36,923 bases of DNA, taken from assembly GCA_018058245.1 (NCBI GenBank), contig JAGPCC010000010.1:1-36923 (forward strand), read 5' to 3'. The notes beneath the pieces are model-generated. The model saw only the letters and a list, made by a program, of their open reading frames with translations. It was not told where the DNA came from and searched no databases. Origin of the DNA: Verrucomicrobiales bacterium. GTDB lineage: Bacteria > Verrucomicrobiota > Verrucomicrobiia > Verrucomicrobiales > DEV007. Made by a program: the position numbers and the translations under genes. Shown here in pieces: positions 1-36,923 of this stretch. Every line of letters starts with the position of its first letter. Within the stretch, counting starts at the first letter, position 1.

Positions 1-158
1 ACCTGATCAAGAGGAATCCAGTCGCTCCCATCCTCAATGCAGACGAAAGTGGACCTGGTGACCATTCCGTGCTCCGCCATCTTTGCCAGATGATCGATGG
101 TGAAAGGGCCGACCGGCTGGTTCTGTTCGTCGGCGTAGTAGTAGCGAGGAGCGGTCAT
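1..158 (-). CDS. GYF_2-domain protein, N-terminal part (runs off the left edge)
   Basis: The minus-strand reading frame opens at an ATG at 158 and is still open at the window edge, giving 52 residues. These contain the GYF_2 pattern: aromatic start RYYYAD, then QPVGPF, a helical stretch, and a C-terminal W-x-PL. GYF_2 is a small domain found at the N-terminus of many bacterial membrane proteins, and it is thought to mediate protein contacts. This is the third such gene in a minus-strand series, 57 bp after the stop of the preceding one, so co-transcription is likely. The effector or membrane part lies outside the window, so no function can be given. Confidence 0.75.
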   Translation of the reverse strand, partial: MTAPRYYYADEQNQPVGPFTIDHLAKMAEHGMVTRSTFVCIEDGSDWIPLDQ

Positions 159-215
159 GGTGAAGGGAGTCAGATTTGCGTGGCTTGGAGCGTCATTTTC
201 CTCAGGTCTCGGAGG

Positions 216-1223
216 TTACCTGAGTCGGTAGAACCTCATCGTCCTATTGTGATACAAAGTCGGATGCACACCGATCAACACATCACTGTCATTTGGATCG
301 GGCTTGAACACCCAGAATTCTTCTCCAGATTTCATGGAGGAGGGGCCACCATCAAAAGGACCACTGTGAAAGCTGCGGCCGTCATTGTTAGCGCCATCCA
401 TGTAGGCGGTCGGGTTACCTCCATCGTGTCGCGTCACCAAGGCTTTACGGGATCGGTCCCATTTCCAATATCCAGTTGTTTTCTCGCCGTTGGCTACCCT
501 CATTGCCGATCCAGTATCGTAGTTCACTCCGCCCATCTGAATGCCAGAAACTTCTGTGAAGCGACCATCTCTGTCTATTATGACCATGACGGAGTGGTCC
601 AATTTTGCGGCCATGAACTGAGTGGAAAGGTCATTCTGCCAACTTCCTACATACTTGGTTGCCGGGTTCCCGAAGAGCCCGCCGCCCGGACCCAGCGTCA
701 GGATTCCGAGTGTGGCGACCAGCGCTGTGGACGCAGTGACGATCCCGGTTACGGCGAAGGGTTTTTTGAGTGTGATAGCCTGTCGATAAGCGAGGATTCC
801 GAGTGTCAACGCGGGTGCGGCAAGCAGAATCGAAAGCCCCGGGATGCACATAGTGAGAATGGCAGTGATCCCAACGATCATGGATGCGAGTGCGAACCAA
901 TCGGGGTAGGTGGCCGCGGATGACCCTGAAGGCTCTGAAGACTGTGCCTCTGGATCAGTGAACGGCACGGAGAATCGACGCGGAGGAAGACCGGAACGAG
1001 GTTGCCGGGTAGTGCGAGGGGGAGGTGCAGTGCGGGGAGGGCGCGGAGACGCTGGCTGAGGTTCGGGTTCGATCTTTTCGGAAAGCGGAGCCCAGTCCTC
1101 CCTTCCGGCCTCGCAGACGAGCACGTCATGAGCCACCAAGCCAGCCTTCTCCAGCTTCTTGATTGCTACGAGGTCCATTGGACCGACGGGCTGGTTGGAA
1201 TCGTTGAGATAGTAGAACGGCAT
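216..1223 (-). CDS. GYF_2-domain membrane protein with C-terminal lipocalin-like region
   Basis: This 335-residue protein has three parts. Residues 1-50 form a GYF_2 domain (FYYLNDSNQPVGPM, ending W-APL). Next comes a proline/arginine-rich linker (about 52-105), then two hydrophobic segments (about 108-160) like the short DUF4190-type membrane unit. The C-terminal part (about 190-335) starts YVGSWQND and is rich in beta-type sequence with an 'IDRDGRF' turn, which suggests a small extracytoplasmic barrel; that is an inference from pattern only. The gene follows the upstream GYF_2 gene by 12 bp and is probably in one transcript with it. GYF_2 plus membrane architectures are common in PVC bacteria, but no biochemical role is known to me. 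Confidence 0.8.
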   Translation of the reverse strand: MPFYYLNDSNQPVGPMDLVAIKKLEKAGLVAHDVLVCEAGREDWAPLSEKIEPEPQPASPRPPRTAPPPRTTRQPRSGLPPRRFSVPFTDPEAQSSEPSGSSAATYPDWFALASMIVGITAILTMCIPGLSILLAAPALTLGILAYRQAITLKKPFAVTGIVTASTALVATLGILTLGPGGGLFGNPATKYVGSWQNDLSTQFMAAKLDHSVMVIIDRDGRFTEVSGIQMGGVNYDTGSAMRVANGEKTTGYWKWDRSRKALVTRHDGGNPTAYMDGANNDGRSFHSGPFDGGPSSMKSGEEFWVFKPDPNDSDVLIGVHPTLYHNRTMRFYRLR

Positions 1224-1235
1224 CGGAGAAGTATC

Positions 1236-2198
1236 TTACAGGTCAATAACACCCAGGGTTTGAAGGATCTTCAAAATCATGAAGATGCCCATTCCAATGC
1301 TAAAGATGGTGGGCAACAACACATTGCAGCCCCACTGAAGCACCTTTGGTGTTTTTCCGTCGTCGGATAGCTCCATGCTGACATGTCTTTCCACTCTATC
1401 TGGGCTCAGAATCCCTTGAACGACACTTGCTACATTGACGTAAACCGCAAACCGCAGTCCATAGTCGAGCGCGCACACGATCGAAGTGAATTCTGTGAGA
1501 GGAATTGCCGCGATCAACTCAAGCAGGACTATGACTGTCGTCAATCCTACCAGAGTTGCGCTTGCGTAGGCGATAGGAAGGAGCCACCCGGGAGCTGGCT
1601 TTCTGGTGCCGATGGTTTGGGGCGCTTCTTTGTCCCATTGCATGGTTGCCTCTGCGAAACTGGGCAGAAGGCGGAAAGCCCAGTAAATGTTGAACCCCGG
1701 AATGATCATGAACCATGCTGCCTTAGCAGGAGTTGCGAATCGGAGGTGGCGGGGAAAGGCACGGCAGATGTGGAAGACCAGAATCAATTCTGCCGCCGTT
1801 GCCCAGAGGGCAGTCAATCCTGCAAAAATTGATCGAGTGCTGCTAGGATCGGTTCCTGCGTTCGCAATTGCCGCGGATCGCGAGGATATGTCCACCAAGT
1901 AGAAGAGAATGACGGCCACGATGGCGTGGCTGAGATGGACATGCAATCCGCTGGCGACTCGATCTGGATCCCGGGAACCTTCGATGGAGTCCGGAATTGA
2001 TGTTACTCTGGGAGGTGGAGCTGTGCGAGGAGGTGCGACGAAGGATGTGAGCGGCTTCCAAACACTACCGTCCTCTTTGCAAACCATCACGTCAGGCCGA
2101 ACCACCCCGGCATCTGCAAATTTACGGATCTCATCGAGTGACAATGGCCCGACCGGCTGGGAGTTGTCATCGGCGTAGTAGTATCGAGTGCCCGGCAT
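1236..2198 (-). CDS. GYF_2-domain multi-pass membrane protein (DUF4328-like)
   Basis: The protein has 320 residues. The N-terminus (1-50) is a GYF_2 domain (RYYYADDNSQPVGPL ... VWKPL), followed by a short proline/arginine linker with the segment APPRTAPPPRVTS. The rest is a membrane region with about five or six hydrophobic segments, including a PGFNIYWAFRLLPSF motif that resembles DUF4328-type membrane proteins. It is the first gene of the minus-strand GYF_2 series and is divergent from the XRE gene at 2308, so the 109-bp gap between them should hold both promoters. The same APPRTAPPPR-type linker occurs in the next gene, supporting duplication of one ancestral gene. Its role is unknown. Confidence 0.8.
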   Translation of the reverse strand: MPGTRYYYADDNSQPVGPLSLDEIRKFADAGVVRPDVMVCKEDGSVWKPLTSFVAPPRTAPPPRVTSIPDSIEGSRDPDRVASGLHVHLSHAIVAVILFYLVDISSRSAAIANAGTDPSSTRSIFAGLTALWATAAELILVFHICRAFPRHLRFATPAKAAWFMIIPGFNIYWAFRLLPSFAEATMQWDKEAPQTIGTRKPAPGWLLPIAYASATLVGLTTVIVLLELIAAIPLTEFTSIVCALDYGLRFAVYVNVASVVQGILSPDRVERHVSMELSDDGKTPKVLQWGCNVLLPTIFSIGMGIFMILKILQTLGVIDL

Positions 2199-2307
2199 TG
2201 TTAACCTTCAGTTCATTGCGAGGGGATAATGAACTCAGGGCGCGACTAAGGTAAAGTGAAATATCCCAATATGGGTTACTTGGCGGTGCAGGCGAAAGTC
2301 GTCACCG

Positions 2308-2538
2308 ATGGAGTATTCGGCCAGACATCAACGTTTTCGCGACCTGCTTCGGCAGATCCGGATTGATGCCGGGCTGACCCAGGTGCAACTGGCCGAGAAG
2401 CTTGGCAAGCCACAGAGCTACGTGTCGAAGGCCGAGATGGGCGAGCGCCGGCTCGATTTCATTGAGACGCTAGATTTTTGCGAGGCGTGTAATGTCGGGG
2501 TGGAAGCGCTTGCTAAGAGCTTGAGTGATGCTGGCTGA
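2308..2538 (+). CDS. Small XRE-family HTH transcriptional regulator
   Basis: This 76-residue protein is almost entirely one helix-turn-helix domain of the XRE/Cro type. The core runs [19 protein letters not shown] (about residues 18-36), followed by the recognition-helix [14 protein letters not shown]. There is no separate effector domain, so it probably acts as a simple repressor. The ATG at 2308 gives the full domain. It diverges from the GYF_2 operon, and a short imperfect palindrome (CCCA/TGGG, 2265-2275) sits just upstream as a weak operator candidate. It lies outside the putative integrated element, on the left side of the att-like site. Family assignment is firm; targets are unknown. 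Confidence 0.9.
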
Positions 2539-2688
2539 ATCACCTTCTGACAAATGGACCTACTCGAAGGTCAGAAGACTTAGCTTCGATCGTGAAAACA
2601 GTCCGAATCATCGCCTTACGGAATCTTCTTTGGGCCTGAAAATGACCACGAAAGCAGAAAAACAACTAGGTAACCCCTTAACGATCAC

Positions 2689-2714
2689 AATTATGCACGC
2701 GGACGTGCATAATT
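2689..2714. repeat. Perfect inverted repeat, 11-bp arms, 4-nt loop
   Basis: AATTATGCACG and its exact reverse complement CGTGCATAATT are separated by CGGA. It could be a regulator-binding site or a hairpin. No T-tract follows it on either strand, which argues against an intrinsic terminator. It lies 150 bp after the small XRE gene. Confidence 0.75.
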
Positions 2715-3177
2715 CCTCCAAATCGGGAAAAGCATCGCGATTGACCGCTGTCGCTGACAAGACGCGTAGGTGTGGAAGCCAACTTTTTATGAGTGCAACA
2801 CCGATAAAGTGCTGAGAAAAGCACTCCTAATCCGCCACTTAGAGGGCAGACGCTCCAGCCCTTGAAAGATGACCACGCGTTGCAGCAAAGTGCTCTTTTG
2901 ACCGAGGCTGGAGATCATGCCGACGGTTACCACTGTCTTCTGGTAAGGGGTTCGAGTGTTGAAGCCACTTTCCGGGGTAAACGTGCTGTGGCGGCCCCCG
3001 GATGTCATGTTCGAGGCGGCGTGGCAGTCACGTTGTGGTGAGAATTTCCACGTTGGCGTGAGAGTTTGTGACCAGAGTTCCCTCACGAAAAGAACAGTTT
3101 CGGCATCTGACGTTCATTCACTCGCTTGGGCTTCATACAGCCGAATCAGCGATCCAAGGGAACCTCAGAACTTCGAG

Positions 3178-3199
3178 AGTGTTACACAAGTGTTACAAC
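3178..3199 (+). repeat. Tandem direct repeat of AGTGTTACA (11-bp period)
   Basis: AGTGTTACA occurs at 3178-3186 and again at 3189-3197, exactly 11 bp apart and so on the same face of the helix. It lies about 50 bp from the tRNA-derived core and shares the GTTAC core with the repeat pair on the other side. It is a candidate integrase arm-type site, by inference. Confidence 0.6.
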
Positions 3200-3248
3200 T
3201 GCCCCGGAAGACGAGGAACCGCCTAAGTTGTAAGTAATTGAAAATGAA

Positions 3249-3298
3249 TGGAAGCCAACTGTCGGACTCGAACCGACGACCGGCTGATTACAAATCCA
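3249..3298 (-). other. tRNA-Thr(TGT) 3' fragment, probable attachment-site core
   Basis: Read on the minus strand, the sequence gives the anticodon loop TTTGTAA (anticodon TGT, threonine), the 3' anticodon stem TCAGC and a variable loop. It continues with a perfect T-arm (GTCGG-TTCGAGT-CCGAC), the acceptor strand AGTTGGC, and ends TTCCA. The 5' half is not there: the 5' anticodon strand is mismatched and no D-arm or 5' acceptor can be built upstream. A 3' tRNA fragment starting at the anticodon loop is the usual trace of tyrosine-recombinase integration into a tRNA gene. With this orientation the element should lie to the right (higher coordinates), with the restored tRNA at its far end. That far end is not in the window. 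Confidence 0.7.
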
Positions 3299-3384
3299 CA
3301 TCTACCCTATGATAATTAGGGAGTTATGAGATAATATCCGGTAAATGCTCTTAAATTAGCTCATTTCCGCCATATTCTTCCAAT

Positions 3385-3406
3385 CTAATCGTTACTTAAT
3401 CGTTAC
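3385..3406 (+). repeat. Tandem direct repeat of (C/T)TAATCGTTAC (11-bp period)
   Basis: CTAATCGTTAC at 3385-3395 is followed directly by TTAATCGTTAC at 3396-3406, with 10 of 11 bases identical. The period of 11 bp and the GTTAC core match the repeat pair on the other side of the tRNA remnant. It is a candidate arm-type site for an integrase or accessory factor. Confidence 0.65.
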
Positions 3407-3747
3407 AAAAATGGAGCCATCGGCTGATTTGTGATGCTGCACGTTTCAACGGGCTGCCATTTGTCGCGTCTTTTACCAACCTTCCGGTGGAATCGCTTCC
3501 TCCAAAAGCTCCCTCCGGAACGTTCTCGCAAAAATTTTCGAATTTTCTCTAAGGAAATTCTCAAAGGCGGCGTCTCAGATTGTGATGATCAAAATCTATC
3601 ATCCGAATGCCTTACAGAAGGCATGCGTCGCAGGGCCGAAAAATAGGTCGGCCCTCGATCCCACCGTTGTTGTCAACTTCCTCAAGTTGGGGCTCGAAGC
3701 GGACATTGTTCCGGCAAATTCTCGAGTCAACTATACAGGATATAACG

Positions 3748-3972
3748 GTGATCCAGTTAACCAGAATCTCGCGCGTCTCTAACGACCTGGGAGTTTCCGA
3801 ACGGATCATCGGCGAGTGGATCTCGAAAGGGATCCTGAGGCACTACCGTGTCGGCAGGCTGGTGTTTCTCGACCCCTTGGAAGTGGTCGAAGACATCAAG
3901 AATCATTCCGCCACCCACTCACCGGCCCCGTCGGCCGATGAGGAAACCGAGGAGGTCTCAGGCATGGACTGA
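3748..3972 (+). CDS. Excisionase-like small HTH protein
   Basis: I chose the GTG at 3748 as the start because AGGA lies 7 bp upstream and the recognisable domain begins directly after it; an ATG at 3607 would add 47 residues of no visible character. The resulting 74-residue protein reads as a winged/MerR-like HTH of the excisionase type: NDLGVSERIIGEWISKGILR, then the short wing YRVGRLVFLDP and a helix EVVEDIKNH. An acidic tail with no fold closes it. Such proteins (Xis, AlpA, HTH_17) usually direct element excision or regulate early element genes. It is the first gene to the right of the att-like site, where an excisionase is expected. No integrase is visible in the window. Confidence 0.65.
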   Translation: MIQLTRISRVSNDLGVSERIIGEWISKGILRHYRVGRLVFLDPLEVVEDIKNHSATHSPAPSADEETEEVSGMD

Positions 3973-4159
3973 GACCCCGGGGCTCCTCCCGGCTCAATGT
4001 CGATCCGGGGGAGTTCCCAAACCAACAAGAATTCAGAAAAGCCTTGCACACACCTCGATGATCTCAAACCCCGAAAGCCTCTCATCCCAGTTTCACGAGC
4101 CCTCCCCGATTGGGCGGCGCGATACGCCATTCGGCAAGTCCTCCGTTGCGAACAACTCA

Positions 4160-4552
4160 TCAAGCACCTTCATGTATTCTTTCCTTACAGCCGGACTCAT
4201 CTCCATTTTTGGATTCCAACCTTTGCAGACGCCCCCGTATGCCGGTGAGCGTCGTCCCACGAACTCGACCTCTCTTGGCTTCCATGGTGAGGATCGAACT
4301 ATCTGCATCTCTCGGGCTTGTGAAGATCACGAGTTCAAGAATTGCGGCATCCACGAACTCCGAATGCGACAAGCGGTCCATTCGGCTTCCCCTGTCACGG
4401 AACAAATCCCCGCTGACAGAACGAACGTGGTCTTTGATCACGATGATCCCATGGAGAGAGATCCCTGGGGTTCGACCGAAAATGATGGCGTAGCCGTGCT
4501 GGTGCCGAAATGGCACTTTCCGGTCGGAACCGGTGCGCACGGTCCTTGGCAA
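4160..4552 (-). CDS. Hypothetical protein, uncertain
   Basis: This minus-strand frame of 130 residues has mostly G/C third positions. It contains a coherent middle section (YAIIFGRTPGISLHGIIVIK, then VDAAILELVIFTSPRDADS), which would be unusual for random sequence. There is no clear ribosome site and no family that I recognise. A second open frame ending at 4093 continues in another phase with plausible helices (VRKEYMKVLDELFATEDL), so the pair may be one gene broken by a frameshift. It is the only gene candidate in the 750 bp between the HTH gene and the Rep gene; the rest of that gap appears empty apart from repeat copy A. Confidence 0.35.
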   Translation of the reverse strand: MPRTVRTGSDRKVPFRHQHGYAIIFGRTPGISLHGIIVIKDHVRSVSGDLFRDRGSRMDRLSHSEFVDAAILELVIFTSPRDADSSILTMEAKRGRVRGTTLTGIRGRLQRLESKNGDESGCKERIHEGA

Positions 4553-4626
4553 GGCGCTGCTTCAGCTCTCGTGGCCACGGGTGAAATCCGTTCGGTGACT
4601 TGCTGTGACCTCGATGAGTTTTCGCA

Positions 4627-4660
4627 AGTAACACCCAAAAACCGCCGGATTTTCTCCGCC
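4627..4660 (+). repeat. 34-bp dispersed repeat, copy A
   Basis: The repeat starts AGTAACACCC and ends CCGGATTTTCTCCGCC. It matches copy C (8773-8806) at 29 of 34 positions and copy B (6398-6431) at 27 of 34, without gaps. The end can fold into a small CGGA/TCCG-type hairpin over the T-run. This copy lies 66 bp before the chosen start of the Rep gene. Confidence 0.7.
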
Positions 4661-4726
4661 ATCACATCAAACATGAGCTCAGTTCCGCCAACCAAAAAAG
4701 GAGCTGTTGCACGAGAAAATACACAA

Positions 4727-5806
4727 ATGATAGACACCATCGGTGGTCGAGCGTTGGTGGCTTTGGACAGCAATCAGGTCAGCCGCTTGCAGCGGAATGA
4801 ACTGATCGCCTGGACATCGAAGTTCACCGGTCGCGTCCATTCCCATTCCCAGGAATGGGTGGGGGCGTACTCGGCAGACCACAAAGAGACAAAAATGCAT
4901 GTAGTTCTGAAGGACAACAAACTGGAATGGGTGGCTTGCTCGCTTCCCCGACTCCTCGGGCAACCGAACGGAATCCAGCTGAAAAGTCCGGCCGACCTGC
5001 ATCGAGCGAGAGCGGCGTTTGCTACGATAATTCAAACGCTGATGCCAAGAACGGCAAATCCTGACATCGAGCTAAATCGGCTCGATTTGGTGCTGAATCT
5101 GCACCTAGATCCGCGCATGGTGCTTGCCTTGCACCAGTTTGCGCGGCATCCACGAATCCGCCGGGAGACCAAGCTCTACTACAACGAGCATCCCGGCAGC
5201 CCGTCGAAAAGTCCACCGCATCAGTGCAACTCGCTGAGCACGGTGGTCTTCGACGGAAAACAAATCCGGATCGTTATGTACGACAAGCCGAAGGAGGTTT
5301 GTGGCCGTAAGGGGAAATGGCCGGACCGCAGTAGTTCGGTACGCGTCGAGATCCAGCTGAAAGAAAAAAAGTCCATCGCTAAAGTGTTGGGCTTTTCAGA
5401 TCGTGAGTCCGTGACGCTTCACGAACTCTGCTTTGAGCGGTGCTATCGCGTTTATCGAGAGCTCTTGCTTGAATTCGAACAGGTCGCGAAAATGCCGGAT
5501 TTCGGTCCGAAGACGGCGACCTTCCTGGCGATTCTACAGCAGTTCCCAGAAACATGGGGGGCACTGGGAGGTGTCGAACCACTGGCGTGGTATCGCGCTT
5601 CAAAGGGAATCTCTGAGAAGAGTTTTCGTGATGTCAGCAGCAAAGTGCGAAAGCACCGGCTGCAACTTCATGAATTCCGCTGGGCCGATCACCTCCCTGA
5701 GGATCGGCTCCCCGACGTGGTCGACGTCGACGCTGACGGAAACGAGACGCTGGTTCCCAGCTTCACTGCGTTTCCGAGAAACGACCGCGAGGCTACCGTG
5801 TGGTAG
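4727..5806 (+). CDS. Putative phage/plasmid replication initiation protein (gene II/X-like)
   Basis: The frame is open far upstream, but the recognisable protein begins at the ATG at 4727, reading MIDTIGGRALVALD. This is the usual start of Rep proteins of the filamentous-phage II/X (Phage_CRI-like) group. It is 359 residues long. Family-like features are IELNRLDLVLNL (about 110), a strand-rich section FDGKQIRIVMYDKPKE (about 180), and the conserved-looking SVRVEIQLKEK (about 205). The C-terminal half is helical. Such proteins nick a double-strand origin and start rolling-circle replication. I cannot point to a clear HUH motif or the catalytic tyrosine, so assignment rests on overall pattern and context. 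An ATG at 4673 would add 18 residues. Repeat copy A just upstream could be part of its origin, by inference. Confidence 0.55.
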   Translation: MIDTIGGRALVALDSNQVSRLQRNELIAWTSKFTGRVHSHSQEWVGAYSADHKETKMHVVLKDNKLEWVACSLPRLLGQPNGIQLKSPADLHRARAAFATIIQTLMPRTANPDIELNRLDLVLNLHLDPRMVLALHQFARHPRIRRETKLYYNEHPGSPSKSPPHQCNSLSTVVFDGKQIRIVMYDKPKEVCGRKGKWPDRSSSVRVEIQLKEKKSIAKVLGFSDRESVTLHELCFERCYRVYRELLLEFEQVAKMPDFGPKTATFLAILQQFPETWGALGGVEPLAWYRASKGISEKSFRDVSSKVRKHRLQLHEFRWADHLPEDRLPDVVDVDADGNETLVPSFTAFPRNDREATVW

Positions 5807-5895
5807 TCCGGGTCTATGAACGTAATGTCGCCGGCGGCTCAGTCGCCCATCGTGCCTGTGCTGCCGTGCGACGATTCTCAAAAATAAAACAAAAA

Positions 5896-6309
5896 ATGAA
5901 TTCTGTAACCTATCAATCACCATTCGATGAGCTTGAGCTCATTCAGATCAAACGCATCATGGACCTCTGCCAGGAGATTCATGAGGACTATCGAAGGAAG
6001 AATCCTGACGGGTTCTCAAACATAGATGACTGGATGAATGCCGAACCGTGCTCTGCCCAACTCGAACTTGATCTTCTCTACGAGGGACTCTCCAAGAGGG
6101 CCCGACAAGAGATGATCGCGCTGAAGGAGTTCGGCAAGCGAGGTTTTGTGAAGGCTCATCACTGGAAGACAGACCTTCGGGCAGCCATGTTGCAGCTCGA
6201 TAACCCCGACATCCTGAACGGATACGGAGTCGGTCTGCAACTTCTCCAAGGGCTCAAGAACATGAGCAGGACCGGACTGCTGCCGGGAATGCCGGTCTGG
6301 AACCCCTAG
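5896..6309 (+). CDS. Hypothetical protein
   Basis: This 137-residue soluble, mostly helical protein was started at the ATG at 5896, after an A-rich stretch (AAAATAAAACAAAAA). The frame is open further upstream, but that part looks like read-through. It has no signal peptide or membrane segment. The middle (LLYEGLSKRARQEMIALKEF, then GFVKAHHWKTDLR) faintly recalls DUF3775-type proteins that are common in phages and mobile elements; I regard this as weak. It lies 89 bp after the Rep gene and is closed by a strong terminator, so it probably shares the Rep transcript. Confidence 0.6.
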   Translation: MNSVTYQSPFDELELIQIKRIMDLCQEIHEDYRRKNPDGFSNIDDWMNAEPCSAQLELDLLYEGLSKRARQEMIALKEFGKRGFVKAHHWKTDLRAAMLQLDNPDILNGYGVGLQLLQGLKNMSRTGLLPGMPVWNP

Positions 6310-6321
6310 TATCGAGCGTGT

Positions 6322-6351
6322 CCCCCGGCGGACTGTTCCGCCGGGGGTTTT
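6322..6351 (+). terminator. Rho-independent terminator
   Basis: A perfect 10-bp stem CCCCCGGCGG/CCGCCGGGGG with a 6-nt loop is followed by TTTT, starting 12 bp after the hypothetical gene's stop. It ends the Rep transcription unit. Confidence 0.9.
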
Positions 6352-6397
6352 CGGCCGAAGTCATCAAGTGCCACCATCAGCCCCAGCACCACACTTT

Positions 6398-6431
6398 AGT
6401 AACACCCTAATAGAACCGGATTTTTTCCGCT
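6398..6431 (+). repeat. 34-bp dispersed repeat, copy B
   Basis: It starts AGTAACACCC and ends CCGGATTTTTTCCGCT, 47 bp after the terminator and about 210 bp before the DUF488 gene. It matches copies A and C at 27 of 34 positions each. The 329-bp gap 6310-6638 otherwise holds only the terminator and a pyrimidine-rich stretch. Confidence 0.7.
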
Positions 6432-6638
6432 CCACACCACCACCCTTACCTCCTTCCCTGAACACTCTCTACACCCCATTCCTTCCCTCATTGCCCTCCT
6501 CCATGAGCTCCCGCAGGCATCCAGGTCGTTGGAATGCCGGGGGAAAGAGAGCTCTCATATACTAACCGAGAGATCGGCACGATTCTGTTTTTCCACCGAG
6601 GCCGCCAATCGATAACTCCAAGCACGAAATATTCCCCC

Positions 6639-7109
6639 ATGAAGTCTCTGTCACTCCACACCATCGGATTCACCCAGAAAACCGCCGAACAATTCTTTGG
6701 AATGATGCGTGATGCCGACATTGATCGAATAATCGACGTCCGCCTCAAGAACGATTCACAAATCGCAGGATTCGCGAAGTCGCCCAATCTGCAATACTTC
6801 GCAAAGGAGTTGTGCGGAATCGACTATCACCACCTGCCCTTTCTCGCCCCGGACCAACGTCTCTTCACTTCCTACAAGAATGAGAAGACCATGTTGTGGC
6901 CCGACTTCCGCGATCGCTTTCGTGAACTTATGGACGTGCGACATGTCGAGGAGAAGGTGGCACCGGATCTTCTCGATGGAGCCTGCCTGCTTTGCAGCGA
7001 GCACCAACCCCATGAATGCCACCGAACTCTCGTAGCGGAGTATCTGCGCGAACGCTGGAACGTGGCGATCAACATTGTGCATCTCGTAGACTTTCAGCCC
7101 GAACCTTGA
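6639..7109 (+). CDS. DUF488 family protein
   Basis: The start is the ATG at 6639, giving 156 residues that begin SLHTIGFTQKTAEQFF, the typical DUF488 opening (short strand, 'TIG', helix). Later come IIDVRL (about residue 30) and the hallmark C-S-E-H-x4-C-H-R (CSEHQPHECHR, about 117-127). DUF488 proteins are small single-domain proteins of unknown reaction; the Cys/His cluster suggests a metal or nucleotide site. It sits directly before a radical-SAM gene, and the two families are often neighbours, so a joint role in nucleic-acid modification or repair is plausible but unproven. Confidence 0.85.
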   Translation: MKSLSLHTIGFTQKTAEQFFGMMRDADIDRIIDVRLKNDSQIAGFAKSPNLQYFAKELCGIDYHHLPFLAPDQRLFTSYKNEKTMLWPDFRDRFRELMDVRHVEEKVAPDLLDGACLLCSEHQPHECHRTLVAEYLRERWNVAINIVHLVDFQPEP

Positions 7110-7175
7110 ACTCGATTCTCCGAAACCTTCGATTTCTCTACCACCCCCTTTTCAACACGCATTGTTTCCAATCCA

Positions 7176-8567
7176 ATGAAACTCCTGACGCCGATTCTTC
7201 TTTCCCCGAAGTCATCCGGACTCGCGATCCCCGCGATCCCGGAAGAGGTTCATTTCCCCGACTTTTGCAGCAGCGATCTCCCGCACATCGCGGACAACCG
7301 CCGTTGCACGACGTCGAGGCGCTACAGAGGTAGCTCCCTCGCAAACACGACACTTCACCGCAATAGCGGTGAGCATCCTGCCTTCCCCGAGGGAACGCAG
7401 GGCTTCGGTCGAACCCGTTCAATCGACGGGCTTCGAGAATTCAGAAAAAGAACAAAATTGAACAATCAAAATCAAAATAACTCCCTGCCTGCTCCCGACG
7501 ACAAGACGTCGGATGAGCAGCAACCGCAACTGACTGGATTCTGGGGCAAGTGCGCCACGATCCAGCCGAACAACTTCAAGTTCAAGAGTCTCTCGAACTG
7601 GTCCTTCAACACCGCAGTGGGATGCGCGCATGCCTGCCGATTCTGCTACGTCCCCAGCGTTTCCACGATCAAACTCTCTCCAAAGCTCGAGAAGCTCGGA
7701 GTCGACGATCCGGATTCCCAGTGGGGCGACTACGTCTACCTGCGCCATTGGGACGAGGGGCAGTTCCTCCGTTCTCTCTCGCAGGCGGAAAACACGCCCG
7801 TCGACGAGCTCAATCCCGACGGAAACCGGGCGGTGATCTACTGCTCGACGACGGACCCCTACCAGGTGCTTCGGCACCCGGATCCCAAGATGCGGCGCAA
7901 GCTGGCAGACCATGCCTCCCACCTTGTTCGCAGATCCCTGGAGCTCATCCGGGACGAATCCACGCTAAATGTGCGGATTTTGACCCGAAGCCCCCTGGCA
8001 CACCGTGACTTCGACCTGTATCGAAGCTTCGGTGATCGCCTCGTCTTCGGCATGTCGTTGCCGACGCTCGATAACAAGCTCGCAAAGATATACGAGCCGC
8101 ACGCCCCTTCACCTTCCCAGCGCCTGAAAACGCTGCACGAAGCAAAGGAAGCTGGCCTACACGTCTTCGTGGCCATGGCGCCTACCTACCCTAACGGGGA
8201 GGGACAGGACCTTCGCAATACTCTCACGGCGATCCGTGAGCTGGACCCCATCACGGTCTTTCACGAACCCATCAATATCCGGTCGGAAAACGTCAAGCGC
8301 ATCGAGGAGCATGCCCGCTCCCTCGGGGTGACGGTGAAGACCGATGTCTTCGATACGAGGGAGAGCTGGGCGGATTACGCCTTGCATGCCCTGTATCTGG
8401 TCGAGATCATCGCCGAAGAACTCGGCATGACCGACCGACTTCACCTCTGGCCGGACAAGAGTCTGGGGTCGAAGTGGATGCTCAAACGGTTCAAGGACCC
8501 GGATGAACATCTGAGCTGGCTCAACCACTGGTGGTCCCGCATCAGCGAGTGGCCGTCCGCGGACTGA
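7176..8567 (+). CDS. Radical SAM protein, SPL/photolyase-like (COG1533 type)
   Basis: The radical-SAM signature C-x3-C-x2-C is present as CAHACRFCYV (near 7623-7650), preceded by LTGFWGKCATIQPNN and SLSNWSFNTAVG. Further typical elements are the Ser/Thr-rich STTDPYQ, the RILTRSPLAHRD strand and a Gly/Ser strand GMSLPTLD. This matches the Rv2578c/SplB-like group, related to spore photoproduct lyase, which uses a [4Fe-4S] cluster and SAM to make radicals on nucleic acid or unknown substrates. The full frame has 463 residues, but the first 94 have no recognisable content. A TTG at 7458 after an A-rich stretch would give 369 residues and fits the family better, so the 5' end is uncertain. It follows the DUF488 gene and is closed by a strong terminator. 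Confidence 0.85.
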   Translation: MKLLTPILLSPKSSGLAIPAIPEEVHFPDFCSSDLPHIADNRRCTTSRRYRGSSLANTTLHRNSGEHPAFPEGTQGFGRTRSIDGLREFRKRTKLNNQNQNNSLPAPDDKTSDEQQPQLTGFWGKCATIQPNNFKFKSLSNWSFNTAVGCAHACRFCYVPSVSTIKLSPKLEKLGVDDPDSQWGDYVYLRHWDEGQFLRSLSQAENTPVDELNPDGNRAVIYCSTTDPYQVLRHPDPKMRRKLADHASHLVRRSLELIRDESTLNVRILTRSPLAHRDFDLYRSFGDRLVFGMSLPTLDNKLAKIYEPHAPSPSQRLKTLHEAKEAGLHVFVAMAPTYPNGEGQDLRNTLTAIRELDPITVFHEPINIRSENVKRIEEHARSLGVTVKTDVFDTRESWADYALHALYLVEIIAEELGMTDRLHLWPDKSLGSKWMLKRFKDPDEHLSWLNHWWSRISEWPSAD

Positions 8568-8578
8568 TCCCTCCCCCG

Positions 8579-8616
8579 GGACCCGGGCTGCTTCGGCGGT
8601 CCGGGTCCTTTTTTTT
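8579..8616 (+). terminator. Rho-independent terminator
   Basis: GGACCCGG pairs with CCGGGTCC (8579-8586 with 8601-8608), followed by eight T. It lies 11 bp after the radical-SAM stop codon. Confidence 0.9.
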
Positions 8617-8772
8617 GGAGACGCGACCACCAGCATAGCTATTGACGCGGCACCTGTCCGCCACTTCTGCCCGGGCGGTCTCTCGAACCAGCGCACCATG
8701 CAACCGCCCGGCAGCAGTGGCATCGGCCAAGAGGATATCGAAAAAGGTACTTCCTTCGTTCGCCGACACTTC

Positions 8773-8806
8773 AGTAACACCCCGATACCGCCGTATTTTT
8801 TCCGCC
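8773..8806 (+). repeat. 34-bp dispersed repeat, copy C
   Basis: It starts AGTAACACCC and ends CCGTATTTTTTCCGCC. It matches copy A at 29 of 34 and copy B at 27 of 34 positions. No gene starts within 700 bp downstream, so it is unlikely to be only a promoter for the next gene. Confidence 0.7.
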
Positions 8807-9032
8807 ACACGACAGCTCGCCAGCTCAAGTGCCGACTCTCACCGTTTAGACCCAAATCGCTGAACATGCCTCTCTCCTAATAACATCCGAATATTAGCTC
8901 ATATTTTCAGCTCTACTTTATCGCCTTCCTCCGCTACCAGCTTAGCCCCTTTCAGATCCTGAACATTTCCATCCATCACAGCAGGCTCTTTAAAGAATCC
9001 ACCAGACCACTTCTAAAATCACTCCCATCGAG

Positions 9033-9143
9033 GCAAGGTGGGGGAGTTTACGACCCCACCTTGCGGAGGTCCCAAGGGTGGCCTTGCCGGGCGCGACGAG
9101 GGCGTAGCCCGTAGGAGCGGCCGGAGCAGGGCACACCTGGGAC
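9033..9143 (+). repeat. Structured intergenic block with nested inverted repeats
   Basis: First comes a perfect 11-bp stem, GCAAGGTGGGG (9033-9043) with CCCCACCTTGC (9054-9064), around a 10-nt loop. Next is a long imperfect stem closed by GTCCCA (9069-9074) and TGGGAC (9138-9143), whose interior contains a GGGC-GTA-GCCC hairpin and further G/C-rich pairing. There is no T-tract, so it is not an ordinary terminator. It may be a small structured RNA, a recombination site, or a dispersed palindromic element. Confidence 0.5.
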
Positions 9144-9506
9144 GACTGGGAGACGCATCAATTCATCGGCAGGTAGCTCTCCAACTGGTACGCAGTCCAG
9201 AGCTCCCACCGAACGATCGCGGTGACTCGAATACCCGCTGCCTCCGGCCCCACACCCCGCTTGCTCGAAGTAGTGCTCATGCCTCGATCCCGAGGAGCAT
9301 TTCGAATAGCTATAGCTCGCACTGCATCGGCGGTCCGGGCCACTCTTTCGGAAAGCTGTCGGCGGCCGAATCCAGAGGCGACTCGATTGAGTGACATCTG
9401 AAGATCAAGCATAGCTCCTACCACTGGCAATCCTCCGGCACTCATGTCTCATAATGCTTGCTATTCCGATCAAAAAAAGCTAATTTTGCCTGAAATAGAG
9501 CTCACT

Positions 9507-9836
9507 ATGGGGCGGAAGGCGACAGCACTGCTACCGAAACATGCCCGGATAGTCTCCGAGGTGGGGGAGAATCTGCGCCTCGCCCGCCTCCGGCGCCGCC
9601 TCAGTGCCCAGCAGGTGGCGGACCGTGCCGGGATTAGTCGATCGACCTTGCAAAGCCTCGAGAGTGGTTCCTCCAGCGTCGCGACCGGTAACCTGCTTCA
9701 GGTGCTCGTTGTGCTGGGGCTGGAGAAGGACTTCCTCACGCTCGCCGCGGCTGATCCGCTCGGCCGCAAGCTGGAAGATGCCCGCCTCACCGAAACCCGA
9801 CAGCGGGCGCCGAAGCGGAGGAAGGAAGAGCCATGA
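9507..9836 (+). CDS. HipB-like XRE antitoxin/regulator
   Basis: The start is the ATG at 9507 (MGRKATALLPKH), giving 109 residues; upstream codons in the frame look non-coding. The HTH runs GENLRLARLRRRLSAQQVAD and then SRSTLQSLESGSSSVATGNL (about residues 20-60). A helix LLQVLVVLGLEKDF and a basic tail ending QRAPKRRKEEP follow. HipB proteins bind HipA and repress the operon. The gene overlaps hipA by 4 bp (ATGA), indicating translational coupling. There is a 1-kb gene-free region upstream with no clear paired operator. Confidence 0.85.
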   Translation: MGRKATALLPKHARIVSEVGENLRLARLRRRLSAQQVADRAGISRSTLQSLESGSSSVATGNLLQVLVVLGLEKDFLTLAAADPLGRKLEDARLTETRQRAPKRRKEEP

Positions 9837-11101
9837 GCCGCGAAGTCGAGGTGTGGGGTGACTGGAGGGAGCTGGGTGGAGCGATCCGCATGGGCATCCT
9901 CCGAGCTTCCGAGGCCCGGGGCAAGGAGGTCTTCGCTTTCGAGTATGACCGCGAGTGGTTGCGGAGGGAGTCCTTTCGCGATCTCGATCCAGACCTCCAG
10001 CTTTACGAGGGACCCCAGTATCTCGATACCGGGGATCGCCCCAACTTCGGGCTGTTTATGGATTCGTCTCCGGATCGGTGGGGAAGGCTTCTCATGCGGC
10101 GGCGGGAGGCGATGCGGGCACGGGCCGAGGGTCGACCGGAGCGCCGATTGCAGGAGATCGACTTCCTACTGGGTGTCCACGACGAGCAGCGGGTCGGTGG
10201 CATGCGCTTCCGCGACACGAGCAGGGGCGACGCTTGGCAATGTGACGACCCCACCATGGTCACTCCGCCCTGGACCTCCCTCCGCGAACTGGAGCACGCA
10301 AGCTGGCAACTGCAGCGTGACGATGCCGAAGAGGATCCCCACTACCGCGAATGGCTGAGCCTGCTCATGGCACCGGGTTCCTCGCTCGGTGGTGCTCGCC
10401 CCAAGGCCGGAGTCAGGGATGAGCAGGGGGAGCTCTGGATCGCCAAGTTCCCCGGCCGCAATGACGAGCGCGACATGGGTGCTTGGGAGATGGTGGCACA
10501 CCGGTTGGCAAAGCTGGCGGGGCTGGAGGTGGCCGAGGCTCGTCTCGAGCAATTTGGAGGCCGGCAGCACACCTTTCTGGTTCGACGCTTCGACCGCTTT
10601 CCCGGCACCCGGGGAGCGGAGAGAATTCATTTCGCCTCGGCGATGACCCTGCTCGGCTACAACGACGGTGCGGACCATTCGGGAGGAGCGAGCTACTTCG
10701 AGCTGGCGGAACTTTTGATCCGACAAGGTGCCGAACCGGATCTCGACCTTAGGGAGCTATGGCGGCGGATCGTCTTCTCCATCGCGATCCGGAATACCGA
10801 CGACCACCTCCGCAACCACGGCTTCCTGCTCACCCCGGGAGGATGGAGACTTTCTCCGGCATTCGACCTCAACGCGGATCCGGATGGATATGGGTTGAGC
10901 TTAAACATCACGGAAACCGACAACTCCCTCGACTTCGAGGTGGCCCGGGAAGTGGCGGAGTACTTTCGTCTCGAACCACGGGACGCCAACCGGGTCCTCG
11001 ACCAGGTGAAGCAGGCGGTCGCAAGGTGGCGCGAAACGGCAAGTGAGCTCGGGATCAGTCGATCCGAGCAGGAGGCGATGGAAGTCGCCTTCAGGAGTTG
11101 A
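9833..11101 (+). CDS. hipA: HipA-family serine/threonine kinase toxin
   Basis: The protein has 422 residues, close to the usual HipA length. The N-terminal subdomain contains FGLFMDSSPDRWGRLLMRRR (about 72-92) and LLGVHDEQRVGGMRF. The kinase part shows SSLGGARPKAG (about 184-194, the Gly-rich ATP loop), a WIAKFPGR strand with the ATP-binding lysine, the catalytic loop NTDDHLRNHGFL (about 321-332), and the metal-binding SPAFDLNAD (about 340-348). All the expected kinase landmarks are visible, so it should be active. Characterised HipA proteins phosphorylate aminoacyl-tRNA synthetases and slow growth; the target here cannot be read. It is translationally coupled to the HipB-like gene. A role in stabilising the element is a reasonable inference. 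Confidence 0.9.
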   Translation: MSREVEVWGDWRELGGAIRMGILRASEARGKEVFAFEYDREWLRRESFRDLDPDLQLYEGPQYLDTGDRPNFGLFMDSSPDRWGRLLMRRREAMRARAEGRPERRLQEIDFLLGVHDEQRVGGMRFRDTSRGDAWQCDDPTMVTPPWTSLRELEHASWQLQRDDAEEDPHYREWLSLLMAPGSSLGGARPKAGVRDEQGELWIAKFPGRNDERDMGAWEMVAHRLAKLAGLEVAEARLEQFGGRQHTFLVRRFDRFPGTRGAERIHFASAMTLLGYNDGADHSGGASYFELAELLIRQGAEPDLDLRELWRRIVFSIAIRNTDDHLRNHGFLLTPGGWRLSPAFDLNADPDGYGLSLNITETDNSLDFEVAREVAEYFRLEPRDANRVLDQVKQAVARWRETASELGISRSEQEAMEVAFRS

Positions 11102-11175
11102 GTCCTCAATGTTGGAGGATCAGCTCCGGGAGTCTTCCTTTGGTAGCTGGACGGCACGCCCGTGATTCGTGACCG

Positions 11176-11228
11176 ACTACCACCAACTACCAGATCAACT
11201 ACAAGACCGGCTACCACAATTTTTGTGG
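11176..11228 (+). promoter_or_regulatory. Helically phased ACTAC repeats and adjoining palindrome
   Basis: ACTAC occurs at 11176, 11186 and 11198, with a fourth related CTACCA at 11211; the spacing is 10-12 bp, about one helical turn. It runs directly into a perfect inverted repeat CCACAA-TTT-TTGTGG (11214-11228). The block lies in the 182-bp gap after hipA and before the gene at 11284, so it is an iteron-like candidate binding site for a regulator of that gene, or an origin-type element. Confidence 0.5.
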
Positions 11229-11283
11229 CAGCTTCCAAAATCTCAGGAACCCTCGGAAGCAGGGGAATAACACCCGGCTTACC

Positions 11284-12861
11284 ATGAAAGAGGATCACGA
11301 TTTTGGAGATGCCGTTGCCGCTCTTGCGGCACTCTCGGGGACCACGAAAGTTCAGGCGGCAGTGCAGGCCGCCAACTTTCTGGCGGCTCTGACAGGGCCA
11401 CGAGGAGGTCTCGTCTGCCTCGGGGAAGAAGTTCAACCGATCGGAGCGAGCATGATCAGCGTCGGCGGCGACTCCACGGAACAAGCACGGTTGACCGAGC
11501 TGCTCTTCGCACCGCTGCGATTCCTTCAGGAAGACCTCATCGACTATTCGCGCCGGGTCGAGCCCAAGCTGCGGGATCGCCTTGCCAACTCGCTGGCCGA
11601 TCCCCATCACACGGACTACGGGAATCGCCGCGCCGTGGTCGAGTCCGATCTTGCCGAGGCGGAGCAGAAACACGCGACCGGGCAGGCCGGAAAGTCCATG
11701 CAGATGGTCTCTACCTGTCATCCCGTCGATCGCTACGAAGAAATCCTCCGAGAGCACGCGAAGACACGGGAGCAACGGGAGGACGAAGCATTCTATGCAT
11801 CTGCATGTCCTTTCGCCAAGGTCGACTACGAGACGATGCTCAAATACAACGAGGCGCGCTGTCTACGCGAACCGCTCGTGCTGCTGGAGAACCCTGAGTC
11901 GCAGATGCTTCTCCGGGGAATGGACCAGGTCGACCACCAATCGCCACTGGTCCTGGACTCGGACGGATGCCTCCTCGCCGGCGTCTTCGGAAAGCCTCGT
12001 CACAAGGCCGCCGAGGTCATCGAGAGACTGCTCTCCGGCCGGAGCACCCGGGCAGTGAGTGGAGGTGGTGGGAGGCCGGGGCGTGGCATCCTGTTCTCGA
12101 TCACCGATCGCCATAGCCTCGCCGGGTGGATGAACCGCAACGATGGAAGCCGCCTCCTCTCCCGGACCCTGGTAGTGGATCCTACCCGCCGGGAGGAAGA
12201 CATGGAAAAACCGTGCGATGAGGAAGCGATCCGGGAGGGCTACTACAAGTATAGAAGGACCGTGAAGGGTGTGCTGCGCCTGCGACGGATCGACGCCCCC
12301 GGAATCAATCCCATCCTCAAAGGTGAGGCCGCCGCGCAGTTCTTTCATGAGCAGCGCAAGTTCCAATCGCAAATCGGCGAAGTCGAGCCACGCCTGAAAC
12401 CCTATGCAGCGCATTTCGTCCATCTCCCCGCCACCATGCTGTGGGCGCTCGAGCAACTCTGCCAGACTCGCGAATATCGGGCCAACTGGGCCTCCGGGGG
12501 AACCGGCGACGTGAGCAAGCAGCTCTGCCGCACCCGCGAATATAGTGAGCTCATTCCGTGCGCGATCCATCTCGCGGAAGAGGCGATGAAAGCTCACCTC
12601 CAGATCGTGAAGAACGGCATCAATGTCGGCGAGCGGCAGTCCAACGAAGAGGAGGCCCTGCGCATGCTTCGCAAGTTGCTCCAAAACGAGCCGTGCCGGT
12701 TCCGTGAGCTGTATCGGAAATACCCCGACCAGAACGTCTCCCTCCACCGCCCCACCTTCGAATACCTGATCGAGACGGAGCGCGTCCAGGAGGTGGAGAA
12801 GGGCCTGTATCAGGTCTCCGATCTGGGGCGCACCGAGTTGGCAAGTCTGGGAGCGAATTAA
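11284..12861 (+). CDS. Large accessory protein, possibly DUF3987-like
   Basis: This is a 525-residue soluble protein. The N-terminus (DAVAALAALSGTTKVQAAVQAANFLAALTGPRGGLV) is alanine-rich and helical. The middle contains LRDRLANSLADP, then LDSDGCLLAGVFGK and SITDRHSLAGWMNRNDGSRLLSRTLVVDP, a layout reminiscent of the YfjI/DUF3987 proteins found next to primase-like genes in mobile elements. The C-terminus looks like a winged-helix (FRELYRKYPDQNVSLHRPTF ... LYQVSDLGRTEL). I see no Walker A motif of the form GxxxxGK(S/T). A short internal duplication (QLCQTREY and QLCRTREY) lies 22 residues apart. It shares helical character and a terminal winged helix with the gene at 13531, so they may be distant paralogues. 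Family assignment is tentative. Confidence 0.5.
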   Translation: MKEDHDFGDAVAALAALSGTTKVQAAVQAANFLAALTGPRGGLVCLGEEVQPIGASMISVGGDSTEQARLTELLFAPLRFLQEDLIDYSRRVEPKLRDRLANSLADPHHTDYGNRRAVVESDLAEAEQKHATGQAGKSMQMVSTCHPVDRYEEILREHAKTREQREDEAFYASACPFAKVDYETMLKYNEARCLREPLVLLENPESQMLLRGMDQVDHQSPLVLDSDGCLLAGVFGKPRHKAAEVIERLLSGRSTRAVSGGGGRPGRGILFSITDRHSLAGWMNRNDGSRLLSRTLVVDPTRREEDMEKPCDEEAIREGYYKYRRTVKGVLRLRRIDAPGINPILKGEAAAQFFHEQRKFQSQIGEVEPRLKPYAAHFVHLPATMLWALEQLCQTREYRANWASGGTGDVSKQLCRTREYSELIPCAIHLAEEAMKAHLQIVKNGINVGERQSNEEEALRMLRKLLQNEPCRFRELYRKYPDQNVSLHRPTFEYLIETERVQEVEKGLYQVSDLGRTELASLGAN

Positions 12862-13530
12862 CGAGATCATGTCGCCTCCTGAGTGTCAGGGCCGACGACT
12901 GTTTCTCGCAATGTCCGCACTGACAAATTCGACCGAATCGGGGTGGTAGGTGTCGTAGACCAAAGTCCTCCAGGGCGACTTGGGATTCTCGCCCACCGAA
13001 ATCGCTGCCGTCGTCGCGGATTCATCGCCCTCACCCCAGGCTCCCCGTCGAATTGCTGCAGTTCGCAGCCCATTTGCGGCAAACAGCCGCAGTAAGAGAG
13101 CCCCGGGGAATTTGGGGATACTCGCGAATTTCGACGATCGCCGGGAGTTCCCCATTGTTTGAATAAAGCACTGACAAACTGACACGCTCGACCGAGCCTC
13201 CTCGCCCTCTCCCGCCTGCTTGGTCCGCATCCCCGATCGGACGTTCGCAGCAGAAGTTGCCGATGGAAGGTCGCGCTGGCATTCGCCGTCATCGTTCCTC
13301 ACTCGAGCAACCCGGGGGGCAGCTCATTTGATTAATCCAGTCCTGATCGTTCAAGTCATGCTTGATCTATTCACTCCAGTCGAATCAACCGGCTTGTCAT
13401 GATTGCATGAGCAACCAGGCAGAGGAGTTGGAGAGCAGGCTCTGATGGTTACAGGGCGCGCCGTTTTTCTCGGCTGGCCAGAGCGTTTCTCGCTGGCGAA
13501 AATGGAAAGTCGGGGAACACTCGGTAATGG
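12862..13530. other. Intergenic stretch, no supported gene
   Basis: Several overlapping short open frames occur in both strands, but none has coherent protein character. Visible elements are a GCGGC-AAACA-GCCGC hairpin (13076-13090) and an 11-mer GCACTGACAAA present at 12917 and 13168. The sequence may contain regulatory DNA for the gene at 13531 or a decayed gene. Confidence 0.5.
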
Positions 13531-14859
13531 ATGCGCACCCCAATCCAGATTCCGAATTTCCTCGCACCCGATGAGTCGGTGACGGGGATCGGGGCGTTCC
13601 GCATCCTGGGCATCTACGAACTCGTTGATCAGTTTGCGACCGAGTTCCAGATCGACCACGAGATCGCCTTCGCCTCCCTGCTGGCCGGTTTCTCGCATTC
13701 GATCGGGGGTGCGTTCGAGATCGACAGCGCCCTGGGGAAGATCCGGCCGCCGTTCTCCCTGCTTCTGGTGACACCCGAGACAGACGCGATCTGGTGCCGG
13801 ATCCCAACCCGGTTCCTCGTTGATGACTTCGAGGGTACGATGCGGGCGTTCTCCAATGTGAACCTCTCGCGGAACAAGAATCCCGACAAGGACGCGGAGG
13901 CCGCTCCCGGCCACCCCGAGGAGGACCGAATCGCCCAAACGATGGAAACGGCAAAGTCGGTATATGCGGACAAAGTCGCGGAGCGGATCACCACCTCCTC
14001 TCTGGCAGCACCGTTCCTGCGGGAGCCCTTCGACCACCATGTCCTGCTCACCGCCCCTCCCACGGGCCTGAGTCGCGCGTTTCGACTGCTGTCATCCGAC
14101 GAGAGGTTCCGGCTTGAGCAGGCCCTATGCTCAAGCACGCCGATGCCACCGCGGGCCGGGGAAGTGTCCGGTGCGGCACCCTCCTTCTTCTGGCAGGTGG
14201 ATCATCACGAGGCCCGTCGGTTCATCGAACAGAATCCCTGGTTTGCCGGGATGCCTTTCCTGATGCTGGAGTCTGCCACCCCGGGAGCCGCGAGGCTTGA
14301 GGTAGATGGCATGTCCCCCGGCGAGATCCACCGCCGGTGCTTCGAACTCTTCGTGATGCGTCACTGTGCCATGCGGCGTCCCACTACTTTCTCCGTACGC
14401 GACGACGCCACCTTCCGGCCATTGCGCAAGTTTCTCACGAAGGCCCAAGCCTGGGAGGCAAAGTTCGAGACACGGTCTCTGGCACGTCCGGCCCGCGTGG
14501 CGGAACACGCCCTTCGCTTCGCTCTCCTGTTAACCATTTTGGACAAGAAGCCGGAGCCCGATGAGGCGGCCGTCTTCATGGGACTGGAGCTGGCCAAGCG
14601 GCTTCACATTCGGCATCTGAAAACACTGACGAAGATTCTGCCGATTGCCCCGAGCGAGGTGCCGGACACAGAGGGAATGTCGGACCGGGAGAGGAACGTC
14701 TACTTCCGCGTCTGCGAGCGCCCGGGGCTCAGTCCGTCGAAGTTGGGCCGGTCCTTTCAGAGCATGAGGAAAACGGAAAGGGACCAGCTGATCGCGACCC
14801 TGATGGGAAGACGGTTGGTGGAGCTGAGGGGCGGGGGGCTGTATCAGTTCGCGGCATGA
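13531..14859 (+). CDS. Accessory protein, possibly DUF3987-like
   Basis: The protein has 442 residues and starts MRTPIQIPNFLAPDE. The first 130 residues (FRILGIYELVDQFATEFQI, then FASLLAGFSHSIGGAFEI and PFSLLLVTPE) resemble the N-terminal helical unit seen in DUF3987/YfjI-type proteins of mobile elements. A middle domain with WQVDHHEARRFIEQNPWFAG follows. The C-terminus resembles a winged helix (RNVYFRVCERPGLSPSKLGR, ending GGGLYQFAA). No Walker A motif is visible. Its stop codon overlaps the start of the M41 peptidase gene (ATGA), so the two are translationally coupled and may act together. I cannot give a function. Confidence 0.5.
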   Translation: MRTPIQIPNFLAPDESVTGIGAFRILGIYELVDQFATEFQIDHEIAFASLLAGFSHSIGGAFEIDSALGKIRPPFSLLLVTPETDAIWCRIPTRFLVDDFEGTMRAFSNVNLSRNKNPDKDAEAAPGHPEEDRIAQTMETAKSVYADKVAERITTSSLAAPFLREPFDHHVLLTAPPTGLSRAFRLLSSDERFRLEQALCSSTPMPPRAGEVSGAAPSFFWQVDHHEARRFIEQNPWFAGMPFLMLESATPGAARLEVDGMSPGEIHRRCFELFVMRHCAMRRPTTFSVRDDATFRPLRKFLTKAQAWEAKFETRSLARPARVAEHALRFALLLTILDKKPEPDEAAVFMGLELAKRLHIRHLKTLTKILPIAPSEVPDTEGMSDRERNVYFRVCERPGLSPSKLGRSFQSMRKTERDQLIATLMGRRLVELRGGGLYQFAA

Positions 14860-15476
14860 GTTTTCTCCTTGAACCGAGTTCTCAAAGGGGAATGATTTGT
14901 TTCATGGAGGAACGAGATCGCAGAGTAGCTTATCACGAAGCTGGCCATGTAGTTGCCCACTTCTACTTTCGGTCCGTCGTCGACCTGCAATTCGAATATG
15001 TCACGATTGAACCCGACCGTGAGGAGGGTTCGGCCGGACACGTGAAATTGATCCCATCGGGTAGAGGGATTCAACCCGACCTGTTCGATTTCACGTTAGA
15101 TGACGAAATGAACGAGGAGGCCTGCGGGATGACTCAGCGCGAACTTGAAGCCCGAATGTCAATCCTACTGGCTGGCGAGGCGGCAACCTACGTCCTTGAT
15201 GGGCGCCGCGACGAACACGGTACAGGAAGAGAAGAGTGGAGCGGCGACTACGCTGGCTGCATGGAGTTCCTTGAACGGCTCTTTTGGGTCGAAGACGAAG
15301 CTGAAGCAACTGGGAACCGGGCAGCGCATGCCTACATGGAGGCCCTCTTCTGGCGGATGGCGTTTACCTTCGAGATGTCTGCCTGGAGAAACAAGCTCGA
15401 TCGGATCGCTGAATCATTGTTGAAGAAACGAAAATTGTCGGCAGCCGAATGTCACTCGATCTACACGGCCGCGTGA
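14856..15476 (+). CDS. Stand-alone FtsH-like M41 metallopeptidase domain protein
   Basis: The protein has 206 residues. The zinc motif is AYHEAGHVVAHFYF with HEAGH at residues 27-31, followed by LAGEAATYVLDG and a downstream Asp in EEWSGDYAGCMEF that fits the third zinc ligand of FtsH peptidases (LLGGRAAEE...ND in FtsH). The FtsH transmembrane and AAA+ parts are absent, so it must work on unfolded or delivered substrates, or with a separate ATPase. Internal starts at residues 13 and 17 are possible; I kept the ATG at 14856 because of the 4-bp overlap with the upstream gene. Such solitary M41 domains occur in mobile elements, and the substrate is unknown. Confidence 0.75.
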   Translation: MSFLLEPSSQRGMICFMEERDRRVAYHEAGHVVAHFYFRSVVDLQFEYVTIEPDREEGSAGHVKLIPSGRGIQPDLFDFTLDDEMNEEACGMTQRELEARMSILLAGEAATYVLDGRRDEHGTGREEWSGDYAGCMEFLERLFWVEDEAEATGNRAAHAYMEALFWRMAFTFEMSAWRNKLDRIAESLLKKRKLSAAECHSIYTAA

Positions 15477-15516
15477 ACGCTCAGGAATAGTTCTCACTCC
15501 ACAGACATGGATCGTC

Positions 15517-15795
15517 TCATCTCCTGCCAGAGATCAAGTCATCCAGATCTTCTCTCAATGCCCGTTCTGACGGTAGAAGCTTGGTCGGATCAACTCCCAG
15601 TTCACGGGCTATAATCGCGAGTTCGAAGTCGAAAACGCTGCGAAGCTGGGACTCGATCTTGGCCACGCCGACGCGGTCGAGGGTGTGGAGCCCGGCCAGC
15701 TGGAGGCGGGCGCCGAACTGGTCCTGGGTCAAGGACTTGCTCATGCGAAGCTCTCGGACCCGAGGACCGATGCAATTTCTGTAGCGGCGCGACAT
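15517..15795 (-). CDS. XRE-family transcriptional regulator
   Basis: This 92-residue protein has one HTH domain: IGPRVRELRMSKSLTQDQFG, LAGLHTLDRVGVAKIESQLR as the recognition part, then FELAIIARELGVDPTKLLPS. It has no effector domain. It is divergent from the membrane-protein gene at 15853. Two copies of a GTTC(C/T)CC-N3-GGGAAC-type palindrome sit 5 bp before its own start (15800-15815) and over the start of the neighbour (15846-15861). It therefore very probably represses itself and the neighbour. Confidence 0.85.
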   Translation of the reverse strand: MSRRYRNCIGPRVRELRMSKSLTQDQFGARLQLAGLHTLDRVGVAKIESQLRSVFDFELAIIARELGVDPTKLLPSERALREDLDDLISGRR

Positions 15796-15799
15796 TCAC

Positions 15800-15815
15800 G
15801 TTCCCCTTCGGGAAC
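15800..15815. promoter_or_regulatory. Operator candidate 1 (GTTCCC-N4-GGGAAC)
   Basis: A perfect inverted repeat, GTTCCC/GGGAAC with a 4-nt centre, placed 5 bp upstream of the XRE gene start. A second copy that matches at 13 of 16 positions lies 30 bp further on. Confidence 0.75.
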
Positions 15816-15845
15816 TTGACTCTGGCGCGAAAATCGGGAAAATAG

Positions 15846-15861
15846 GTTCTCCATGGGGAAC
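15846..15861. promoter_or_regulatory. Operator candidate 2, overlapping the start codon at 15853
   Basis: GTTCTCCATGGGGAAC is nearly palindromic and agrees with operator 1 at 13 of 16 positions. The ATG of the downstream gene is inside it, so binding here would block transcription or initiation directly. Confidence 0.7.
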
Positions 15862-16296
15862 ATCCTTAAAGAAAAACAGGACCCACTTCTCGGGTGGGTC
15901 TGCAATCCGACTGTCGAAGGAGGACGGATCCATGTTGAGCGAGGATCCTTCGAGATAGATCGAATAGACGGGGTGTTCTCTCAGCGAAAATTCAATCCCG
16001 TCGTGCACTGGCTTATTTCGATGAGCTTCCTTGCTGTTCCCCTGGTGGCGTGGTTCGGGGGTAGCTCGAACGATTTTATGGTTATTTCGCTTTTCGTGGC
16101 TGCTTTTTTAAGTTGGAGGACGAACGAGAGTGAGCCATTTGAGGTGCAACTCCTTGTGGGTGGAACGAAAGTGAAGGCAGCCACATTTGCGCACTGGGAC
16201 GGCAAAGAATATAATGGAGTTAGGGCGAGGTACTATCAAAGCCTGATTGAGGAAGCCATCGAGAAGGCGAAATCTGGACGGGAAGAGGCCGGATAG
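15853..16296 (+). CDS. Small membrane protein, DUF6232-like
   Basis: The 147-residue protein starts MGNILKEKQDPLLGW. Residues 15-45 are beta-rich (RIHVERGSFEIDRIDGV). Two hydrophobic segments (HWLISMSFLAVPLVAWFGG and ISLFVAAFLSW) lie at about 55-95, and a beta/helix C-terminal part ends in a charged helix (YQSLIEEAIEKAKSGREEAG). This layout resembles DUF6232-type proteins that accompany XRE regulators, but the match is weak. It is divergently transcribed from such a regulator and carries an operator copy over its start codon. A regulator/membrane effector pair is likely, with unknown action. Confidence 0.65.
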   Translation: MGNILKEKQDPLLGWVCNPTVEGGRIHVERGSFEIDRIDGVFSQRKFNPVVHWLISMSFLAVPLVAWFGGSSNDFMVISLFVAAFLSWRTNESEPFEVQLLVGGTKVKAATFAHWDGKEYNGVRARYYQSLIEEAIEKAKSGREEAG

Positions 16297-16401
16297 AATC
16301 CGGGACCCTCAATAATTCGGTCTTGGCGCTGTCATTGCTTGCCCCCATGTGATTCGTCCTCCACGGCGCAATAACCTCCCTTCCCGCGGCATATAAGTTT
16401 G

Positions 16402-16614
16402 ATGGCACGACCTACCCACTACGTGCCCGTCATCTCGCGACCGGTCGTCGCGGCGCTCTTCCATGAAGCGAAACGTCACCGCATTCCGATGACGAAGCTC
16501 GTGGATCGTCTGCTCGAGGAATCTCTACGGGGAACCCCAGGGTGGACACAAGCGTCACTGGACTGGCCCGAACTGACGGCGCCACCACAAAACAGGAATC
16601 AGCATTCCCGCTGA
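16402..16614 (+). CDS. Small hypothetical protein, possible ribbon-helix-helix type
   Basis: The 70-residue frame starts at an ATG at 16402 (MARPTHYVPVISRPVVAALF). It contains the helix AALFHEAKRHRIPMTKLVDR, which has the spacing of a ribbon-helix-helix DNA-binding protein (short strand, helix, turn 'IPMTKLVD', helix). No ribosome site is obvious. An intrinsic terminator lies 31 bp downstream, which supports a real transcription unit. Confidence 0.55.
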   Translation: MARPTHYVPVISRPVVAALFHEAKRHRIPMTKLVDRLLEESLRGTPGWTQASLDWPELTAPPQNRNQHSR

Positions 16615-16645
16615 TCGAACCAACCAGCTGCGGCCCGATTTTCGA

Positions 16646-16676
16646 AGCCCGGTCTCTTTGCGAGATCGGGCTTTTT
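16646..16676 (+). terminator. Rho-independent terminator
   Basis: AGCCCGGTCTC (16646-16656) pairs with GAGATCGGGCT (16662-16672), 11 bp with one G-U, followed by a T-run. It separates the small gene at 16402 from the cluster starting at 16727. Confidence 0.9.
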
Positions 16677-16726
16677 CGTAATTCGGCCGTTTTCGCAAAA
16701 CCAACCACGAACCCAAACCTACGATC

Positions 16727-17344
16727 ATGGCAATCAAACTTATCGCCAATTACGCCAAACGGCTGGGCCTCCCCGGCTACAGCTCCCACCAATTCAGCGT
16801 CTCCTGCGAAACCGAACTGACCGACCTCACCCAGGTTCACGACGAGGCAGCCCGCCTCTACGACCTGCTCCAGGATTCCGTGGATCGCGAGATCCAGCAA
16901 ACCGGGTTCGTTCCCGGCGACGACTACGGTGACAAGTCCGCGAGCTCCGTCCATGCCAACGGTCAATCCCATGGCAACGGCAACGGACAGAAGATCAACG
17001 GCCACCACCCGGACGCCGATCCCGTGTGGCAATGCTCCGACCGTCAGCGCGAACTCATCATCGGACTCGCCACCGAACTCAACCTCGATGACGCGTCTCT
17101 GGACAAGCGTTCGGAACGGCTCTTCCGTCGGCCTGCGCACCAGCTCAACAAGCTGGGTGCGAGCGGGCTCATCAGCGACCTCCTCGCCGAGGCGGGGACC
17201 CGCCGACAGCGCGAAGGACGCCACGGCGGAAACGCTGGCAATGGCAACGGAACGAACGGCAGCGGATCCACCCATACTCCCCGCCACGGGAACGGGAATG
17301 GCCAAGCCAGACCCGCGCCCCACCGGAACGGAGGTGGTGCATGA
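16727..17344 (+). CDS. Conserved-looking protein with Gly/Asn-rich linkers, first gene of the clamp/AAA cluster
   Basis: The 205-residue protein has three parts. An N-terminal domain (1-63) begins AIKLIANYAKRLGLPGYSSH and continues QFSVSCETELTDLTQVHDEA, ending with a helix LYDLLQDSVDREIQQTG. A linker (65-98) has repeated GNGNG and His. A helical middle section (103-155; DRQRELIIGLATELNLDD, then HQLNKLGASGLISDLLAEAG) looks like the small C-terminal units seen in phage recombination proteins, which I note only as similarity in pattern. The tail (160-205) is a low-complexity Gly/Asn/His/Arg tract. It overlaps the nuclease gene by 4 bp (ATGA), so the two are co-translated. An accessory nucleic-acid-binding role is inferred from context. 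Confidence 0.7.
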   Translation: MAIKLIANYAKRLGLPGYSSHQFSVSCETELTDLTQVHDEAARLYDLLQDSVDREIQQTGFVPGDDYGDKSASSVHANGQSHGNGNGQKINGHHPDADPVWQCSDRQRELIIGLATELNLDDASLDKRSERLFRRPAHQLNKLGASGLISDLLAEAGTRRQREGRHGGNAGNGNGTNGSGSTHTPRHGNGNGQARPAPHRNGGGA

Positions 17345-18210
17345 GCACTGCCCATTGCATTGTCGATTCATCCTCACCCACCGCGATCCGCCTGCTCCCC
17401 GATCCGGGGACGGGCAAACCCGTCGATCGGTCCGAGCCCGACCTGCTTCGTTACCTCAGCGCCTCGCGCCTGAAGTGCTGGCAGACCTGCCGGCGACAAT
17501 TCTACTACCGTTACGTCGAGCGCCTCACTGTCCCCACGGCCCCGGCGCTCTTCATCGGTCGTCAGATCCACGAGGTACTGCGCCTCTGGAACTGGGCCAA
17601 ATGGAAGGATGAACCGCTTTCGCCAGAGCAGCTTCACGGCGCTCTGATCGAAAGCTGGGAGCGTGACAGTGCAGCCGAGTTCATCCCCTGGAAAACCCCC
17701 GACGATGAAGTCACGGCCAAGGCACAGGCTTGGGCCATGTTAGAGACCTATTTCGCCCAATGCCCCGTCGCCCCGGACGAAAGACCCGAGGGTGTCGAGG
17801 TGCAGGTCGAATGCAGTCTGGGTGCCGGCATCCCGCCGCTCTACGGCATCATCGATCTCGTGAGGCCCGGTGGTCGCATCGTGGATTACAAGTCGGCGGC
17901 TCGCAGTCCCAGTGAAGGCATGGCCGAACATCAGCATGCCACCCAGTTATCCTGTTATGCCCTGCTTTACCGCAGTGCCACAGGTGAACGGGAAACGGGC
18001 TTCGAACTGCATCACCTCATCAAAACAAAAGTGCCGAAGGTGATCATCTCCACCTACGGCCCCATGTCGGCGGCGATGGAGAGCGAGCTGTTCTTCCTCA
18101 TCGACGACTACCTCGAAGGCATTGCCCGCGAAGCCTGGGTTCCATCACCGGGCCAGCACTGCTCGTGGTGCGATCACCTCTCCCTCTGTCGGAAACGCTC
18201 CGGCATGTGA
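17341..18210 (+). CDS. Cas4/AddB-type PD-(D/E)XK exonuclease with Fe-S cluster
   Basis: The 289-residue protein shows all the landmarks of the RecB-nuclease/Cas4 fold. These are SASRLKCWQTCRRQFYYRY (residues 40-58), the His of GRQIHEVL (H77), GIIDLV (D172), IVDYKS (D182, K184) and QLSCYALLY (Q202, Y206). Cys50, Cys274, Cys277 and Cys283 form the C...C-x2-C-x5-C set that holds a [4Fe-4S] cluster in Cas4 and AddB. The domain stands alone, without helicase. Such enzymes resect or trim DNA ends, often with a partner. There is no CRISPR array or cas gene nearby, so it is not a CRISPR Cas4. It is coupled to the upstream linker protein and heads the block with the sliding clamp and AAA ATPase. Confidence 0.88.
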   Translation: MSTAHCIVDSSSPTAIRLLPDPGTGKPVDRSEPDLLRYLSASRLKCWQTCRRQFYYRYVERLTVPTAPALFIGRQIHEVLRLWNWAKWKDEPLSPEQLHGALIESWERDSAAEFIPWKTPDDEVTAKAQAWAMLETYFAQCPVAPDERPEGVEVQVECSLGAGIPPLYGIIDLVRPGGRIVDYKSAARSPSEGMAEHQHATQLSCYALLYRSATGERETGFELHHLIKTKVPKVIISTYGPMSAAMESELFFLIDDYLEGIAREAWVPSPGQHCSWCDHLSLCRKRSGM

Positions 18211-18251
18211 ATAACTCCCTCAATAACCACCCCAACAACCAACCACCCCGG

Positions 18252-18290
18252 AAGGTCGGTCTGCTCCAGTCGCGCGGACCGGCCTTCTTC
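18252..18290 (+). terminator. Intrinsic terminator-like hairpin
   Basis: GAAGGTCGGTC (18252-18262) pairs with GACCGGCCTTC (18278-18288), 11 bp with one G-U, followed by a pyrimidine-rich TTCCTTTCC. The T-run is weak, so read-through is possible. Confidence 0.7.
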
Positions 18291-18346
18291 CTTTCCATCC
18301 AAAATAACCACCATCCCTAACCAAAAACTAAGAACGACGAACCCTC

Positions 18347-18706
18347 ATGAATATGAACACCCATCCCATGTCCCGAATCACCCGCCTCGCCGTGACCCTT
18401 GTGCTCGGCATCCTCCTACTCAGCTCAGTGAGCTGTTCCGCTCCCGACTTCGGCTCCCGGGCCAAAGAAAACGCCGCGGCCATCGAGAAACTCGAGAGCC
18501 GCTTCAACGAACTCGAAAACGGTCTCGGCGGAGTCGTCTTCTGGCAGGCCCTCGCCGCGGTCTTCTTCGTGCTCGCGGGCTTCGCCCTCGTCGGCGGAGC
18601 GGCGCTCGGTTCCCGGGCGCGGCGCGACCACACCCGCTATTTCGGAGGAGCGGCGAACAACGACGACTCCCGGAACCTCGACAACCCCAACAAACCCACC
18701 GCATGA
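18347..18706 (+). CDS. Small lipoprotein with transmembrane segment
   Basis: This 119-residue protein has a signal peptide with a lipobox-like LSSVSC (Cys30), then a short charged helix (AKENAAAIEKLESRFNELEN) likely to form a coiled coil. A hydrophobic segment (VVFWQALAAVFFVLAGFALV, about 60-80) and a basic/Asn-rich tail follow. It overlaps the next gene by 4 bp. The coiled-coil plus single-TM design recalls small phage spanin or holin-type proteins, but I see no other lysis genes. It is probably an envelope protein made together with the next gene. Confidence 0.65.
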   Translation: MNMNTHPMSRITRLAVTLVLGILLLSSVSCSAPDFGSRAKENAAAIEKLESRFNELENGLGGVVFWQALAAVFFVLAGFALVGGAALGSRARRDHTRYFGGAANNDDSRNLDNPNKPTA

Positions 18707-19161
18707 AATCCTTCGACCAACTCCCCGACTACAAGGACCTGCAGTGCCTCTGGAAACAGGAGCGGATCGAGCGGCCCATCCCTAACCTCGAGCTTACCCC
18801 GGACAGCGGGATGGAGCGCGGGGCCGAGGTCGTTGGCTGGTGGATCGCCCGCCTTGAGTTCTGGCTCAGCGAGAGCGGCTGGCTGCGGGCTTGGCTGCGC
18901 TTCAACCTGATCGTCTCTATCGTGCTCGCCAGCGCCGGACTGCTCCTCCTGCCCCCGGTCACCCGGGTCCTTGAGCAGCTCGCCCGATCCAGTCATTGGG
19001 TCGGCGAAATCTTCGGCGATGTCTTCACGCTCGTCACCGGTCTGCCCCCCGTCGCCATCACCCTTGGTGTGCTCTACCTCGGCTACGTGCTCTACCGCCG
19101 TTTCCGTCGCAAGCGCCTGCCCCAACGGGGCGGATATCCAAACGAGGAATACTACCAGTGA
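18703..19161 (+). CDS. Hypothetical membrane protein
   Basis: The protein has 152 residues. The soluble N-terminal part (1-60) contains DYKDLQCLWKQERIERPIP. Two hydrophobic segments follow (about 68-90 and 110-130), and the C-terminus is short and basic (RRFRRKRLPQR). It is translationally coupled to the lipoprotein gene (ATGA overlap), so the two probably act as a membrane pair. No known family is visible to me. It is odd to find two envelope proteins between a nuclease and a sliding clamp. Confidence 0.65.
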   Translation: MKSFDQLPDYKDLQCLWKQERIERPIPNLELTPDSGMERGAEVVGWWIARLEFWLSESGWLRAWLRFNLIVSIVLASAGLLLLPPVTRVLEQLARSSHWVGEIFGDVFTLVTGLPPVAITLGVLYLGYVLYRRFRRKRLPQRGGYPNEEYYQ

Positions 19162-19174
19162 ATGTCCTCAAACC

Positions 19175-19196
19175 CTCAACACCTCAATCTCTGAAC
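19175..19196 (+). repeat. G-poor leader motif, copy 1 (before the sliding-clamp gene)
   Basis: CTCAACACCTCAATCTCTGA and following bases end 13 bp before the clamp ATG. The same motif occurs before the DUF3150 and DUF1257 genes (20756 and 21896). No Shine-Dalgarno sequence is present. Confidence 0.6.
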
Positions 19197-19209
19197 TCAT
19201 CACCCTGAC

Positions 19210-20661
19210 ATGATCACCAAACATCCTCCCGCCACCGTGCGCGCCTCCGACTTGAAGGCGGCGCTGCCCGGACTCGGCAAACTCATCCCCCGCACCCCTT
19301 CGCTCGCCGTTCTCGGCTGTGTGAAGGTGGAGGCGGCGGGGCCACAGCTCCTGCGTCTCACCACCACCGATCTGGACCTGGCCCTCAGCGTCGAACTCCC
19401 GGCCACGGTGGAGAAAGGTCTCTCGCCCTTCCTCCTGCCAATGGCTCGCCTGCGCGAACTCCTCGCCGGCCTGCGCTCCGACGAAGTCGTCGGTCTCGGT
19501 CCGTCCATCAAGGCCCCGCCCGTTGGCGAGTTCCCCGAGATCCCCCAGGTCCGCACCCCGGGCCTGACTCTCCCGGAGCCCGTTGTCACCAGTGTCCTAC
19601 GTGCCTTCGCCTGTGCTTCCAACGATCCCACCCGTGGGGTCCTGCGTAGTGCCTGCTTCGACGTGAGCGGCACCGGACCCAAGGCTCACCGCATCGTCGG
19701 GACCAATGGCAGGGCACTGTTCTCGAGCAACTCCATGCACCTGCCTCTGAAGCAGTCCGTCATACTGCCCGATCATCCGCTCTGGAAGTGGAAACCGCTC
19801 GCCGACTCCCGGCCGTGGACCCTGCGTCTCGGTAAGGACAAACATCGTGCCGAAGTCTTCCGCATGGAAGGTCAGGCCTGGTCGGTGACGGGTCGTCTCC
19901 TCGACGGTCCCTATCCGAACTACCGTCAGGTTATTCCGGGCCCGGCGCAGTTCATGACCACGGTGACCTTGAGCGATTCCGCCCTCGAGGCGGTGACGCG
20001 ATTGTTGCCCCGGCTCCCCGGCAAACAGCTCGCCAACCGTCCCGTCGGCCTGCACTTCGAGAAGGGCCGCTTCGGCCTGCTCGCCCGTGCCGAAAACGAC
20101 GAACCCTGGATCCTTCATCCTGTGGATCGCTGCGAGATGAAGGGGCCTGATGTGACTATCTTCTTGGATCGAGACTACTTAATCAAGGCGATGTCCTTCG
20201 GGCTTCATCGTATCTCGACGGGCGACTCGGTGAGTCCCTTGCAGTTCAGCCGGGGCGGAGATCTCATGATCGTCATGCCGGTGCGTGCTATCGCTCCGGA
20301 TCGGATCGAGCGACCCAGGCTCGTGCCGGCGGTGGAGCAGTTCGCCTCACCGCCAGCTCCTGTGCCGAAACCCGTCGCTCCCGCCACACTCATGCCGCAA
20401 AAGCCGCCGACACCCGAGCCCACGAAGAAGGTCCCGAACAAGGATCCTCTCGCCGAGGCCCGCCATCAGGTCGCCGAAGCCGACGAGGCCCTCCTCACGG
20501 CGAGACGAACGCTGAAGGGCGTGCGCCGTTCCCTGCACAGCGCCCGCACCCAGCGTTCCGAAACCAAACGTGAACTGCGTGGCTTCCGTGGCCTGCTTCA
20601 GAAGCTGAAGCGCTCCCGGCGAAAGGAAGGCAACGAGACCAAAGACGGCAAGGCCGCCTGA
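19210..20661 (+). CDS. DNA polymerase III beta-clamp paralogue with basic C-terminal extension
   Basis: The protein has 483 residues. Residues 1-361 follow the three-domain beta-clamp layout: domain 1 begins VRASDLKAALPGLGKLIP, the middle contains the DnaN hallmark RLLDGPYPNYRQVIP (about 229-243), and domain 3 ends IVMPVR at about residue 360. Residues 362-483 are extra: a Pro-rich linker (about 370-410) and a basic, heptad-like coil (TARRTLKGVRRSLHSARTQR, then GLLQKLKRSRRK). The usual DnaN is about 366 residues, so the extension is unusual. As an accessory clamp it could tether polymerases or nucleases to element DNA or compete with the host clamp; the Cas4-type nuclease and AAA genes in the same block support a DNA-transaction role. 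The exact role is inference. Confidence 0.85.
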   Translation: MITKHPPATVRASDLKAALPGLGKLIPRTPSLAVLGCVKVEAAGPQLLRLTTTDLDLALSVELPATVEKGLSPFLLPMARLRELLAGLRSDEVVGLGPSIKAPPVGEFPEIPQVRTPGLTLPEPVVTSVLRAFACASNDPTRGVLRSACFDVSGTGPKAHRIVGTNGRALFSSNSMHLPLKQSVILPDHPLWKWKPLADSRPWTLRLGKDKHRAEVFRMEGQAWSVTGRLLDGPYPNYRQVIPGPAQFMTTVTLSDSALEAVTRLLPRLPGKQLANRPVGLHFEKGRFGLLARAENDEPWILHPVDRCEMKGPDVTIFLDRDYLIKAMSFGLHRISTGDSVSPLQFSRGGDLMIVMPVRAIAPDRIERPRLVPAVEQFASPPAPVPKPVAPATLMPQKPPTPEPTKKVPNKDPLAEARHQVAEADEALLTARRTLKGVRRSLHSARTQRSETKRELRGFRGLLQKLKRSRRKEGNETKDGKAA

Positions 20662-20691
20662 CAAAACACCCCCAACCAACCCACAACCCCC

Positions 20692-20734
20692 GGCCCGGGT
20701 TCCCTGTCCTCACAGACACGGAGCCCGGGCCTTT
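20692..20734 (+). terminator. Strong hairpin terminator
   Basis: A 17-bp stem (GGCCCGGG ... CCCGGGCC, 20692-20708 with 20715-20731) has one mismatch and one G-U around CTCACA, then TTT. It lies 30 bp after the clamp stop. Confidence 0.85.
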
Positions 20735-20755
20735 CACTTTCAAAATCCTCACCTC

Positions 20756-20777
20756 CTCAAAACCTCAATCCCTGAAC
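20756..20777 (+). repeat. G-poor leader motif, copy 2 (before the DUF3150 gene)
   Basis: CTCAAAACCTCAATCCCTGA and following bases, 13 bp before the ATG at 20791. It matches copy 1 at 20 of 22 positions. Confidence 0.6.
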
Positions 20778-20790
20778 CCCAACACTCACC

Positions 20791-21813
20791 ATGAATCCGA
20801 ACAACGATCTCCTCTCCGTCCTCACCCGCGAAGGTGTCCTCATCAACGCCAGCGTCCGTTACCCCCGCTTCCACAAGAAGCTCAGTCCCGCCGATCTCGG
20901 TCTCGAACCCGACCAGGTCAGCGAGCGGCTCATGAGCCTCGGCCACAAGCGCCTTCTCCCCAAGGAGGCTCTCGCCAGCCTCGCCCTCGTCGAGAGCCGC
21001 ACCCATGCCCTCATCGAGAAAAACACCTTTCCGTTCCTCGGCGGCATAGGGCACTTCCTGCCCAACGCCAAACTGGTCGAAGTGCAGGAAGGGCTGAATG
21101 CGCAAAACGTCTGTTTTCGCGAAAGCCGGGATCGCTTCCTCGACGATTACCGCGAACTCCGTTCCCGCGCCCTCGACGAATGGCGCGACGCGACCCGCCA
21201 AATTGCGAAAACCTACGAGGAAGGAGAACGGCTGTTTTCGCAGATCCAAAGTTCTTTCCCGCACCGGGAACAGCTCGAACGGCGGTTTTGCTTCGACGTG
21301 CATCTTTTCCAGATCGCCGTGCCCGAGTCCCTCGGAATAGAGCTGGTCAGCTTCGCCGAGCAACAGGAAGTCCGACTCGCCCGTCACGAGGCCGCCGCTT
21401 CCGCCGCCCGGCAGATCCGGGATGGGGTCGAGGGTTTCGTTGGCGAGTGTGTCATCGAGTTGCGCCATCAGACCGCCCAGCTCTGCGACGAGATGCTCGC
21501 CAGCATGCGCTCCGGAAAAACGGACGGCGTCCATCAAAAGACCCTCAACCGGCTCGTGAAGTTTATCGACGACTTCAAGCAGCTCAACTTCGCCGGCGAC
21601 AAGGAGATGGAGCAGCAGCTCGACCGTGTCCGCAGCGAACTGCTCGGGCGCAATGCTGAGGACTATCGCAACAGCCTCACCGCTTCCCGCAACCTCGAAA
21701 GCGGCCTCAGCCAGCTCCGCGACCAGGCCCGTGAACTGGCCAGTCAGGATGCCCGCGCCCTCGTCGAGCGCTTCGGCCAGATGGGCCGCAGGAAGTTGCA
21801 ACTCGCCGGCTGA
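20791..21813 (+). CDS. DUF3150 (DUF6744-like) protein
   Basis: The protein has 340 residues. The N-terminal half carries the DUF3150 order of features: a short strand SVRYPRFHKKLSPADLGL, then LMSLGHKRLLPKEALASL, then the FLGGIGHFLPNAKL motif, and FRESRDRFLDDYRE. The second half is almost all helix and likely coiled coil (about 190-340). DUF3150 proteins occur with MoxR or other AAA+ ATPases and are thought to be helical partners or adaptors; no enzymatic motif is visible. It starts the sub-operon DUF3150 - DUF1257 - DUF2997 - unknown - AAA and follows a strong terminator. Confidence 0.75.
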   Translation: MNPNNDLLSVLTREGVLINASVRYPRFHKKLSPADLGLEPDQVSERLMSLGHKRLLPKEALASLALVESRTHALIEKNTFPFLGGIGHFLPNAKLVEVQEGLNAQNVCFRESRDRFLDDYRELRSRALDEWRDATRQIAKTYEEGERLFSQIQSSFPHREQLERRFCFDVHLFQIAVPESLGIELVSFAEQQEVRLARHEAAASAARQIRDGVEGFVGECVIELRHQTAQLCDEMLASMRSGKTDGVHQKTLNRLVKFIDDFKQLNFAGDKEMEQQLDRVRSELLGRNAEDYRNSLTASRNLESGLSQLRDQARELASQDARALVERFGQMGRRKLQLAG

Positions 21814-21845
21814 GGCATCCTGACCGACACACCAACGCCACACAC

Positions 21846-21886
21846 AACAGGGTCGGGTCCCATCCCCGACCCTGTTCACCCCCTTT
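21846..21886 (+). terminator. Hairpin terminator
   Basis: A perfect 12-bp stem AACAGGGTCGGG/CCCGACCCTGTT (21846-21857 with 21865-21876) has a 7-nt loop, followed by CACCCCCTTTT. The T-tract is offset by about 7 nt, so efficiency is uncertain. Confidence 0.75.
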
Positions 21887-21895
21887 TCCGAATCC

Positions 21896-21930
21896 AACCT
21901 CAATCCCTAAAAACCTCAACACCTCAAACC
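21896..21930 (+). repeat. G-poor leader motif, copy 3 (before the DUF1257 gene)
   Basis: AACCTCAATCCCTAAA is followed by two more CCTCAA units (ACCTCAACACCTCAAACC) ending 11 bp before the ATG at 21942. It has no Shine-Dalgarno sequence and hardly any G. Confidence 0.6.
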
Positions 21931-21941
21931 CTACCAATACC

Positions 21942-22319
21942 ATGTCCCACTTCACCACCATCCAAACCCAGATCCGCGATGTCGAAGCCCTCGAAGCCGC
22001 CTGCACCGAACTCGGTGTCGAGCTGCTCCGCAACACCGAGGCCCGCGGCTTCGCCAACAGCACCCGCCAAGGTGAACTCGTCGTCCGCCTCAAAGGTCCC
22101 TACGACATCGCCGCCAATCGTGTGGACGGATCTGACTCCTACGAACTCGCCACCGACTGGTGGAACGGCCACGTCGAACGCGAAGTCGGCGTCAACTACG
22201 GCCGACTCCTCCAGCTCTACGGCGTCCACAAGACCATCCGTGAAGCCAACAAGAAACGCCTCCGTGTCACCCGTCACCAGGAGACCGACGGATCCATCCG
22301 GCTCAGCCTCGCCGCCTGA
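21942..22319 (+). CDS. DUF1257 (Ycf35-like) protein
   Basis: The 125-residue, single-domain protein opens MSHFTTIQTQIRDVEALEAA, the standard DUF1257 start. Next are EARGFANSTRQGELVVRLKG and a strand-rich part with SYELATDWWNGHVEREVG. It ends with YGVHKTIREANKKRLRVTR and a beta hairpin (QETDGSIRLSLAA). Ycf35/DUF1257 proteins are conserved in cyanobacteria and plastids and occur with Ycf46-type AAA ATPases; their molecular role is not known. Here it directly precedes DUF2997 and, two genes on, the AAA ATPase, repeating the known association outside photosynthetic organisms. Confidence 0.88.
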   Translation: MSHFTTIQTQIRDVEALEAACTELGVELLRNTEARGFANSTRQGELVVRLKGPYDIAANRVDGSDSYELATDWWNGHVEREVGVNYGRLLQLYGVHKTIREANKKRLRVTRHQETDGSIRLSLAA

Positions 22320-22345
22320 TCGCCATTCAAATCCACCGACTTCCT

Positions 22346-22552
22346 ATGAAATCGAAAGAACGAATCGACGTCTGGATCAGCCCCGAGGGCGCCATCACCA
22401 TCGACGCCGTGGGCTACACCGGGAGCAGTTGCGAGGAGGCCACCCGCTTCCTTGAAACGTCACTCGGCACCGTCGGGCGGAAGCAGCGCAGCCGCGACTA
22501 CTACCGCAAAAACACCAGCCAACAATCCAACCAGCAAGAACAACAATCATAG
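22346..22552 (+). CDS. DUF2997 protein
   Basis: This 68-residue protein has the DUF2997 pattern: strand ERIDVWISPEGAITIDAVGY, then GSSCEEATRFLETSLGTVG, a charged section KQRSRDYYRK and a Gln/Asn tail. It is the usual small partner of DUF1257 proteins. The gene is 26 bp after DUF1257, with no terminator between them, so they are co-transcribed. It has no catalytic residues; it is probably a structural or regulatory subunit. Confidence 0.85.
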   Translation: MKSKERIDVWISPEGAITIDAVGYTGSSCEEATRFLETSLGTVGRKQRSRDYYRKNTSQQSNQQEQQS

Positions 22553-22557
22553 CAATC

Positions 22558-22824
22558 ATGATCACCACCCCCCTCCCCGAAGTGATCCACTTCAACCCTG
22601 ACGGCACCGGAGCCGGACTCTACACCGAGTTGATCGATCTCCGTGAGATCGGTTCTCTCGAGATCGTCCGTGCCTCCGAGATCGAGTTCAACGAGACCAC
22701 CCAGCAGTGGGAGGTCTTCGACTTCACCGGGAGCCGGGTCCACAGCGACCCCTCCCGCGAAGCCTGCCTCCGCTGGGAGCGCCAGCACTTCAATCAATCC
22801 CACCCATCCACCCCGAACCCCTGA
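22558..22824 (+). CDS. Small hypothetical protein
   Basis: The 88-residue soluble protein begins 5 bp after the DUF2997 stop. It has a strand-rich first half (IHFNPDGTGAGLYTELIDLR, then IVRASEIEFNETTQQWEVFD) and a short C-terminal helix with W and H residues. I do not recognise the family. The position between DUF2997 and the AAA ATPase and the tight spacing argue for a subunit or modulator of the same complex. Confidence 0.7.
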   Translation: MITTPLPEVIHFNPDGTGAGLYTELIDLREIGSLEIVRASEIEFNETTQQWEVFDFTGSRVHSDPSREACLRWERQHFNQSHPSTPNP

Positions 22825-22828
22825 TTCC

Positions 22829-24328
22829 ATGAAGCATCAAATCATCCGTTATGCGCGGGCCGGTCATGCCGGCCTTTTTTTGTGCACCGCCGAAGAGGCG
22901 CGTGCCGAGGCCATTGTCAAAGCCGCCGCCGATGAACTCCAGCGTCCCCTCCATGCCTGGAGTGCGACCGAGGGATTTGTCGACACGACCTTGGGCACGA
23001 TCCAGCCCTGTCTCGATCCGGCCATGGCCCTTGACCAGATCCTTGACCTCCAAGACGATGCCCTCATCCTTTTGCGGGATTTCGGCGCGTTCCTCGAGGA
23101 CAAAGATCCCGTCCTGCATCGCAAGCTGCGGGACACCCTGCGCAACGCCCGCAGCACCGGCAAGCTCCTCATCCTCCTCGGAGTGTGGAAGGCTCTCCCT
23201 GCTGAGTTGGAGCGCGAGATCACCCGACTCGACCTGGCCCTGCCCGATCCTGCGGAACTCGATCTCGTCCTCGCGGGCATCATCGAGTCCGCCGGACTCA
23301 CCGGTCATCGCGATCTCACTCCTGCCCTCCGGGAAGCAGCCCTCGCCGCGGCCGGTGGACTCACCACTCTGGAAGCGGAAAATGCCTTCGCTCTGTCGCT
23401 GATCGAATCCGAGACCATCACCCCGGCCATCGTCGCTCGTGAAAAGGCGCAGGCACTCAAGAAAGGCGGGCTACTTGAGGTCATCACCCCGACAGAGTCG
23501 CTCGACTCCATCGGTGGTCTCGACCGGCTCAAAGGCTGGCTCCTCCAGCGCCGCGAGGCGTTCACGAAACGGGCTCGCGACTACGGCCTTCCGCTGCCCA
23601 AAGGCATGCTCGTGCTGGGGGTTCCCGGCACCGGAAAGAGCCTCACCGCCAAAGCCACCGCCAGTGTCTTCGGTGTGCCCCTGCTCAAGCTCGACGCAGG
23701 CAAGCTCTTCGGGTCCCTCGTGGGCCAGTCCGAGGCCAACCTCCGCGCCGTCATCCAGACCGCCGAGGCCATCAGTCCCTGTGTCCTCTGGATCGACGAG
23801 ATCGAGAAGGGCTTCGGCGGAACTGGCAGTTCCGGTGGTTCCGACGGAGGCACGAGTAGTCGTGTCTTCGGCACGATGCTCAACTGGTTGCAGGACAAGA
23901 CCCATCCGGTCTTTGTTGTCGCCACCGCCAACGATGTCAGCAAGCTGCCGCCCGAGATGCTCCGCAAGGGGCGCTGGGATGAACTCTGGTTTGTGGACCT
24001 GCCCGACACCCGGGAGCGCGCCGCCATCTGGGACATCGTCATCGAGAAGTTCGGTCGTGATAAAACCGACTACGATACCGTCGTCCTCGCCCGCGCCAGC
24101 GAACTGCACACAGGAGCCGAGATCGAGGCCACCTTCGTCGAGGCCCTCCACCGCGGGTTCACCGAAGATCGCGAGCCCACCGAACTCGATCTCGGGGAAG
24201 TGCTGGGTGAGTCCGTTCCCCTCGCCACCACTATGAGCGAGTCGATCGAGCGGATCCGCCACTGGGCGAACGGCCGAGCAAGGTGTGCATCGGCATCGGC
24301 GCCGGGGACGAGGAGGTCCAGACAATGA
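22829..24328 (+). CDS. Ycf46-like AAA+ ATPase
   Basis: The start is the ATG at 22829, which gives 499 residues; its opening IIRYARAGHAGLFLCTAEEA matches the Ycf46 N-terminal domain (an inactive P-loop-like fold). LHAWSATEGF is another Ycf46 signature. The C-terminal AAA+ domain has Walker A GVPGTGKSLTAKA (about 264-276), Walker B CVLWIDEIEKGF (about 317-328), sensor FVVATANDVSKLPPEMLRKG and an arginine finger/second-sensor region LPPEMLRKGRWDELWFVDLP. It should hydrolyse ATP and remodel a partner protein or complex. DUF1257, DUF2997 and the DUF3150 protein are the obvious partners. The stop overlaps the next gene (ATGA). A terminator-like hairpin lies inside codons 10-18. Confidence 0.9.
   Translation: MKHQIIRYARAGHAGLFLCTAEEARAEAIVKAAADELQRPLHAWSATEGFVDTTLGTIQPCLDPAMALDQILDLQDDALILLRDFGAFLEDKDPVLHRKLRDTLRNARSTGKLLILLGVWKALPAELEREITRLDLALPDPAELDLVLAGIIESAGLTGHRDLTPALREAALAAAGGLTTLEAENAFALSLIESETITPAIVAREKAQALKKGGLLEVITPTESLDSIGGLDRLKGWLLQRREAFTKRARDYGLPLPKGMLVLGVPGTGKSLTAKATASVFGVPLLKLDAGKLFGSLVGQSEANLRAVIQTAEAISPCVLWIDEIEKGFGGTGSSGGSDGGTSSRVFGTMLNWLQDKTHPVFVVATANDVSKLPPEMLRKGRWDELWFVDLPDTRERAAIWDIVIEKFGRDKTDYDTVVLARASELHTGAEIEATFVEALHRGFTEDREPTELDLGEVLGESVPLATTMSESIERIRHWANGRARCASASAPGTRRSRQ
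22858..22881 (+). promoter_or_regulatory. Terminator-like hairpin inside the start of the AAA gene
   Basis: GGCCGG (22858-22863) and CCGGCC (22869-22874) pair around TCATG and are followed by seven T. The hairpin begins 29 bp inside the AAA coding sequence. It may act as an attenuator that lowers ATPase expression relative to the upstream small genes. Confidence 0.6.
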
Positions 24329-24708
24329 GTGAGGACCGGGAACCGGATGTTGGAACTCTCATCCCCAAGGATGAAGCCGAAGCAACGCGGCGTCTTCTGC
24401 GAGTTCGTGGCATCAGCGTCGGGCAACTCGCCGATCTGACCAACGAGGAGATTCTCGTCCCCTGGTGGAGTTTCTTCTGGCTCCATCTCGGGCTTCATCC
24501 GGACGATGCCACAGTCTGGCCAGCGGAAGTCTCCGACTCCCTGCCCCTCGCCTCCGAGGCCTGCCGCCGATACGAGGCAGGTCTGATCGCCGACGGTGAA
24601 TACTACCCCACTGAAGCCGTCCGCGATTGTATCAGGCGAGCCCGGACACGTCGTTCCCGGCAGCAACCTCTCCCACCACAACCAAAAGCGGCCCCGTCCG
24701 AAACGTGA
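24325..24708 (+). CDS. Hypothetical protein, last gene of the cluster
   Basis: The ATG at 24325 overlaps the AAA stop (ATGA), so translation is coupled and 127 residues follow. The protein has an acidic start (SEDREPDVGTLIPKDEAEAT), a helical section with LLRVRGISVGQLADLTNEEI, a Trp-rich LVPWWSFFWLHLGLHP, and a basic Pro-rich tail (RRARTRRSRQQPLPPQPK). No known family is visible. As the translationally coupled partner of the ATPase, it could be an adaptor or substrate. Confidence 0.65.
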   Translation: MSEDREPDVGTLIPKDEAEATRRLLRVRGISVGQLADLTNEEILVPWWSFFWLHLGLHPDDATVWPAEVSDSLPLASEACRRYEAGLIADGEYYPTEAVRDCIRRARTRRSRQQPLPPQPKAAPSET

Positions 24709-24755
24709 CCGCAGCGACCGACACTCCCGAATGCGTGAAGGAGGTCCGGTCCGGG

Positions 24756-24787
24756 AAAACTCGCCGCCATGTTACGGGGCGGGTTTT
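24756..24787 (+). terminator. Rho-independent terminator at the end of the cluster
   Basis: AAAACTCGCC pairs with GGCGGGTTTT (one G-U), with a 12-nt loop, followed by TTTTC. It is the last feature before the IS66 element. Confidence 0.8.
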
Positions 24788-24929
24788 CTTTAGCTGGGAT
24801 GTCTTCGGATTCAATCAGGCATGACGATCTTTAGTCCTGCACCACGCTGTCGAAGACCCTCCAGGCGTTCTTCCTCGGCGAGCTTCGATTTGAATTAGGT
24901 TCTCCGCGGGAGTGATCAGGAAAAAATGG

Positions 24930-24950
24930 GTAAGCGTCAATAAATTGGCC
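24930..24950 (+). repeat. IS66 left inverted repeat
   Basis: It begins GTAAGCGTCAATAAATTG and ends GCC, pairing with the right end at 20 of 21 positions. Confidence 0.9.
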
Positions 24951-24977
24951 TCCTTGCCACAGTCGCAAGATCCTCGG

Positions 24978-26591
24978 TCAGGCAGCGGCCTTTTGCGCAG
25001 CGACTTTTGACCGCTTGTCGCGGTAGGCCGGGAGTGGCTGTAACTCGCGGATCAGCGAGGCCAGCTTTGCCGGGGTGAGTTCTGCTGCCTCCTCAACAGT
25101 CGCGTTGACCGGCATCCTACGCAGGGCTTCTTCAAAGTAGCGCTCGGGATCAATTTTCTGTTCCCGGCAGTTCGCCACGAGGGTGTAGAGCAACGCGCTT
25201 GCAGGCCCCGCTTCCGCATTGCCGATGAAGAGCCAGTTTTTCAGTCCAAGCTTCAGCGGACGGATCAGGTTTTCCACCGCGTTGTTGTCGATGTCGAGAC
25301 GCTCCTCAAGAAGATAGCGCTCAAGCTGCTCCCATTGGCCCAGGGCGTAGGTGAGCGCCTCGCCCAGATTGCCTTTGGGGAGATATCTGCCGTGTTCGAG
25401 GATGATCTTGTCTTTAAGTTTCTTCAAAAGTGGTCGGGCATGACCCGAGCGGATCAGGATGCGACAGGCATCAGTATGCGGTCCGGCCCGCATTCGCGAT
25501 TCGATGGCGTAGAGCTTGCGGATCAGCGCGAGGATCGTTTCGACAGGCTCCGGCGATTCGCTCCGGGCATCATAAAACTTCCGCCGGATATGGGCGAGGC
25601 AGGCGCCGAGCAGGATTTCTCGATACCGGTTTCCGATCGCTTCGTAGGCACTGTAGCCGTCGCACTGGATAAGTCTCACGAGGCAGTCCACTGTCTCGTC
25701 ATCGAGACCGAGGAACTCAATCATGCTCTCGTGCCCGCGTCCCCGTCGCCAGTCAAAAGCCACTGTCCCGGTCGATGGATCGCGATAGCACCACATGTAA
25801 CCTCGGGCGGTTCGGCCTTCGCCGGGCGAGAGATAGAACATCGGCGTTTCATCGATCTGGATGACTTCGGCGAGGCGCAGTTCGTTGGTGATCGCGGCGC
25901 GCAGGGGTTCGAGATGCCTCACTGCGGCATGGGTCCAGGTGTTGAGTGTTTGCCGGCTCAACTCGGCTCCGAAGCGGTGGAGGAACCGAGCCGACTGCCG
26001 GTAGTGCGGATCATGGTAGACATATTTGTCGGCGAGGATCATCGCCAGCAGGCCGGGGTCGCACAGGGTTCCCGGCACGCTCGGAAGCGGGGCGGGAGAC
26101 ACAACGGGTGCCGCCTCGCGATCGTCACGGACCTTGTACTTCTTGCGGATCTGACGCAGCCAGTACAACTCCGCTTTCTGAACGGCGAGCTCGTCGTGGT
26201 GGAGTTCTCCAATCTCGATGAAGGCGTCCGGATTGGCGAGGACTTCGTCGGGGATGATGACCTTCACCACCTCGACGCGGAGACACTGAGGGAGCAAGTC
26301 ACGCTTGCTCCGACGCTCAGCGCCTCCCGCCTTTGCCCCGGCTGCCTCGTCCTTTTCGTTTGTCGGGTTCGAAGAGGACGGCTCGAACTTTCCCAACACA
26401 TCCTCCCCGAAGTCGAGTTGCTCCTGATCGGGATGGTAGCGCTCCGACTTGCTCCCGAAGAGCCGGTGCTGAAGCGCTGCGATGATCTGGTCCTTTCGGG
26501 CGAGTTCGCGTTTGGCGGCGGCTAGTTCCGCCTCGAGACGATCGACTCGTTCGAGGAGTTTTTTCACCAGCGCTTCCAGGTCTTCGGCCAT
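24978..26591 (-). CDS. tnpC: IS66 family transposase (TnpC)
   Basis: The protein has 537 residues, a normal IS66 TnpC length. The N-terminal coiled coil (EDLEALVKKLLERVDRLEAE) is followed by the LFGSKSERYHPDQEQL motif. The DDE residues are visible in VIQIDETPMF (about 246), LIQCDGYSAY (about 310) and NNAVENLIRPLKLGLKNWL (about 438), with the usual ACLAHIRRKFYDA between the second and third. The frame is intact, so it is probably active or recently active. Transposition also needs the two small genes downstream of the right end. Confidence 0.95.
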   Translation of the reverse strand: MAEDLEALVKKLLERVDRLEAELAAAKRELARKDQIIAALQHRLFGSKSERYHPDQEQLDFGEDVLGKFEPSSSNPTNEKDEAAGAKAGGAERRSKRDLLPQCLRVEVVKVIIPDEVLANPDAFIEIGELHHDELAVQKAELYWLRQIRKKYKVRDDREAAPVVSPAPLPSVPGTLCDPGLLAMILADKYVYHDPHYRQSARFLHRFGAELSRQTLNTWTHAAVRHLEPLRAAITNELRLAEVIQIDETPMFYLSPGEGRTARGYMWCYRDPSTGTVAFDWRRGRGHESMIEFLGLDDETVDCLVRLIQCDGYSAYEAIGNRYREILLGACLAHIRRKFYDARSESPEPVETILALIRKLYAIESRMRAGPHTDACRILIRSGHARPLLKKLKDKIILEHGRYLPKGNLGEALTYALGQWEQLERYLLEERLDIDNNAVENLIRPLKLGLKNWLFIGNAEAGPASALLYTLVANCREQKIDPERYFEEALRRMPVNATVEEAAELTPAKLASLIRELQPLPAYRDKRSKVAAQKAAA

Positions 26592-26658
26592 TGCGAAGAG
26601 ACACTAACAAGCACCGACTCAATGGCAAGTCCGCAGTCGCGCGAGAGGAATATTTTGT

Positions 26659-27021
26659 TCAGGATTTTGGCCCCTCATACCAGGGGCGAAGTGTCGCACC
26701 CCGCAGATCGACACCGTCGAGGAGCATCTGCAGGGCCTCGGGCCGCAGGCGCAGCCTGGTTTGCCCCTGCTCCGCGGTTGGCCAACTGAAGGTGCCTTTC
26801 TCCAAACGCTTTGCCGCGACCCACAGCCCGGTCCCATCGAAGTAGAGCATCTTGATACGATCCTTCCGTTTGTTGATGAAGACGAAAAGCATGTCGGTAC
26901 CGAGGCGACCGTCGCCCAGTTGCTGGCTCGCCGCGGCAAAGAGCCCGTTGAAGGACTTGCGCATGTCGCAGGGCTCGAGAGCGACATAGATTTTGAGAGC
27001 TGCCTTGCCAAGGCCGATCAT
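26659..27021 (-). CDS. tnpB: IS66 family accessory protein TnpB (Orf2)
   Basis: The 120-residue protein starts MIGLGKAALKIYVALEPCDM and continues MRKSFNGLFAAASQQLG, the standard IS66 Orf2 signature. LFVFINKRKDRIKMLYFDG and the RLEKGTFSWP motif follow. It overlaps tnpA by 4 bp (ATGA) and is 67 bp before tnpC. The protein is required for transposition of IS66 elements, but its biochemical action is not known. Confidence 0.95.
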   Translation of the reverse strand: MIGLGKAALKIYVALEPCDMRKSFNGLFAAASQQLGDGRLGTDMLFVFINKRKDRIKMLYFDGTGLWVAAKRLEKGTFSWPTAEQGQTRLRLRPEALQMLLDGVDLRGATLRPWYEGPKS

Positions 27022-27242
27022 CGCGCACCTCCTTTCCGCGTGCGTCGGAACTCGGAGATGAATGCGGCAGCAAGAGGCACACTGCGCTCGTTCTCGACGA
27101 GAATGGAAAGGCCGTCGCTGAACTGGATGACCAGTCGCGGTACCACGGGGGCGGCGAACTCCACCTCGACAAACTGAACGCTCTCACACTCGGCACGCTT
27201 CACGCGGCTCGCCTTCGCTGATCGGGATGATTTCCTCGGCAT
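27018..27242 (-). CDS. tnpA: IS66 family accessory protein TnpA (Orf1)
   Basis: The 74-residue basic protein matches the short form of IS66 Orf1: a Lys/Arg-rich start (PRKSSRSAKASRVKRAECES), then FVEVEFAAPVVPRLVIQFSD and ILVENERSVPLAAAFI. It is the first gene of the element and overlaps tnpB by 4 bp. Confidence 0.8.
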   Translation of the reverse strand: MPRKSSRSAKASRVKRAECESVQFVEVEFAAPVVPRLVIQFSDGLSILVENERSVPLAAAFISEFRRTRKGGAR

Positions 27243-27280
27243 CCGGCGACTCTACCGGCTCGGACGCTCGGCGACCACGG

Positions 27281-27301
27281 GGTCAATTTATTGACGCTTA
27301 C
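27281..27301 (-). repeat. IS66 right inverted repeat
   Basis: Read on the minus strand it begins GTAAGCGTCAATAAATTG and ends ACC, one mismatch from the left repeat. Confidence 0.9.
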
Positions 27302-27312
27302 CAAAAATCCGC

Positions 27313-29328
27313 ATGACCCATCCGCGCATCCTGACACTCATTGCTCTTCTGTGGCTCAACGCGCTGGGCACGACCCACGCCGCCGATGCGCAGCAGGAGT
27401 CGAGCGCTCCCCTCCCTGTCTTGACGGTCGAGCCGAGTCATCCGTGGAGGCCGCCATTCGGTCTGGAGCGTGTCGGTCAGCCTCCCGACGCCCTTGTCAC
27501 CTTTGCTGATCGAGAGCCGTGGGCGGGAAAGTTCGTGCTGGTGAGCTATCACGACGGCAAGGAAGTTGGCAGACAGGAATTGACCTGGGTGGGGAAACGC
27601 AAGCGCGGGTTCAGGCACACCGCTGAACAAGCTCCCCCCTACGATGCTCGCGTTGCCCTGGCGGAGGGGACTTCGGAGGTGGCGCTGCTCTTCCAATCCG
27701 CGCCGCAAAGCAGCGTTCGTGAACTGGCACGACAGGAGGTGCGGCGGCCGCCGTCGTTTGAGGGGGAGGCCATCGCCCGGCCGGATCGCCTGATCCACCC
27801 GGTGGACTTGGGAACGATCTTCGTTCCCGCCGACTGGCTCCTGCTCGCGGGCGGCCAGAAGGCGGAGGTCACGGTAGCCGCGTTGGACCGTGGCAGTGGC
27901 GCGGACATCGGCCGTGTCAATGCGTGGTTTGAATCGGAACCCGGCAAGAAGGTGACGACCGAAATCCCGCTCGCCGTGGGACGCAAGCCACAAGCGGCGG
28001 TGACGTTAGAGCCATGTTCGTTGACCCTCCAGCGCGACGTGCTGCATGTGGTCGTTGCGTCGGTCGCCGGCGCGGAATTATGGCGCAAGCGAATTCCGGT
28101 AATGATTGTGCCCGAAGCGCCACGCTGGCCACGATTCGGGGCCGTGGCGACGAAGTTGCGTTACGATGGGGCGATCCCGGTCAACGGAAAGCCCTCAATC
28201 AACTACGAGGACGGCTGGAAGCCGGAGCTTCAGGACGTGGTGGTGTGCTTCCCTAATGGCGCACGGTTCGTGTTCTGGCGCGGCGCATCTTACTGCCCGT
28301 TCTGGGCCAGTCGTTCCAACACGGGCTTCTGTTATGAATGGGCCGAGATTCTTTCCGGCAAGCACATCGTCGGAAAGAACGATTGTGCCGAGCCGCTCCA
28401 GGACAAGGAACTTCGCTACGGCCGCGTCGAGATCGTGGAGAATACGGCGGCGCGGGTCCACCTGCGCTGGAGCTATCAATCCTGCGACCTGGACTACAAG
28501 GTGTGGGGTGACTTTGCCACGGAGGATTTTTACTTCTATCCCGATGGGATGGGCACCCGGGCCATGACCTTGACCGCAAATCCTAACACTAGCGTGGAGA
28601 CTGACGAATTCATCATTTTCACCCCGCCATCGGGCTATCCCCTCGACTGCCTGCCGCCCAATTTAGTGGACATCCTGTGGAATCAGGGCAAGGCCGAATT
28701 CCGTTTCCCGTTTTTGCGCACTGAACAGCAATCGCAATGGAACAAATTCGATGCGCGCCCAAAGGACGCAGCGCTGCTCTACCGGATTCGAATCGGCAAG
28801 TCCGATCCGCTGGCCGCCATTCACTACAGCCCGCGAGGCAGTGCGCAAAACCTCCCCGCATTTTTCTCCCCCTTTTACGACAGGGGCGCCTTGGTCACGC
28901 CCATGTATTGGGGGAGCCACTGGCCGATAAGCCGCGGCTTCCCCACGGGCATTTCGATCAACGACCGCATTCACGAGGCACCGGCACACAATTCGGTGAT
29001 GAACGACGGCACGGCTGCGGCTCTGCGCAGCGAAACGGCCATGATGCGCGATGCGCAAGGTAAAACCAAAATGATGAAACGGGACGTATGGGCTTGGCTC
29101 ATCGGTATGACCGATGCAGGAGACGACGATCTGCGCCAATGGGCGCAAAGCTTTTCCCATCCACCATCGGTCCCCGCCACGACCGCTTCTATGTGGACGC
29201 GGAAGTTCCCGTGCCCCCCGATGTCTTCGGCCCGCGGATGGACAAACAGGGTTACATGCGCAACTGGACCATGTTCCAACGCGCTCCGGATGGTGCGGCG
29301 CGATACAAAGGGAAAACCATTCCCATGA
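27313..29328 (+). pseudogene. Large secreted protein, C-terminally truncated and fused out of frame to a sulfatase remnant
   Basis: The frame starts with a signal peptide (HPRILTLIALLWLNALGTTHA, cleavage near residue 23) and continues as a beta-rich secreted protein. Clear sections are GAVATKLRYDGAIPVNGKPS, PNGARFVFWRGASYCPFWAS and EILSGKHIVGKNDCAEPLQD. It looks like a family of large PVC-type surface or carbohydrate-related proteins, but I cannot name it. Homology-like sequence stops at DDDLRQWAQSFSHPPSV, near 29165. After that the frame reads nonsense (TTASMWTRKFPCPPMSSARG) while a neighbouring frame gives sulfatase. The gene therefore lost its 3' end by deletion. Its ATG is 11 bp from the IS66 right end, so its native promoter is probably also lost. 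Confidence 0.7.
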
Positions 29329-29990
29329 CGGTGCGCAGCTACAATCGCCTCGTCAGTAGTGTGGATGAGGGAGTGGGCGAGCTGATCCGGGCGCTCGCGG
29401 AAACCGGTCAACTCGAGAACACGCTCATCGTCTTCACATCCGATCAAGGCTACGCTTGGGGTGAGCATGGTTTTGCATGGAAGGTCGGACCCTACGATGC
29501 CTGCCTTAGAATGCCGCTGATTCTCAGCCTGCCGGGACGCGTCGCGCGCGGCGCGGTTTGTCGCCAGCCGGTAGGCATCGTCGATCTCGCCCCCACAATC
29601 CTCGGATTCGCCGGCGTGCCGCTGCCATGGGAAATGCACGGGCATGATCTCCGTCCGCTGCTGAATGAACCAGACAAGCCGGTCAAACACCCGTTGCTCA
29701 CTGAGCATTTTGGAATTCGATTTGGAACGGAGACGGATCGTGGCGAAACAGGCGCGGACGATCTCCGCGGCGTGCCTTGGTGGCTCTCCCTGCGGCAGGG
29801 CCGATACAAGTATGTGCGCTACCTTGTTCCCGATAAGATCGAGGAACTCTACGATCTCGCAACTGACCCGGCGGAGTTGAAGAACATCGCTCTCGATCCA
29901 GCGCAACGCCCTGTGCTTGAAGACTGCCGAGAGCAATTGCACGGTGAACTCAAACGCACCAAGGCCGGACTCCTGGACACGCTCCACTAA
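29088..29990 (+). pseudogene. Sulfatase, C-terminal half only
   Basis: An open frame (300 residues from an ATG at 29088) turns into clear sulfatase sequence at about 29180: FYVDAEVPVPPDVFGPR, then SYNRLVSSVDEGVGELIRAL, ENTLIVFTSDQGYAWGEHGF and VGPYDACLRMPLILSLPGR. It ends with the family-typical LRQGRYKYVRY and EELYDLATDPAELKNIA. The N-terminal half, including the C/S-x-P-x-R formylglycine motif and the first metal ligands, is missing, so it cannot be an active sulfatase. The junction with the upstream gene lies between about 29150 and 29190 and indicates one deletion joining two genes. Confidence 0.8.
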
Positions 29991-30127
29991 TTTTTTTTCC
30001 ATAAACGGGAATCAATTTCAGCGCGGTGCCCGCACGAGTCGCAACCTTGAGCGGCGCGAGAACCCCGTCGCGGCTGCTGCAAGCAGCAGAAGCACGATAT
30101 AAGCTGAACGAACTGATCAACTGATCA

Positions 30128-30418
30128 ATGCGCGGCGGCGGTAGCCCGGACGCCGATGTGCTGCACCTGCCAGAGAGTGAGGCTACGCTCGCGCAATTGC
30201 TCAAAGCGGCGGGCTACGCCACGGGGATGATCGGTAAATGGCATCTCGGTCATGCAAAGCCGGAGTGGCTGCCGACGCAGCGTGGCTTCGACGAATACTA
30301 CGGCATTCCCTACTCGAATGACATGCGCCCCGTGCAGGTGCTCGAAGGGGAGCGCCGCGTGGAGTATCCGGTGCCGTGCATCGCGCGGTGGCCGGAGGAA
30401 GATTGCGGCATTTTTTGA
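30128..30418 (+). pseudogene. Sulfatase N-terminal fragment with internal deletion
   Basis: The 96-residue frame contains sulfatase sequence [40 protein letters not shown] and [11 protein letters not shown]. It then jumps at about [13 protein letters not shown] to a piece that is normally more than 100 residues further on, and stops. The catalytic CSPSR-type motif is lost at the 5' side. It is a different sulfatase subtype from the fragment before it (GKWHLG and YYGIPYSND are arylsulfatase A-like). It is a dead remnant. The gap 29991-30127 holds no gene. Confidence 0.75.
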
Positions 30419-30446
30419 TTGACAGCGGGACGTAATCGTGAGATTT

Positions 30447-30474
30447 GAAACGCCCGTTTATAAACATCTGTTTC
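30447..30474. promoter_or_regulatory. Symmetrical operator candidate before the TetR gene
   Basis: GAAAC-N4-GTTTATAAAC-N4-GTTTC is fully symmetrical over 28 bp: a 10-bp central palindrome plus matching outer arms. It ends 6 bp before the GTG chosen as the regulator start, where an autorepressor site is expected. Confidence 0.75.
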
Positions 30475-30480
30475 ACTATC

Positions 30481-31161
30481 GTGACAAAGACCACCCCAAG
30501 ATCATCCCGAGAGCGCGACCCGGAGGCGCGCAAGGAGCGCATTCTGGCGGCGGCGGGGGCGGTGTTTGCGAAGGGCGGGTTTGTCGCGGGGAGTGTGCGG
30601 GAGATCAGCTGCGAGGCGCGGGTCAACCTGGCTTCGATCAATTACTATTTTGGGAGCAAGGAGGAGCTTTATCGCCAGGTCCTGGTGGCTTCGCACCAAC
30701 AGGTGTTGCAGCAAGAGCGGCCGGTGACACTGGAGGATGGGCGTGATGCTCATGAGGCATTGGGGATGTGGGTCGCCTTCTGCCTGCGCTTTGTGCTGCT
30801 GAAACGCGCCTCGCATCCGGTGCTCGGCAAGCTGATGGCCCACGAGATGCGGCAGCCGACGGCGTCGCTCAGCGAACTGGTGAGGCTCGTCGTGCGGCCG
30901 ATTTTCGATGAATTGCAGCGCATCGTGGCGGCAGTCGGGGGCGGGGCGATGGAGAAAGCCGAGATCGAAATGCGGGCGCACCACATCGTGGGCATGTGCG
31001 TTCACTACGAGCACAGCGGCGAGGTCATCAAGCGGCTCGGTTTCGCGGTGCCGAACACGGAGGAAGCCATCGCCCGGCTGGCACAGAGCATCACGGAGCT
31101 GGCGTTGCATGGCATCGGCGGCGGTAGCGCGGGCGCAAAGAAACGAAAGCATTCCTCATGA
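30481..31161 (+). CDS. TetR/AcrR family repressor, CecR-like
   Basis: I chose the GTG at 30481 (226 residues) because the TTG at 30445 lies inside the operator palindrome. The HTH is in the N-terminus: KERILAAAGAVFAKGGFVAG, then SVREISCEARVNLASINYYFGSK, a canonical TetR recognition helix. The C-terminal part (LRFVLLKRASHPVLGKLMAHEM ... IVGMCVHYEHSGEVIKRLGF) resembles the ligand domain of CecR/YbiH repressors (DUF1956). Its stop overlaps the membrane-fusion gene (ATGA). It probably represses itself and the efflux operon, with induction by a drug-like ligand. Confidence 0.88.
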   Translation: MTKTTPRSSRERDPEARKERILAAAGAVFAKGGFVAGSVREISCEARVNLASINYYFGSKEELYRQVLVASHQQVLQQERPVTLEDGRDAHEALGMWVAFCLRFVLLKRASHPVLGKLMAHEMRQPTASLSELVRLVVRPIFDELQRIVAAVGGGAMEKAEIEMRAHHIVGMCVHYEHSGEVIKRLGFAVPNTEEAIARLAQSITELALHGIGGGSAGAKKRKHSS

Positions 31162-32243
31162 AACAAATCCTCATTCGATTACTCGCGCTCATCGCGCTGG
31201 CCGTGTGGCTGCCGGCCTGCGGGAAGAATCCGGCGGCAGTGGCACCGGAGAAAAGGGCGGTCGCATCGGTAAAGGGGCGCACGGTGCCGCTCACCATTCG
31301 CGAGGTTCCGCGGTTCCTTCGCGTGACCGGACAACTCATTGGCAGGAACGATGCGGTCATCGCCGCGGATGCCGTGGGTAAAGTGGTGGAGGCACCGGTG
31401 GAGCGAGGCTCGGTGGTAAAGGCGGGCGACGCACTGGTGAAACTGGATGAACGTCAGGCAAAGCTCGCGCTGGACGAGGCCGAGGCTTCGCTGGAGCTGG
31501 CGAAGACCCGCCTCCTGTTGGCGAAGAACGAGCAGGAGCGCAACGCGCCGCTGGCTAAGAACCGGGCCATCGCGGAAGCAGATTTCCAAAAACTCGTGAC
31601 CGATACTGCGGCTCGAGAGGCGGAGTTGACTGCATCCCTCGCACGACGGGACATGACGCAGAAAACGCTTACCGATTCGGTGATCCGCGCCCCGTTTGCC
31701 GGGGTCGTGGCCGAGCGCATGGTGGAGCCGGGCGAGTATGTGAAGGCAGACTCGCCCGTGGCGCGTGTGGTGGATCTGGCGACGCTCCGGCTCGTGCTGA
31801 ACGTGCCGGAGACGGAGGTTGGCGCTCTCGAGGTCGGACAGACGGTGGAGTTCACCACGGCGGCGTTTCCTACGCGGACGTACACTGCCACGCTGAGGTT
31901 CCTCGGTGCGGCGATGCGCGAGGCTTCGCGCGATCTCGTGGTGGAAGCCACGGTGGAAAATACGGACGGCACTTTGCGGCCGGGCTTCTTTTGCAACGCC
32001 CGCATCCGTCTGAGCGAAGAGAAGGCCGCCGTCGTCCCGGTCGAGGCGCTGCGGGTAGAGGGCTCGCGCCGCAAGCTTTTCGTCATCGAGAAGAACAACA
32101 CGCTTTCCGAGCGGCTCGTGGAGGTGGGCGAGACCCGCGAGGGCTTCATCGAAATCCGGCGTGGCGCGGCGGCGGGCGAGTCCGTGCTGCTCCAGCCCGG
32201 ACCGGAGGCGGTGGACGGCGTCGCGTTCGAACCTGCGCAGTAA
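31158..32243 (+). CDS. RND efflux membrane-fusion lipoprotein
   Basis: This 361-residue periplasmic adaptor has a lipoprotein signal peptide with lipobox LPAC (Cys21). The lipoyl halves are GKVVEAPVERGSVVKAGDAL and SVIRAPFAGVVAERMVEPGE, separated by an alpha-hairpin (about 95-160). Beta-barrel and membrane-proximal domains follow (LVLNVPETEVGALEVGQTVE, then KAAVVPVEALRV). The length is normal for HlyD/AcrA-type adaptors. It links the RND pump and outer-membrane factor encoded next. Confidence 0.92.
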   Translation: MKQILIRLLALIALAVWLPACGKNPAAVAPEKRAVASVKGRTVPLTIREVPRFLRVTGQLIGRNDAVIAADAVGKVVEAPVERGSVVKAGDALVKLDERQAKLALDEAEASLELAKTRLLLAKNEQERNAPLAKNRAIAEADFQKLVTDTAAREAELTASLARRDMTQKTLTDSVIRAPFAGVVAERMVEPGEYVKADSPVARVVDLATLRLVLNVPETEVGALEVGQTVEFTTAAFPTRTYTATLRFLGAAMREASRDLVVEATVENTDGTLRPGFFCNARIRLSEEKAAVVPVEALRVEGSRRKLFVIEKNNTLSERLVEVGETREGFIEIRRGAAAGESVLLQPGPEAVDGVAFEPAQ

Positions 32244-32261
32244 CTTTTTCAATACACGCTC

Positions 32262-35200
32262 ATGCAATGGCTCGCCGCTCTCTCCGTCAAACGCCCGGTC
32301 TTCGCGAGCGTCATCATCCTCGTATTCGTCGTCGTGGGAGTCCTCGGCTACACGCGGCTGCCGGTGGATCGGTTTCCGAAGATTGATTTCCCCACGGTCA
32401 GCATCGTCACGCGGCAGGACGGCGCGACGCCGAAAGAAATCGAGACGGAGATCACCGACAAAATCGAGGAGTCGGTGAACACCGTCGCGGGCATCGACGA
32501 GCTGCGTTCGGTGTCGAGCGAAGGCATCTCTCAGGTGCTCGTCACCTTCGTGCTGGAGAAGAACATCGACGTGGCGGCGCAGGAGGTGCGCGACCGCATT
32601 GCCCGCATCATCCCCGAGCTACCGGAGGATGTGGACGCCCCCATCATCGAGAAGCTCGATCCCGATGCCGCGCCGATTTTGAACCTCGCGCTCGTCGCCG
32701 ACAAACCGGTGCGCGAGATCACGGAATACGCCGACAAAGTGCTGCGGCGGCAGTTGGAAAGCGTGGCTGGCGTGGGACAGATCACACTGCTGGGTGGGCG
32801 CCTGCGGCAGATCAATGTGTGGCTCGATCCGATGCGCCTGCGGTCCTACAACTTGACGGCGCCGGACGTGCAGCGAGCCTTGCGTTCGCAGAACGTGCAG
32901 ATCCCGGCCGGCACCGTGAAAAACGCAGCGAGCGAGGCAGGTTTCCGCTTGCAAGGTAAAGCCCGAAGCATCGAGGAACTCGGCGCGCTGGTGGTGCGCG
33001 AAGCGGAGGGCGGGCTGGTGCGACTGCGCGACGTGGCCCGCGTGGAAGATGGCGCAGAGGAGCAGACCTCCGTGGCGCGGAACAACGGCGTGCCCTCCGT
33101 GGTGCTCTCGATCCGCAAGCAGAGCGGCACGAACACCGTGGCCGTCGTGGACGCCGTGAACGCGAAGCTCGCGGACGTTCGGAAGCTGCTGCCCGCCGGC
33201 TACCATGTCGAAATCGTGCGCGACACTTCGAAGGTCATCCGCACCAGCGTCCACGCGGTGAAGGAGCACCTCGTGCTCGGGGCGTTGTTCGCGGCCATTG
33301 TCGTCCTCGTTTTCCTCGGCAACTCACGCGCCACGCTTATCTCCGCGCTGGCCATCCCGACCTCGATCATCGCCGCGTTCGGCGTCATGTGGGCGCAGGG
33401 ACTCACCCTCAATATCATCAGCCTCGTCGCCCTCGCGCTGGCGGTCGGCATCGTCATCGATGACGCGATCATCGTGGTCGAAAATATCTTCCGCCGTATG
33501 GAGGAGAAAAAGGAGGACTCCTTCACCGCCTCGGTCGAGGGACCGCGGGAGATCGGCATGGCCGTGCTGGCGACCACGCTTTCGCTGCTCGCGGTGTTCG
33601 TGCCGATCGCCTTCCTGAGCGGCATCGTCGGCATGTTTTTGAAAAGCTTCGGCCTCACCATGGCCTTCGCCATCGCGGTGTCGTTGATCGTCAGTTTTAC
33701 GATCACGCCCGCGCTTTCCGCTCGCATGTTTCGCCACGGCGTCAGCACGCGCTTTGATGTCTGGCTCGAGCATCTCGTCAATCTCTTCTATCGTCCGGTG
33801 GAGGCGTTTTACATGGTGCTGCTGCGCTTCTCCATGCGGCATCGCTGGATAATCGTGCTCGCCTGCGTGGGCATCCTTTTCACCGTGCCCTTGCTGGGGA
33901 AGATCGTGCAGAAAAGCTTCCTGCCGCCCGTCGAGGAGGCCGAGTTCGTCGTGGACATCCGCACGCCCGAAGGCACCAGCCTCGCCGCGACCGATCTCAT
34001 GGCCGAGCGCTTCGCCCGCGCGTTGCGCGAAGTCCCCGGCATCGAAGGCACCCTGCTCACCATCGGCGACAACGACCAGCGCACGCCGAATCTTGCGGGC
34101 ATCTTCGTGCGGCTCAATGATCCCGCTCTGCGGGCCGACCAGCAGACAATCATGGACACCGTGCGCCGGGAGATCGTCCCGCGATTTCCCGCGGAGTGGC
34201 GCATCAGCGTGCTGTCCGTGCCCCCTTTCAACAGCGGCATGTCGAGCGCCAACGTGCAGTATTTCATTGCCGGCCCCGACCTCGACACCCTCACCCGAGC
34301 CACCGCGAGCGTGATCGGGGACGTCAAAGACCTGCCCGGCATCCGCGATCTCGACTCGACGCTCATCCCCGGCAAACCGGAAATCACCGGCACCGTGGAT
34401 CGCAACAAGGCCGGCGAGATGGGCGCGAGCATCGCCGACATTTCCTCCACACTGCAACTGCTCGTCGGCGGGCTCGATGTCTCCACCTACGACGACGCCG
34501 GCGAGCAATACGACATCCACCTCCAGGCTGACGAGAGCTATCGCAACAGCCGCGAAATCCTCAACTTTCTCACCGTCCCCTCGACCAAGGCAGGCCCCAT
34601 CGCCGTCACGAATCTGCTCACTCTGGAAAACACCGACGGCCCCTCGCAAATCAACCGCCTCAACCGCCGTCGCCAGGTCACCATCACCGCCAACAACGCC
34701 CCCGGCGTCGGCGAGACCCAGATCATCGACGGGATTGCGGCGGCGGTGGAAAAACTCGGCCTGCCGGCGGATTACGCCAGCGGCACCGCCGGCCGGTCGA
34801 AGGAAATGGCGAAGGCCGGCAAGGCCTTCATGGTCGCGTTCCTCATGGCGTTCATTTTCATGTATCTCATCCTCGCCGCGCAGTTCGAGAGCTGGGTGCA
34901 TCCCTTCACCATCCTGCTCGCGCTGCCGCTCACGCTGCCGTTTGCGCTGCTCTCTCTCATCCTTTTCGGCCAGTCGGTGAACATCTTCTCGATGCTCGGC
35001 ATTCTCGTGCTCTTCGGCATGGTGAAAAAGAACGGAATCCTGCAAATCGATCACACCAACCAGCTCCGAGCCAAAGGCATGGACCGCCTTGACGCCATCC
35101 TGCTCGCCAACAAAGAGCGCCTGCGCCCCATCCTCATGACCACGCTCGCCTTTGTCGCCGGCATGATCCCCATGATGACTGCCAAAGGCGTCGGCGCCGC

Positions 35201-35390
35201 CTACAACAACGCCACCGCGGGCGTCATCCTCGGCGGGCAGACCTTGTCCCTGCTGCTCACCCTGCTCGCGACGCCGGTCATCTACTCGCTCTTCGACGAC
35301 GCCATTCATTTCCGCCAGCGCCGCCGCGAGAAACGCGCCGCCAAAGCCGCGGAAAAAGCAGACACCCGCGCCGAGACCGCCAACGCCTGA
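32262..35390 (+). CDS. RND multidrug efflux permease (AcrB/HAE-type)
   Basis: The 1042-residue protein has the RND layout of 12 membrane segments and two large periplasmic loops. It starts MQWLAALSVKRPVFASVIIL, the usual RND opening. The proton-relay pair is in VGIVIDDAIIVVENIFRRME (Asp-Asp near residue 400), and the TM10 lysine is in LFGMVKKNGILQIDH (near 921). Porter-domain motifs include ITEYADKVLRRQLESVAGVG and LPVDRFPKIDFPTVSIVT. No truncation is visible. It exports lipophilic or cationic compounds with proton import; substrate cannot be read from sequence. Confidence 0.95.
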   Translation: MQWLAALSVKRPVFASVIILVFVVVGVLGYTRLPVDRFPKIDFPTVSIVTRQDGATPKEIETEITDKIEESVNTVAGIDELRSVSSEGISQVLVTFVLEKNIDVAAQEVRDRIARIIPELPEDVDAPIIEKLDPDAAPILNLALVADKPVREITEYADKVLRRQLESVAGVGQITLLGGRLRQINVWLDPMRLRSYNLTAPDVQRALRSQNVQIPAGTVKNAASEAGFRLQGKARSIEELGALVVREAEGGLVRLRDVARVEDGAEEQTSVARNNGVPSVVLSIRKQSGTNTVAVVDAVNAKLADVRKLLPAGYHVEIVRDTSKVIRTSVHAVKEHLVLGALFAAIVVLVFLGNSRATLISALAIPTSIIAAFGVMWAQGLTLNIISLVALALAVGIVIDDAIIVVENIFRRMEEKKEDSFTASVEGPREIGMAVLATTLSLLAVFVPIAFLSGIVGMFLKSFGLTMAFAIAVSLIVSFTITPALSARMFRHGVSTRFDVWLEHLVNLFYRPVEAFYMVLLRFSMRHRWIIVLACVGILFTVPLLGKIVQKSFLPPVEEAEFVVDIRTPEGTSLAATDLMAERFARALREVPGIEGTLLTIGDNDQRTPNLAGIFVRLNDPALRADQQTIMDTVRREIVPRFPAEWRISVLSVPPFNSGMSSANVQYFIAGPDLDTLTRATASVIGDVKDLPGIRDLDSTLIPGKPEITGTVDRNKAGEMGASIADISSTLQLLVGGLDVSTYDDAGEQYDIHLQADESYRNSREILNFLTVPSTKAGPIAVTNLLTLENTDGPSQINRLNRRRQVTITANNAPGVGETQIIDGIAAAVEKLGLPADYASGTAGRSKEMAKAGKAFMVAFLMAFIFMYLILAAQFESWVHPFTILLALPLTLPFALLSLILFGQSVNIFSMLGILVLFGMVKKNGILQIDHTNQLRAKGMDRLDAILLANKERLRPILMTTLAFVAGMIPMMTAKGVGAAYNNATAGVILGGQTLSLLLTLLATPVIYSLFDDAIHFRQRRREKRAAKAAEKADTRAETANA

Positions 35391-36803
35391 ATGAAATCCC
35401 CCGCCATGTTCACCCGCACCACCCTTTGCCTCGCCACTCTCGGGCTAGCCTCGTGCGCGGTTGGCCCCGATTACAAAAAGCCTGACAACACCGACGTCAC
35501 GCCAGCCCAGTGGCGCTGGCAGCCCGCCTCCCCGCGCGATCATCTGCCGCGCGGCGAATGGTGGAAGGTTTTCAAAGACGACGAACTCAATCGTCTCCAA
35601 TCGCTTGCTCTCCAGTCCAGCCCCTCGCTCACGGCGGCACTCGCCCGCGTCGATCAGGCCCGCGCCGCTGCCCGCATCAGCGCTGCCGCATTGGCTCCCG
35701 ACGTCCGCCTCAACGGCGACGCCAAACGGGAACGGACCTCCGGCAATCTTCCTTCTCCCGTGCCCGTCAGCATCCCCGCTGCCCACATCAACAGCTTCAG
35801 CACGCTCATCGACCTCAGCTATGAGGTTGACCTTTGGGGCAAGGTGCGCCGCGAAATCGAGTCCGCCACCGCCACCGCCGCCGCCGCGGATGCCAACTAC
35901 CACAGTGCCATCCTCACGCTTACCGGCGATGTTGCTGCTCAGTATTTCCTTTTGCGCTCCTACGATGCCGAAGTCTCGGCGCTCCGCCGCACCATCGGAT
36001 TGCGCGAGAAGTGGAGGAATCTCCTCGAAGAAAAGCTCAACGCCGGGACCGTCCCCGAAACCGATTTCGCCCGTGCCCAGACCGAAGTCGCCACCGCCCG
36101 CGCCGAACTCGCCGACGTGAAGCGCCTGCGCCAGGAAGCCAGCGATCTTCTCGCCCTCCTTTGCGGGCAGCCCTCCAGTAATTTCAACATCGCCGAGCGC
36201 CCCATCGGAGCCAAAGCCCCGCCCAGCATCCCCGCCGACGTCCCCGCCAGCATGTTGGAGCGCCGCCCCGATGTCGCCGCCGCGGAGCGTCAGGTCGCCG
36301 CGAGCAATGCCGACATCGGCGTCGCCAAAGCCGCTTACTTCCCGACCGTCCGGCTCACCGGCACCGGGGGCTATCTTAGCAGTGATGTGAATACTCTCTT
36401 CACCGCCAATAGCTCAATCTGGAGCATCGGCCCCAGTGTCAGCCTCCCGCTCACCGGTTGGGCGGTCATCGGGTTCAACGTGAAACGCCAGACGGCCGCC
36501 CGGGAGGAGGCCATCGCCAATTACCGGCAATCCGTCCTCAACGCCATCCACGATGTGGAGACCAGCCTGACCCAGATCCGCTATCGAGCCGAGCAAGCCG
36601 CCGCTGTCGGCGACGCCCTCGCATCCGCCACCAAGGCCACCGACCTCATCCGCGCCTCCTACGAGCATGGAACCATCAGCTACCTCGAACTCCTGGACGC
36701 CGAGCGCACGCGCCTCCAGGCCGAACTCCAGACCGCCCGCATCGCCGCGCAACGCCACCTCGCCACCGTCCGCCTGATCAAGGCGCTGGGAGGTGGGTGG
36801 TGA
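35391..36803 (+). CDS. NodT/OprM-type outer-membrane efflux lipoprotein
   Basis: The 470-residue protein has a lipobox LASC (Cys22) and continues AVGPDYKKPD, the hallmark start of NodT-type outer-membrane factors. Long alpha-helical repeats (FKDDELNRLQSLALQSSPSL, AALARVDQARAAARISAAAL, and the second half DVAAAERQVAASNADIGVAK) match the two TolC-like repeats. PTVRLTGTGGYLS and YRQSVLNAIHDVETSLTQIR are also typical. The ATG follows the permease stop directly (TGAATG), so translation is coupled. It forms the outer-membrane channel of the pump. Confidence 0.93.
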   Translation: MKSPAMFTRTTLCLATLGLASCAVGPDYKKPDNTDVTPAQWRWQPASPRDHLPRGEWWKVFKDDELNRLQSLALQSSPSLTAALARVDQARAAARISAAALAPDVRLNGDAKRERTSGNLPSPVPVSIPAAHINSFSTLIDLSYEVDLWGKVRREIESATATAAAADANYHSAILTLTGDVAAQYFLLRSYDAEVSALRRTIGLREKWRNLLEEKLNAGTVPETDFARAQTEVATARAELADVKRLRQEASDLLALLCGQPSSNFNIAERPIGAKAPPSIPADVPASMLERRPDVAAAERQVAASNADIGVAKAAYFPTVRLTGTGGYLSSDVNTLFTANSSIWSIGPSVSLPLTGWAVIGFNVKRQTAAREEAIANYRQSVLNAIHDVETSLTQIRYRAEQAAAVGDALASATKATDLIRASYEHGTISYLELLDAERTRLQAELQTARIAAQRHLATVRLIKALGGGW

Positions 36804-36849
36804 TCGCGCGATTTTTTGACCCACCACCAAATACTCACCACACTTGGAC

Positions 36850-36923
36850 ATGCACACACTCGGAATCATCAATCAACGAATCTCGGCCAACAAGTTTGCC
36901 CCAGACACATCGCTCTCGCACAC
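36850..36923 (+). CDS. Start of a nitroreductase-like protein (runs off the right edge)
   Basis: An ATG at 36850 opens a frame that reaches the window end. The 24 residues (GIINQRISANKFAPDTSLS) have the spacing of the N-terminal FMN-binding helix of nitroreductases (I-x-x-R-x-S-x-x-x-F). It lies 46 bp after the efflux operon on the same strand. Too little is visible for a firm call. Confidence 0.4.
   Translation, partial: MHTLGIINQRISANKFAPDTSLSH

Follow-up and report, generated by a model that had tools for sequence, protein, structure and literature searches.

A probable recombination and replication gene block of Verrucomicrobiota integrative elements, with an exchangeable Ycf46-type AAA+ module

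What do a nuclease of Cas4-like appearance, a sliding clamp and relatives of the plastid proteins Ycf35 and Ycf46 do side by side in a Verrucomicrobiales genome? The question is raised by positions 16727–24708 of contig JAGPCC010000010.1 (assembly GCA_018058245.1), of which the whole analysed stretch of 36,923 nucleotides is called here the window. An earlier note made from the sequence alone described eleven co-directional genes there, with several ATGA couplings and five proteins without named families. This description holds: eleven ORFs lie on the + strand, the named families are confirmed, 4-nt ATGA overlaps occur at three successive gene pairs and five of the proteins have no Pfam family. 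The starts of the AAA gene and of the last gene were corrected to 22829 and 24325, respectively. A twelfth gene, overlooked at first, lies at 16402–16614 (+), directly upstream of the first of the eleven, and is conserved in 30 loci. Its basic 70-aa product has no Pfam family match, looks ribbon-helix-helix-like by eye and is probably a DNA-binding regulator.

Mobile islands do accumulate unrelated genes, and some parts of this block are optional, so that the genes might have been gathered in a genomic island by accident. We regard this as very improbable. Gene order is identical in more than 20 loci and, together with the ATGA couplings, contradicts accidental adjacency; as the loci were gathered by homology searches, their counts are not independent. 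The block, whole or partial, occurs in dozens of Verrucomicrobiota genomes with its order kept, and culturable relatives such as Haloferula luteola and Luteolibacter marinus are among its carriers. DNA-level conservation against one relative spans 16381–24795 and then ends, at the block edges. All twelve genes are under purifying selection, with dN/dS between 0.12 (the value of the 70-aa gene) and 0.67; a long ORF on the antisense strand, taken as control, gave 1.07.

The first two of the eleven genes are informative as a pair. The product of 16727–17344 (+) has no sequence family match in Pfam and phrog profile searches, and is assigned as a putative Red-beta/ERF-like single-strand annealing protein (SSAP) from its predicted fold and its coupling to the next gene. 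The six best PDB matches of its AF2 model are all to the C-terminal domain of lambda Red-beta, a small three-helix domain (probability 0.99–1.00, Foldseek E 0.03–0.3), and its matches in BFVD are ERF/SSAPs. The model is modest (mean pLDDT 73), with structured parts above 90. Homology between the N-terminal domain and DUF2997 was considered and rejected. The following gene (17341–18210, +) encodes a PD-(D/E)XK Fe-S nuclease (PDDEXK_1, 2.8e-27; phrog_69 exonuclease, 1e-22), in which H77, D172, D182 and K184, as well as C50, C274, C277 and C283, are invariant among 23 sequences. It is present in 46 of 56 SSAP loci, and in 24 of 27 loci its start overlaps the SSAP stop (ATGA). The nuclease had been read as Cas4-type, and Cas4 is likewise a PD-(D/E)XK protein with four cysteines. 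However, it scores 21.8 bits against a Cas4 cut-off of 65, lacks CRISPR genes around it and has a Red-beta/ERF-like partner, and on these grounds the identity was rejected. Because the coupled protein is predicted to fold like the Red-beta C-terminal domain, the nuclease is most likely the exonuclease half of a Red-like exonuclease/annealing pair. The SSAP family was found in 69 of 388 genomes of the phylum, with up to 8 copies per genome; direct tblastn of phage and plasmid records with the SSAP and DUF3150 gave no matches.

Two small membrane proteins follow, the first with a lipoprotein-like start (18347–18706, +; position conserved in about 15 loci; dN/dS 0.22) and ATGA-coupled to the second (18703–19161, +). 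The gene at 19210–20661 (+) had been proposed to encode a beta-clamp paralogue, and we agree. Pfam by itself gives a match below threshold (0.28), but a profile built from the family aligns with beta clamps of known structure across profile residues 14–374 (2.6e-36 to 7rzm). Like bacterial DnaN, it has all three domains and retains the partner-pocket motifs TxGRxL, PNYRQVIPG and MPVR. Unlike DnaN, it is an element-borne copy with a helical C-terminal extension of about 90 aa, and it is a second clamp because a canonical DnaN is encoded separately in the host genome (1.2e-99).

The boundaries of an element carrying the block were found in a complete genome of a relative. There, the block is part of an integrative element of 37.4 kb. 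A perfect 64-bp stretch of the 3' end of tRNA-Leu is directly repeated at its two borders, and a gene for a tyrosine recombinase adjoins one of the repeats. Further copies have an integrase beside tRNA-Thr (two loci), tRNA-Glu or tRNA-Ala (one locus each). No relaxase or T4SS was detected among the scanned proteins of the 37.4-kb element, which were part of its protein set. In the window itself, neither an integrase nor an att repeat was found, no candidate for an integrase remnant was convincing, and the contig has no repeats to indicate that it is circular or terminally repeated. Sister elements encode a ligase, a Prim-Pol/D5 primase-helicase and DUF3987. The clamp, the ligase and the AAA motor are each absent from some copies, and therefore none of them is indispensable. 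The proposal of a replication- or recombination-type system in a mobile element is supported.

Some neighbours in the window also recur elsewhere. Two unnamed proteins without family match (11284–12861 and 13531–14859, +) precede the island in the same order in six related loci; their assignment as DUF3987/D5 relatives was unsupported. An HTH regulator (15520–15798, −; HTH_31, 2e-4) is often near the island (10 loci). Directly after the island, and outside it, lies an IS66-family insertion (24929–27302; DDE_Tnp_IS66, 1.7e-71) with 19-bp inverted ends.

The second half of the block starts with a DUF3150 protein (20791–21813, +; PF11348, 7.2e-20; 37 loci), which may connect the AAA motor with its target. 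It is followed by a Ycf35-like DUF1257 protein (21942–22319, +; PF06868, 7.7e-12), whose gene is the sole copy in this genome, a DUF2997 protein (22346–22552, +; PF11211, 1.6e-11), a conserved 88-aa partner protein similar to phrog_38408 (22558–22824, +; 3.1e-9; 16 members aligned) and a Ycf46-like AAA+ ATPase (22829–24328, +; PF00004, 6.5e-29; phrog_8638, 2.9e-127 over its full length). In the ATPase, Walker A (GxxGxGKS), Walker B (WIDEIEKG-type) and RKGR are invariant or nearly so, and its catalytic motifs are intact. An optional 127-aa protein ends the block (24325–24708, +; 7 loci; dN/dS 0.33), ATGA-coupled to the AAA gene. No sequence or fold relatives of DUF3150, DUF1257, DUF2997 or the 88-aa protein were found in the PDB, the AF2 model of DUF3150 included. 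Fusions among the DUF1257, DUF2997, AAA and DUF3150 genes, sought as evidence of a complex, could not be confirmed. In the viral contigs L096–L102, two small genes that follow AAA-DUF3150 resembled DUF1257/DUF2997 in length and placement, but comparison of profiles put the probability below 2%.

Of 116 loci surrounding a Ycf46-like AAA gene, 64 have DUF1257 and 70 have DUF2997; the earlier statement that these two are companions of Ycf46 is supported. The block as one indivisible machine did not stand, and two exchangeable modules are seen instead. The Ycf46/DUF1257/DUF2997 set is widespread without any recombination gene, and in more distant elements the same pair of SSAP and nuclease occurs with a MoxR-AAA, DUF3150 and CobT/VWA. 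Among the 37 DUF3150 loci, Ycf46 (24) and MoxR/VWA (5) never co-occur. The MoxR and VWA proteins of similar elements are replaced here by DUF1257, DUF2997, the 88-aa protein and the Ycf46-like AAA, and a clamp is added. DUF932 and DUF3150 are found separately in 18 and 32 loci and together in none; since these loci are homology-chosen and related, the p-value of this exclusivity is not relied upon. DUF3150 occurs in 14 of 142 genomes of the order; its distribution, like that of the SSAP family in the phylum, is patchy, which favours the integrative-element reading.

In a rival reading, AAA, DUF1257 and DUF2997 do not remodel proteins on DNA but form a maturation chaperone, for which the Fe-S nuclease would be one possible client. 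Maturation of enzymes is a frequent task of MoxR/VWA pairs. The nuclease has its four invariant cysteines, a Fer4_12 radical-SAM-like gene is nearby in 38 loci, and the cyanobacterial DUF2997-ycf35 genes adjoin the ferredoxin gene fed7 (PMC4284462). On the other hand, many pairs of SSAP and Fe-S nuclease exist without the AAA unit, in DUF932-type elements, and no Fer4_12 gene was found beside the island, which leaves the chaperone unlikely in our view.

The note had also suggested inter-element conflict. For this role there is no direct evidence; several copies of the island do adjoin cargo of defence-like appearance (NACHT, NERD, SNF2/PLD, HATPase with N6-methylase). Anti-phage or anti-plasmid defence, with an IetA-like AAA sensing invasion and the nuclease degrading DNA, could draw on this cargo, on the IetA-like AAA domain (PADLOC, 4.6e-20) and on the occurrence of the Ycf46/DUF1257/DUF2997 core elsewhere beside MkoA-like helicases. 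However, the IetA match is limited to the AAA domain, the NCBIfam IteA score is 70 against a cut-off of 510, and the IetAS and Mokosh sets are incomplete, as the block has no subtilisin partner or other protease and no Mko protein. In addition, the gene coupled to that of the nuclease encodes an SSAP-like protein, and the genes found in its company (clamp, ligase, primase-helicase, integrase) form a replication set. We regard defence as unlikely.

We regard it as likely that the block is a recombination/replication island of tRNA-targeted Verrucomicrobiota integrative elements, in which DUF3150 works together with an AAA+ motor that can be exchanged. Support is good for a role in recombination; the task of the motor is inferred. 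The nuclease would resect DNA ends, and the Red-beta/ERF-like protein would bind the resulting single strand and then anneal it, so that the element could recombine without RecA and process intermediates of its replication. The clamp may keep the host polymerase on element DNA for subsequent synthesis and, in sister elements, also hold the element-encoded ligase there. DUF3150 would connect this machinery to an ATP-driven remodeller, namely the Ycf46-like AAA with DUF1257, DUF2997 and the 88-aa protein here, and MoxR with CobT/VWA in other elements, which probably strips proteins from intermediates of recombination or replication, or loads them again. A tentative extension, possible but less likely than not, is that Ycf46, DUF1257 and DUF2997 make up an AAA+ remodelling machine of general use, equivalent to MoxR-VWA machines, interchangeable with them and acting via DUF3150 on recombination or clamp complexes in mobile elements.

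No established function was found in the literature for Ycf35, Ycf46 and DUF2997 of cyanobacteria and algal plastids. Here they stand in place of MoxR-VWA and next to DUF3150 and a recombination pair, which hints at the type of machine they form, and the block offers a small, expressible system for testing this. If true, the general-purpose reading would give the long-unexplained plastid and cyanobacterial Ycf35 and Ycf46 a first testable biochemical role. The analysis also adds a Verrucomicrobial family of integrative elements that bring along a clamp, a ligase, a primase-helicase and what is probably a new SSAP family. Such elements could be of use for engineering genomes in this phylum, for which genetic tools are scarce.

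Compared to cyanobacteria and plastids, the same three families are adjacent, but here in a mobile-element context with DUF3150 and without photosynthesis or ferredoxin genes. Lambda Red (Exo/Bet) and ERF-type systems share with the block the Red-beta-like predicted C-terminal domain and the adjacent coupled exonuclease; the SSAP of the block differs in its short N-terminal beta-beta-alpha domain of about 60 aa, without sequence match, and the nuclease is PDDEXK_1 with Fe-S cysteines and not of the lambda-exo/YqaJ family. The earlier note had named an already described gene order as a refutation, and this applies by half. A ssb-bet-exo-MoxR-DUF3150-VWA cluster is known in an SXT/R391-family element (pR997) and on an IncC plasmid; its AAA module is another one, and its annotated stretch contains no clamp. 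The Bet and Exo proteins of SXT carry out DNA recombination in E. coli (PMC3118119), and transfer of Rts1 is aided by bet/exo (PMC10838148). The block likewise joins, co-directionally and in a mobile element, a predicted annealing protein, an exonuclease, an AAA protein and DUF3150. It differs in that no ssb was found in it, its annealing protein and its nuclease are of different families from Bet and Exo, it includes a beta clamp, and the Ycf46-like AAA, DUF1257, DUF2997 and the 88-aa protein stand where those elements have MoxR and VWA.

All eleven genes that the earlier note placed at 16727-24708 were present in gene calls as stated, and family profile searches bore out the families named for them. 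The gene list needed amending in its details, as 22829 is the start of the Ycf46-like AAA+ ATPase (AAA) gene and 24325 that of the last gene, and a 70-aa gene at 16402-16614, conserved and part of the block, had been overlooked. ATGA overlaps of 4 nt occur at three junctions (16727/17341, 18347/18703 and AAA/24325; genes are named by start coordinate), and the genes for DUF2997, the 88-aa protein 22558 and AAA lie 4-5 nt apart. Purifying selection acts on 12 of the 12 block genes (dN/dS 0.12-0.67, against 1.07 for a 384-aa antisense ORF used as control). The block has real edges, since DNA similarity to the relative L137 extends over 16381-24795 and stops there.

Searches of Pfam and PHROGs gave no family for the 16727 protein. 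AF2 models it as two domains with a disordered, Asn/Gly-rich linker between them: an N-terminal one of beta-beta-alpha form, predicted with confidence, and a C-terminal one of three helices. The best six PDB fold matches were all to the Red-beta C-terminal domain (prob 0.99-1.00, E 0.03-0.3), in structures complexed with lambda exonuclease or SSB peptide, and the next match fell to 0.57; in a viral structure library, ERF/essential recombination function proteins were near the top. Because of these matches and of the ATGA coupling between this family and the nuclease gene (24/27 loci), we take 16727 as a putative minimal single-strand annealing protein (SSAP). The nuclease, 17341, keeps catalytic H77, D172, D182 and K184 and four cysteines in 23/23 aligned sequences. 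It matches phage exonucleases (phrog_69) and by score is not a Cas4, as had been proposed. The beta-clamp paralogue did prove to be a complete three-domain beta clamp, separate from host DnaN. Its partner-pocket motifs are kept, and it carries a conserved helical tail of ~90 residues, absent from the host clamp, that could tether it to another island protein.

We compared 62 loci from related elements, found by homology and sharing ancestry, so that the counts describe a pattern and not independent events. Module A consists of the 70-aa protein, the SSAP-like protein and the nuclease, to which two membrane proteins and the clamp are usually added, and module B of DUF3150, DUF1257, DUF2997, 22558 and AAA. 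A DUF932 protein took the place of module B at 18 SSAP loci, and no SSAP locus of this set had DUF932 and DUF3150 together. An ATP-dependent ligase with a WGR domain was found with both types alike. DUF3150 occurred with VWA in five loci, 4/5 also having a MoxR-type AAA_5/CbbQ_C protein and 0/5 the Ycf46-DUF1257-DUF2997 trio; MoxR or VWA was found in 0/24 Ycf46 loci. Because the same neighbour goes with either of two unrelated forms of the remodeller, these data suggest that DUF3150 is the connecting piece between motor and recombination set, and that Ycf46, DUF1257 and DUF2997 are doing work of the same sort as MoxR and VWA. In genome G243 (L187:10840-14527), the DUF3150 gene is split by an ORF with reverse transcriptase (RVT_1 5e-40) and HNH domains, which resembles a group II intron; three DUF3150 copies are split in this way. 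A literature search on DUF3150 found no paper, and the papers found on DUF1257, DUF2997, Ycf35 and Ycf46 establish no function for them.

The most economical account makes the block an element-encoded recombination/replication set with an AAA+ remodeller working with DUF3150. The set would comprise exonuclease, annealer and clamp, and in sister elements would be extended by ligase and Prim-Pol/D5 primase-helicase. The remodeller would serve this set together with DUF3150, its candidate targets being SSAP-DNA filaments, the clamp or the nuclease. The main rival would make the Ycf46 unit a chaperone tied to the iron-sulphur cluster of the nuclease, in favour of which ferredoxin and radical-SAM-like genes lie near families of this unit elsewhere.

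The Ycf46 trio is also found in operons with MkoA-like (Mokosh) SF1 helicases (PADLOC matches 3e-76 and 3e-107) and large unnamed proteins, in bacteria, archaea and viral contigs (L032:9998-19942, L037:2929-11578, and loci L036, L046, L054, L065, L075, L078, L091 and L092). These operons are a candidate undescribed defence system. A Fer4_12 radical-SAM-like protein is encoded near DUF2997, DUF1257 and AAA in 38/116 loci (e.g., L023:6048-6551), and on a Treponema plasmid one is next to a Ycf46-like AAA in the midst of contractile-injection genes (L208:7246-7854). On a Geminocystis plasmid, DUF1257-DUF2997-AAA adjoins RloB, DUF4007 and zeta-toxin genes (L209:4141-8592).

Homologues 70-77% identical to the AAA protein were found in Akkermansiaceae/Verrucomicrobiales. 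DUF3150 is present in 14/142 genomes of the order and 19/388 of the phylum, and the 16727 family in 69/388 of the phylum. A genome can hold up to 8 members of the 16727 family, and this genome has a second one on another contig (C5). Such a patchy and, for the 16727 family, multicopy distribution is what a mobile element shows. In G104, a relative whose genome is a single contig, the block lies within a 37.4-kb stretch bounded by the two copies of a perfect direct repeat of 64 bp. One of these copies is the 3' part of tRNA-Leu (CAG), and a tyrosine recombinase gene (Phage_integrase 8.9e-7) adjoins the other. In further copies an integrase adjoins tRNA-Thr (L143, L145), tRNA-Glu (L201) or tRNA-Ala (L190). 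The copy in the window may be truncated or decayed, since its 36.9-kb contig holds no repeat and no recognisable integrase, and an IS66 element is inserted directly after the block.

The bounded G104 element carries RHS and RCC1-repeat proteins and a HATPase and N6-methylase pair (L166:6276-12485, L167:2505-6341), the latter looking like restriction or defence cargo. NACHT, NERD and SNF2/PLD proteins near other island copies (L005:17631-21344, L007:18570-20687, L136:752-4210) are possible defence cargo. Elsewhere in the window are a DUF488 protein and, after it, a radical SAM protein (6534-8567), an HTH and HipA-type kinase pair that is likely a toxin-antitoxin module (9444-11101), and a peptidase M41 (FtsH-like) domain protein without the AAA part (14856-15473, 5e-7). 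Adjoining the IS66 element, sulfatase-like fragments (27313-30418) look, by eye, like decayed genes.

Known elements have comparable gene orders: ssb-bet-hyp-exo-AAA-hyp-DUF3150-hyp-VWA-radC-primase/helicase in pR997, of the SXT/R391 family, and AAA-hyp-ssb-bet-exo-DUF3150-VWA in an IncC plasmid. Bet and Exo of SXT mediate recombination in E. coli (PMC3118119). Rts1 requires bet/exo to transfer efficiently (PMC10838148). The block is a real, conserved and informative form of this already known kind of mobile-element recombination island, and its new part is the motor swap.
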